64,000 bases of DNA, taken from NCBI GenBank assembly GCA_025526935.1, contig JAHLKD010000033.1, positions 368,139 to 432,138 of the forward strand, written 5' to 3'. Under the pieces are notes generated by a model. It saw only the letters and a list, made by a program, of their open reading frames with translations. It had not been told where the DNA came from and did no database searches. This document shows positions 1-64,000 of the stretch, piece after piece; position 1 is the stretch's first letter, and the number at the start of each line of letters is the position of its first letter. This DNA is from Cladochytrium replicatum. Taxonomy: Eukaryota; Chytridiomycota; Chytridiomycetes; Cladochytriales; Cladochytriaceae. The position numbers and the translations under genes are program-made.

Positions 1-741
1 AACCTACAATTGTATTTCTCCAACAATTTCTGCAGAGGTTTGGAATGATACAACACCAACAACAACATTTGTGCTTATCGTGCATCTCCACGTACATTCT
101 TTGGAGAGTTTTCTCATGGCTGGACAATCCAGATAAATTCTCGAAATCGGTATGTTTCCCACCTAAATTGCAGAAGCTGATCTTGTACAAATCAGTGTAA
201 ATCTTTCTAGGTCTCTAGAGAACCTATCCCCAGGAGAGACCTCTTTTCCCATCGCTACGGCGTGAAAGCTTCGCTCGTCTACGTGTCTTTCCGCAGGAAT
301 CACCAATGCACCCCGGAACTTGCTCGCATGCTGTTGCGCGGAGGCGCACTCGCTCCTCGGTACTTTATTCTTTACGTGATCAACCTTATACGTGATCAAC
401 CTGTCCCAACTCGTGGAAGGATCGATGATTGCGCCGACGGATCCAAGCGCAGCTGGTAGAAAACTGAAACTGTCGACTTTCAGCAATACCACCAGCAGCA
501 GTAACGTCCCTCCGCCGATGATCTCTGGTAAAGTGAGCAGCTCTCCTCGTTGGGTTCGGATGCCGTGGAGTGAAGAGAGACAATTTGAGTTCTGCTTTGA
601 GCTTTTGCAAGCTGGGATATCGTATGTAAATGACTTTTCCTGGATTCAAGAGAACGATGCCAAACATTCGAGAGATTGGTGAGTTGTTCAATATCACCAA
701 GGATAGAAACCGTTAGACTTATATTTCAATAATCTCTAAAA
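1..741. other. Left edge, no confident gene
   Basis: Open plus-strand stretches occur (for example about 1-147, followed by a possible GT-AG intron to 211, and about 392-682), but they do not join into a frame I can defend. They may be the degraded 5' part of the pseudogene that follows. No known domain is visible. Confidence 0.3.
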
Positions 742-1513
742 GTCATCGAGGAAGTCAATCGCCTTAATTTCGAATTCCATGTCATTCCCCTCGAATAAAT
801 CTCGCAGCTGGAACTTTCAGCATTTACCAGATGGCCCGCTTTCACGCCGCTCTTGCTGCACATGATTGACAAACGGCTTGGATCTTCCTCGTCGGAACAC
901 AACCGATCTGATTATGCACTGGGTTCTCACGACAAACTCCTTGAACACAAACGAATTTCAAGAGATATCTTGATCTTGGATTCTTTGTGTCGGAGAAACT
1001 CCTCGTACAACTCTTGACGGCTCGAATCACTCCAGAAACGATCCGTTTGTTGAGATCCACAGTTTCCGAAGATGTGCTTCACTAGCATGCTATTAACGCT
1101 CTGACCATTATGCGGGGACCATCTGGTACCTTTGCTCCAGTGGTGGGACCTAACGAAAGGGAAGACTCCCTATTTTCTTAACGCTCAGTTTCCAGATTGC
1201 TACTCATTTTGTTGGATGGTTTGGGCTTGGACCTCCGCTCCTAGACAAAGTATTTTTGAACCAGCTACCCCGGAATCCCGGCGAAACCAGCTGCTACGAA
1301 GCAGAACATCCAGAATACGTCCCGATGTGGCTCCCCAAAACATTCCCCGCCTGACACAGATACGTCCAGACGGCCTTTAGAGATGCCACGGCCTTTATCG
1401 GCGACCTTTCGGACCGCGTCCAAATGTACAGAAACCCGGGTGATCTACCCTGGCAGCTTTCCCTCGCGTTCCTGGACGCACGACGAGAATGCGTTCGCGT
1501 CAGGCGTCGTTGA
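742..1513 (+). pseudogene. Decayed unrecognised protein-coding gene
   Basis: Successive plus-strand segments read like ordinary protein but change frame or hit stops. One segment from about 742 reads through HMIDKRLG and contains an in-frame TAA. Another carries LDLGFFVSEKLL and TARITPETIRLL and then meets a TAG. A third reads INALTIMRGPSG, and a fourth (1184-1513) reads FVGWFGLGPPLLDKVF and IGDLSDRVQMYRNPGD, interrupted by TGA at 1352-1354. The mix of in-frame stops and frame changes, without splice sites placed to remove them, indicates a pseudogene. The family is not recognised. A badly sequenced functional gene would look the same. Confidence 0.45.
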
Positions 1514-2004
1514 GTGTTCCTGGAAAGGCTCGCCCGGCAACTCACGCACACGATGACTTTGAGGTGCACAAGTCGCACGCGAGTGACCGGAACGCGGGGG
1601 GTACGGGATTGCGTTGTAAAAGTTTGCGACGACGGGGTCGATAGTTGAGGGAGTGGTCGACGTTCGGGGACCTCTGCTAATATGCGCCTGGATGCTTTCA
1701 AGCCCGTCGAGCCGTCGCTGCGGAACTGGTGCTGGTGCCCGCTGGACCCCCATCGCCGACGACCCGGTTGTGACGTACGTGCGGACAGCCGGCGTTCGTT
1801 CCAAGTTTTTTTTGAACATATGTAGAGATTGTGGATATTTTTGGTACTGATCATTTTATTCCAGCCATAATTGTTCTTCTTAGCCTTTGTACGTTCATTG
1901 TTCTTCAAATGTGTCCGATTTCTATGTGATCCATTCATTATAAGAACTTTTCTTGCTTGAACAGCAGAAAACAGTTCATGAAAGTCTGAACAATCAAGTG
2001 TAAT

Positions 2005-3151
2005 TCATGTACTTGGATCAGCATTCTGCGGAATGGGATCCGGCTTGGTCAGTTCGAGGGCCTGCCGAAAACGTTTCGCATCTGTCATGATCAGGAGAAA
2101 TGCCACGCTTGGTCCGTACATAACAAAAGCACTGTTTTTGTGCAAAATGAGTTGTCAAACCCAAGTTCGCTTCGTCAAAAACATACGTTGCTTGATGTAA
2201 AGAACGTTCAGAAGCTACACAGCAAACAAAATAATTGCGTTCATACCTGTGTACCGAGGAAAGTAACCACCGATCGAGAGGAAGGTCATGACTATGTTGA
2301 CAGAGTAACATGTCGCCCTTAAAGCACCGTTCAGGTAAATCCAGAACAACTTCCGTGTTGGTTTGACGATTGTGCCTACATATCGCCTCCTAGATCTTGA
2401 CTGCCTTGTACTGCTGGACGCACTCTGGAGCTCTAATACAGCCGATATTAATTTGTACCTGCAGCACGGAATTAATGGTACGGCGTTTGGATTGAAAAAA
2501 CTCTCACTGGACAGCAAAGAAAATGACTGATTCCACTGTTGAATACCACACGGATTCAACGAGGAGAACAACTGTCCCCGCTTTTTGGTAAACATTAACA
2601 GCTGCCAAAACTCAAATGTTACGAGACTCCCTGCACAAACTACCAAACGGGTCTCACGATGAGTTTCCATGGCAGATCTTGCAAAGAAGTAGGCTGAGCT
2701 CCCCGCCAAAACCAATTGGGCGAGAACAACGATCGCGCTGGTTGCCCACGGAGGAGGCTTCACCAAGGATGGGAACACGATGAGGGTTGCGCGCATCGCT
2801 GAGTGGAAGGTCATGCACGCCCATGCCAGGGCCCAAGTTAGGCCACAGAGTGACTTGGCCAAACTTGCCACCTGGTGATGTCCAGCTGCGTAGAGATTAA
2901 GGCTGGCCAAGTACGACAGGTCTGTGAGCAATAGCAGGGATAGGAAGAGGAGAATCGAGACCCTGAGGAATCTGTTCGTGATCCGTTCGAGCTCCTGAGC
3001 GGATACATGTATATGTAAGTATTTTTAGTGTGTGTATTGAACGGCAATCTTGGTGTTTCGAGTTTACCTCCCAGAAGCATATTGAGACCGTGAGCAGGAA
3101 AAAGATTCCGGAACTGATCACCGAGGAAGTTAGGGTCACTCCAACGTCCAT
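2005..3151 (-). CDS. Seven-transmembrane receptor-like protein (paralogue A)
   Basis: Five exons: 3151-3068, 2994-2658, 2601-2508, 2458-2219 and 2131-2005, giving 293 residues. Seven hydrophobic segments are visible. They start with SSGIFFLLTVSICFWE and end with a helix carrying YGPSVAFLLIMTDAKRF before a short polar tail. The protein aligns along its whole length with the neighbour at 3487-4629. Shared features are the exon boundaries, ERITNRFL after the first intron, ALCGLTW/SLCGLTW plus MTFHSAM in helix 3, LAGSSAY in helix 4, VESVIFFA in helix 5 and YLNG before helix 6. The two genes are transcribed divergently from a 335-bp interval. A 7TM sensory receptor is the natural inference, but no named GPCR class is recognised and no ligand can be proposed. 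The ATG at 3151 is chosen because it matches the paralogue's start. Confidence 0.75.
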
Positions 3152-3414
3152 TCGTCTGATTGGTATTTTTCTCTACAACTTCGATTCTGGATCAAACTAG
3201 TGTAACATCCCTCACGTTTCCCTAGATAAAACATTGGAGTTGATGTAACCGCGTGATTACTTGTTGATCCCTATTAACATTTGTGGATTCATTTTTTGAC
3301 CACGTTAATGTGACCTCTCTTTCCCCAAAGTCAGATTCCTTTTCATGAGATATTCATGAAGGATTGAAGCGATAGTCGAAAGCGTATACTCACGGCCATG
3401 CTCACAGTTGAAAG

Positions 3415-3423
3415 TATAAATAA
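3415..3423 (+). promoter_or_regulatory. TATA-like box for the 3487 gene
   Basis: TATAAATAA lies about 70 bp upstream of the ATG at 3487, in the divergent promoter shared with the minus-strand paralogue. It is the only good TATA match in the interval. Function is inferred from sequence and position. Confidence 0.4.
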
Positions 3424-3486
3424 TATCATATAGATTAGTTTGATTAGTTCCATTTCCCAATCAACTAAAGATTTAAACGTTAAAGC

Positions 3487-4629
3487 ATGGATGCGACTTC
3501 CTCCGTGATCGGATCTGGTATCTTCTTTTTGCTCACGGCCACCGTTTGCTTTTGGGAGGTATCCAAATTAAAAAACGTCATGAAAAAGCCTTATCGATCA
3601 TATTTTGCCCCAGGAGGTGGAACGCATAACCAACAGGTTCCTCTTCTTCTCGCTTGTCCTCTTCTTAGGCCTTTTCTTGGTCACAGAAGTTGCATACCTA
3701 TCCAGCATTTATCTTCGTGGTGTAGGGCTAATTGAAGTTGCGAGTTGGTCAAAAGCACTTTGTGGGCTCACATGGACACTGGCGTGGGCTAGCATGACTT
3801 TCCACTCCGCTATGAGGACAGGCCTCATTGTCCTGCCTCCCACATTGAAGATTCCTCTATGGGCAATCTGCTTGATCGTGGTCGGTGTGCAAGTAGCATT
3901 AGCTGGGAGCTCAGCCTACTACTTTGCAAAGTCTGTTATGGACAGTGATGGTGAGGGCATTATCGACTGGATGATCGTGAGATTTTTAGTGCTTTTGATT
4001 TGCCAGCGTATGTATATGACAAGAGAGGGACAATAATGCTTCTCGTCGACTCTGTTTGGAATTCAACTGTTGAATCAGTAATCTTCTTCGCTGCCCAGTA
4101 AGATTGATCGGCCTTTTGGGGCTTCACATGTAACGATTTAGTGTTTAAGGTTTAGAATAGTATCAGTTTCACTGGAACTCCAAAAAGCTTCCAATGCTGG
4201 AGTGCTTTCTGACAAAGGACAGCTATCAGTGGCAACATCCACCAAAGGGCCAAAACACAAAGAGCCCGTCAAACCCCCGAGAGAGGTGTTCTGGGTTTAC
4301 CTGAACGGTGTATTGAGGTCTGCATGCTACTCTGCAAATACTGTTTTGACTTTTACCGCGATCGGGGGTTTCTTCCCTCCATACACAGGTGCTGACGATG
4401 ACTTTATGCTGTCATTATGTCCTGACCCTTTCTTCCCATTAGCGATGTAAGATGGCAAAATTAATTCCTTTGGGATTCCAATTCACTGGAGATAAACAGG
4501 GCATTTTCTGCGTATGGTCCGAGTGTAGCATTCGTTCTCATCATGACAGATGCGAAGCGTTTCAATCAAGCCCTCGAGCTTAGCAAGACAGCTGAGCACC
4601 TCCAACACGATGCGGTAGCTGCAACGTAG
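3487..4629 (+). CDS. Seven-transmembrane receptor-like protein (paralogue B)
   Basis: Five exons: 3487-3558, 3614-3950, 4007-4097, 4150-4446 and 4500-4629, giving 308 residues. The first exon encodes 24 residues ending FWE, exactly as in paralogue A. Exon 2 has the same length (337 nt) in both genes. Seven hydrophobic helices are seen, the last with AYGPSVAFVLIMTDAKRF. Intron positions and phases are conserved with the minus-strand neighbour, so the pair arose by duplication with inversion. It is placed beside a third, unrelated 7TM gene and the TmcB-like sensor, suggesting a cell-surface sensing neighbourhood. The specific family and ligand are unknown. Confidence 0.75.
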
Positions 4630-4838
4630 ACTTTTTCATTATCGGTAGAATAGAACTCAACATGGCTCTACATGCTGATGAGAGTCCATGGTCCATTCCA
4701 TAATCGAGTTATGGTGGTATAAAGTTCCACGTTGTTGCTCCCTGCAAATTTTCTCATCACCCACATATTCGACAGTTGAAACTTTTATGTGATGTTGCCG
4801 TGCTGAGGAAGCAAGGAAGAATACCGAGTTTTCAAGAG

Positions 4839-4866
4839 AGAGAGAGGGAGAGGGAGAGAGAGAAAA
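4839..4866 (+). repeat. GA-rich microsatellite
   Basis: An imperfect GAGAGG/GAGA run in the intergenic space about 100 bp upstream of the next gene. Purine-rich tracts of this kind are common in promoters; nothing more can be said. Confidence 0.6.
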
Positions 4867-4962
4867 GATTTAAACTATCGTACTGATTCTCTCGAGGGCT
4901 TGTGGCCAGTTTCTGTACGTTAGCCTGCAGTTCCGACAAAAACTGCAACATCACCCGGCACG

Positions 4963-7275
4963 ATGTCTGTCCGCAGCCCAACAGGAACTGTCACGACCAT
5001 CACAAGGACCCTTACAACTGTAATATCATCAGTTATCCCTTCGGCGGAACAGCAGACAGGCATCGATTTGATCAATGTGGGGGATGCAATTCCAACCAGC
5101 TCTCATCATGCATTACCCACCGGTGGAGCAAATAGCACGGATATTATAGGCGGGGCTACTTCGATATTATATAGCACAGATGAGGTCACCTTCGTTGCAT
5201 TCCAGGTCGCTGGTTTCACGCTTATGGCAGGTAAGCGGAGCTTCAACTTATGGCAGGGAGGGAGCACAACAGACTGACTAGGACTACTTCAGTTAACATC
5301 TGCTTTTTTGCTGTGGGATACGGTACAAAGAGCTGGCTTTTCACCCTACTTCTCCTCACAGTGTTCCTGTCGTACTTTGCTGCTGCCATATTTTGGTTTA
5401 TGCAAGCTCGTGGAATGCTCCCAGGCTTTACGTAAGTATTTCAATATGTGCCGTTTGGTGAGTCCCACTAAGTTTTACTTGCGCAGCGATGCATTTGTTG
5501 ATGTCACGGCTTTGGGATTGATTACTTTCTCTTTCACCACGTTCTTGTGGGCTTTCTTCTTACGAAGCCAGAAGCTGGTTCCTTACAAAAAGACTCGGCA
5601 GTGCTCCACAACTCTCGCCTCTGGCCTCTCACTGACGTACCTTGTCTTGGTCACTCTTGCCGTTTTCACCCAATCTTCACTCTACGCTTCCACAACTGTT
5701 CTCACCACAAACAACGGAGGAACACCCGCCTCGGCAACCGGTGGCAGTCACAACTCCACTTCCAGTACATCCGGAAACTCTGCCGACATTCTTACTGCGA
5801 CACATGACAATCTTCTTTTGACGTCAATCCAGATGGTTCCGTATATGGTTTACGTTTATCCTCTTTCGTCAGCATTGATTTCGGTGTACATACTCCTGGC
5901 GTACTATGGGCCACGACTCAAGTTAGTTCCCGTTGGATCGGTGTTGAAGCGACTTTGGACATCGGGGCTGCTTTTCTTGGCAACCGAAGAAGCGCTGCAT
6001 TTCTTGCATGCATCTCTTTATCCCGTTGATGCTGCGCTTCACAAGAAAGTTCATGTACGTCGCTTGAAAAGGAAATATAGTCGCTAACTTTGTAAACTTC
6101 AGGCACTTATGACAGGACTTCGCTTCTTCCTGTTTGTCGCCTTTATGAACGCGACAGCTACTGCGTCGGGTGATCTTCTTACGCTTCCGGGTGATCCATC
6201 TCATGCCAAGTTTTCCGCGAGAGGTGATATGGACAGGAACGACCCTGTCCCCAGCTACACTTCCACTGACCGGGAAGCGTACGCACTTCGTGATGGACCC
6301 AAAATCGTCATCCCCCCTTCCCGTGGCGATTCTCCGAAAGGTAGCCACGGAATGAAATCGCCTGCACCATCTTCAGCTCGCGATAGCCTGAAGTCGCCTG
6401 ACGCCTTCCCGACACGCTCGGCCTCCAGAGGCAATGGCTACCCGCCGCGCAAAGGGAGCGCGAATGCTGTGATACCTGCCCCGCGTGATGGCAGCGCTAA
6501 CGCCGGGACGTACTACAGCTCCCGACCGCAAAATCCGCGCGAGTACGAGCGAGAGCGTGAACGCGAGAGGGAGAGGGAGAGGGACTGGAGAGATCGTGAT
6601 CGAGGACCTGCGTCCCCGAGACGCCCTGTGTCGCCTTTGAGATCTCCGAGGTACGACGACGATGATGCGCGCAGGCCGAGCGATGGTGGGCGTGGAGGTG
6701 GTGAGCGACGTCCCAGCGATCGTTTGGGAGGTGGGGATAGACGTCCTAGTGACGGGCGTGCAGGTAACAGGAGTAGCTCAAACAATAATGCTAGTGGAAC
6801 CAGCGCTGCGAAGTCTGCTGAGGAGGGAGTGGCGGGTTACCTCGGTAATTTGTGGAAGTACGCTACGGGAAGCGACTCTTCAACTGCAGTAGCATCGAAC
6901 AACAACGGCACTCCGGCTAAACGTGTCAATCGAAGCCCTGAGAGGTCACTTCAACGCCCACCACCGCAGCAGCAGCGATCGGTTGGAAGCGGAGGTGGAG
7001 GTAGTGGTGGTAGTGGTGGTGGTGGCGGTGGCGGTTGGGCGACAAGAGGAAATGGTGCAAATAGGGCTCCGGAAACGAAACCCGATAACGATAGGAGGGA
7101 CGACGATAGGTACAGGCGGAACAGAGACCGTGGCGACGATCGCGAGAGGGGCAATTACAACCGTGACAGGGACAGGGACCGAAGTGGGGACAGGGACCGG
7201 TATAGGGACAGAGATCGCGACAGGAATCGTGGATGGGACGACACATGGGATCGTAGGAGGTCGAGATCGAGGTAG
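4963..7275 (+). CDS. 7TM protein with long Arg/Asp-rich cytoplasmic tail
   Basis: Four exons: 4963-5230, 5293-5431, 5487-6054 and 6103-7275, giving 715 residues. The first ~70 residues are Ser/Thr-rich, like an extracellular N-terminus. Seven hydrophobic helices follow, between about residues 75 and 350, with an Asn/Ser/Thr/Gly-rich loop between helices 4 and 5. The last exon encodes a disordered tail of roughly 350 residues. It contains alternating Arg-Glu and Arg-Asp runs (near 6540-6600 and 7130-7230), a poly-Gly stretch near 7000-7030, and an RRSRSR end. An extracellular N-terminus, seven helices and a cytoplasmic tail are the layout of a GPCR-like receptor, but the helices resemble neither neighbouring paralogue closely. 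The RD-rich tail looks like those of RNA-binding proteins, which is odd on a membrane protein. Confidence 0.7.
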
Positions 7276-7905
7276 GATGCGACATAGATTATATACCGCT
7301 TTTGCGCATAGGATGGGGTTTTCAAGTTTGCGTTGCACAAATATTCAAAAGTGTGATCTTCTTGCCTTTTTTTCTCTTTTTTTGTCTGTGTTGCTTGCCT
7401 TTGTGACTGTTTTGCGTAATTCGGGTTTGCAGCCATGTATTAGAATGTGAATGTTCTGTCTGTATCCAGTGCTACCCTTTCGCTTTTCGGCTTACATTCT
7501 GTAGTCCGTACTTTCCTTAGCACAGGCGATTGGCTCTATTTGTGTTCAGCTGGAACAATAACATGCATTTTCTTTATCCATGGTTCTACAAGGTCCAGAT
7601 CTCGGCTAGCTGATGGCCGAGGGACGCTGTGCGATCGATCGACCCAACCATGTCTGATCAACAAATATGATCTCCCATTTTGGGCCAAAACAGATCCGAT
7701 TTACAATTGTCGATCCCAGTTGACCATTTCCTAAAGATAGGTAAACGTGAAGATCATTACGCCCAATCGATAGTTCGGTCATAAGGCACAACTTTACAAC
7801 TTTATTGCACTCGAGCGCTCAGCTCTTCCAAAAATAGCCCCACTTCTGTCCCCCTTACCTTCAACCTTCAACCTTCTCCGAGGTCGTTGACCTACTTGCA
7901 TTACT
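7276..7905. other. Intergenic, no gene seen
   Basis: AT-rich flank between the 7TM gene and the TmcB-like gene. No conserved frame, RNA gene or repeat was recognised. Confidence 0.6.
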
Positions 7906-10900
7906 ATGGATACAAAGGACGTCAATGAGCGTGGGTTTGAGGCGCTGTCCCGTCGCTTGAAAAATGGCCTCTTTGGTGTTCTTTTCATTTGCAATAAGAA
8001 CTCGGAGCATCATCCAGTGTTCGCGTGGCTGGAGATGCTTATCGATCATTTTCAGGTAAAGATTCAATGCATAATGTTGTTCAGCATTAAGTGCTTCTTT
8101 CAGGATCTTTCTTTCTGCTTGCTCTTTCACACAACTCCATGGCAAAACGAAGTTGGTTGGTTCCAGAGTGTACTTCGTGTTGTCAACCCAGAACACTTGA
8201 TAAAAGACGAAGCAACTCTGACTGCGGTGTTTCTCACCGCTCTAGCTAGTCTGGCGGCTGTATTACTCAATGCGTTTTGGGTAAGTAACAGTATCCCAAA
8301 AAGGGACTGTACTTACGTGGGACACTTTAGGTGGGGTACATGTTTAGCAGAAACAATTTCCGGTTTATGTGGTATTAAGTGCGTGGGAATTGAAAATTAC
8401 CTAAAGTCTGATTTAAAGGACTCTTCGACTTCTGCGGGCCACACTTGGTCTTTTCGCAACGATTTTGTATATCCCCATTCTCTCGGTGTTCCTGAGGATC
8501 ATTTCTGCCTGCGGGGTCAATGAAGAGCATGCTGATTTGGACTCTTTCACAACATGCTGGAGAGATACATATTTAGTTCGGTCCATCGGGGTTGTTCTCG
8601 TTACTATTGTCTTCATTCTCGTCGTTACATGCGTCACACTCACATTCTTTGAGCCAGACCCCAAAAAGAAATCGGTGCTTTGCAGGGCTCACTCTCGTGT
8701 GGAGCTCTTGTAAGTTTTTTTTCGTTTGACGGATGTTAATCGAGGCTAAACAATGGTAAAGATACCTCGGATGTCGTTCAGTCCTCACTGCCCTTGTTGT
8801 TTTCCTTTCCCACGTCGTTCTCGACCGCCCAGAAACTTCTTGGATCCTTGTCGCCGCTTGTCTCTGCACATCGGTCGGCCTCTTTTTCTCATACTCGATG
8901 GTATTTCTTTATTATGAACAAATTCTAGCTACTAATAAACGGCACTCTTCTTGTACAGTATCTTCCCTACTACCATTTCGAATACAACTGTGTTCGGGCC
9001 ATGGTAAGATACACATGAACGACATGTATCTTTTTAACTGCTCAATTTCTTAGCTGATGGCTAACTTCATTTGGGCATCAGTGTGCATGCTCTTTACATC
9101 AGTGCGACCTGAATCAGATGTTGGGATCATTTTTCTTATCATGAGTCCGGTTGTTATGGGTCTATCAGTTTCTATCACGAGGGCGAGACGAAATATGATC
9201 ATTAATATGCCGTATCAGAAATGCCCCAGTGCAATTGTCCTCGAGCTCAAAGTTCGATTCATGCTCGAGAGTGAGAAACTGTTGTTCCACAGACATCACA
9301 CGACGGGTTCAGAAGTAGCAATCAAACCAACAAATGAGATGGAGCTTGGTGACTCATCCTCAATGCTCGACGAATCTCGAACCGACCCAGTTTTACAGAA
9401 AGTCAATGATATTTACTTGTATGGAATTCAAAAGTTCCAGCATTCATGTTTCATCAACCTCTTCATGGGTCAATTTCATCTCTTGCAAATGGGAAACCGG
9501 GCACAATGTCTTGCCTCTCACGCACGTGGAAAGACGTTGGAGCCGAAGCTGGACGAAGCCTTCTTAATATTCCGCCGCGAGAGGCTGCTCAATGAACGAT
9601 TTGCCGGAGGCGATGTGATTGATTTCATCGGTAATCGCAGTTTGCTTCCTAGCAAATATGACACCTAACACAATCATCATCATTTAGCTTTTGAACAAAA
9701 TCTCAAGATAGCGAAGAAGAACGAAAAGAGAGCCCTTATTAATATGGTACAATTCTGGGCCGAGCTACTAAGGCGCCGCCCCAATTATCGAAAGCTCCAT
9801 GAGTCAGCTGCCCAAATTAGCGTAGCTTCGGGAATGGCGCGAGAGAAGTACTTGTCAGTCATTAAACTCAACCCCGACAATGCAAAAAGCTATCGTCTTT
9901 GTAATTTCCATTTTCGAGTATCAAAACATCCGTGCTTACACAACTATTTCTAGACGGTTCATTCTTGATCAATGTTCTAAACGACAAAAAAGCTGGAGCA
10001 GCTATGCTCCAGCACGCAGATGAGCTGGACGAGGTTCCTGAAAATCACGAAGATGAAGATGTGGATTTGCTTCGATTGATGTCCGGAGAGTGCGCTACGA
10101 TCACTATGTCTGGCAACGCTGGCTCAGTTGGGAAGGTTGGAGCTAAACCTATGTGCCTGCTCAGATTTTAAGAAATGAGTAACAAATGATGAACAGGTAG
10201 TTGATGCGAACGCCCTCGTGATGAAAGTATTTGGATATAAGAAGACTGAACTATTAGGCAAGTATATATTACAGACCTCGTAACAATTCACTAATATGGA
10301 GAATGTTTGCTTAGGACAAAACATCAGCAAGATTATACCCCATCCATTCAGCGATCATCATGATTCATTTCTTAACAACTATTTGGAGACCGGAATTTCA
10401 AAGGTGAGTCTATGTATCTGTTCTCCTTCAGCAAATTAAAAGTGCATTTAGTTCATTGATAAGCAGCGACATGTCCTTGGTCTGCACAGGAATGGGTTTC
10501 TGGTCATGATTTCTCTGGCGATCAAGCAAGTCAGCACTGATCTCGGAACAACGTTCATGGCATTTGTGAAACTCTTGCCAAAGTCGTCTGGGGAGGAATA
10601 CATCATAGCAGATGAGAATTTACGGATGCTGCACCAAACACAGGGCTGTGCTGAAATCTTGAGGCTCCCACCAGGAACTGAAGGTTCGTCGAGCATTTTT
10701 CATATTTTAGCGCTCACAAATTTGTCAATAATTAGAGGACACCAAACAAGATATCCTTCTATCAAATTTGATTCCTCAGTTTGAGCTTTACCAAGGCCAA
10801 TTTATGTCAAGAGACGGTGGAAGATGGGAGATTCAGCAAAAAAATCAACCATTCGAAGTTATTTTTACAGCAGAGGAACTTGTCGTTGTTGGAAATCTCT

Positions 10901-13575
10901 ATCACCTGTGCAGATTGCGTTTGATACCACTCTCAAATCCACCTTTGAACTCTTCGGACGAGGAGATAACGAAGATACCATCTGGATGCCCCATGAGCAA
11001 CGGACATGACAGGTTCCGCAAGTCCATGGCCACCAGGACATCAACTGCATTTGGAGCTGAAGAACGACAGATATCTCTGAACTTCAATGCGGAGAGTGAA
11101 CGCGATTTGATAAGTGACAAGATCAAGTTTCCTGCTGCCCGTCGTGGGATGATGTCACCCGACCAACGCAGACAGAGCTCATTAGGGGAAAGCGTTAGAA
11201 CACGGCAAGCTTCGCAGGCTCAAACCAGACAATCTTCTCTTCAAAAACAAACCGGAGACGCAAAGTATGAAAATGAAGGATATCATTTGGAAGAGGGAAA
11301 AGGAGGCTCAAGCGAGTCGTCTCCCATGATTGCAACTCCTTCTACGTTGAAGCCATTGGAAAGGCAAGCGAGTCAAGCTCTTTCAGACCACACGAGTGCG
11401 ACAGGCAGATCCGGAAAATCCAGCAATGGGCACGGACATGTGAAACGTATCGTCTTCAAGAAAAATGCAGCCGCAGATCGAAGACTGAATATGCTCAACA
11501 TTGGATTCATTGTGTGCTTCCTAGTGCTGACCGGCATTGGAATCTTGAATCACGAAACCTTCCGAAGTCAACTCTTTGACATCTTGGTCTCATACAATAA
11601 GGCTGCGCAGATCGAAGACGCCGTTAGAGCAGTGTCAAAAGTTATGGAATGCTCGCGGACGATCGATCTAAGTTTTGACCCCACTCTCGTTGAACTCGCT
11701 CCAACTCTCATAGACCGTCCACGAGCAATCGAAGACTGTAGAGTTAATCTTGCTCAGCTCGTCCAATTTAAGCATGATTGTGGACAGAAGATCCTCGGAA
11801 ATTACGTTACCTTGGACATGCTCGAAGGCACAGGATTCGCTCATTCAATCGTGCGCACTATGGATGTTTTGGAGGCATACATTACTGCTGGATATGTCAT
11901 ATACAACTTCTCCATTTCATACACAGTGACAACGGCTGAGAACGCTCCGATATTCCGAAATGCATTGCAGACCATGTTGGACTCACGTTTGGGATTGCTT
12001 CTTGCAGCGTCGCTCAATACTACGGGTCAGGTATCCCGAGACGAATTTGCACAGCAGATGAAGAGCCAGGGGGCACCATTCTTCTTGCAGTCGGCTCTTG
12101 GTCCATTCATGTGCCTGTTGTTCTTCATTTTTGGCCGACCAGTTTACACCGGAATTCAAGGAGCGAGGGAGCGCTTTATCAGCATTTTTTTGGATATACC
12201 CAAGGTAAATTCATGTCCAAAAGTATGTACAAACCTTGCAGGTATTGAATGATCTGCTTTATTAGGAAGTTATCAAGGGAATATACGAATCAAACTATCG
12301 TGAGTTCTTATTCGAACTGGAAATACGTGATCTCATGGCCCCTTATTAATGTAGAGCGACTAGTATCTCTTAATGAGGATAGCGATGATGATGAGGATGA
12401 GGAGATAGAGATCGGGCTCGCTGCCGAGAAACTTGATGTTGGAGATCAGCAAGATGTGTCAACACAAACCAGCCTGCAGGGATATCGCACTATCCAGGGA
12501 TTCTTGGGTGCCTATTTTGAATGGTCCGATCAGTACAGAGTCAATCCCAAGTGGGTTTTGATATTCCTACTGAGCGCTGCGTACTTCCTCAGCTTTGGAA
12601 CAATCGTGTTCAACTGGTTCTCAACTTATGCAGCCTCCAACTCGTTCTGGGCGCAACAGCGAGGGGTCTTCGCGATTCAAGTCAGCCATTCTTTGCGGAC
12701 AAAGTACTTTTCATTCCTTAACCGCACACTTGACCGCCCCGCACGTCCTGATACAATCTGGGACACTTCAATCGCGATCGACCGCTTTCGTATTCTGGAT
12801 GATGCACTTCTTTACGGGAACGATGACATGGGTGTTGGAGGCGTCCTGGTGCAATCGATCGTTGGAGAAACAACTTTAAGTGCGTAGCTGTTGTCCGGAC
12901 AATAACTCACTCACTAACTACCACCTAACTTTAGTGACGACCAACGGATGTGCTTACAGTGATGAAAGAACGGACTACATGGGTGAAAATTGCACGACTT
13001 GGGCAAACGGTGCTCTTAGACGTGGGTTGCATGCCGGGGTTCAGTGGTTCCTTTCCACAGCAGATGAATTAAACCGAATTCTGACACCGCTGTCAGACCG
13101 GAACATTCCTCTCAATGTTACATCGCTTGAGCCCGATATCATGTTTCGATTACGTCAAATTTGGATGGGAACTATTTTTCACTTTACGGATCCGTTCTAC
13201 TACAGCTCGGTGCTTTACGACGAGCCCCTCAAAAACACTGCCGATTCAATTATGACACTCCATCTCATTACGACTTGCGTCTTTGTTACCATGCTTGCTC
13301 TGATCTACGCTTTCCTAATTCGACCAATGATTCGATCACTCCACGATGATTCTCATCGATTTGCGGTGATGCTTTTCATGATCCCACCGGAGTTGTTGTC
13401 AAATATCAAGTCGCTCGTGGACTGGGCAAAGAACCGTGACCAATTGATCAGCTTTGATGCCAAAAAGAAGAGGCCAACAAGGCAAAGGAGCGATATCGAG
13501 AAACAAGAAGTCTCTGGTAACCGCGAATCTAAGGTTGCAGCAGATGAGAAGGTTCGATTTGTGGACGCCTCGTGA
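7906..13575 (+). CDS. TmcB/TmcC-like PAS-domain transmembrane protein
   Basis: Sixteen exons give 1,620 residues. They are 7906-8055, 8104-8280, 8331-8368, 8419-8709, 8762-8900, 8959-9003, 9054-9630, 9688-9900, 9954-10135, 10197-10257, 10315-10403, 10452-10683, 10736-12204, 12266-12299, 12355-12879 and 12935-13575. The N-terminal ~400 residues hold many hydrophobic helices. Next comes a helical repeat region of the TmcB/TmcC TPR type (about 425-580; GKTLEPKLDEAFLIFRRER, then YLSVIKLNPDNAKSYRLYG). A PAS domain follows (about 600-715; ALVMKVFGYKKTELLGQNIS, then HRNGF). After a polar, low-complexity linker, the C-terminal half has at least three more helices (about 985, 1300 and 1520) flanking large, probably extracellular loops. 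This order matches the 'tiny macrocysts' family first described in Dictyostelium. A sensory or signalling role is inferred. One intron (10258-10314) uses a GC donor. Confidence 0.8.
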
Positions 13576-15484
13576 GTTTGCTTTTGTGCAGTAAGATAGG
13601 ATTGATTCTGCTTTATCAGTAAACTGTTCGAAAGCTTACACGAAAATGGATGGCTGATAAACCTGTCACTGAAGCTAATAATCTGAGTGAAAGGCACCTA
13701 TTTATACCCTTTTGAAGTGACCGAAAGTCCTAGTGGGAAAGTTCGATTTCAAAGATCGTTTCCGCACAGAATAAGAAATCGCACTGAAGGCATGGAGTCA
13801 GTCCACGTCTTCGACTTTTTGAGGGTAACACGACTCAGTCCAGGTTATCCCGGCGTTGGACACACGGGCTTCCCGACCTTTGTCTGCTCCTTCTTTACAA
13901 TATTGGTTGAAAAACAAGAAACTCCAGCCGTTTCCTGCGCGCGTTGGACATGTCGAACCTTTTACTCTTCCTACTTTACAACTTGGTTTTAAAACGAGAA
14001 AGATGAAATATCTCTGTTTTGGATGGAAAGTAGTGCACACAGCGACCAAATCGACGGAACTGGCATTCTTGTCATGAGAACACTGCCATGCATAATCGTG
14101 GATCATACCAACGACATCAAAAATTTTATTTTATTTTATTTGTCCAAGTGAAGGACATAGCCATAGCATTGCCATATTGAGTTTATGGGAGCCGACCTTT
14201 TAATCAGGCGATAACTTCATCAGATGGATTCGCAGCAAAGATCAAGATTTGAAGATGCTTTTGTGCCAAGAAGTCGGTGGTCGCTTCAGTGCTCCCAGTT
14301 TTGGACATCAGATATTCATTGGAACCAACGCTCACAGTTATATCATACTCGAGTACATCTCGTATGATACTAATGCAAGGTACTACATATTTATTTCTCA
14401 TAGAGAACATGTCATTGTAGACAAGATTATAGCTAATCTTCATGTTCTGCTCACAATGGTTATTGTGAACGATCACTGGGATCTATATCTCTCTATTCGA
14501 GAGAATAATGTTTATATTAGATATTTCCATAAATCTATAGCCACAGGTTAATTATAAAAGCCGAAACGACAGTATATTTGAATTGTTTGCACAATTCAAA
14601 GAGCCTGTGCGATATGAGATTTTGGGTGGCTGTGGCGCAAAAGCGTGATTGGAGAAACACGAAACTCTGCACATACACAGATCAACCTGAGGACTATCTC
14701 TAGCGCAAGTCCCAGATCAGCAGCACTTAAACTGATCAAATCACATCGCCCTCAAACCAAACTTCGACAACCCGAACGAGCAAAGGTATCTCCGCCACCT
14801 TCTGCAAGAACAGCAACGAACGCAGCCGCAACTTGCCAATCTCCCTGGAATGGGTCCTCGCTGGGCGCTCTAAACTGATCGGGCTTGAAGCTCATGAATT
14901 ATTATGGGATCTGCTGATTCGCCCTTAGGCACGCATCGCTTGCACATGGCTCTTGGCTCTCCGGGGCTCGAAACAGCCAGCCGTACTCTTCAAACAGGGA
15001 AGATGGTTTCGAGCTACCCACGCACTCGACACTAAGTAAGCACGCCAGAGTTGAAGTTTTTTGAATGTGAAGTTTATCTTGTTGGTAAATGGTGGTGTGC
15101 TTTCAGTCTCTAGCTAAATGTTCTATGTTTCACTACGTTTATTGACGTTTTGGCTTTGGCCGAAAAGATGTGGACAAGTTTACTGTCACCTTGTTTTAAC
15201 CAAGATTTGTACATTATGGTGCTTTCATTGTACAGTATGGTAGCCGACTTTATGTTTTACTAGTTTTTGAACTTTTGACGATCTCATTATTGATACATCG
15301 GCTACCCACGTCCTTTCCGCGCACTGAAGATGAAGCAATGGTTGAGTGGGCGATGATCGGTAAGGCTATAAAATCATATTATGTACAATGCAGATTACTT
15401 GAAACAATGAAATGAAGTACATGGCAAATAAAGCAGGAGAAGGAGAAATAGTGTTGTCTTCCTGTACATACGAAGAACCCCGTT
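13576..15484. other. Long intergenic stretch
   Basis: About 1.9 kb without a supportable gene. Short open frames (for example 14645-14878) show no domain and no splice partners. An A/T-rich tract lies near 14125-14145. Nothing else was recognised. Confidence 0.5.
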
Positions 15485-16249
15485 TCACGGAATTGGTGCA
15501 TAACCGACAACTAAAGTGTTCTGTTTTTGGCCAGAAAAGAGGCCGTGCAGGTCAACTTCGAGTTTGTCCTGTCCGGTGAATACAAGTGTACCGGGATACG
15601 TTCTGTCTTAATCCCGCTCTGGTCGCTTCGCCCTAGCCAGTCTTCGGGTATGGTGTCAACCGAAAGCAATCGATGCATTGTTTTATGTTCACGGGTAGGT
15701 AGAATGAGGTTGCGCGATTCGGATGGCTGCAGGAGGATTCCAAGGTACTGAGTTCCGGACATTGACTTTCCTGTCCCACTGGCACAGAACTTTTGTCGCC
15801 TCGACAATGTCTGCTTCCATAGGCGACTCCATGTGCGCCGCACTGGACGCCGTCGAAAGCGCCAAGTCCGAAGGCGTTGAGTCTCCAGAATCAACGTGCA
15901 TCGAAACAACGAGTCTCGGCACCCCCACTACGACTTGATGCTCCTTCTTTGATGCTGCTGTGTTCACGCCGCACGCGACGGGATGGAAGAGCTCGATGGG
16001 GTGGAAGACGTCAACGGGGATGTACCCCGTCGTCGCGATCGAGCAGAAGGGCATCTGTTTGCAGTTTGTGGCGAAGAAGAGGGAGTGGGCGGGGTCAAAG
16101 CCTATGGCGTGGAGGGATTGGCCCTTTCTGATGGGCACAGCTTCGGGGCCACAGAGGGGGTTTGTAGGGTCGGAGGTGTAGGAAGGGACATCGATGGAGG
16201 GTTCAAAGTCCCGCGCGGCGACGATGAGGATCATGGGTACCGAGATCAT
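15485..16249 (-). CDS. Hypothetical two-exon protein
   Basis: Exons 16249-15693 and 15602-15485 join across a 90-nt intron to give 224 residues ending VVGYAPIP. The first exon starts ATG with MISVPMILIVAARDFEPSID, and the middle contains SLHAIGFDPAHSLFFA. Frame use before and after the intron is clean and both splice sites are canonical, which supports a real gene. No domain is recognised, and there is no convincing signal peptide or membrane helix beyond the mildly hydrophobic start. Function unknown. Confidence 0.5.
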
Positions 16250-17352
16250 GGCTTTTGTTATGAGTTGGTATTGGATAAGTTGTTGTCAGGAGGGCAGGAA
16301 GGAAGGGGAGTTCGACGTTATTTAACCCCACAAGAGTGATCGAAGGGATTAATTGTTTTTCTGGGGAGAAACTAATGGCTCGTTCGGGTGCATGGTCGTC
16401 GCTGAAATGACAACACCCATAAGTTTTGGGTTATTCCGACGTCATTCAGCTCGAATCCCACGATAAACATTCACACACCCAATTTTTATCCGCAAGTTGA
16501 ATCGATCAAACACAGAACACATGCATCTAGATTTGACTTTGCCCTCGATATTGACATGCTGCCAGAGTTAATTCGGATGGGAGAGTGCTGTATACGAGTC
16601 CAGTTCAAACACAACCACGGAGAAACCGGCTTCTAGTATAGACTCACAATATGACACACTTTCATGATACCGAGTCATCGCTCACTCTACTAGAGTACAA
16701 CGTCGGCCCCGCCCAGAGGCCCCGCCATTGTGGATGCGCCGGAAATTCATTGTTAACCCACGCAGTTCAGTTACATCTTCGAGAAATTCAATCGAGGAAG
16801 GGGTAAAGGAAGGTCGTCTATGTAACAAAAAGTCTATTGTTATGCAGAAAACTAAAGAATAAAAATAAGAAATGAAAGCCAAGGAAGCAAACCAAACAGA
16901 AATGATGGGATGAATAGGAAGCTTACGGTATCCACAATGATTTTTGCAAAGCTTAAGGCACAATTGCGAATTGACGTGATGTGATTGATGATGTGGATGA
17001 TGTGCATGGGATGATGCAAAAATCGAGAGGGAGAAAAATACGACGTGTCGAAACAGAGTGACGAACAAACAAGAATGTGCTGATGCGCCGGTGTTCCACA
17101 TGTGTGATGGTATGTTCCGGGTAAGAAACTCACATACAGTCATTTTCCAGCAAAATTCACCCCAAAACACCAAACGCCCCCAAAATGTAGTTCGAGGATG
17201 CAACTATCAGAAGTTCCAAAGCAAGCGAGAATCAAATAAAAAAATCAACAAAATTGTCCAACAGTTCCATGCAAGCAAAATAGGTCACATCCCCAAAATC
17301 AAGAATCCACTCTTGGCGATGCAAACCCAACCCCCCGATGATCACTTCTGGA
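16250..17352. other. Intergenic, no gene seen
   Basis: 3' flank of the minus-strand gene at 17353-18518 and 5' flank of the gene ending at 15485. An open minus-strand stretch (16682-17203) is His/Phe-rich, has no plausible start and resembles no family. No RNA gene or repeat was seen. Confidence 0.5.
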
Positions 17353-18518
17353 TCACCCTTCGATGATCGGCGGCGGAAACGAGGGCCTCGATCCCGTGTT
17401 CGATCTCGAGGGACTAAGCTCCGCCCCACCGAAACTCCGCCTCGGTCTATGGGTCCCATGATTCGTCAGCAAGAAATCGGGTTTCGTCAACGTCGTCGCA
17501 CCCGTCACTCCGCTCATCATCATAGCAGTTGCCGTCGGCGCAGCACCTGTGAACCCGTCTGGAGCTGCCCATGAAGCTCGACTCGGTGGGTTCGAGGCTC
17601 TCTGTTTGGTTGTGTTGTGCGAAACTGACCGGCCCATCGTTGGTGGTGCGGAGGACGAGTATGTCGTGGATCCAGGGACAAAGGAGGGTGTTGTGGTTGT
17701 TGTAGGTGGGCGGGAAGGGGATGTTGGAGTCGCGGGTCTTCGCCTCCAGGGGTTCCACCAGGATGAGCTGGATTCTGTGGAGGAGAGAGGGGTTGTAGAC
17801 GTGGAGTTTGGAGTTGCGGTCGGGGGGACGACGAGGACGGTGGGTGCGGGTCGGGAGAGAGATTGTGCGAGTTCATCTATTGACAAACCCTTCTTCCACC
17901 AACCTGAGAGAAGATGAAGTACATCAATAAAATGGATTCTGGATAAAGAGTGCTAAATATCGTACCTCCTTTCAGCATGGAGATGAGTTTGCGAGCTCTT
18001 CGTGGGTTTGTAGAGTATAGGTTGAGTGCCACCCTGAAGAAGTCGGTTGCGTCCCTGGCAGCTTCCAACGTCATCGGTCCAAGCTCGACTTCCGGTGGCG
18101 GCACAGGATTTTCATCGTCCTCCTCATCTTCACCCACTTCGTCCATCCCATCTTCAGCCTTCCCACCACCGCACTCAATTCTATAAGCAGTCAACATCTT
18201 TTTCGAAAACGCGATTCCGATCGAAAGCACGTCGACGTTGAATTGTCTGTCCGAGACATTCGAGTGAATGAGAGCATCGGACTGCTCGAGCATGTCGGAG
18301 ACGTCCCAGGGTGTCAATATGCCCAGTCGGACGACTTCGGAGAGGATGGCGACGAGGGAGAGCCCGAGCTCGACGATGTCGCGGTCCTGAGCGTGTGGAG
18401 AGCGGTTCGTTGAGGATGGTCGGCGCGCTGGGGAAGCTGATGAGGAGGAAGGATTTGAGAGGGAGGGGTGGTGATGGATGTTGGGGAGCGGGTAGGACAT
18501 CGCAGCAGTTACGGCCAT
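17353..18518 (-). CDS. Hypothetical protein with Ser/Thr/Pro-rich tail
   Basis: Exons 18518-17966 and 17903-17353 give 367 residues. The N-terminal ~45 residues are low complexity. A helical, well-ordered-looking region follows (LSLVAILSEVVRLGILTPWD, later ARDATDFFRVALNLYS and RRARKLISMLKG), with an acidic insert (EDEEDDEN) in its middle. The intron joins ISMLKGG to WWKKGLSIDELAQSLS, a natural continuation that supports the splice. The C-terminal half is rich in Ser, Thr and Pro and probably disordered. I do not recognise the family. The ATG at 18518 is the first in frame; a second lies six codons on. Confidence 0.55.
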
Positions 18519-18961
18519 CCGGAGCGGAATCAGAGGAGAGAACAGCAGGGAGGGAAGGCAGAGACGAGCAGTTAAAAAATACAAAGTAAAACTGCCAGAC
18601 AGACAGACGAGAGACTCGATGGAAGACTGAAATTAGGAGCAAATTTGGAGCGCCACTGTTGGAACCCCAAAAGACGAAGTGAAGCAAGTGTGAAACAGTT
18701 GGGAAAACTGCTCGTTTTGTGAAGTTACAGTTAACGACGTTTTGTGTTTATTTGCACGGCAAAAATGGTTGGGTTGGTGATGATATGGGTGTTAGCTATA
18801 GGTTCAAATAGAACACAAATAGGCCAGAAGTGGCGGAATGGATGGATTGTTGTTCATAGAAATTTGGGTGCATGTTGTTGGTTGAATGATGATGGCTTGC
18901 ATAGAATTCTTCAACGTGTAGAGGTGACTGTAGGTGGAAACAAAAGAATGCACTGCTGCGT
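18519..18961. other. Intergenic, no gene seen
   Basis: 5' flank of the hypothetical gene at 18518 and 3' flank of the aminopeptidase gene. No feature was recognised. Confidence 0.55.
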
Positions 18962-20483
18962 TTACGACAGCTCGACGGTGAACCCGAGCACGACCCTCAC
19001 GTGCTCGGCCATGTACGTGTAATTGACACGGCTGAGTGTGTCAGACGACGTATGGATGTAGGGGTTACTGTTATTGTGGTAATGTTAGCAAGTCTGGAAC
19101 ATCGGAGAGACTGCATTTAGCACATGCTTACCCATCGTCGATGGTCTCGCCAGGGTACACAGCTGGGTAACCGGCACGGTACCAGCTTGCATGGTCTGCA
19201 AAACAAACACTTTAGTTGAGCAAAAAATCAATGCAGGTTTATTGTAAACTCACCGGAGCAAGCGTAACCGCACTTGTACTCCTTGCGAGGGATGTTGACG
19301 TACGCAGTTGCAACGCTCTTCAGGAACCTAGTCACAAACACAACAGACAGTCAACAAATCGTCAACTCAATGGACATATTCTCGGTTACTTACGTGTTGA
19401 GGGTAGCAGAGACATAGTCAGTGACAATGCCCATGGACACCCTCGACGGGCTAGGAACGTATCCCGCCATGTCGAGCTGGAGCATGCCCGCGACGACCTT
19501 GCTCGCGCTCTGGTAGTTGCCCGCGATCGCTTGCGACCCGAGCAGACCGCCCTCCTCGCCGGAGTAGAAGTGGAACTCGATCGTGCGTGAAGGCTTGTAG
19601 CCAGAGCTGGTCAGAATCCTCCATGACTCGAACAGAACAGTCACGCCAGATCCGTCGTCTGAGTTGAGAGAAACAGTCAAGGGATATGTTTATTAAAGAT
19701 ATGGCTGGTGTGGACGTACCGTCTGCGCCGGGAGCTACGCCGGTGGTTGGGTTGTTCTGGTTGATCGAGTCCAGATGTGCGCCGGCGATGACGAGCTCGG
19801 AGGCAGTCGAGCCTGTGCCCTTGATCCTCGCGATCACGGAAAACTGTGCCCACGAGTGAGTAAACTTGACAACCTCGTGGGTGCTGTCGGCGCCCTTGAT
19901 CGCCAGAAGTGTGTCGTACACCCACTGCGCAGCGTTCTTGCCGTTCTGTGAGATCGTGAGTACAAACTACTATAGCACTATCGCGAGTGGACTTACGGTG
20001 GTGGTGTAGTACCGGTTGGTGTAGCTGGCGAGGGTCGTCAGACGGGACTGGAGGTTGCTGGTGCTGATGCTGTAACTCGAAAAGTAAGACACTCATTCGA
20101 TAAGAAGTCATTGGGCCGCACCTCGAGAGCAAAGGCTTCACGATCGACTGCTTAGTCGGCCCGCTCGGGATCGCTGCTGCCGCAAGCGTGCTGTCTCCGA
20201 CCCTCGCGCCGTCGGACGAGGTAGACTTGTCCTTAATCGTTGAGAAGGTCACATCCATAAACTTGAGCTTCTTCTGGATCAGCTCGGTCAGGACCTGCTC
20301 GTCCGTCATCCACTTGAGCTCAGTCTCGCTGGTCTGGATCAGACGGAGGCCGTTCCCGACATTGGCGATGTACTCGGTCGGGGAGGCGACGGACTGGGCG
20401 ATGGGAGGGGGTAGCACGACAGCGGCTGCGAGGGAGGAGAGGGCTGTGGTGGCAGCGATGAGGTAGGTGAAGAGGTTGCGCAT
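18962..20483 (-). CDS. Secreted M28-family leucine aminopeptidase
   Basis: Seven exons give 389 residues: 20483-20122, 20069-19997, 19945-19720, 19658-19394, 19327-19254, 19195-19132 and 19067-18962. This is close to the ~388 residues of fungal secreted leucine aminopeptidases. The protein begins with a signal-peptide-like stretch (RNLFTYLIAATTALSSLAAA) and a propeptide-like region. It then carries the whole M28 co-catalytic two-zinc site: His in AGAHLDS, bridging Asp in PGADDDGSG, catalytic Glu pair in SGEEGGLLGS, Asp in LDMAGY and the last His in YIHTSSDT. The expected role is removal of N-terminal residues from peptides outside the cell, feeding an absorptive fungus. It is divergent from the Laa2-like gene across a 648-bp interval. 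Confidence 0.93.
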
Positions 20484-21131
20484 CCTTGAGAGAACTGGGT
20501 GGCAAATTGGGACAAATCTGGGGAGTTTGAGACCCCTTTAATGAGGCAAAGAGTTCAGGGATGGAACTTTTGGACTGATGTCAAAATTTGTTGCGGCATG
20601 TCGGCGGGTGACTGATAAAAAAGTTTACATGGTGATGAATGACGATGTCTGTTGTTACTGGACGTGAGGACGTGGGGACAGGCGTGTGTTTGAGGTAGTT
20701 GGCAGCGAATGTTCGACCCCCCGATTCCAGATTCATTCAACCCTCCCCCATGGTGTGCGCTTTCTTAAAACTGAGCATGCGCCGGCCGCGCCATCCGGTA
20801 GCTAAATTGGAAAAGGGACAACCCCACGGAGATGAGAAAATATGATATTCAACTTAACGCCATCAACAGATAAGACATTGCGGTGGAATGCCGTATATCT
20901 ATTGGTCAAACATCATTTACGATCATATCAAGATCACAACATTTGCTAATTTTTAATCGACCTTCGTAAAACTTAAAAGAGAGGAAAAAACCGAAGCTAT
21001 GGCGACCCGTTTGATCTTGTCATATGTACAAACGGCGTGCCATATTCAAACAATGACTGCTACTCTTTCATTCTTTAGATCAGTTCCCCTTTAGAAAATT
21101 TGTCACGTGTCCAAGCTACCCTCCAATCGCA
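20484..21131. other. Divergent promoter region
   Basis: Interval between the aminopeptidase (minus) and the Laa2-like gene (plus). No clear TATA box, motif or RNA gene was recognised. Confidence 0.5.
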
Positions 21132-22719
21132 ATGGACGTTGAGATTGAACCCAAAACCTCTGAGTCGGACTCAACCGAACAGCCAGTCCCGTCCCCACCC
21201 GCAAACACACAATCAGAATACCTCGAGGCTTCAGACTCGAGCCCGCAAACACACAATCAGAATACCTCGAGGCTTCAGACTCGAGCCCGCAAACACTCGA
21301 CACGTCATCGCCCGAACCCTATTTCGCACTACAACCACCACAACAACAGTCCGAAATCGAGCATGATCCCGCACCCACAGCCGTAGTCGGCGACGGCGAC
21401 GATGACGATTTCGGCGATTTCGGTGAGCCGCCTGTATCCGAGAACGTTACAAAGACGGATGCAGACTCTGACGACGGCGAGGAGTTTGGGGATTTTGATG
21501 ATGGCGTTGAGAGCGGTGCTGCGGTCGCTGAAGCTGAGCATGCGCCTATTATTATTTCAGCGCTCGTGGTCGATAGCGAGGAGGACAAGATGCTTGGAGA
21601 AACATTGGTACTATTTAGAATTGGTTGGTGTGTTTGCAAACAGACTCTAATTGCAGTCATGCAGAGATTATTGACATCTGATACACCTGTGGAGCAATCA
21701 ACTTTGCTCTCGGCGCTCGATACTCAAATCGCGGACGCATTTCCGATTGTGGATGATCAGTCAACTGTGGAGCTCGAGCATTTGGCAATGGTGCCGTGCG
21801 AGGAGCTGCTTGTTGAGGAGTCTGAAGAGAATGTGAATATACATGGAGCCAGTATGATTCCTGGGAAGAGCGCGAAGCTGATCTTGCCGAATCCGTGCTT
21901 CAAAGGACAGGTTTGGTAAATTAGGTTGTGATATATAGAACCAGTGCTTGATGATTTGTTCTTGCCATGTCCCAACAGGTATGAACTGTGGAATCACCTT
22001 GCATCGGAAACAGACTTCGCGACGGATCAGACGACGATTGCAAAGTTCAGGTGGAAGAAATCGGTGATTCGAAAAATATTTCTCGACGCTCTTGATGTCC
22101 CTGTTCTCGATGAGGTAATAATCATAAAGAGCTTTAGCCTCATAGAACGCCTGATTTCCGCAAGCCAGCCATCAGCTGGTGTGACCGACAACACGTCTGC
22201 CATTAATACCCAACATGCAAGTTCATTTGCTACAGTGAAAACTACTGCCGCAGGCGCAAACGGTGCTGTCGGGATCAATGCCACAGCGTTGTCCAAGGAA
22301 GACCCGTGGGACGTTGAAATGCAGACTGCCAGAGCATTTTGCGAAATTACGGAAGGTACCGTTGGAGGTAAACACAATTATTACCACGTCTCCTTACATT
22401 ACAACTCGTTAGATGAACTAAGACAGAAATCCGCGGATGAGCTTCAGACCCTCATACGTGAGCTTGGGAATTACACAACACGCATGCAGGAGCATGCAAA
22501 CTACTGGCTTGACGCGAAGGAGCAGCTTGTGATGGACGCTGAGATGCATAATAAGATGATTGCGAGCTTAGTCAATTATGCTCAGCAGCTTCAGGTCGCC
22601 GTACCGAAAGGTAACCTGGCTGGGATCAAGATCCCCAGGAGACTAAAGATTTTTGGTTGATAGCGAAAGCGGCTGCAGCAAAGAAGGGAGGGGCGAAGAA
22701 GACGGGATCAAGGCGCTGA
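21132..22719 (+). CDS. Laa2/aftiphilin-like AP-1 accessory protein, frame broken by a 44-bp duplication
   Basis: Starting at ATG 21132 (MDVEIEPKTSES), the frame is lost inside a 44-bp tandem duplication (21201-21288). If one unit is ignored, it continues into an acidic FGDF-type region (DDDFGDFGEPP, then EEFGDFDDG). Such short acidic/Phe motifs bind the AP-1 gamma ear in aftiphilin and yeast Laa2. Downstream lies YELWNHLA and FRWKKSVIRKIFLDALDVP, then a helical stretch ending HNKMIASLVNYAQQLQ and a Lys/Ala-rich tail. Likely introns are 21916-21978, about 22369-22413 and about 22612-22662; the last is placed so that the basic tail stays in frame. The stop is at 22717-22719. The expected role is in clathrin/AP-1 trafficking at the trans-Golgi. 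Whether the allele is functional is uncertain. Confidence 0.5.
21201..21288 (+). repeat. 44-bp exact tandem duplication in coding exon
   Basis: Two identical 44-bp units start at 21201 and 21245, and a few bases of a third copy follow at 21289. Forty-four is not a multiple of three, so the second unit shifts the reading frame of the host gene. Confidence 0.9.
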
Positions 22720-22852
22720 TACATGATCTGTCACTACTCTTTCTAAATTCTAATAATCTGTACTGTGTATGGTTCTGCTTATTTTCTAAAACCAAAAGTG
22801 TGGCTGGCTGGATCCGCACCTCCTTCATCATCATATCAGTGTAGAACTTGAA

Positions 22853-25188
22853 ATGGAACACACGCAGTTCGGGGGAGCGTCGGGAAGTGCGGCTAGGACG
22901 CGAAAGACGAAAGTATCGTACTTTTACCACAACGAGTGAGTGTATCCCTGCATCTGTCTACACCATCGCATCAAATCTCACTTTGGATCATGCAATCAAT
23001 TTAGCATCGGCCATTTCCACTATGCACAGGGCCATGAGATGAAGCCGGCTCGAATCAAGCTCACGCACAACTTGATCACTTCGTACAAGCTGCACAACAA
23101 GCTCGAAGTTTGTGTAAGGAGATTTAGTGGTTCGTTGATTGCTTCGTTTTCGTTTAGAGTTCTTGCATTGTTAGACGCCGCAAAAGGCATCGTTCAATGA
23201 TTTGACCCGGTTCCACAGGTAAGATGAAGTATTTATGGGATCACAAGTTCTATGATTGCTGACTCCTTGTGATTCAAATATTGCTTCAGTGATGATTACA
23301 TTGACTTCCTCAAACGTGTAACTCCTTACGACAGCTACATGATAGCCAAACATGGGCGAAGATGTGAGCTTCATTCACCAAAGTTACATCGCCTTAGTTT
23401 GCTCACCACACCACAGTCAACATGACAGAAACTACTGACTGCCCTGTCTTCGATGGGCTCTACGAACTGTGCTCAATCTCCGCCGGAGGATCCATACACG
23501 GCGCGGGGAAACTCAACCGTGGCGAATCGGACATCGCGGTCTGGTGGGGCGGAGGGCTCCACCACGCTAAAAAATCTGGCGCGTCGGGGTTCTGCTACGT
23601 CAATGACATCGTTTTGGGCATCTTGGAGCTATTAAGGGTTCATCAGAGAGTGCTGTATGTGGATATTGATGTGCACCATGGGGATGGAGTCGAGGAGGCG
23701 TTTTATACCACGGATCGGGTCATGACGTGCTCATTTCACAAGCATGGAGATTTCTTCCCGGGAACGGGATATGTTGAGGTACGTGTTCTTCTGAGAGAAC
23801 TTAATGAAAGCTGGATCTAATGTTTCGATAGGATATTGGGGCTGGAAAAGGTTGATTCGATATAATCCGGGCAAATTTGATCAATGCTTATGTTTACTTT
23901 GTAGGTCGCCACTATTCAGTTAACGTGCCACTTATGGATGGTGTCGATGACGAGTGCTTCGTGGATCTCGTGAAATCAGTAAGTGAACGAGCTGCCTTGG
24001 TTTCATCGTAATTAACGTCTGCATCAACAAAGGTTCTTGGTGCGGTCATGGAACGGTTTAGACCTGGTGCGGTGGTCCTTCAATGCGGTGCAGATTCGCT
24101 GAGCGGAGACCGACTTGGATGTTTCAACCTCTCGATGCGTGGACATGCATTTGCGCTGGAGTACTTAAAGACATGGAACGTTCCGATATTGATGTTGGGT
24201 GGCGGAGGTTATACAATTCGAGTAGGTGCATCTGGCCTTCACCTAGTAACATTTCTGTGATGAATCTCAACTTCGGTTGATTAAGAACGTGTCCAAAACT
24301 TGGTGCTATGAAACTGGAATTGCAGCTGGAATCGAGCTACCAGAAGGTGGGTTCTACTTTTGGATCATAAGCATCATTTGTTAAAGTTCTTTTTCTCTCG
24401 GTTTAGATCTTCCGTTTTCCGGTGAGCTCTGGTGGAACCAGTCTTGTGTATGAAATTCCCATGCCGGGTTGCAGATTACGTTGAGTACTTTGGACCCGAG
24501 TTCAAGTTGAATGTTGCTCCCAGCAACATGCAGAACGCAAACACACCAAAAAGCATCAAAGAAACAAAGTATGTTCTTCAAGAATAAATAAAGACCCTTC
24601 TTACAATTCTTTTCAGACGACTGGTTTTGGAAAGTTTACGGTACGTAGTGCATGCACCAAGTGTACAGATGCAGCCCACGTTTGCGGATCTCCCATCGTC
24701 TGATGACGAGCAAGTGGAAGATCCCGATGTCCGAATATCAGGTAAGATGAACTTGGTCCAAATAGATACGCATTTTCTTATCCGTTGCTTTGCAAGAACG
24801 CGCGTCGAATGCGTACAGGATACCGGATAATGCATACTCCGACTCGGAGGATGAGGAGGAAGATAATCGGACGCGAAGACATCGACGTAGTTACAAAATT
24901 GCTGAGCCTAAGCGGACTGAGGCAGCAACCGCAAGCGCGACACAGCGTCCGCATCTCACTCGGGTCTCCAGCACAGAGCTTCTTCAGAGGAGCTTGGTGG
25001 GAGCAAGGCCACGTGGGAAGAACGGGAGTCGGTTCAAGACTGAGGTTGGTGCGAGCGTGGACGTGGAGATGGGCGAGGAAGGCGTGGACTCTCCACCTTC
25101 GTTGAGAGCAGGGAGCGACGACGGTGGGGATAGCCAGGATCCTGTGTTGGATTCGCAGGAAGTAGACATGGGTGAAGGAATGACATGA
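22853..25188 (+). CDS. RPD3: Class I histone deacetylase (Rpd3/HDAC1 type)
   Basis: Thirteen exons give 546 residues: 22853-22935, 23005-23113, 23175-23218, 23290-23363, 23417-23778, 23832-23850, 23905-23978, 24033-24221, 24286-24346, 24407-24421, 24475-24568, 24617-24741 and 24797-25188. The catalytic domain is complete. It has [20 protein letters not shown] near the start, the catalytic His pair in GGGLHHAKK, zinc ligands in [43 protein letters not shown] and the Tyr-bearing GGGGYTIRN. The end of the domain ([22 protein letters not shown]) matches Rpd3/HDAC1 rather than class II enzymes. It removes acetyl groups from histone tails in nuclear co-repressor complexes. The acidic/basic tail of about 130 residues ([10 protein letters not shown] to DMGEGMT) is longer than usual. 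The 15-nt exon 10 is notable. A decayed second copy lies at 30449-32117. Confidence 0.95.
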
Positions 25189-25444
25189 AGCATTTCACCA
25201 CAGCTTTGCAAATACGGGAATCGGATCTTCTGGTCCACTTTAAGATGCTCATCCGCCCAAAATATATCAACAGTACGCTCAGCTGGCGACTGATTCAGTA
25301 TCCCTTCAAAATAAGTTAAAATATATGCAACAACAACAATTGACAGTTTTAACTTTGAACGAAATGCCTCCACTTCCCCTTGAATCGCACAGTTAAATTC
25401 TTCTTCCAACTTCATATCTGTCCCTACTCCTCCCTAAACAATAC

Positions 25445-26124
25445 TCAACATTTGCTCTCCCTAAATGCAACGTGCTTGAACTGTAGGGTGGCCTTCACTG
25501 CCGCACGTTCAGCAGGTGCCTCGATCTCGCTGATGTCAAAGTCCTGCACACCGTGGGCATAATTTGACAGAGAACGGTAAAGGTGTTGCTGGCACTTCAA
25601 GATGTCCGCCAACCTTCCCCGGCCGGTTGATTCGGCGTGCTTAACCCAATCTTGCTCATTGATCATATGAGACAGCAGGTTTTGAACTCCAGACGGGATG
25701 TATGGGGTGTTGGTATCTCTGAGGTGGTTCTGGTAGCGCTCTGCTGCAAGTTCTACGTTGTAGGGTACATGTCAAAAATAAGTGTAAACTTCTCTGACGT
25801 CATTAGTAACAAACCAATTGCACCACGGAGGTTGAGCATGTCTCTGAGCCTCATGAGCGTTAGAGATTCTCGCATTTCGGTCAATGCTGAAATCTTTTCC
25901 CGTCTCTCCGTTTCGGCCTTTTCAGCCAACAAGGTTTTCGTTTCAGCGAACAAGGTTTTCGTTTCCGCGTTGAGCAGTTCATTTTTAGCTCTGAGCTCTT
26001 GTACTTCAGCCCAAAGATGCTGTGCACTGAGAGTTATCGATTGGACTGCTGCCATGGAACTTTTGCGTCGAGGAAGGACGGAGAGGAACGGTCGAAACCG
26101 CAGTTGCGAGAGAGAAGACCTCAT
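25445..26124 (-). CDS. Repeat-borne coiled-coil protein, copy 1
   Basis: Exons 26124-25815 and 25752-25445 (62-nt intron, donor GTTTGT, acceptor CGTAG) give 205 residues. The N-terminus is basic and Ser/Arg-rich (RSSLSQLRFRPFLSVLPRRK), like a mitochondrial presequence. A coiled-coil stretch follows with a short repeat (AETKTLFAETKTLLAEKAET). The C-terminal domain (ELAAERYQNHLRDTNAPYIP, INEQDWVKHAEST, QHLYRSLSNYAHGVQDFD) is unrecognised. The intron is inferred because it joins two long open frames, and the same structure stays intact in all four copies of the window. It is convergent with RPD3. Function unknown. Confidence 0.6.
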
Positions 26125-26364
26125 GGTTTGAGTACAACGAGAGATGACCTGCTAGTGACAGATGTGTTGAGACTGTGTGTTCTGTGTCCTCGGTGTATTG
26201 TCAAACCTCCCTGCTCAAGGCTTAGTCGATCCTATTTTGGATACCCACCCAGGTAATGGAATTGTTTTGGTCAGAGCGCTTGCAGCACACCAGATCCAAC
26301 CTTCTCGACTCTTGATCACTCATATTTCCAATCACCACCCTCCTCTCACCACCCTCCTCTCACC

Positions 26365-26609
26365 ACGCCAAGGGATCGACGTAGTTACTAGACTACCGAA
26401 AGGGCAAGCACAACATGGCGGCTACATCTCATAATAATGCTGTCGAGCAATCCGCGTCTTCAGAGGAGCTGGGTGCAAGGACGCGTGGGAGGAACGGAAG
26501 TGGGCTGGGGAGGTGGTATCGTCGAGCAGGGAGAGAGGATGGTGGGATAAGCCTTGCTCCTTTGGATTCGCAGGAAACGGACATGGGTGAAGGGATTTGC
26601 GTTGTTTGA
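26365..26609 (+). pseudogene. Remnant of an RPD3 C-terminal tail
   Basis: Diverged but recognisable copy of the last part of the deacetylase. ATCGACGTAGTTAC and later SSEELGARTRGRNGSG and DSQETDMGEGI match the RPD3 tail ([28 protein letters not shown]). The catalytic domain is absent. Like the true RPD3 end, it is followed by a convergent coiled-coil gene, so the pair looks like an older duplicate of the RPD3-tail/coiled-coil unit. Confidence 0.55.
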
Positions 26610-26692
26610 TCCTCCTAAAGGGAAAAGAATATTCTTCCATTTTCGTTGCAATCCAATCTGACGTTGGAATCTTGCGTATACCGTTTCATAAA

Positions 26693-26911
26693 TCAACAGA
26701 AACTGAAACTAATCTTCCCCTGAATTATTTCAGCCAGAGACTCATTTCTTTTGTCGTTGAGCCTTTTATTTTGAACCTTGAGCTCATTTACTTCCGTTTG
26801 GAGCTCTTTCGCTTCAGTGTTGAGATTATCAAACTCACCATGTAGTTCCTGCCCACTCAGAATAATTGTTTGAGAATCCATGGAACTTTTGGCACGGAAA
26901 CTGAAGTGCAT
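26693..26911 (-). CDS. Diverged short paralogue of the coiled-coil family
   Basis: ATG at 26911 opens 72 residues (MHFSFRAKSSMDSQTIILSG, then coiled-coil LNTEAKELQTEVNELKVQ). KSSM, the following S-Q-x-I-x-LS pattern and the heptad-rich helix align with the 205-residue repeat-borne proteins (RRKSSMAAVQSITLSAQ). In this copy the N-terminus seems shortened and the second exon is missing. It could be a truncated relic. A second copy lies at 34536-34754. Confidence 0.4.
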   Translation of the reverse strand: MHFSFRAKSSMDSQTIILSGQELHGEFDNLNTEAKELQTEVNELKVQNKRLNDKRNESLAEIIQGKISFSFC

Positions 26912-27252
26912 TCTTGAATGCAATTGCGAGATACCAACTCTTTCAATGGCTTGAGCTCCCTTTGGAGCAAGACAGTTCCGACGCTCCCATGTGCATAAAT
27001 TCTCGAAAACGTGGAAAATTTTCGAGGATATCCATAGAATTTTCTTAAAATGCAAGGTCCTATTCAACCTCTCAGTGCATGCACAGCGATAGTGGATATG
27101 TTACACTGCACGTAAGTTTTTCTACAGCTAGCCGGCTACACTATTCCTTGCTCTCTAGATCGCTCGCACCTCAAATAAACGCCGCCGGGGATCAACTCGA
27201 CATCCTTCCGATTTGGCCGATATCATCACAACCTCTCCGCGTCTTCTCAACA

Positions 27253-28010
27253 TCATAGCCTCCCCATTTGTAAGGATCCCTCTCTTTCTCTCGCCATTTT
27301 TCGCATCATTGCGAAAGTCGCGAGCATCCGACGCTTGACCACGGCTATTTTATCACGTCGCCATCTGGTTGAATGGTGGGAAGCATGAGAATCCCAACAA
27401 TGCTCTTTGCCATTCTTGGTCTTCTTGATCTGCTTCTCCGCTGCTTTCTCGACCTTTCGTTTTGCCTCGGCGAGTTTATGCCTCTCGAGATCAGCCTCCA
27501 CACGTCGACCATCTCGTGTTCAAACTCTTCAAACTCATCCTTGGATGAGTCCTGGGTAGGTTGGAATAATGGTGCAGTATGTCTGTTGTTGATAGCCCAG
27601 TAATCAGGAGACTGTGGTGAATAGGTGTTCTGGCTTGTGACCGGCGCGCAAGGAAGACTCCCGCTTGTCAAGTTCAACCACCATGAAGTCAATATACGGG
27701 AAGAAAACATCGGAAATTACAGTAGTTTGAGCTTTCCTGAGAACTGGAAGTGAGTCCCAGTTCTACTGGAAGCGTAAGGCAAGGTACTGGAACAAAGAGA
27801 TCAAGCTGCTACCTGGTGCAGCTTGTGGACCCTAGACCGGATAAGGGGACATCCCGTCCTTTTTTGTTCCAATGATTCCACTCTCACGTTCCCTGGCATG
27901 TGTCCCTTTGCTTTCGGCCGGATTGTGAACTGCGTTTCAATCTCAGGTTGCATTATCCCAATGTATTCTGGTGGAAACTGGAGTTGGAAACGGACGGCGA
28001 GCTCTCTCAT
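27253..28010 (-). CDS. Repeat-borne hypothetical region, left copy
   Basis: Two open stretches lie here on the minus strand. The upstream one (28010-27801) contains FPPEYIGIMQPEIETQFTIR and GHMPGNVRVES. The downstream one (27710-27253) changes frame within a Lys/Glu/Arg-rich helix (ADLERHKLAEAKRKVEKAAE). They may be exons of one gene, but I could not place the splice sites. The mirror copy at 33326-34102 keeps the first stretch and also has an altered helix frame. No family recognised. Confidence 0.3.
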
Positions 28011-28225
28011 TTCATTTCATGATGGAAGGACCTTTTGTAGTTTGAGATGGTTAGAAATGAATGTACTATTGCCTGATTGCAAGCGAGCGCTGAGAATCGA
28101 GAGGGGACAATATTTTCATTTCAATGCAGACTTAGGGAGAGATTATTTTCATCAGAGAGCTTTGCAAGTTGTCACCAAACCACGCCACATCCTTCGTGCA
28201 GCTAGACATTTGCATCTGGGAGACA

Positions 28226-28719
28226 CAGCAAGGTGATTTCGTATCATTTATTTCTAAGGAATGTTATGAAAACAATGATGTCAGCCAAAGAAGAGCTAAA
28301 TACAGAAACAACGATGCTTACCTACCCAGGAGAGAAACACACATACTTATACGTGTTGACGCGTTTCGCCGCTCTGAAGACCCACCCACTTTCCCCACTT
28401 AACATTTCTCTATAATCTTTTTCATTTCTCTTATCTTTACCCCGCCTCCAGCGATGGTGTGATTATCATTATTACTCATTCTTTAATGTTCTTTCATTAA
28501 CTTCTAAGCTGCGCACCAAAAATGCATAAATAGGTTATTCCCTTTTTCTAATAAATCAGACTAGTTTAGATCCAAATCAACCATCTTACCTTCCTGTCTC
28601 CCGTCCTGGCAACAATCGTTAGAGGCCCAGAACCCTTTGTTCCCTCAAACCTAATTGCACAACAATTTCCATCTTTATCAACAACGTTACCTCCCACGAC
28701 AATAGGTGCGTGAGAAAGA
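28226..28719. other. Spacer inside the duplicated block
   Basis: AT-rich, apparently single-copy sequence between the outer-left and inner-left arms. No gene, RNA or repeat was recognised. Confidence 0.5.
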
Positions 28720-29730
28720 GATGCACTGGAACACACAGAACACATAGTCGCAACACATCTGTCACTAGCAGGTCATCTCTCGTTGTACTCAAACCATGAG
28801 GTCTTCTCTCTCGCAACTGCGGTTTCGACCGTTCCTCTCCGTCCTTCCTCGACGCAAAAGTTCCATGGCAGCAGTCCAATCGGTAACTCTCAGTGCACAG
28901 CACCTTTGGGCTGAAGTACAAGAGCTCAGAGCTAAAAATGAACTGCTCAACGCGGAAACGAAAACCTTGTTCGCTGAAACGAAAACCTTGTTGGCTGAAA
29001 AGGCCGAAACGGAGAGACGGGAAAAGATTTCAGCATTGACCGAAATGCGAGAATCTCTAACGCTCATGAGGCTCAGAGACATGCTCAACCTCCGTGGTGC
29101 AATTGGTTTGTTACTAATGACGTCAGAGAAGTTTACACTTATTTTTGACAATTACCCTACAACGTAGAACTTGCACCAGAGCGCTACCAGAACCACCTCA
29201 GAGATACCAACGCCCCATACATCCCGTCTGGAGTTCAAAACCTGCTGTCTCATATGATCAATGAGCAAGATTGGGTTAAGCACGCCGAATCAACCGGCCG
29301 GAGAAGGTTGGCGGACATCGTGAAGTGCCAGCAACACCTTTACCGTTCTCTGTCAAATTATGCCCACGGTGTGCAGGACTTTGACGTCAGCGAGATCGAG
29401 GCACCTGCTGAACGTGCGGCAGTGAAGGCCACCCTACAGTTCAAGCACGTTGCATTTAGGGAGAGCAAATGTTGAGTATTGTTTAGGGAGGAGTAGGGAC
29501 AGATATGAAGTTGGAAGAAGAATTTAACTGTGCGATTCAAGGGGAAGTTAAGGCATTTCGTTCAAAGTTAATACTGTCAATTGTTGTTGCATATATTTTA
29601 ACTTAATTTGAAGGGATACTGAATCATCGCCAGCTGAGCGTACTGTTGATATATTTTGGGCGGATGAGCATCTTAAAGTGGACCAGAAGATCCGATTCCC
29701 GTATTTGCAAAGCTGTGGGTGAAATGCTTC
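28720..29730. repeat. Inner inverted repeat, left arm
   Basis: Reverse-complement match to 32115-33152; gene ends pair as 28796/33074 and 29475/32374. Both inner arms also match the coiled-coil part of the outer arms, so this sequence occurs four times in the window. Confidence 0.8.
28796..29475 (+). CDS. Repeat-borne coiled-coil protein, copy 2
   Basis: Exons 28796-29105 and 29168-29475 give 205 residues with the same intron as copy 1. Differences from copy 1 are few, for example APERYQ for AAERYQ and STGRRRLADIV for STGRGRLADIL. It is divergent from copy 1, convergent with copy 3 and upstream of the cyclic-nucleotide-binding pseudogene. Function unknown. Confidence 0.6.
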
Positions 29731-30448
29731 GTGTCGAACAAATATATCAACTATCTAAAAGAGAACTAGGACTGAGCAGCACCAGAGAGGCTCGCACGGG
29801 CTTTTGCTGAGGATTCCGGCGTTTGCAGAGATTCAAAAGCAGCGGCAGATGGAGTTGATGAAGGAAAGCGCAGACGGTCGGGCGGGGAGGATGATTATCG
29901 AGGATGGGAGAAAGCCGACAGAATTCTATTTTCTGATTTCTGGGATCGCAAGGTTCTCCCAAGGAAACTTGAAGAATCTTGGACAGACGGTTAACTGGAC
30001 TAACTGCTCCTGACAATAAACCATAGCAGCCGCTACGAGTTCTGAGACAAGGAGACATGTTCGGCGACTTTCGTCGGGGACGAAAATGACGTGCGGCAGT
30101 ACTCGGTGATTACGATCAGCCCGTGCGGCCTCCTTGTCATCGAGAAGGAGGACTACATAATGGCTTTGTACAAAATCGAGTCCGAGCGGCTCCTGGCCGA
30201 GCAGATCGCGACCGGGAACGCCCCTGACTCGCTTGCGACATGCATAGAGTCTATCTCGACTCTCATCCTTTAAAAGCAACGAACAGGGGATATTACGGCC
30301 TCTGGCAAGGAGCTGCTCAAAAACAGACTTCGTCATTGTCAAAGTCGAGTTCTGTTCCGATCATACCTATCACCAAATTACAGGGATCCAGTACTGCCCG
30401 CACACGAAGTTACCGAAGAGTACCTTTTCAAAATGCGTGGAGACTGAG
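29731..30448 (+). pseudogene. Cyclic-nucleotide-binding-domain pseudogene, copy 1
   Basis: Plus-strand segments read as a cyclic-nucleotide-binding fold: LRIPAFAEIQ, then RMIIEDGRKPTEFYFLISG, then (frame changed) LRQGDMFGDF, then in another frame VGDENDVRQYSVITIS and LLVIEKEDYIMALY. The break after GDMFGDF cannot be repaired by a splice site I can see. The tail has lost about 120 bp relative to the copy at 36259-37110 and ends abruptly at the junction with the second RPD3. Confidence 0.6.
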
Positions 30449-32117
30449 CGAATCGGACATCGCGGTCGGTTGGGGCGGAGGGCTCCACCACGCTAAAAAA
30501 TCTGGCGTGTCGGGGTTCTGCTACGTCAATGACATCGTTTTGGGCATCTTGGAGCTATTAAGGGTTCATCAGAGAGTGCTGTACGTGGATATTGATGTGC
30601 ACCATGGGGGGAGTCGAGGAGGCGTTTTATACCACGGATCGGGTCATGACGTGCTCATTTCACAAGCATGGAGATTTCTTCCCGGGAACGGCCGGGAACG
30701 GGATATGTTGAGGACGTGTTCTTCTGAGAACTTAATGAAAGCTGGATCTAATGTTTCGATAGGATATTGGGGCTGGAAAAGGTTGATTCGATATAATCCG
30801 GGCAAATTTGATCAATGCTTATGTTTACTTTGTAGGTCGCCACTATTCAGTTAACCCACTTATGGATGGTGTCGATGACGAGTGCTTCGTGGATCTCGTG
30901 AAATCAGTAAGTGAATGAGCCGCCTTGGTTTCATCGTAATTAACGTCTGCATCAACAAAGGTTCTTGGTGCGGTCATGGAACGGTTTAGACCTGGTGCGG
31001 TGGTCCTTCAATGCGGTGCAGATTCGCTGAGCGGAGACCGACTTGGATGTTTCAACCTCTCGATGCGTGGACATGCATTTGCGCTGGAGTACTTAAAGAC
31101 ATGGAACGTTCCGATATTGATGTTGGGTGGCGGAGGTTATACAATTCGAGTAGGTGCATCTGGCCTTCACCTAGTAACATTTCTGTGATGAATCTCAACT
31201 TCGGTTGATTAAGAACGTGTCCAAAACTTGGTGCTATGAAACTGGAATTGCAGCTGGAATCGAGCTACCAGAAGGTGGGTTCTACTTTTGGATCATAAGC
31301 ATCATTTGTTAAAGTACTTTTTCTCTCGGTTTAGATCTTCCGTTTTCCGGTGAGCTCTGGTGGAACCAGTCTTGTGTATGAAATTCCCATGCCGGGTTGC
31401 AGATTACTATTACGTTGAGTACTTTGGACCCGACTTCAAGTTGAATGTTGCTCCCAGCAACATGCAGAACGCAAACACACCAAAAAGCATCAAAGAAACA
31501 AAGTATGTTCTTCAAGAATAAATAAAGACCCTTCTTACAATTCTTTTCAGACGACTGGTTTTGGAAAGTTTACGGTACGTAGTGCATGCACCAAGTGTAC
31601 AGATGCAGCCCACGTTTGCGGATCTCCCATCGTCTGATGACGAGCAAGTGGAAGATCCCGATGTCCGAATATCAGGTAAGATGAACTTGATCCAAATAGA
31701 TACGCATTTTCTTATCCGTTGCTTTGCCGAATGCGTACAGGATACCGGATAATGCGTACTCCGACTCGGAGGGATGAGGAGGAAGATAATCGGACGCGAA
31801 GACATCGACGTAGTTACAAAATTGCTGAGCCTAAGCGGACTGAGGCAGCAACCGCAAGCGCGACGCAGCGTCCGCATCTCACTCGGGTCTCCAGCACAGA
31901 GCTTCTTCAGAGGATCTTGGTGGGAGCATGGCCACGTGGGAAGAACGGGAGTCGGTTGAAGACTGAGGTTGGTGCGAGCGTGGACGTGGAGATCGGCGAG
32001 GAAGGCGTGGACTCTCCACCTTCGTTGAGAGCAGGGAGAGACGACGGTGGGGATAGCCAGGATCCTGTGTTGGATTCGCAGGAAGCAGACATGGGTGAAG
32101 GAATGTGTTCCACATGA
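30449..32117 (+). pseudogene. Second, decayed RPD3 copy
   Basis: Near-identical to RPD3 from the codons for ESDIAV to the stop, introns included, but without the first ~130 residues. Damage relative to the intact gene: 2 bp lost in the zinc-ligand motif after HH near 30603; a 10-bp duplication near 30690; the donor after the following exon changed from GAG|GTACGT to GAGGACGT; 6 bp added near 31407; a deletion removing the acceptor near 31727; and 1 bp added near 31770. It cannot encode a functional deacetylase. Retained introns show a DNA-level segmental duplication, not a retrocopy. Confidence 0.9.
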
Positions 32118-33152
32118 AGCATTTCACCCACAGCTTAGCAAATACGGGAATCGGATCTTCTGGTCCACTGTAAGATGCTCATCCGCCCAAAAATATACCA
32201 ACAGCTGGCGACTTATTCACTATCCCTTTAAAATAAGTTAAAATATAACATGCAACAACAACCATCGACAGTATTGTTCAACTTGAACGAAACGCCTCCG
32301 CTTCCCCTTGAACCGCACAGTTAAATTCTTCTTCCAACTTTATATCTGTCCCTACTCCCTCCCTAAAGAGTGCTCAACATTTGCTCTCCCTAAATGCAAT
32401 GTTCTTGAACTGTAGGGTGGCCTTCACTGCCGCACGTTCAGCAGGTGCCTCGATCTCGCTGACGTCAACGTCCTGCACACCGTGGGCATATTTTGAGAGA
32501 GAATGGTAAAGGTGTTGCTGGCACTTCACGATGTCCGCCAACCTTCCCAGGCCAGTTGATTCGGCGTGCTTAACCCAATCTGGCTCATTGATCATATGAG
32601 ACAGCAGGTTTTGAACTCCAGACGGGATGTATGGGGTGTTGGTATCTCTGAGGTGGTTCTGGTAGCGCTCTGCTGCAAGTTCTACGTTGTAGGGTACATG
32701 TCAAAAATAAGTGTAAACTTCTGTGATGTCATTAGTAACAAACCAATTGCACCACGGAGGTTGAGCATGTCTCTGAGCCTCATGAGCGTTAGAGATTCTC
32801 GCATTTCGGTCAATGCTGAAATCTTTTCCCGTCTCTCCGTTTCGGCCTTTTCAGCCAACAAGGTTTTCGTTTCCGCGAACAGGGTTTTCGTTTCAGCGAA
32901 CAGGGTTTTCGTTTCCGCGTTGAGCAGTTCATTTTTAGCTCTGAGCTCTTGTACTTCAGCCCAAAGGTGCTGTGCACTAAGAGTTACCGATTGGGCTGCT
33001 CCCATGGAACTTTTGCGTCGAGCAAGGACAGAGAAGAACGGTCGAAACCGCAGTTGCGAGAGACGAGACCTCATGGTTTGAGTACAACGAGAGATGACCT
33101 GCTAGTGACAGATGTGTTGATACTGTGTGTTCTGTGTGTTCCAGTGCATCTC
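32115..33152. repeat. Inner inverted repeat, right arm
   Basis: Reverse complement of 28720-29730. In direct orientation, the RPD3 copy plus this arm repeats the RPD3 3' half and the sequence up to about 26190. The arm carries a 21-bp insertion inside the coiled-coil gene. Confidence 0.8.
32374..33074 (-). CDS. Repeat-borne coiled-coil protein, copy 3
   Basis: Exons 33074-32744 and 32681-32374 give 212 residues. It differs from copy 1 mainly by one extra seven-residue unit (FAETKTL) in the coiled coil, an exact in-frame 21-bp expansion. Other changes are scattered substitutions such as GVQDVDVSE and FKNIAFRE. The frame and intron are preserved despite more divergence than the other copies. 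Function unknown. Confidence 0.6.
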
Positions 33153-33325
33153 TATCTCCCGCAACTGTGTCTCCCAGATGCAAATATCGAGCTGCACGGA
33201 GGATGTGGCGTAGTTTTGGTGGGAATCTGATGAAAAAAATCTCTCCGTGAAGTCTGCATTGAAATGAAAATATTGTCCCCTCTCGATTCTCAGCGCTCGC
33301 TTGCAATCAGGCAATAGTACATTCA

Positions 33326-34102
33326 TTGCTAACCATCTCAAACTACAAAAGTTCCTTCCATCATTTAATCGCCGTCCGTTTCCAACTCCAGTTTCCACCA
33401 GAATATATTGGGATAATGCAACCTGAGATTGAATCGCAGTTCACAATCCGCCCGAAAGCAAAGGGACACATGCCAGGGAACGTGAGAGTGGAATCATTGG
33501 AAGAAAAAAGGACGGGATGTCCCCTTATCCGGTCTAGGGTCCACAAGCTGCACCGGGTAGCAGCTTGATCTCTTTGTTCCAGTACCTTGGCTGACGCTTC
33601 CAGTAGAACTGGGACTCACTTCCAGTTCTCAGGAAAGCTCGAACTACTGTAATTTCCGATGATATTTTCCAGTATATTGACTTCATGGTGGTTGAAGTTG
33701 ACAAGCGGGAGTCTTCCTGGCGCGCCGGTCACAAACCAGAACACCTATTCACCACAGTCTCCTGATTACTGGGCTATCAACAATAGACATACTGCACCAT
33801 TATTCCAACCTACCCAGGACTCATACAAGGATGAGTTTGAACACGAGATGGTCGTCGTGTGGAGGCTGATCTCGAGAGGCATAAACTCGCCGAGGCAAAG
33901 CGAGGGTCGAGAAAGCAGCGGAGAAGCAGATCAAGAAGACCAAATGGCAAAGAGCATTGTTGGGATTCTCATTACTCCACTAAACTCCTATGTTTTCAGA
34001 CCCACTACTTCCCCCTCATGCCGTAACGCTGGCACAACTCTTGCGGTCCTCAGAAGATCTGTGCTTCCCACCAGTCAACCAGATGTCGACGTGATAAAAT
34101 AG
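33326..34102 (+). CDS. Repeat-borne hypothetical region, right copy
   Basis: Mirror of 27253-28010. The first stretch (33326-33568) has FPPEYIGIMQPEIESQFTIR. The second (33659-34102) has DEFEHEM and then an altered frame through the Lys/Glu-rich helix seen in the left copy. It also contains the 78-bp insertion. Whether it is expressed is unclear; no domain recognised. Confidence 0.3.
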
Positions 34103-34535
34103 CCGTGGTCAAGCGTCGGATGCTCGCGACTTTTGCAATGATGCGAAAAATGGCGAGAGAAAGAGAGGGATCCTTACAAATGGGGAGGCTATGATGTTGA
34201 GAAGACGCGGAGAGGTTGTGATGATATCGGCCAAATCGGAATGATGTCGAGTTGATCCCCGGCGGCGTTTATTTGAGGTGCGAGCGATCTAGAGAGCAAG
34301 GAATAGTGTAGCCGGCTAGCTGTAGAAAAACTTACGTGCAGTGTAACATATCCACTATCGCTGTGCATGCACTGAGAGGTTGAATAGGACCTTGCATTTT
34401 AAGAAAATTCTATGGATATCCTCGAAAATTTTCCACGTTTTCGAGAAATTATGCACATGGGAGCGTCGGAACTGTCTTGCTCCAAAGGGAGCTCAAGCCA
34501 TTGAAAGAGTTGGTATCTCGCAATTGCATTCAAGA

Positions 34536-34754
34536 ATGCACTTCAGTTTCCGTGCCAAAAGTTCCATGGATTCTCAAACACTTATTCTGAGTGGGCAGGA
34601 ACTACATGGTGAGTTTGATAATCTCAACACTGAAGCGAAAGAGCTCCAAACGGAAGTAAATGAGCTCAAGGTTCAAAATAAAAGGCTCAACGACAAAAGA
34701 AATGAGTCTCTGGCTGAAATAATTCAGGGGAAGATTAGTTTCAGTTTCTGTTGA
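34536..34754 (+). CDS. Diverged short paralogue of the coiled-coil family, second copy
   Basis: Mirror of 26693-26911, 72 residues, almost identical (TLILSG for TIILSG). Upstream sequence remains open without an ATG and resembles the basic leader of the longer family members (GISQLHSRM against SLSQLRFRP). This supports derivation from the 205-residue proteins with loss of the original start. Confidence 0.4.
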   Translation: MHFSFRAKSSMDSQTLILSGQELHGEFDNLNTEAKELQTEVNELKVQNKRLNDKRNESLAEIIQGKISFSFC

Positions 34755-34837
34755 TTTATTAAACCGTATACGCAAGATTCCAACATCAGATTGGATTGCA
34801 ACGAAAATGGAAGAATATTCTTTTCCCTTTAGGAGGA

Positions 34838-35082
34838 TCAAACAACGCAAATCCCTTCACCCATGTCCGTTTCCTGCGAATCCAAAGGAGCAAGGCTTAT
34901 CCCACCATCCTCTCTCCCTGCTCGACGATACCACCTCCCCAGCCCACTTCCGTTCCTCCCACGCGTCCTTGCACCCAGCTCCTCTGAAGACGCGGATTGC
35001 TCGACAGCATTATTATGAGATGTAGCCGTCATGTTGTGCTTGCCCTTTCGGTAGTCTAGTAACTACGTCGATCCCTTGGCGT
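34838..35082 (-). pseudogene. Remnant of an RPD3 C-terminal tail, mirror copy
   Basis: Inverted twin of 26365-26609 with the same RPD3-tail signatures (ARTRGRNGSG, DSQETDMGEG). It lies convergent with the short coiled-coil paralogue. Confidence 0.55.
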
Positions 35083-35322
35083 GGTGAGAGGAGGGTGGTG
35101 AGAGGAGGGTGGTGATTGGAAATATGAGTGATCAAGAGTCGAGAAGGTTGGATCTGGTGTGCTGCAAGCGCTCTGACCAAAACAATTCCATTACCTGGGT
35201 GGGTATCCAAAATAGGATCGACTAAGCCTTGAGCAGGGAGGTTTGACAATACACCGAGGACACAGAACACACAGTCTCAACACATCTGTCACTAGCAGGT
35301 CATCTCTCGTTGTACTCAAACC

Positions 35323-36002
35323 ATGAGGTCTTCTCTCTCGCAACTGCGGTTTCGACCGTTCCTCTCCGTCCTTCCTCGACGCAAAAGTTCCATGGCAGCA
35401 GTCCAATCGATAACTCTCAGTGCACAGCATCTTTGGGCTGAAGTACAAGAGCTCAGAGCTAAAAATGAACTACTCAACGCGGAAACGAAAACCTTGTTCG
35501 CTGAAACGAAAACCTTGTTGGCTGAAAAGGCCGAAACGGAGAGACGGGAAAAGATTTCAGCATTGACCGAAATGCGAGAATCTCTAACGCTCATGAGGCT
35601 CAGAGACATGCTCAACCTCCGTGGTGCAATTGGTTTGTTACTAATGACGTCAGAGAAGTTTACACTTATTTTTGACATGTACCCTAAAACGTAGAACTTG
35701 CAGCAGAGCGCTACCAGAACCACCTCAGAGATACCAACGCCCCATACATCCCGTCTGGAGTTCAAAACCTGCTGTCTCATATGATCAATGAGCAAGATTG
35801 GGTTAAGCACGCCGAATCAACTGGCCTGGGAAGGTTGGCGGACATCGTGAAGTGCCAGCACCGCCTTTACCCTTCTCTGTCAAATTATGCCCACGGTGTG
35901 CAGGACTTTGACGTCAGAGAGATCGAGGCACCTGCTGAACGTGCGGCAGTGAAGGCCACCCTACAGTTCAAGCACGTTGCATTTAGGGAGAGCAAATGTT
36001 GA
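35323..36002 (+). CDS. Repeat-borne coiled-coil protein, copy 4
   Basis: Exons 35323-35632 and 35695-36002 give 205 residues with the shared intron. The first exon is nearly identical to copy 1; the second has changes such as KCQHRLYPSLS and DFDVREIE. It is the mirror partner of copy 1 in the outer inverted repeat. Function unknown. Confidence 0.6.
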
Positions 36003-36258
36003 GTATTGTTTAGGGAGGAGTAGGGACAGATATGAAGTTGGAAGAAGAATTTAACTGTGCGATTCAAGGGGAAGTGGAGGCATTTCGTTCAAAGTTAAAA
36101 CTGTCAGTTGTTGTTGTTGCATATATTTTAACTTATTTTGAAGGGATACTGAATCAGTCGCCAGCTGAGCGTACTGTTGATATATTTTGGGCGGATGAGC
36201 ATCTTAAAGTGGACCAGAAGATCCGATTCCCGTATTTGCAAAGCTGTGGGTGAAATGC

Positions 36259-37110
36259 TTCGTGTCGAACAAATATTTCAACTATCTAAACGAGAACTAG
36301 GACTGAGCAGCACCAGAGAGGCTCGCACGGGCTTTTTCTGAGGATTCCGGCGTTTGCAGAGATTCAAAAGCAGCCCCAGATCGTGTTGATGAAGGAAAGC
36401 GCAGACGGTCGGGCGGGGAGGATGATTATCGAGGATGGGAGAAAGCCGACAGAATTCTATTTTCTGATTTCTGGGATCGCAAGGTTCTCCCAAGGACACT
36501 TGAAGAATCTTGGACAGACGGTTAACTGGACTAACTGCTCCTGACCATAAACCATAGCAGCCGCTACGAGTTCTGAGACAAGGAGACATGTTCGGCGACT
36601 TTCGTCGGGGACGAAAATGACGTGCGGCAGTACTCGGTGATTACAATCAGCCCGTGCGGCCTCCTTGTCATCGAGAAGGAGGACTACATAATGGCTTTGT
36701 ACAAAATCGAGTCCGAGCGGCTCTTGGCCGAGCAGATCGCGGCCGGAAACGCCCCTGACTCGCTTGCGACATGCATAGAGTTCTATCTCGACTCTCATCC
36801 TTTAAAAACACCAAACAGGTGATATTACGGCCCCTGGCAAGGAGCTGCGATCGTACGCAATTTTAGCCGGCGACCTCGATCGGGAGAAGAGCAAGTGTAC
36901 TTTAACTTACAGGGCAAAGTCAAGCTGCTTTGGACCCTTCCGTTTCTTCGGTCCGAGAAGTCTCAAAAACAGACTTCGTCGTTGTCAAAGTCGAGTTCTG
37001 TTCCAATCATACCTATCACCAAATTGATCCAGTACTACCCGCACACGAAGTTACCGAAGAACACCTTTTCAAAACGCGTGGAGACTGATGGTGTGAATGA
37101 TTTAACTTAA
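36259..37110 (+). pseudogene. Cyclic-nucleotide-binding-domain pseudogene, copy 2
   Basis: Same fragments and same frame break as the copy at 29731-30448 (LRQGDMFGDF, then VGDENDVRQYSV in another frame). It keeps the ~120 bp missing there (VYFNLQGKVKLLW region) and continues LATCIEFYLDSHP. A shared lesion means the gene was already broken, or has a frame feature I misread, before it was duplicated. Confidence 0.6.
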
Positions 37111-37461
37111 CGATACTCCCTGCTTTCTTTGTTTTCTGGTTACTGGTGCTGATTGCTCAAGAAAAAACGTTTTGCGAGGGGAGCCGTGGGAAAAATTCAA
37201 ACGTCGTCTTATCGGAAGTGTCGTCGAGAGAAGCAAGCGCAAAACAAGCCTTTATTGAAGCTCTGAGAAGTAAAGGTCTGGCAACGTATCATAGGACCGC
37301 AGGTTTCAAGTGATCTTTTCAAGCAACCGGACGTTGGCTGCAGCATTTTTGGAATGTGAAACAAAAGCCTTGTATTACACTGCAGGAACACAAGCAAGCC
37401 GAATTTGTGAAGGCATGCGCTTCCTACAACCACTTTTTCTTTGACGCCCAAAGTTGCACGC
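37111..37461. other. 3' flank of eS8, possible coding remnant
   Basis: A plus-strand frame is open for much of 37150-37460 with a single TGA near 37310 (EVSSREASAKQAFIEAL before it, EHKQAEFVKACASYNH after it). It might be the last, decayed part of the preceding pseudogene. It overlaps the 3' end of the eS8 gene on the other strand. Confidence 0.25.
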
Positions 37462-38540
37462 TTAGTTCTTTGACCTGAGCTTCCTTTGGTAGAACTCGAG
37501 CTCCTTGCCCTCCAAAATGTACCCGTCGCACCTGCCGCTCTGGCCAGGGCGGGACGAGACGCAAGCGAGAAGCTTGGTAACTGTGAATTGCTCCTCAATG
37601 GCGGGGTCGACCTTGGCAGTTGGTTTCCTGGCGTCGATCTTCTTCTGGACGGAGGTGGAGCGCTCCTTGTTGAGAGGGTCCTCAGGGTCGGTGACCTTTA
37701 GAAAAATAAAAATATAAATGATTACGATTAGTATTGAAATGGCTAAATACCTTCTTGCCCTTGCGACCGATGGGGAGGGCGTAGTGAGCCTCGTACCATT
37801 GCCTGAAAGGAGCAGCGTCGATTTCGACAATGCAGCCCTTGACGAGGGTGTTGGTACGGACCAATTCGTTGTTGGTGGCGTTGTACTTCACCGAGAGGAT
37901 ACGGGCCTTGCGGGTGACGGATTCAGAAGCCCACGCAAAGTTACCTGGAATGATCGAATGAGACACTTCCGAAAAAATGTTTTCTAGGAGCATACCAGAG
38001 TCGAGACGGAGGGCACGGTATTTGAGGTTACCGCCGCGGACGCGAACGACGTGGATACGCTTGGCGCCAATCTTGGTGTTGGCAGACTGGCGACCCAACT
38101 CGAACTTCCTCTTCTTGCGGTAGTGTGCCCGCTTGGCTCCGGTCGCTGAGCGCTTGTGACGGCTATCCCGACTAATACCTGGGATGAGGCAGGATTAACA
38201 CAGATGATTCGTTGAAATGCATTGCGGGAACAAGTCGAGCGAGATATAAACAATTCTCAGCGAGTCCGGCTTCTAATCGGACGCTGAGGGAATCAAGAAA
38301 CGAGTCCGTCCGAATCCATAAGCACCCACTGTCAAACTGCCCCGAATCAACAAAGGTTTTCTCAATCACCATTTCAACAACCGTCCAGCCATCCCTCCAA
38401 CGGCAGCAATCCATCGTCGATCCAGCCTATCCATCCGGTATCGTAACAGTGCCAATCGTTGACACCCATCCGCCTCCTTCCCGTTCGGTCGATCCGTTCG
38501 GTCGATCCGCTTCCCGGCAATCGCTGCCCCACTCACCCAT
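37462..38540 (-). CDS. RPS8: 40S ribosomal protein eS8
   Basis: Exons 38540-38537, 38178-37996, 37944-37751 and 37695-37462 give 204 residues, the usual eS8 length. Family signatures run throughout: [20 protein letters not shown] at the N-terminus, [18 protein letters not shown], then [11 protein letters not shown], and [20 protein letters not shown] near the end. The protein is part of the small ribosomal subunit. The first exon holds only ATGG, split from the rest by a 358-nt intron, the longest in this window. A telomere-repeat-like motif lies about 55 bp upstream of the ATG. Confidence 0.95.
38481..38506 (+). repeat. 13-bp tandem repeat in eS8 intron 1
   Basis: CCGTTCGGTCGAT occurs twice in direct succession inside the long first intron of the ribosomal protein gene. 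No snoRNA box was recognised there. Confidence 0.7.
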
Positions 38541-38949
38541 TCTGTGACTCTGAGCTCGGAGTGTGCACAGCCGCAAGGTGTTGTAAATGTGGGTAGTTAG
38601 GGTTACGATTTCTTAGGGTTGGATAACCTGTTCACACACTTGTTTGTACGTGACTGCAAATGTTTCATTCTCATTCATTCGTCACATTCTCTTGACTGGG
38701 TTGTGGTCGATGTCATACATGAAGAATCCCGCTACCCCGATCGCCATGAACAGGAACGGATCCCCCCGTCGTGAAATGAACAATGTTACGTGCATCGGTG
38801 CCCTAATTTGGTGGCAACGTGGGAGTCCGGATTTCATGCTTCATTTTGAGGTTCTTTGGTGCAAACACAAACATCAAAATGAGTTTATTGTAAATACACA
38901 CTCCATAGCCCACCTTATCTTCAATAGCCAAACAGTAAGGGTTATGCTT
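38541..38949. other. Intergenic between eS8 promoter and macro-sirtuin gene
   Basis: Contains the telobox-like element. Otherwise no gene or RNA was recognised. Confidence 0.5.
38594..38619 (+). promoter_or_regulatory. Telobox-like element upstream of eS8
   Basis: TAGTTAGGGTTA (38594-38605) is a 12-base match to the unusual telomere repeat at the window end, in its own register. A second partial copy, CTTAGGGTTGG, follows at about 38612-38622. They sit 55-80 bp upstream of the eS8 start. In many fungi and plants, telomere-like boxes in ribosomal protein promoters bind Myb-type telobox factors; that function here is inferred. Confidence 0.5.
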
Positions 38950-41012
38950 CTACACCTCAAAGTATGCCCGCCAGATCTCATTCACCGCATCTCCAGCATC
39001 CAAAGATAACCCAATAAAATCATCGCTTTCCATCACCATTCCACGACCTCCCCACCCGCCCAAGCCAGGATACTCTGCATTAATCCTTACGAGTTTCACA
39101 TCACCACTCCCACCGGCGCCCTCCAGAATCTTCTCCATAGGCACACGTATCACTCCAGGAGTGTTGAACCCAACTCCAATCTCCAGAATCACGAGCCTCG
39201 GCCCACCGTTTTGCGATGGTGACGCGTAGTTTCCTGAAACGGTCTCGGAGACCCAGTCCGAGAACTTTTTGCGCTGGGAGAGATGCGGTCGCTCGTTGAA
39301 CCATGACCCGCCTCGTACGTTCATGAACACCGGACCATTGCACACTCGACAGCGTGGGATCACACTTGGATCCGTAAGCTCCTGCGTTTGCGGATCGAGA
39401 TGGTGTGGGATCGCGGCGTTGATGTAATCCAGAGTTGGGAACTCGCTTTGTGGTGTGCACATCTTGAGGCATTGCATTCTCGCATAGTCTCCCTACAATG
39501 ATATTTGATTGGCACGAAAGAGAGGAGCTACATTCTTAAGCTTACTTGAGGCGTGTATATCCTGGACAATGGGAAACCATTCCGACCAAACATTCCGTCC
39601 GCATTCGTTGTAATACAGAATGAGCCATCGGAATCCCTCCCGTTCGCACTCTCATTCGTATCGTATCTCGCCCGCTGCGACACTGACTTTTGTATCTCAA
39701 GAAGTTTTCCGTACACCTCAGAAACCGGCCACTCGAACCGCGCCAGTTTAACTTGCGACAATAAATATCCCCACTGCAACTCGGGCGTCCAGTCAGTAAA
39801 TCCGATAAACTCGTACATCCTTCTAAAACCGCGGCTGTGCATTACGGGAAAGTGCTTCTTGAACACGTCTTCGGAAGTATAATCAAGCCCTGCGGCGGCG
39901 GAGAGGCCCGCGCCAGCGGCGATAAGAATGCGATCAGTTGTACGGAGCCAGTTTGCGATTTTGGCGATTTGGGCACGGAAGGGATTGACGACGTGGAGAG
40001 TTCGAAGGTGGGAGAGGGCGGTTGACAAATCAGGCTCGCGAGCACTGGGTCTTTGGTTTGCGCAATCTTTAAGGAGAGTCTCATAAATTCGTTCGTCGCT
40101 TTCGAGGAACACATTGAACACGACCCTTTCAATGCTGACGGTCCCCTTGGACTGTTTCTCTTCAAGCCAACGTGCGACAGTCTCGATCGCAACTTTCGCA
40201 CCCAACTCTTGAGGAAACCCGTATACCCCTGTCGAAATGCAGCAGACGGAGATAGTTTTCGCGCCAAGTTCCTCCGCCTTGTCCAAACAGCTCCAGTAAC
40301 AACTTGACAACTGTTCCGTTTGCTCCATGCTCGGTGGGTGGCCTCTCTCCACCTGTGGGCCGACTGTGTGCAGTACGAAACGGGAAGGGAGCATGTATGC
40401 TTTCGTGGCTGTACAAGTCCCCACAGGTTCTTCTTCGCTGTGACGCGCGGACGCAATCGCGTGGCAGTCATCTCTGAGCCTTGGCCCCGCAAAGTCGTGG
40501 ATCGCATTGTCGATGCAGTGGTGTTCGGGGCGGAAGCATCCAAGTAATGCCGAGTTCGCTGCGTTGACGATTGCGTCAGCGGAAAGGTCGACGATATTGC
40601 CCCTCCAGAGGGAGACGGAGCGGAGGAAATATGAATCGGATTTGATAGTTGGGTCGGAAACGAAACGGTCGAAGGCAGATGGGAGTGTGGATGGGTTGAC
40701 AGTGGTGCGACGCGCTCTTTCAGTAGCAAGCAGGCGCTCGAGGCGAGATATGAGGGTGATATCGATTGGACCGGATTCAGCGGGGTGGCGGGTGGTCAGG
40801 AGCGATCTGAGGAGCTGGCGCTTCTGGTATTGGTCTTTGGACTGGAGCATTGCACTTGCTCTCGTGCGTACAGCGTCGTGCGCGATCGATGTGTTGGAAA
40901 GCTGTATTTTCTCAACCAAAAAAGCGAGGGCGACGTCGTGCAGGCACTCGTCGTACGCAGCGGCATCGTCTAAGGGCAGCGGATGGGGTCTCTCGTAGGA
41001 ACCGAGGGTCAT
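38950..41012 (-). CDS. Zinc-type macrodomain fused to SirTM (class M) sirtuin
   Basis: Exons 41012-39546 and 39492-38950 give 669 residues; the ATG at 41012 is the first in frame. Residues ~130-315 form a macrodomain (WRGNIVDLSADAIVNAANSA) with the zinc-macro signature GCFRPEHHCIDNAIHDFAG (Cys159, His164, Cys166) and the loop STGVYGFP. Residues ~345-669 form a sirtuin with GAGLSAAAGLDY, TTNADGMFGRNG, a four-Cys zinc site (MQCLKMC and RCRVC) and EIGVGFNTPGVIR. These are SirTM features. SirTM sirtuins ADP-ribosylate proteins, in bacteria a lipoylated GcvH-like carrier, and the linked macrodomain removes the mark. In bacteria the two are separate operon genes; here one protein carries eraser and writer. 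Fusions are known from fungi. The target in this organism is unknown. Confidence 0.9.
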
Positions 41013-41224
41013 GTTGGGCTGCTTGGGGACGGGAATTTGCACAGCATTTAAATAATGCCGGATTTAGTAATAAACATCCGTGATTTGTAAATTTGATATT
41101 AGTATCGGAACAGCTTTGTTTGATGGCTCTACAAATGAATGGTGGCTGCTGAGAGCTTGAGACCAATTGCTCTCCAGGCACGGTCAGCTCCAGTTATACG
41201 ACGCAAAGTTTCTCAACAACCTAC

Positions 41225-42425
41225 TAGGAATTGGCAAGACCCAACCAAAACTCTCGATCTGACCAGCCGTCTTCGGTACCAAGGTACAGAATAATCAATT
41301 TGTGTCTCCGATGTTGGTGCATCAGCGGTGTCTTTGGGGAGCCGAAATGTCGAAGGGAGGTTCAACCTGGTGCACGCTCGCAGCTGATAAGGCTGAGGAT
41401 GTTTCGGATTGCTGTGGAGCTTTGCCCGAAGGCACCGTGGGCAGGCTTGCTCTAAGGAGACTCGTTCACATCGATGGCAAAGATGTTGGGGAAGTTGTCG
41501 TCCACGACTTGAATGGTTGGTTTGACTTGGGAAACTTTGTAACCGGATCAACGGACTCTGTAGAAGTTCGGCAATGAGTTCGCTGTTGGTGCTCATGCCA
41601 GTGCAAAGGATCTATTCGAAGGAGTGATCAGGCGGAAATTAGACAAAATCTTTACACCATCTGCTACCTGAAGATCGCATTCAACCTCCAACCCGCCGCT
41701 CGTTTTGATACTTTTCATAAATGCCATCGTCGACAAATCCGCCCTCCGGGAGCACTACTCTCTGTCCAAGAATCTGATTGACTGTGCTTCTCCAAGACTC
41801 TCTTCACTTCCTCGTGAAGCCCCTTCCCCTTATCCGGACATATAACGATCGCGCGAATGCACGAGCGTCACTTGATGTGAGGATAGTGTTCTCTGATTTC
41901 CGCTGCGACTTCGACGCCTGCCGCACCACCAACACAGACAAGAACGCTAGTTGCGCGTTCAATCTTTTCCCGGTACCCCTGAATCACCCGTACATCAGCG
42001 GTTTTGGTGTCACAGTCATTGAAGTTTGTTGGAGGAGGCTTTGCGCGGGGGGCCAACATACGGTACTTAAAAGGAATGGTCGTGATGGGGTTCCTCAGAG
42101 CTCGAAGGATCAAGCATGCTCAATGGGGATCTAACGGTCGACCTCGACGTGCGTTGGTGTTATCTTGGTTGCCACGGCGTTAGTGACGGCGCCTTGAGAT
42201 GGGGGATCGAATAGGGTTTTGTAAGGAATGAACAGCTCCTCCTCTCCCACAGGGATGGCACGAGGAAAGGCAAAAATGTAATGAAGGTAAGAGTGTTTCT
42301 CGATGATCGATCACGATACGATATGGCTCTCGCAATTTCGCTCTTAGCCCTGCTAATATGACACCAGCGGCTCTAATCCAACAGAAGTTATCAGAACATA
42401 AATAATAGTCGTTTGTTACATTTAA
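41225..42425 (-). pseudogene. AIF/FSP1-like NAD(P)H oxidoreductase pseudogene
   Basis: Read from right to left, minus-strand segments give HSYLHYIFAFPRAIPVGEEE and QGAVTNAVATKITPTHVEVD. These are followed by VLVCVGGAAGVEVAAEIREH (the NADH-binding glycine loop, with GGAAG where GGGPTG-type is usual). Then come DKGKGLHEEVKRVLEK-like sequence and FPNIFAIDVNES followed by an in-frame TAG. Later segments also meet TGA and TAG. The order fits AIFM2/FSP1-type flavoproteins, but several frame changes and stops rule out a working enzyme. It lies directly downstream of the flavin monooxygenase. Confidence 0.65.
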
Positions 42426-42747
42426 GCTACCTCCGAACATCCCGGTTCAAGCTGGATCGTGCCCAATATCGCCTCTCAGATTATGTAGCGTATCATGCTG
42501 GTGGGTTGGGCCAAAGTTTTGTTGGCAGGCAAATTTTTTGGCCCCACAATAATATTCGAAAAATATTCGCGAGACACGGAGTAAAACAATACTAACATAT
42601 TTAAGAGGCCCTTGTTACAAAATAAACATGTCCATCTGAGCAAAGGAAGACCGCCAGAAACCTCAGCAAAAAAATCAAATACTTTCAAAGCATTTTTCAT
42701 AGCAAACGCTGTGAAACACTGGATGTTAGTCGCGGAATGAGCGCTCA

Positions 42748-44654
42748 TCAATCTCTTGAAGGTGGTTCAGCAGCTGGAGAGCTTCCCAATATTTCATTGA
42801 GGTAAACATCAAAGCTCTTCGCCCGAACCTCGAAGAACTCTTCATCGTGGCCCGTGACAATCGGTTCCCCAAATTGCTTTCCGTCTCGGTTCACCCAGTC
42901 AACCAGCTCTTTCACTTCAACGGGCTCGTTATCTCGTCCTTGAAGAGAAAAAACATGAGGTTTCTAGTTTCTCGCTACATATTCTCGCGGTATATCTTAC
43001 CAAGGATATGGAAATCCTTCCCGCTTCCCTTCTTCTTCAACTTGTCATCAAAGTAATGACGAAGAGCTTTTGAAGAAGGAAGGAACGCCTTTCCAGCGTA
43101 GACACGCGAAAGAGCTATGGCCTGATATTCGAAAAAGCTGAAGGTCGCAATGTAGAACGAGTTCCCGATGAATGCTAGAGTTGGGTCAGGGATGTAGAAG
43201 ATGTCGTGATAGAGATTTCGGACCCATTCACCATCAGTGGTGAGGACTTCTTTCTCTGTCGGAAAGTCAGAAACTGTGCTGGGCCGGGACACATCAGACT
43301 TCTTTTCAGTGGACCCGGCAGCACGTCGAACGTTCTCGGTATCGAGGTGATCCAGGAAAGGGTAGGAGAAGAGGTATCCAGTGCAAATGACCACACGGTC
43401 AAGGCCAGTGATCTTTGTCCCATCTTCGAATTCGACTACGCCTCGGCGGATGTTGTCGCCATCTTCGGGCGGAGGTGGATGGAACGCTTTGATATTGGGG
43501 AGATGTACCGTGCGCTTCGGAGTCAACTGAGCAAATGCTTTTCGGATGGGCGTTGCATGACTGCCGCGGATGGATTGGTAAAGGCCGTCGGCAACAGGTC
43601 CGAGAGCGCGGAGGATGTCAATAGAACTGGCTCCTCCGCCAACAACGAGAACATTTTCGTTTGCAAAGGGGCTGGGCTCGCGGAAGGCTTTTGAATGTAT
43701 CACCTCGGTGGGCCACTTTTTGTGCCACTCAGAGAGACCAGGGAAGTCGGGCACACGCGGAACATCTATCAAACGGAGTCAATCAAAGCGAGAGTACGAA
43801 GTAGATAAATAAACTTACGATAATGACCAGCCGCGACAACGACAGCATCAAACTCTTCCTCATTCCAAGTAACTTCGAACTGATCATCTGAGACAATCAA
43901 GGTCCTTGTTTGAACTTTCCAAATCTTCTTTTCTCCAACTTGTTCCTTCTTTACACGCAAGACCACAGTGCTGTATCGAGTCCGCTGAGAAATACCGAAA
44001 TGTGCAGCGTAGTCGTGCAGATACTTCGCAATGACCTCGTGCCGGACATACCACTTGGTGTTAGCTGGCCAATCGAAATCCTTATACCTGGGAATGGTTT
44101 TAGAATCTTTAACCATAACTTTGCATTGTGGCCTACTTTATCAGCGGGGTTGGAACGTTATTTTTGAGCGATTCGTAGCAAGCGGATGGTGGTGCATGTT
44201 CGATCTCAGTCAGCGATCCAATGACCTTCCCAACATCATCGCGCTTGTATCGAAGAGTGTAAGGGAACTTGAACAGCCGTGTTTCAGTACACAGGATAAA
44301 TATATGGATTCTATATTACCTGTGATTTTGGCGGAGGACTGGATGGGTCAACATCAACCGACACAGTTGAGGGAAATGGCGGTTGGGGTGATACACGCTC
44401 ATCATAATTCCTTTGAACGAACGAATCAACGGAAAGCCCGAAAGGTTATTATAGCCTCAATTATAGTACCATACGCCGCCCGCTGCCGAATTTCGCTCGA
44501 ACACAGTGACATCGAATCCTTGATCGATCAAATGGCGCGCCGTTGGAAGGCCGGCAGCCCCTGCCCCGATCACAGCAACGCGCTTGATTGGAGGCAGAGA
44601 GAACTTTGCATCGTCCAAAAAGGGCGGGCAGTTGAGACTGAGCGACTGACCCAT
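42748..44654 (-). CDS. Flavin-containing monooxygenase
   Basis: Six exons give 543 residues: 44654-44470, 44410-44320, 44267-44137, 44087-43819, 43765-43001 and 42938-42748. The FAD-binding loop is [15 protein letters not shown] near residue 30, followed by GGVWNYDE. The FMO identifying stretch is [19 protein letters not shown], the NADPH-binding loop is [13 protein letters not shown], and [10 protein letters not shown] is the C-terminal signature. The enzyme should oxygenate soft nucleophiles (N or S atoms) using NADPH and O2 in the cytosol or at the ER. It is co-oriented with the TauD-type gene about 750 bp upstream. Substrate unknown. Confidence 0.92.
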
Positions 44655-44715
44655 GATAATCTAGAACTCGGCAAACGGGAATCTGGGAGTGAAGACCGTG
44701 CTCACAGAGTAGAGG

Positions 44716-44727
44716 TATTTATATATG
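44716..44727 (-). promoter_or_regulatory. TATA-like box of the FMO gene
   Basis: CATATATAAATA on the minus strand lies about 60-75 bp upstream of the ATG at 44654, at a typical TATA position. Confidence 0.45.
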
Positions 44728-45401
44728 CGATGTTTTCAAATCTGATGGGTTGATCTTAACCGCTCGGAGTGATCGCCGAGTTGCACCATCGTTCTTAAGG
44801 TGATTAACACACAAAGTTGCGCAATCGAAGTTGTCACATGTCCGAGAATCCGAAAATTTCTCACGCTAACACAACATGGACAGCCGCACAAGAACAGGCA
44901 TGAATGGGGAAACCACTCTGGATCATTCTACGGCTCACCCTGAACAGTAAAGAGGGTTATGATTTATGATTGATGAAGATCAAAGATGTTTGGGCGAATT
45001 TGAGCAAATGTTGCCATCTTGCAGAAAATCCAGATGTCCGTTTTTATTATTCCCGGTCGCTGTTCCGAATTTTGAGAGAAATTTCAGTCATCGTACCGTC
45101 CACTCTACATTGAGCGAGACTTGAACAAACGCTGACGCTTCCATGATAAATGGAATGTGGTTTGCTCCCATCGCTTCCTGACGAGTTGCGAGCGGGGATT
45201 AGGTGCGCAGGCAGGTGCAGGCCTAGCGATGCCTGCGGCCGCTAACTGCGCGATCGAAGCGGAGTGGAGAGACGGAGATTAAACTTAAAACATATATATT
45301 TTTGCAATTGATTCAGCGACACATAACATTGGACAATAGGTAACCATGCTCGCAGCTCATTCATTTCTCCTCCACACCAATGATCGTTTTACAGAAGTTG
45401 T
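44728..45401. other. Intergenic, no gene seen
   Basis: Separates the FMO promoter from the 3' end of the TauD-type gene. No coding frame, RNA or repeat was recognised. Confidence 0.55.
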
Positions 45402-46901
45402 TTACAGTGATGCGTCTTCAAAGTTCCACTTCTCCGTTCCGTTGCTCTCATAGCGTTCCTTCTTGCCATTCAAGTGCTCGCTGTTCTTCCATTCAATGCG
45501 TTCGGATTTCAGCCATAGTCGAACGAGGTGACGACTAGGAATATTCCTGTCAGCATTTGTGAACCCCTTATTTCACTTTACATACGTATTTTCCTCGCTG
45601 TCTTCGTAGCCTTGACGCGCATGGAACACCTCGTAGTTATTTAAGAACTAACTCAACAGTGTCAGCAAATAAAATCTTATGTGATGTGCGAGACTCCACC
45701 TGAATGTCACCTCTGCGGATTGGGATGGTCAGGCCGTGTTTTTCCCCAAGGAAGTGGAGAGTGTCGAGCGCCTCTTTCTGCTCTTCAGTTGCGCGAGGAA
45801 GAGACTTGTGACGACCCCAGATACCGTAGCCGGTCACTGATCGACGCGCAATCGCTGCCACAATTCGGTTGTTCTCGTAGTAGAGCAATGGACGATCGGC
45901 AAAGTCACCGGCCTTTCCGTGCGGGTAGTTAGAGCTGCACAGTCGAGTAGGTTAATGATGCTCTATTAAGTTGTAATTGCCATTCAACTCACTTGTCAAG
46001 AAGCCAATTGGAAGCGAGTGTGCGAACAACATCTGGACGGTACTTCGCGATGTCATTGTACACGCGTCCGATTGAAGCGACCTGAGATTCCCCGCCCTTC
46101 TCGGCAGCGTTAATGACCAAGAAAGACGCGATGTTCCCACCAGGAATGGCATCGGTGTGGAAGACTTGCACAACGTCTTCATGAGCAGGGGCGAAGATCG
46201 CTTCCTTTGGGGCGTCCTCTGATTAACAGATTTTAGCAACTTAATTCGATCAAATGGGAGATTACATACTGGGGAGCGCCTTAATGTGAGCGAAGATTCC
46301 ACGACCTTGGTTCAGACGCTTCTCGCCGATATACGAAGCTAGACCGGTGTAGATCAGGATAGCATCCTCCTTCGTGTAGTCATCGATGTTGAAACCGCGA
46401 AGCTGAAAGAACCCGACACCGTTGAGGATCTGGTCAGCCCATGAGTCGATGCGCTTGACGAACGACTCTGGAAGAGGGAAGGTGGCTCGGCTCAACTCAG
46501 GGAGCGGGAGCTTTGAGTCCTTGAAACTCTTGAGAGCTGCACCGAGTGCTTCGTTGTCTTCAGTGCTCAATTGGTAGATCCAGCGCTCAGGCTGGTTTTG
46601 GAGCTCAAAAGCATCCCAGACCTGAACAAGAAAGTAAGATTGAATCACTGTTCGCATTAACAAACAGCCATACCGAAGTCGACTCAATCTTCTCAGGGAA
46701 ACCTTCGGGCAATGAAACACCCTTCGCCTTTGGCGCATTCTTGATCTGTCGCTCAATCCATTCGGAGCGGTTGGGCGAGTAACTAATCGTGGGGTCGAGA
46801 GGGTACTCTTCGAGAATTTCGTTCGCGGTGAGATTCTTTGAGACTGCTGCCTTAAGAGGTGCAGCATCCTGTTGCTGAATTTGGTCAACTGCGACGGTCA
46901 T
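45402..46901 (-). CDS. TauD/TfdA-type 2-oxoglutarate dioxygenase-like protein
   Basis: Six exons give 411 residues: 46901-46674, 46621-46270, 46218-45993, 45934-45700, 45647-45586 and 45534-45402. The jelly-roll core shows FFQLRGFNIDDY, the metal-binding H-x-D in VFHTDAIPGG, and the distal HARQGYED with RHLVRLWLKS, carrying the last His and the Arg expected to hold 2-oxoglutarate. This is the usual form of fungal clavaminate-synthase-like/TauD proteins. The reaction would be Fe(II)/2-oxoglutarate-dependent hydroxylation of a small molecule. It neighbours an FMO and an amino-acid permease. Confidence 0.88.
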
Positions 46902-47485
46902 GCTTTGAATTGGGTAGAAGTTTCGAGGTGGTTGAGCAGTCTAGCTTCGAGCATCTCGTCTACTTATGATCGACCTGGCAATCTCCTCGGCAATTAGATA
47001 AGATTGCATCATAATCGATGTTTGAAATCAAGCATAAAGATTTCTGTAAATTGATTGCGCGATCCACCTTAACTGTCCGCTTAACTTGGTTGCGTGATTT
47101 GGGTGGCGGTGTGCAAGTTCCCACACATTGTTTGCGGTGAATTAACTTTCGGGGAGTTTGTTGGAATGAGAGCATTCCAATGGAATTAGGATTACATATA
47201 GCTCAAATGGCTTACTAACACTGCCTTCGCCAACCCGTGTAGCCAACCCGCATTTTAAATAATTAGATTACCGCGATCTGAACGAGAGCGATCAAACTTG
47301 CATAAGATTGCCACTCTCGGAGAACTCGGTTAGGAGGACGCAAAAATTCATCAAAGTGGAGGACATATACTGAAGAAAAAACTTCCATTTCGCCATTGCA
47401 CCTGCTTAATTTCAACACAATGGCGTCTTGCAGAGATGAGGGCATTTGCAGATAACATGCTTGTAATACTATTAAGTCAGGATCG
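46902..47485. other. Divergent promoter, dioxygenase and permease
   Basis: Intergenic space with no gene recognised; a shared regulatory region is possible because the two genes diverge. Confidence 0.5.
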
Positions 47486-47493
47486 TATAAAAA
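47486..47493 (+). promoter_or_regulatory. TATA-like box of the permease gene
   Basis: TATAAAAA about 50 bp upstream of the ATG at 47543. Confidence 0.45.
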
Positions 47494-47542
47494 CAAAGTA
47501 TCGCCTGCTTTACTTCCCTCAAGCAGCAGCTGCGTAGAATCG

Positions 47543-49523
47543 ATGTCCGCCGAAAACAACTTGGAAGCCGGCAACGAGCGCAAGCACCGAAAATATGCCG
47601 AAACTGCTCCTCTTGCAATTGGGGGTAATTTGGGAATCGAACCAACTTTAATGAAATCTGATCCCTCAACTAGACGAACGAATCAAAAGGCGTATCTCCT
47701 GGTTCGAGGCCGGTCTTTTCAATGTTGGTCAGGTATGTAGCGCTCCTCGTATTTGGATGTCACTGACTCCAACTTTTGCATATAAGATTATCGGGACGGG
47801 AATCTTCGTGAACCCTACTCTGATTCTTAACTACGCCGGATCGACTGGTGCTTCCCTGATCCTTTGGTTCGGTGCCGCGTTCATCGCTGCTGCTGGTCTT
47901 TGGTCTTTTACCGAGCTTGGGACTATCGTACGTATTTGTTGATAACATAATACAGAGATATAAAAAATTTAACCATCTTTTTAGCTTCCTCGAAGTGGTG
48001 GCGAAAAGGAATATCTTGCGTACGCTTACCCAAGGCCAAAGAAACTTCTCTCGTTCTTATTCGCCGTGAACGGTATCATCATTGCTCGCGGCGCCGGCAT
48101 TGCAAACTCCCTCATCGTCTTCGGAAACTATATCAACTATGCCATCTACGGCCCAACGTACTCGAATGATTACCAAGCTCGCGGATGGGCCGCAGCAGCT
48201 GCCACTGTCCTTGTCGTTCTCAACATTTTTTCGGTTCGATTCGCAATCACCCTCAACTCTACGGTCACGATCTACAAGCTTCTTTTGCTCGCCACGGTGG
48301 TCATAACTGGGATTGTTGCAATCAGTGGTGGGCTTCAAGCCGAAATACCTGGGCTGGTCAAGAACATTACGTTCGAAAACAGCGCATCTGACCCTGGAAG
48401 CTACGCTTTGGCAATTTACTACGTCATGTTTGCGTACGGCGGTTGGGCCAATGTGAACTATATCCTCGATGAAGTCCAGTAAGTATTACTTATTCATACG
48501 CTTCTGCGGTATAAAACCTTACGCTGAATCGTTGCAAGTGATCCGATTCGCAACCTTCCCAAAGCTGCTACACTTGGCTTGGGCAGCACCACCATACTTT
48601 ACCTTCTTGCCAATCTTTCGTACTTCAGGTAAACTTTAATTCATCCATGCATCACTATCAAACTAACATAATTCAATAGTGTGCTAACGAAGGCCGAAAT
48701 CAATGCATCTAACCTGACCATTGCCGCAAACTTCTTCACCAAGGCCATTGGCGGCACATTCGGAACTCGCGTCCTTCCCGCTCTGATCGCGTTTTCGCCC
48801 TTCGGCTTCTCCTCATCGATCTTGTACACTGGCTCTCGAGTTATTCTGGAAACCAGTCGTGAAGGACTACTTCCTTTCTCAAAGTTCTTCAACCACGTAG
48901 ACAAGCGAACCAACAGCCCGATAGCTGCAATTCTTGGTCTCTACATTCTCGTGCTGGTCTTCCTGTTCGCGCCCCCGCCAGGCTCCGTCTTCTCCTTCAT
49001 CGTGACCTTCGCTGGTTACAGCGGCACTGCTTTCGCGCTCTTGGCTGTTGTTGGAGTGTTCGTGATCCGCCGTCGTGAGCCTGACATCTACCGCCCGGTC
49101 AGAGTTCCTCTTGTTGTAGCATCTCTCTACATCCTGTTTGCGCTTTACCAGCTGGTCTTTGCTTTCTATCCGCCCAAAAGCGCTTCATCCGCATACCCGT
49201 ACTACGTGCCTTACATTACCAGCATCGTTGTCGTCATTTTGACAGTCGGACTGTGGTACTATCAGGTTGTTGTCCGAAAGGGTCCAGAAAACTCGTTCAA
49301 TGCTCAAATCGTCGAAATTGGGAGGAGGGAGCTAGCCCGTGAGGTTTTCGGATCTGGCTCGGAGACCAATGTTGAAATCAGTGTGACAAGCGGATCGGAC
49401 AATGGTGAAAGTGCTGGGTTAAAGCCAACCGAATCGAAGGCTCCCGCTGGAAAGCCAGTGGATGTCTCGAAGGCTCCCCCTGGAAAGCCAGTGGATGCCC
49501 AGAAGGCTGCTACAGGGAATTGA
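47543..49523 (+). CDS. MUP1/LAT-like amino acid permease
   Basis: Six exons give 569 residues: 47543-47624, 47674-47732, 47787-47927, 47985-48478, 48539-48628 and 48680-49523. The APC-superfamily start is clear: VGQIIGTGIFVNPTLIL forms helix 1, and ELGTILPRSGGEKEYL follows helix 2, as in high-affinity methionine permeases. Helices then alternate through the protein (FAYGGWANVNYILDEVQ, LYLLANLSYF, FSPFGFSSSILYTGSR). The cytosolic C-tail carries a repeated unit (KAPAGKPVDVS, then KAPPGKPVDAQ). It should import amino acids, possibly methionine or a related sulphur compound, across the plasma membrane. Confidence 0.9.
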
Positions 49524-49910
49524 TGGAGGAACGGGTCTGGTCGTTTGCAGTCGCTAGTTAAAGTGGTGATAAAGGTCTATGTTGCTGTTTTTTCATGTGT
49601 TGATCTGATCTACCATTCTTTGTATCTATGTTTCGTTTGCACTTTTATAAGAGAACAGCACTGCTGCAGTTTTTCAATGAAGAAATTCTCCTTCATGGTT
49701 TACTTCCCGCTTTTTAATGGCTGTCAATGTCATTCTATTGAGCCCAAGCCGGCTACAATCATCCAGGCAGCACCAGTACAGGGTGACTGGATTAGCCATG
49801 AGGGATATGATCATAATCAAAAAGAACGAACAAAGGAAGCAGTGCATAAAATGTGAAACAATTTATCTGTTTTTTTATAACTCAATAAACAGCATCCAAC
49901 TAATTAAACT
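49524..49910. other. Convergent 3' flanks
   Basis: Shared 3' region of the permease and the triosephosphate isomerase gene. No gene was recognised. Confidence 0.6.
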
Positions 49911-51226
<1,316 letters not shown>

Positions 51227-51689
51227 GGCACAGCAATTCGATGTGTCTGCCGGTTGAAACGATGTTAATGCAGATCAGTGTGTGATTGGTAGTTTATATT
51301 TCGTCTTCCGTAATTGGGAATCTGGAAATATGAGTCGAGCCGCTAGAATGTATTGTGTGATCAGCCTGGTTAAATGCTATCTTTGCAAGTATTTTGGTAA
51401 AATATACCGTCTCTCCCGTTCGTTACACTCACAGTTCAGTTCAGTAAAGGGTCGTAAAAGAAAAGTATACTTAAACCTGAACTGTTCATCTGCCCCTGAA
51501 TCACTCATCTTCTTGATTGCTTACCCGATTTGTAAAGTTAAAAGTTTCTTTCTCTTTTCCTACTATCTAGATGTTTCCTTTGCAGTTTCTCTCCTTAAAA
51601 GGAGATCAGTTCTTTCTCAATAAATCTAGTGAAGTTAGAAAACCATTTATTCGCGACAGGAACGTCCAAATTTTGAGATTATTCCAACA
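51227..51689. other. Intergenic, no gene seen
   Basis: 5' flank of the isomerase gene. A short open frame (51282-51623) shows no domain. Confidence 0.5.
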
Positions 51690-52144
51690 ATGAAACCTCG
51701 ATACCTTAACGCTCTCGGTTTGCTTGCTATCATCCGTGTTTCTTTGGTGACTGCCGCTGATCCAAAGACAGTCCTGAACGAGCTGGAAAGGTATCACCGG
51801 CGCTGGAACGTCCACGGTGTCGCGGGATCCCAGAGCAAGAGGGCTCTTGGTACAATCCAATGGTCTTGATCCTGTATTCTTGGATAGCGCCAGCAGGATC
51901 CATATCAACCAACACTGAGCACTTGGTCAAGTACTTGCGCTTCCTGCTGAAAAAGGAAATGAATGGGAACAGCACACAAGTTCTTTCAAAGGATGTTTTA
52001 GCGAACTCGTTTGCGTTGCACAACCTGTACTATTTGTATGGGCTCGTTTGGGAGATCGATCCATACCGGGGAAAGATTTCATTCTGGCACAATGGAGCAA
52101 CCGCGATGACATCTAGTGTCAGGATATTTCGCAGAAACCTATGA
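51690..52144 (+). pseudogene. Truncated beta-lactamase-like serine hydrolase
   Basis: An N-terminal signal-like stretch (NALGLLAIIRVSLVTA) is joined, across a possible intron 51850-51896, to the C-terminal part of a beta-lactamase-related domain. That part reads GSISTNTEHLVKYLRFLLKK and later YGLVWEIDPYRGKISFWHNG, the latter equivalent to the family's YGLGW and HxG region. The central part with the catalytic SxxK motif and the Tyr motif is absent, so it cannot be an active hydrolase. A very short expressed protein cannot be excluded. Confidence 0.5.
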
Positions 52145-52457
52145 CTAACATTCGATCTCCATTTCGGCGCAGGATATACAATCTACACAGTTTCTACCAA
52201 ATTATCTGCAAAATCTGAAGACAGCTCGAAGATGCCGTGATCTCTTGAAGATCTTTTCAATCCGCACCACTTACCGGCTGCGACGGGCTCTGTTGGACTT
52301 ACATCTCCACCCATTGCTCCCGAGACACCCACCAAGTGCTTCCCCCAGTTGTGGACACCTCAGCAAACTTTCTGTGGTTACCAACAATGGTAATGTACCA
52401 TTGTCCACATCGTTTGGCAGTCGGGTTGCCCCCTGGAATGTCTTCCACTGCTCCATC

Positions 52458-53245
52458 TACTTATCTGCTCTCCTTTCGTGCCTCGGCAGAGTGCATTGTC
52501 TGCGCAGCGTTCGCCATCAAGTTCTGGAGCTCCAGACTCTCGATCAAGTCCGAGTTCCACAGAAGACTCCTTTCCGTCACCTTCATGTCAGGCATCAATC
52601 CCTCAACGTGGTCAACGTTCTTGATGCCCTCCTCAATCGAGCTCTGCATTTGGAACACGGCAGCGTCCTCCATGAATTGCTCCCCCTCGCCGTTGAGCAA
52701 GTATCCACCCCCACCGCGCGAACCCTCAGTAATCAGGCACCGGCACCGTAGATACCGTGTAGGGTGGAACTGCACAAAATTGACGTCCTGAATAGGAAGA
52801 CCGGCACAAGAGAGCATGGCGTTTCCATCACCAGTCCAGGTGTGTGCGGAAGTGCAAGAGAAGTACGCACGACTGTAAACGCTGGTGGCGAGTACAGTCT
52901 TGTGAGGACAAAAACTGTGGATTGAACCATCCTCCATGTTCACTGCGATCACACCACGGCAAACACCGTCCTCCATGATCAGGTCAAGAGCAAAGTAATC
53001 TATGAAGTAGGTGGTGTTGTATCAGAGCAACCGGCTGTAAAGAGTCTGGAGGAAAGCGTGGCTGGTAGAGTCAGCAAAAGCAGCACATCGGTATGCCTGA
53101 CCACCTGAAGAAGCATGAGATGCTGCAGAAACATGAACACTATGGACATTCCTTACCCTTTCCGAATTTGAGATACTGTCCACCAAAAGCGCACGGGTAA
53201 ATCTTGCCCTCCTCTGTATGAGAGAAGGTGACACTGTAGTGCTCT
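52458..53245 (-). pseudogene. SDH1: Succinate dehydrogenase flavoprotein subunit pseudogene
   Basis: Minus-strand fragments match Sdh1: [70 protein letters not shown] and [20 protein letters not shown]. The frame then jumps directly to [19 protein letters not shown] and [20 protein letters not shown]. The ~150 residues that normally separate the capping domain from this C-terminal helical part are missing, and the N-terminal FAD-binding loop is absent. With upstream frame breaks it is a pseudogene; a working SDH1 must lie elsewhere. Confidence 0.8.
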
Positions 53246-55558
53246 AGCTAAAATGATTGTGTTCAGGCCCTGTATATGTTGTGAATGGCATCCTGGTCAC
53301 CTAAGAATTACTGATAATCAAGTCAAACAGCACCATTTTGTAAATATGTATGGGAGTGGAACAAATTAGGTTGAGTTGGCTACAAATGATGGGATAGAAG
53401 ATGAATATGCTGATCTGTTGGGAGAATCAAGCTGTCGAAATGCCATCCAACCTCTCCAACTTCTCTGCCAGTTCGCAATCCAAGCTCAAAAACACATAGG
53501 GAGTCGCTGCTTTGGAGAATGAGAATTGGAAAAGGTTGGCACACTACCCCATGAGCTGTTTTCGCTGGATCAATGGCTTCAAATGCAAGAGAGAGAGGAA
53601 TCATCCAAGAAGGCAGAAACAACGAGGACAATTATGGTTTGTACATGCAATAAACCTTTTCATTGTCAGAGTTCTCACATCTGCCTTCTTACCACCATAA
53701 ATACTCCTAGACGAAGCTGAAGTTGGTACGTCTCATACAATTCTTTACTTCCTCACCCAATTAACAGTAATGTTCCTAAATAGTTGATGTCCAAATATGT
53801 TTTGAGCTACTCTCTCTATCTAAGAGTATAGACAATTGCTGCAGCTCCTGCAACAAGTCGGGCCACAAAACATCCCAAAGCAATAAGTGCGCTAATTACA
53901 TCGGCATTGGCATAATTTTGAACTCTACCAACCATGGACCATCCACTTATTTTGAACTCTACCAACCGTGGACCATCCACTTCATGTGCCATAGACTTGG
54001 AAGAGAACAAGCAATATCACATCAATTTTCAATTTGGGAGATAATGCAGCGCTAATTTAAACTCTACCAGAGGGGAAGTGGCAACAAGAATGACAGTGTG
54101 AGAGGTGAGATGTTCATTGCATCTAGATTCTCATCATGGCAACATCCTTGGGCTTTCTAAAACCGGGCAGAAAAAGAGAGCTCAGAGGATCTCTGTGCAG
54201 CTGCGCGACACGACTATTAATGCTCTCTTGGGAACTCCTCTGGCAAAGAAGAGGTGTGGAGAGCGGGACACCGTCTTTGTCAAAAATTACTGCATCATTG
54301 AGAAGGTCATTGTGGATGTTGCCTGATTCCAGTCATTCAAAATGTCGCTCGCCAAATGAAGAGGCTTTCTCTTATCACGTCAATGACAATATGGAGGGGC
54401 CTACAGCAAACGAGGGAGGGTTGACATTCCCCCAAAGGATTTCGAAGAATCAGTTGCTGCTTTGATCTCTCGAATTCGAATGCCCAACAAAGGATTAATG
54501 TCCTGGAGCACAACAACACCTTTGCCACAGCAGTTGTATTGGCTCTCACTCTCTTCCCAATGATGGAGTTGAATTTCCGGACCTCTCGTACTTGAACAAA
54601 AGCTCTTGTGGGGTTTGAAAAAATGTGCTTAACGAATTTCTCTAATCATGTCTTTATGAATGCCCCAAGATTCATGGTGACGTATGTGAAATGGCTATGG
54701 AGGTAAGGATCGGCATGTTTTTGGGTCTTTCAGGTCGGGTCCGGGGTTTCAGTCGGATCCGGGTCAGGTATCGGGTTGTAGGAAAGCCAGATCAAATTAA
54801 CAATACTAATTTATTTATTTTGCACATACAATGCATAACAATAAACAACTTATTACAGTACTTCCAACCACGCAGGACATCTGTCTCCAAATCCAAACAA
54901 TGTCGTGAGCTCGCTCGTCTTCCTACCAACCTGGCTCGTAGGGTAACAAATGGAAACCCACAATTGTGATGGTGTTGACTTTATCTGCGTTATTTTTACT
55001 AATTATTACTCATCCAACGATCCAACAAGTCAAAGTAGTTAAAAACATCTCAAAAACGAAAACCAAACAACCCACACGAGATGTGTGAATGGCCAGAAAA
55101 AGATTTCTATAGAAATGTGCAGGACCAAGAATATAAAAAACTAACGTGAATCTACGGCAATCTGGAGCATTCAAATCAACTAACCACAGTTATGAGAATT
55201 GTTGAAGTGAACGCATGAGGGGTCGTTCCTTGGGCCGAACTTAAAAGGAAAAAAAAGCTTAATGAGATGTGGGATGGAGTTGGAGTAAGGCGTTGCAAGG
55301 CTATGTTTGTACAGATACGGTTCTGTATTTTCATATTTTTTCATAATAATACGTGAATCATCCATCATGTGCGGCCGTTAACCTCTTTCTGCCAGTGGCT
55401 TATCGATTCAGGTCTTTTCCGCTGTGAATCTCGTAAGCGAAACTTTGAAAAGGTCGAATTAAACTTGCCTGAATATTTGGTATTTCTAGCAGAGGATTCT
55501 CGCTTCTCGTGGTGTCTTGCGGGACCAACCAATTTATTTGCGTCTGGTCTCCTCTTCA
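53246..55558. other. Gene-poor stretch
   Basis: More than 2 kb with only short, unsupported frames (for example 54105-54326). It holds a 34-bp tandem repeat near 53.9 kb and a G-rich tract with repeated GGGTC/CCGGG near 54730-54775. No RNA gene or known mobile element was recognised. Confidence 0.5.
53915..53982 (+). repeat. 34-bp tandem duplication
   Basis: Two head-to-tail 34-bp units (53915-53948 and 53949-53982) differ at a single base (ACCATGG against ACCGTGG). Confidence 0.9.
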
Positions 55559-58500
55559 ATGTCAAGTCCAGCCTGTCGCCGATTTTACATCCTATGGCAT
55601 ACCGCTTTTGCAACGCCAACCCGGTTTATCCACTCTCATCACGGCGTACAGATCTCGTTTCAATCGTACCAGACGGACCGGACTTTTGGCTCGATCGTGC
55701 CAACGAGGGTGTTTGAGACATGTGTACTATTGCGAGATGATTCGATTCCAGCACACTGTACAGAAAAGGAGATCAGGAGTTACAACCGGTGTACTTCATG
55801 TCGAAAGCTTGTGCATAGACCATTCGCACGGACATTTCATTCGTCCCGTGAACAGAACTTTCCAAGGGTGACGTCGATCAATGATTTAGATCATTCTTTT
55901 GGGGAGATTCCAAACCTTTCTTCTCGCGGAGCTGCTTGCGGAGAGGCGTTCCGCGGCGATGAAGGATTTTCAACTTCTTCGTTCACCGAACCACGGACAC
56001 CTGACGAAGTTTGTGAACAGATCGAGCACCTCCTCAGTTTGATCGATTCCTCCACAGCACTGCATTCAGAAGGAACTTGGCTTCAATTGCAACTCTGGTT
56101 TCTTATAAGGGGCCACACGAGCATCGTTTACTCCCACTCTGCAGACGGTCCCACCATCGACGACCGTCTGAACCTGCTCGACCGCTGTCTCGATGCAATC
56201 CTCAAAATTTTCAACACTTGCCACCAATACAAGACGCAATTACGAAAGTTACCCCCACTCGAAGCGGAAAGGAAACTGAGAAGCGAGTGTGGCAAATTTG
56301 CCGTATATTATGCCAAGTTGTCACCACCTCTAATTACCGAAGACCCGGCCTTTTATGAACGAATAGCCGCACTTTATGAGTTCTTGGAATGTCGAGGTTG
56401 GGATAAACAGAGCGACAGCCACATTTGGGGAGCTATCGCAGCCTACGTAAAGACGCGGAATTGGGATAAGTTGTTGTGCTGCGTTCAACAACTTATGTCA
56501 AAAAGTGTGTCGAGGCCAAATTCATCAGGAAGTTCTACAGAATTGATCCCAATGGATCCAAAATCTGGAGATAGTCCATTCGATTCGCCAAAGAAATATC
56601 CCGATTCAGTAACTTCACCCGAGGTTACGGAAGGCTTGATCAAAGCAAGCGAGACTTTGCTGTCGCCTGTCGGAATATCACGACGGGTATCAATTACCGA
56701 AGAAGATTTTGAAGACGAAATATCAGCTCAACTGCTCCATCAGGGCGGAAATGATACCAGTGATGAAAGAGGACATCGCTGGTCAACTGTGAAATTGGTT
56801 GGGTTGGGAGTGCTTGCGTTGGTGCGAATGGGAAAGGTCGAGTCTGGACTTCAAATGGTTCAGGCCTATCACGCACAACCTTCACATGGATTCCTCGAGC
56901 CCGCAACATACGACATTCTCATTAAGGCCCTTATCTCCAAGATGGATATCGATAGAGCATTGGAGATTTATTTTACAATGCGCAGATTGGAACCTTCTGG
57001 CACGCCTGCCCCATCGACCCTTGGTGTTTTAGTATCAGCTTTGAGTACATTTGTCACGCGATCATCAAGCACGGTATCCGAAAGTAGCGATGAAGAATCG
57101 AACGCGGAGCTCGAAAAGCATCGAGTCGCTCTTGATGGCCTTCAAACCTTTCTTGAAGATCGAGGAATCGACTCAGAAGTTGATTTACCATTTCTGGCTG
57201 GAGTTGTTGAAGGCTTTTGCAAGTGCAATAACGTCGAGATGGCTCTACGATTTCTTGAACGAATTACTGACCTTGTCGTTACTCAGAAGTCTCTAGCCGA
57301 TCAAGATGATGATCCTGTCACATTAACAAGGAATGTGAAGGGCGAGAGACTTCTTGGCCATGTTTATGCCGTGGTCACGAAGTCGTTGATCGAACGGGAT
57401 GACGACGTGGTACATGCAACTCGGCTAATGGCGGAGTTGGAGAAGAGAGGAGTCAATCGAACGCTGCCGTTGTACACAATATTAATGCGGACATACTTGC
57501 GAAGACGGCAACCAAAATCGGTGCTTAATCTCTATGACGATCTCCGCGCAAACCCAAGTAGCAGACCTCACTTGAACCAAAGTATCTTCAATATGGTCAT
57601 GAAGGCCCATGTTTTGGATCGAAACCTTCCTGCTGCCGAAAAGCTATTCGAGGAACTCGTGAACTCAAATTTCGTGCCCACACTTCCGACCATCTCCACC
57701 ATGATGACCGCCTTTGCAAGGAGTGAGGAAGTACAGCAAGCTCTAGATATTTATTATCGAATGATTGTTGAACCTGGACGGATCAAACCCGATCGAACCC
57801 TTTTCAACATCTTGATCGACGCTTTCGCACGGCGTGGTGACCTTGCAAATGCCCTGAAGTGGTTTGATGAGCTCATCTTGCACAACATGCGCCCAGACAA
57901 GTTCACGTATACTATCCTAATGTCTGTACTCTTCCGGGAGCTCCGCATCGAGCAAGCTGAAGAATGGTACACCAGAGTGTTCACTGGTGACGTGCAGCCT
58001 GACGTGGTTACATTCTCGTTGAAGATTTATCAAACGCAGATGGCGTGGATTAATTCATCTGGCGGGATGGATGATGCTCGTGGACATATGGACTTGGATG
58101 AGGGTTTATCAGCGGGGTTCCAAGAAGTGGTACAACCATTATTGGATCAGATGCTAAGTTTAGGGATTCAGCCCAATGCAGTAACATACACCTCAATCTT
58201 GCGTACCTACTTGCGGTTCGATGATTATCGGTCAGTGCTCAACTTGTTTTCTCAAATGATCGCATCAGGCATTCGTCCCGATGCACAGACATATCACGCT
58301 GTCATTAAAGCGATGGCAAGGAGTGGTAACGTGTCAGGTGTGATCGACTTGTACGATAGCCTCATGGAGCCATATAGAATGGGTTGGAGTCGAGGAAGTA
58401 CCATCGACAATGAAGGCAGGGTCATGCAAGAAAGCCCTGTAGAGCCAGACGGAGCATTGTTTGCAATTGTTGTTGATACTGCTGCGCGATTCGGCCGACT

Positions 58501-59917
58501 TGCAACGGCATTTAGGGTATTCGAAGAGATGAAGGCGCGCAAATACATTCCAGCGCCATCTGTCTACTTTTCATTGATCCGGAAGTTCATGTCAATGCCA
58601 ACAAGCGATGGGATGGTGCAGGCATCCGCACTATACGAAGAGATGATGGAAACACTGATTCAGTCTCGTGAGGACCGGAAGCGCACACAAGGAAAGAGGA
58701 AGTTCTTCAACGTGTCGCACGAGCTTTTAGCGCTGTTGCTCACCCGTTTCGCAGAACTGGGATGGGGAGAATGGTGTGTGTGCGTAATGAACGACAGCTT
58801 GCATCACCTTGGAGTGCTTGTCGACGAAGAGACTCGGACGGCAGTTTACGGATATCTCATGAATGCTTCATCCGACTCCGCTGAAGTTTCCGACGGGAGC
58901 GATGAGGGCTTGGCACAACCTGTCGCTTTCTTGTCTGCTGGGTTTGATGGACGACAAGTTGCAGGCAGGATTCCGTTGGGGAAAATGTCACCTCTTCCAA
59001 TGCGCCGACCATTTTCTTTCCAGACCCTTTCGTATGACTTCCGGATCAAAGAGTCTGTTGCCCGTGGCTCATTATGGGACGACAGTGAGACCAGTAATGG
59101 GTCATGCGATGTTCACTTTGCATGGATCTTTGCACTTTCCGTGCGAGCTGGTGCAAGCAAGGACATGAACTTTCTATTGCAATTTTTTGAGAATCTGAGC
59201 CAATCTGGAGAGTTCGAGCGGATGGCGAGACTGTGGATGTATCTGGTCGGGAAGATGTCACCTCCTGTGGTTCCGGACGCAAATCGCGAAGTGAAGGACG
59301 TTGACCGTTCACCTGCCTTTCAACTCAAACAATTGCATTCCACCGAAGAATCTCATGCGCGGCCAATCACTCCACGGAGTTTTTGGGAAGAACCTAGTGG
59401 GACACAATCCAGCGACGAACCAATTGAGTGCCTGTACGAGCTAGTTCGAGGATATATACCTCCGAGATTGCTTGATACGATATTGCGCAAGTGCGGTCTG
59501 AGCGGGAGTGTGCAACTGGCAAGGCGGCTTTGGCGTGCTTTGGTTGACAGAGAGATGGAAGGATTTGGGCTCAAAGAAAGCTTGGGACAGCCTAATCTGG
59601 AAGACCAAATATCAATTGAAGGGCACCTTTGGACATATGCGCAAGTTCTCTTCTGGTGGGAGAGTTGGGATGATCTGTTCTTGGCGGCGACGGACGATAT
59701 GCGGAAGTTGCGAATGCTGGAGAACTCACTCGACATGGAATCAGGATATGGATACAAGGTGTTGAGGGACATTTGCGACACGTTAGCCCGAAGGAAGAAC
59801 TTTGGGGTTATTGAGAGGATTTTGGAGTATTGGGACCCATTGTGCCCTGATGTGGTGGTGATAGTAAGGAATGACCTGGACCAGAAGACTACGAGTAACT
59901 TAAACATAGAAGAATAA
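55559..59917 (+). CDS. Giant pentatricopeptide repeat (PPR) protein
   Basis: Intronless frame of 1,452 residues from the ATG at 55559. The N-terminus is basic and hydroxylated (SSPACRRFYILWHTAF), consistent with mitochondrial import. PPR motifs are clear in the middle: FNMVMKAHVLDRNLPAAEKL, TLFNILIDAFARRGDLANAL, KFTYTILMSVLFRELRIEQA, VTYTSILRTYLRFDDYRSVL and TYHAVIKAMARSGNVSGVID. Others are more diverged, and acidic/Ser-rich inserts separate the blocks. PPR proteins bind single-stranded RNA in mitochondria for processing, stability or translation. The large size and lack of introns stand out beside intron-rich neighbours. The specific RNA target cannot be read from here. Confidence 0.92.
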   Translation: MSSPACRRFYILWHTAFATPTRFIHSHHGVQISFQSYQTDRTFGSIVPTRVFETCVLLRDDSIPAHCTEKEIRSYNRCTSCRKLVHRPFARTFHSSREQNFPRVTSINDLDHSFGEIPNLSSRGAACGEAFRGDEGFSTSSFTEPRTPDEVCEQIEHLLSLIDSSTALHSEGTWLQLQLWFLIRGHTSIVYSHSADGPTIDDRLNLLDRCLDAILKIFNTCHQYKTQLRKLPPLEAERKLRSECGKFAVYYAKLSPPLITEDPAFYERIAALYEFLECRGWDKQSDSHIWGAIAAYVKTRNWDKLLCCVQQLMSKSVSRPNSSGSSTELIPMDPKSGDSPFDSPKKYPDSVTSPEVTEGLIKASETLLSPVGISRRVSITEEDFEDEISAQLLHQGGNDTSDERGHRWSTVKLVGLGVLALVRMGKVESGLQMVQAYHAQPSHGFLEPATYDILIKALISKMDIDRALEIYFTMRRLEPSGTPAPSTLGVLVSALSTFVTRSSSTVSESSDEESNAELEKHRVALDGLQTFLEDRGIDSEVDLPFLAGVVEGFCKCNNVEMALRFLERITDLVVTQKSLADQDDDPVTLTRNVKGERLLGHVYAVVTKSLIERDDDVVHATRLMAELEKRGVNRTLPLYTILMRTYLRRRQPKSVLNLYDDLRANPSSRPHLNQSIFNMVMKAHVLDRNLPAAEKLFEELVNSNFVPTLPTISTMMTAFARSEEVQQALDIYYRMIVEPGRIKPDRTLFNILIDAFARRGDLANALKWFDELILHNMRPDKFTYTILMSVLFRELRIEQAEEWYTRVFTGDVQPDVVTFSLKIYQTQMAWINSSGGMDDARGHMDLDEGLSAGFQEVVQPLLDQMLSLGIQPNAVTYTSILRTYLRFDDYRSVLNLFSQMIASGIRPDAQTYHAVIKAMARSGNVSGVIDLYDSLMEPYRMGWSRGSTIDNEGRVMQESPVEPDGALFAIVVDTAARFGRLATAFRVFEEMKARKYIPAPSVYFSLIRKFMSMPTSDGMVQASALYEEMMETLIQSREDRKRTQGKRKFFNVSHELLALLLTRFAELGWGEWCVCVMNDSLHHLGVLVDEETRTAVYGYLMNASSDSAEVSDGSDEGLAQPVAFLSAGFDGRQVAGRIPLGKMSPLPMRRPFSFQTLSYDFRIKESVARGSLWDDSETSNGSCDVHFAWIFALSVRAGASKDMNFLLQFFENLSQSGEFERMARLWMYLVGKMSPPVVPDANREVKDVDRSPAFQLKQLHSTEESHARPITPRSFWEEPSGTQSSDEPIECLYELVRGYIPPRLLDTILRKCGLSGSVQLARRLWRALVDREMEGFGLKESLGQPNLEDQISIEGHLWTYAQVLFWWESWDDLFLAATDDMRKLRMLENSLDMESGYGYKVLRDICDTLARRKNFGVIERILEYWDPLCPDVVVIVRNDLDQKTTSNLNIEE

Positions 59918-59950
59918 AGGAATATTTTGCTAAGCGATATATTGATCCAG

Positions 59951-60598
59951 TTAGATCCCACTTGAAATCAAGCTTCCAACCTTTTTGTATCCTTTGGGAA
60001 TCTCGTAACGAGGAGGAATATCTGCCACCAATCGAAGAGAAACGAGTTCCTTCACGCCTAAAATGCGTCCAGCGACTGAAGCCTCGATAGGCTTGTAGAC
60101 AACCTGATGCCTCTTCTTAAAGCCCAGCGACTCGACGACCCGTCTAGTTTTCCATGGCAAACCAACAACACCCCGACGCAAAGTAATTTCGTAGTAGCGG
60201 GGCTCTGCTTTGACTTCAGTAGTGTCTTTCGGTCTGAAAGTTGTCGGGAGGGGAATAGCCGTTTGCGTGTCGGTGATGTGTCGCTGAGGTTTTGGTGGCC
60301 GGAAAGCAAACTGTCGCCACGATTTTCGAGGTTCTTCGACCGATGACTTTGCAGCCTTCTCCGCTGAGAGTGCCTTTGCGCGCTCAACTTTGTGATCGGG
60401 AAGTTGACCTAGCGGTTTGATCAAGGGTTGTGGCAGCTCTCTCAGATCGGACTCAGACGGCGGTTGGTAGTGCGGGGCGGGACGGGCCTTCACTCTCGGA
60501 AAGAGAGATGCATTTGTCGACGAGAACGAGCGCACGAAAGACGAATACGGGGCGACCGGAAGGGCTGTCCTACGAGCACCAAAAGTCAACGCGAGCAT
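59951..60598 (-). CDS. MRPL33: Mitochondrial large-subunit ribosomal protein uL30m
   Basis: Single exon of 215 residues from the ATG at 60598. The first ~30 residues are a mitochondrial-type presequence (Arg/Ser-rich, RSFSSTNASLF). The C-terminal ~75 residues are the uL30 domain: YYEITLRRGVVGLPWKTRRV, ESLGFKKRHQVVYKP, then VAGRILGVKELV. The middle ~100 residues are a longer, Lys/Pro-rich linker than in bacteria. It is convergent with the PPR gene (33 bp apart) and divergent from the AGC kinase. Confidence 0.88.
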   Translation of the reverse strand: MLALTFGARRTALPVAPYSSFVRSFSSTNASLFPRVKARPAPHYQPPSESDLRELPQPLIKPLGQLPDHKVERAKALSAEKAAKSSVEEPRKSWRQFAFRPPKPQRHITDTQTAIPLPTTFRPKDTTEVKAEPRYYEITLRRGVVGLPWKTRRVVESLGFKKRHQVVYKPIEASVAGRILGVKELVSLRLVADIPPRYEIPKGYKKVGSLISSGI

Positions 60599-60889
60599 TT
60601 TGACTGCCCTTTTCGTAGGGTAAGCGATGGTTGTAAAAATAAAATAAAATATATATAATTAAATTGAAATGAAAATGTGGCTGGAGCGGGGCTGCGGAAA
60701 CTCTTAAGTTTTGGGGAGTGTTTCATACGAGACCCAGAGACAAACAGACGCCCAGCTGACTGTTGACCTATTGGAACCTGCCGGAACGCACCTCCTGTAC
60801 TTGGCGATAACTTATTGGTATACATGCATCAATGGCTACTGGGAGGCGAATTACTAATCGTTTGACGGAATGGGAATAATTTCACAGCA
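60599..60889. promoter_or_regulatory. Bidirectional promoter, uL30m and Sch9-like kinase
   Basis: 291 bp between two divergent starts. An A/T-rich block (about 60638-60680, with AAAATAAAATATATATAATT) could serve as a shared promoter element. Function is inferred. Confidence 0.4.
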
Positions 60890-63077
<2,188 letters not shown>

Positions 63078-63731
63078 AGTTCTCATCTCTGACCTTTGCT
63101 CTCCTTTGCTACGGACACTGTTCTAAATTGCTTGCACACTGGTGCATTCCTCATTTCATTTCTGAAGATTGGCTTTATATGTGTGCGGAGTTTTGTTGCT
63201 GCATTTCTCAGTTAACTCTTTTGCCGCCACTACTATTGATTTTTGTTATGCAGTTGCCCACAACTTATTGTTTTCTTCCCTTTTGCTTGGTAAGCGGAAA
63301 CAATAAGTGGTTGTTTTGTTAAGAACCAACATGTCCCTCATTATTTTTGAATGTTAACAAGCTATCGCACAACACATTCACTCAGGACTAATCAGAATCT
63401 TAATTTGGTCCACAGTTTGCTCATACGCGTTGGGATATACACTTTTAATTCCATAGTTCCCTGGTGATTCCTTGTGTGACTTGGGGATACGACCATATAA
63501 GGAAGGTATTCAGGTTTGGAAATCTCGAAGTTCGCCATCAACTGCAGCAAATACAAGTTCTCGATAGCACACACTGCCTACGCCTCACATATTGCTCCAA
63601 GCACTACATTAGCAAGAAAAACATCGATTCTATTACCAAACCACTCCAAAAGATAGGGTTAGTCCGATCAGAAACATGGACCAAGTGCCTAACAGGGAAT
63701 GTTAATAACATTTGGACGAACCATCCAACGT
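63078..63731. other. Subtelomeric gene-free stretch
   Basis: 3' flank of the kinase and unique subtelomeric sequence. The open frame at 63464-63733 has no recognisable domain. Confidence 0.55.
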
Positions 63732-63837
63732 GAATTTATTTACCATGGACAGACTGTCCAACCCGAATTTATTAGCCGCAGACAGACTGTCCGAAACGAA
63801 TGTATTAGCCGCAGACAGACTGTCCGAAACGAATGTA
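63732..63837 (+). repeat. 33-bp subtelomeric satellite
   Basis: Three head-to-tail 33-bp units (63732-63764, 63765-63797, 63798-63830), then the first seven bases of a fourth, GAATGTA, before telomere repeats begin. Each unit contains ACAGACTGTCC, and the last two units differ at one base. Confidence 0.9.
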
Positions 63838-64000
63838 GGGTTAGTTAGGGTTAGTTAGGGTTAGTTAGGGTTAGTTAGGGTTAGTTAGGGTTAGTTAGGG
63901 TTAGTTAGGGTTAGTTAGGGTTAGTTAGGGTTAGTTAGGGTTAGTTAGGGTTAGTTAGGGTTAGTTAGGGTTAGTTAGGGTTAGTTAGGGTTAGTTAGGG
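63838..64000 (+). repeat. Telomere array of TTAGTTAGGG
   Basis: After GGG at 63838-63840, sixteen perfect copies of the 10-bp unit TTAGTTAGGG fill 63841-64000 to the end of the window. The G-rich strand runs 5' to 3' towards the end, as expected for a right chromosome end. The unit is canonical TTAGGG with an added TTAG. Confidence 0.93.

What the first reader, a model, noticed from the sequence alone, without database searches (positions are those of the whole stretch)
63838..64000. Non-canonical 10-bp telomere repeat TTAGTTAGGG
Sixteen perfect decamers close the window with telomeric strand orientation and a subtelomeric satellite before them. Most filamentous fungi and chytrids are expected to use TTAGGG. 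A homogeneous decamer implies a changed telomerase RNA template (about one and a half units of CCCTAACTAA) and possibly adapted telomere-binding proteins. The perfect uniformity argues against mixed TTAGGG/TTAG slippage.
Basis: partly seen in the sequence, partly recalled or inferred. Interest (0 to 1): 0.88.

Follow-up and report, generated by a model that had tools for sequence, protein, structure and literature searches.

The report
Fungal telomere with ten-base repeat
This stretch looks like the end of a fungal chromosome capped by a ten-letter repeat instead of the usual six-letter one, closely resembling the caps known from the yeast Yarrowia and pointing to an altered template in the telomere-making enzyme.

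Summary
A perfect period-10 array of TTAGTTAGGG fills window 63836-64000 (165 nt; 16 whole units at 63841-64000), G-rich strand towards the window edge. It follows about 3.7 copies of a 33-bp satellite and starts inside the last copy. Best reading: a real telomere made by telomerase with a 10-nt templating unit. The window is not Yarrowia-like: its last gene is modelled with nine short introns in about 2 kb. It may therefore be an independent arrival at the same design, most simply by duplication of four template bases. TTAGTTAG makes telomerase realignment ambiguous for overlaps up to 5 nt, unlike TTAGTCAGGG, so the homogeneous array constrains the unseen telomerase RNA. Two TTAGGGTT boxes lie upstream of a ribosomal-protein gene, a weak hint of a retained TTAGGG-binding factor. 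No own genome is held, so other ends, telomerase RNA and terminality are untested. New variant of a known kind.

The parts
63836..64000 (+). Telomeric array (TTAGTTAGGG)n, 165 nt of perfect period 10, G-rich strand 5'->3' towards the window end
63713..63837 (.). 33-bp subtelomeric satellite, copies in register at 63713, 63746, 63779 and 63812, the last cut by the array
63831..63840 (+). Junction GAATG|TAGGG: the previous satellite copy reads GAATGTATTAG; the two bases TA fit both satellite and telomere unit (possible priming overlap of 2 nt)
   Evidence: inference as to priming
63654..63663 (+). Single internal 10-nt match to a rotation of the unit (TAGGGTTAGT), about 180 bp inside the array; may be chance
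   Evidence: about 1.2 ten-nt matches expected in the window
61000..63077 (+). Last gene modelled before the end (C-terminal part only): C2 plus AGC-type protein kinase, Sch9-like architecture (name recalled), nine GT-AG introns of 49-70 bp, stop codon about 758 bp before the array
38594..38620 (-). Two TTAGGGTT (AACCCTAA) boxes 16 bp apart upstream of the ribosomal protein eS8 gene; the longest match to the array outside it (12 nt, TAGTTAGGGTTA) is at the same place

Best explanation
This is the telomere of a nuclear chromosome of an intron-rich fungus. Telomerase adds 10-nt units TTAGTTAGGG using an RNA template of about one and a half units, predicted to contain 5'-CUAACCCUAACUAAC-3' or a shifted version of it. 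The array was seeded on a 33-bp subtelomeric satellite, possibly by priming on a terminal TA. The unit keeps the uninterrupted TTAGGG / GGGTTA core, so a TTAGGG-specific Myb protein (TRF/Tbf1-like or Tay1-like) can still bind once per 10 bp, as Tay1 does in Yarrowia. The simplest origin is a tandem duplication of four template bases (UAAC) in an ancestral TTAGGG-type template. Shown: the array, its orientation, its homogeneity, the satellite and the gene context. Inferred: terminal position, the template, the binding protein and the origin.
For: Perfect 165-nt array at the window edge, G-strand outward. Satellite with the array starting inside its last copy. No other copy of the decamer in the other 63.8 kb. 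Eukaryotic protein-coding genes on the same sequence, the last ending about 0.76 kb from the array. Same length and same TTNNNNAGGG formula as the telomeres of the Yarrowia clade (deletion of the telomerase RNA was tested in Y. lipolytica; the other units were read from scaffold ends or predicted telomerase RNAs); the Y. lipolytica telomerase RNA was found with a 1.5-repeat query (PMC6746865). A TTAGGGTT pair upstream of the eS8 gene (0 of 300 shuffles gave a pair within 30 bp; statistic chosen after seeing it).
Against: Only one end was seen. The array may continue past 64000 and could be interstitial. No telomerase RNA, TERT or telomere-binding protein was found: Rfam gave 0 matches at gathering scores, but Pfam was run on only 18 of the 49 reading frames plus the spliced kinase. 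The chytrid B. dendrobatidis and the glomeromycete R. irregularis have TTAGGG. The internal repetition TTAGTTAG should invite slippage, yet none is seen in 16 units. Plain TTAGGG is not frequent outside the array (18 in 63.8 kb, both strands), and the eS8 boxes are direct repeats, not the palindrome that C. albicans Tbf1 needs.
Confidence: 0.85

Rival explanations
1. Interstitial or subtelomeric minisatellite: the decamer array is an internal satellite derived from telomeric DNA and the real telomere (perhaps TTAGGG) lies beyond 64000 or at other ends.
For: The window stops inside the array, so the far side is unseen. A second short satellite sits next to it, and its last two copies are identical over 26 bases, so perfect short repeats of non-telomeric kind do exist here.
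Against: 16 of 16 units are exact with no degeneration, whereas old internal copies would be expected to decay, as the proximal satellite copies have (73% alike). No other decamer copy in the window. The unit is a known telomere formula.
Confidence: 0.07
2. Ordinary hexamer template with regular mis-translocation, giving TTAG and TTAGGG additions in strict alternation.
For: The unit equals TTAG + TTAGGG, and overlaps up to 5 nt (GTTAG) can align in two registers.
Against: Strict alternation by chance over 16 units has probability about 2.3e-10 at equal rates; I know of no mechanism that enforces alternation.
Confidence: 0.04
3. Assembly or base-calling artefact: the consensus collapsed a TTAGGG or mixed array into a decamer.
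For: Raw reads are not available here; telomere ends are often poorly assembled (general knowledge).
Against: The known nanopore telomere errors (recalled, no call) do not give TTAGTTAGGG. A consensus collapse would hardly leave 16 identical 10-mers without one irregularity.
Confidence: 0.04

Closest known systems
Yarrowia clade telomeres (TTNNNNAGGG; Y. lipolytica TTAGTCAGGG), PMC6746865
   Same: 10-bp unit; fits TTNNNNAGGG exactly; keeps the TTAGGG-type core; one base from the Y. lipolytica unit; probably also a template of about 1.5 units.
   Different: T instead of C at position 6, which makes the unit TTAG+TTAG+GG and gives a contiguous TTAGGG; found in an intron-rich fungal sequence that does not look like Saccharomycotina. 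The units of five species with changed spacers are printed only in a figure that I could not see, so one of them might be identical.
Canonical TTAGGG telomeres of many fungi, for example Batrachochytrium dendrobatidis (PMC11797018, PMC6284735) and Rhizophagus irregularis (PMC10234402); passages read
   Same: Contains TTAGGG once per unit; same strand orientation.
   Different: Four extra bases TTAG in every unit; no two adjacent TTAGGG hexamers in the array.
Other non-canonical fungal units called by TelFinder (PMC10100673, passages; for example TTAGTG and TTAGGA in Malassezia, TTAGGGGG in Agaricus), disputed in part by PMC10433822 (whole text)
   Same: Departures from TTAGGG in fungi outside the yeasts have been reported.
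   Different: None of the units in the passages I saw is this decamer; the full TelFinder table was not seen.
10-bp telomeric units of true bugs (TTAGGGATGG in Cimex, PMC11354137; TTAGGGGTGG in Geocoris, PMC12287714; search listings only)
   Same: 10-bp units containing TTAGGG.
   Different: Insects, different extra bases; unit length alone is shared.

Membership tests
Yarrowia-type decameric telomere | Unit of 10 bp of the form TTNNNNAGGG | tested here: met
   TT-AGTT-AGGG, 16 of 16 whole units; formula from PMC6746865
Yarrowia-type decameric telomere | Array at the physical chromosome end, shown at several ends | tested here: inconclusive
   Array reaches the window edge; own genome not held
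Yarrowia-type decameric telomere | Telomerase RNA with a template of about 1.5 decamers | not testable with these tools
   No genome held; in the window alone, no Rfam match at gathering scores
Yarrowia-type decameric telomere | Bound by a Tay1-type double-Myb protein | not testable with these tools
   No proteome held; only an indirect hint from the TTAGGGTT boxes. Tay1 is described as confined to Ascomycota and Basidiomycota (PMC7952879, passages), so its presence depends on the undetermined phylum
Yarrowia-type decameric telomere | Host in the Yarrowia clade (Saccharomycotina) | tested here: not met
   Nine GT-AG introns in 61000-63077 with an open spliced frame and a full-length kinase domain; a 17-residue intron-like insert in the eS8 frame. 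That Saccharomycotina are intron-poor is recalled
Canonical TTAGGG telomere | Head-to-tail TTAGGG hexamers | tested here: not met
   Period is 10 throughout, so TTAGGGTTAGGG does not occur
Interstitial telomeric sequence | Non-telomeric sequence on both sides | tested here: inconclusive
   Only the proximal flank is in the window

The most novel reading that the evidence does not exclude
The unit TTAG-TTAG-GG is the undecayed product of a four-base tandem duplication inside an ancestral TTAGGG-type telomerase template, in a fungus outside the Yarrowia clade. Yarrowia's TTAG-TCAG-GG would be the same kind of duplication after one T-to-C change. Decameric fungal telomeres would then arise repeatedly by template duplication, tolerated because TTAGGG-binding Myb proteins still bind. 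The change in Yarrowia would have removed the realignment ambiguity that this lineage must suppress in another way, such as a longer alignment region or a shifted template boundary.
Probability: 0.35. Interest if true: 0.68.

Novelty: new variant of a known kind. Interest (0 to 1): 0.5.

Why it matters
How a telomere repeat can change in every chromosome at once without killing the cell is an open question. A decamer that is exactly TTAGGG plus a duplicated TTAG, in a lineage other than Yarrowia, would point to one simple and repeatable route: duplication within the template while the core bound by Myb proteins stays intact. It also gives a sharp enzymology test, because a unit containing TTAGTTAG should be copied unfaithfully unless the alignment overlap is at least 6 nt or the template boundary falls where a shorter overlap is already unique (for example a product ending in GG or GGG). 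Finally, the long distinctive unit is a ready probe for the poorly conserved telomerase RNA of this lineage.

Tried and rejected
Viral contigs: 0 matches for three units and for two units. Genome contigs (prokaryotes): 0 matches for 2.6 units and 1 for two units; that one is an isolated two-unit match in a bacterial MAG with unrelated sequence on both sides, taken as chance. Telomerase RNA in the window: the Rfam gathering search gave 0 matches, and no copy of the decamer or of TTAGTTAG / CTAACTAA exists outside the array. tRNA scan: 0 (bacterial settings).

Literature for the exact unit. One search held 150 papers for six rotations or complements, 40 listed. One search (TTAGTTAGGG plus telomer) held 4, all listed: I read the passages of PMC3260238, which uses synthetic oligonucleotides, and judged the other three by title and abstract start only. 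One search held 23, 22 listed; one search held 79, 25 listed; (wordings for 10-bp telomeric units) held 3, all listed. None of the listed papers was recognisable from title and abstract start as reporting this unit as a telomere, but apart from PMC3260238 I did not open the passages, and unlisted papers were not seen. Broader searches: one search held 1 paper; one search held 170, 20 listed; one search held 12, all listed; one search held 56, 15 listed; one search held 8, all listed. Figure 1 of PMC6746865, which prints the variant Yarrowia units, is not held, and PMC7857110 is not held, so an identical published unit is not excluded.

Phylum: not settled. The eS8 frame matched 63 distinct PDB sequences, 60 shown; the best three (184, 183 and 181 bits) are filamentous ascomycete and fission yeast chains as far as I recall the entry codes, with vertebrate chains close behind at about 173 bits. 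That favours fungi weakly and does not separate chytrids, basidiomycetes and other intron-rich fungi. The single TAGGGTTAGT at 63654 was considered as a telomere relic, but about 1.2 ten-nt matches to the unit are expected by chance in the window. The gene model was built by hand-picking approximate introns and then choosing, out of 384 splice combinations in three frames each, those without a stop; two were open, differing by one residue.

Full report
Observation. The last 165 bases of the window (63836-64000) are a perfect period-10 sequence, listed by TRF as 16.5 copies with 100% matches and no indels. Sixteen whole TTAGTTAGGG units tile 63841-64000; with one mismatch allowed there are 17 matches in the window, and 0 of 100 shuffles reached that (largest 8). 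The G-rich strand points towards the window edge, the orientation expected of a right-hand telomere. Outside the array the decamer does not occur on either strand of the remaining 63.8 kb, and neither does TTAGTTAG. The array touches the edge, so its full length and terminal position are not shown.

Surroundings. Immediately inside lies a short satellite of 33 bp, copies in register at 63713, 63746, 63779 and 63812. The first two are 73% alike; the last is identical to the one before it for 26 bases. The array begins inside that last copy: the previous copy reads GAATGTATTAG, the last reads GAATGTAGGGTTAG, so the two bases TA fit both partners. That is what de novo telomere addition on a broken satellite would leave, but a 2-nt overlap is weak evidence. 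The last gene modelled has its stop codon at 63075-63077, about 758 bp before the array. Its C-terminal part, spliced at nine GT-AG introns of 49-70 bp, gives one open frame (2 of 384 splice combinations were open, differing by one residue) with C2, full-length protein kinase and kinase C-terminal domains, the layout of fungal Sch9 (recalled). A LAA2-like protein also fits a fungus (recalled). Nine introns in about 2 kb, and a 17-residue in-frame intron-like insert in eS8, do not fit the intron-poor Saccharomycotina to which Yarrowia belongs (recalled). The phylum was not determined.

Best reading. The array is most simply a telomere synthesised by telomerase from a template of about one and a half decamers. 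The nearest known case that I found is the Yarrowia clade: all 13 species studied have 10-nt units, all but C. hispaniensis of the form TTNNNNAGGG; seven have TTAGTCAGGG and five have one or two substitutions in the spacer (PMC6746865: abstract, passages, sections 5 and 6, and part 1 of section 11 read). The window unit fits the formula and differs from Y. lipolytica at one base. Y. lipolytica Tay1, a double-Myb protein, bound most of the clade's units with affinity comparable to its own, slightly less for C. hispaniensis, and its retention at telomeres is explained by the GGGTTA core (PMC7952879, passages). The window unit keeps an uninterrupted TTAGGG and GGGTTA, so no special adaptation of binding proteins is needed. 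The same review describes Tay1 as confined to Ascomycota and Basidiomycota, so in another phylum a TRF-like protein would have to do this.

Hint of a TTAGGG-binding factor. The only two TTAGGGTT boxes outside the array lie 16 bp apart (38597 and 38613), upstream of the ribosomal protein eS8 gene on the minus strand. None of 300 dinucleotide-preserving shuffles gave a pair within 30 bp; the mean number of boxes was 1.27, so their number alone is ordinary. The longest match to the array outside it (12 nt) is at the same place; 6 of 300 shuffles reached 12. I chose this pair statistic after seeing the boxes, so the figure is descriptive. Clustered TTAGGG motifs are bound by Tbf1 in S. cerevisiae, and C. 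albicans Tbf1 sits at ribosomal protein genes, but the latter requires a TTAGGGN6CCCTAA palindrome (PMC2834713, passages), which these direct repeats are not. Plain TTAGGG occurs 18 times outside the array (12 on +, 6 on -), which is no excess. The eS8 start codon and transcription start were not mapped.

Mechanistic constraint. On a decamer template the product's 3' end must realign after each round. For TTAGTTAGGG, 10 of 10 possible product ends are ambiguous with a 2-nt overlap, 6 with 3, 4 with 4, 2 with 5, and 0 with 6; for TTAGTCAGGG the counts are 6 with 2 and 0 with 3 or more. If a template of the Y. lipolytica query shape (GTTAG at both ends) were used here with a 5-nt overlap, occasional TTAGGG units would be expected; the overlap actually used in Y. 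lipolytica was not in what I read. No variant is seen in 16 units, which bounds the rate below 17% (95%). Hence the overlap is probably at least 6 nt, or the product end is one where a shorter overlap is unique, such as GG or GGG. This is inference; recombinational homogenisation of the array could also mask slippage.

Origin. TTAGTTAGGG equals TTAGGG with TTAG duplicated; a UAAC duplication in a template would produce it. Under the same logic TTAGTCAGGG looks like TTAGTTAGGG after one substitution. Cervenak and colleagues describe an insertion of four nucleotides; the duplication reading is mine and untested. Changes in the telomerase RNA template, including after gene duplication, are proposed as the cause of repeat change in Mimulus (PMC12169523, passages). 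Non-canonical units have also been called in basidiomycetes by TelFinder (PMC10100673, passages), a tool whose results were partly disputed (PMC10433822, whole text), so a departure from TTAGGG in a fungus is not in itself new.

Limits. One end only, no genome, no reads. Pfam was run on 18 of the 49 reading frames listed plus the spliced kinase, so an undetected telomere protein in the window is possible. Viral and prokaryotic collections gave no array, as expected for a fungal sequence. The literature searches showed no paper recognisable from its listing as reporting this unit as a telomere, but not all papers were listed, passages were opened for only one of them, and the figure with the Yarrowia variants could not be read.

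Noticed in passing
window 23522-37088: Large nested direct and inverted duplications: direct copies about 6.5-6.9 kb apart, mostly 93-100% identical, and 2.2-kb inverted arms 99% complementary (region 20000-40000 searched). They include a frame with a partial histone deacetylase domain (30228-30851), which looks like a recent segmental duplication with gene fragments.
   Followed up: partly
window 39531-41063 (-): Macro domain protein whose C-terminal part reads like a SirTM-type sirtuin (by eye, recalled; Pfam listed only Macro): possible macro-sirtuin fusion.
   Followed up: no
window 2215-3024 (-) and 3584-4036 (+): Two divergent reading frames that look alike and membrane-spanning by eye, without a Pfam match; three more frames without a match at 10.7-13.6 kb.
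   Followed up: no
window 38481-38509: 13-bp tandem CCGTTCGGTCGAT (2.2 copies) between the eS8 coding region and the TTAGGGTT boxes.
   Followed up: no
window 63747-63759: The 33-bp satellite contains a short inverted repeat GGACA-GAC-TGTCC, intact in the copy at 63746 (by eye).
   Followed up: no
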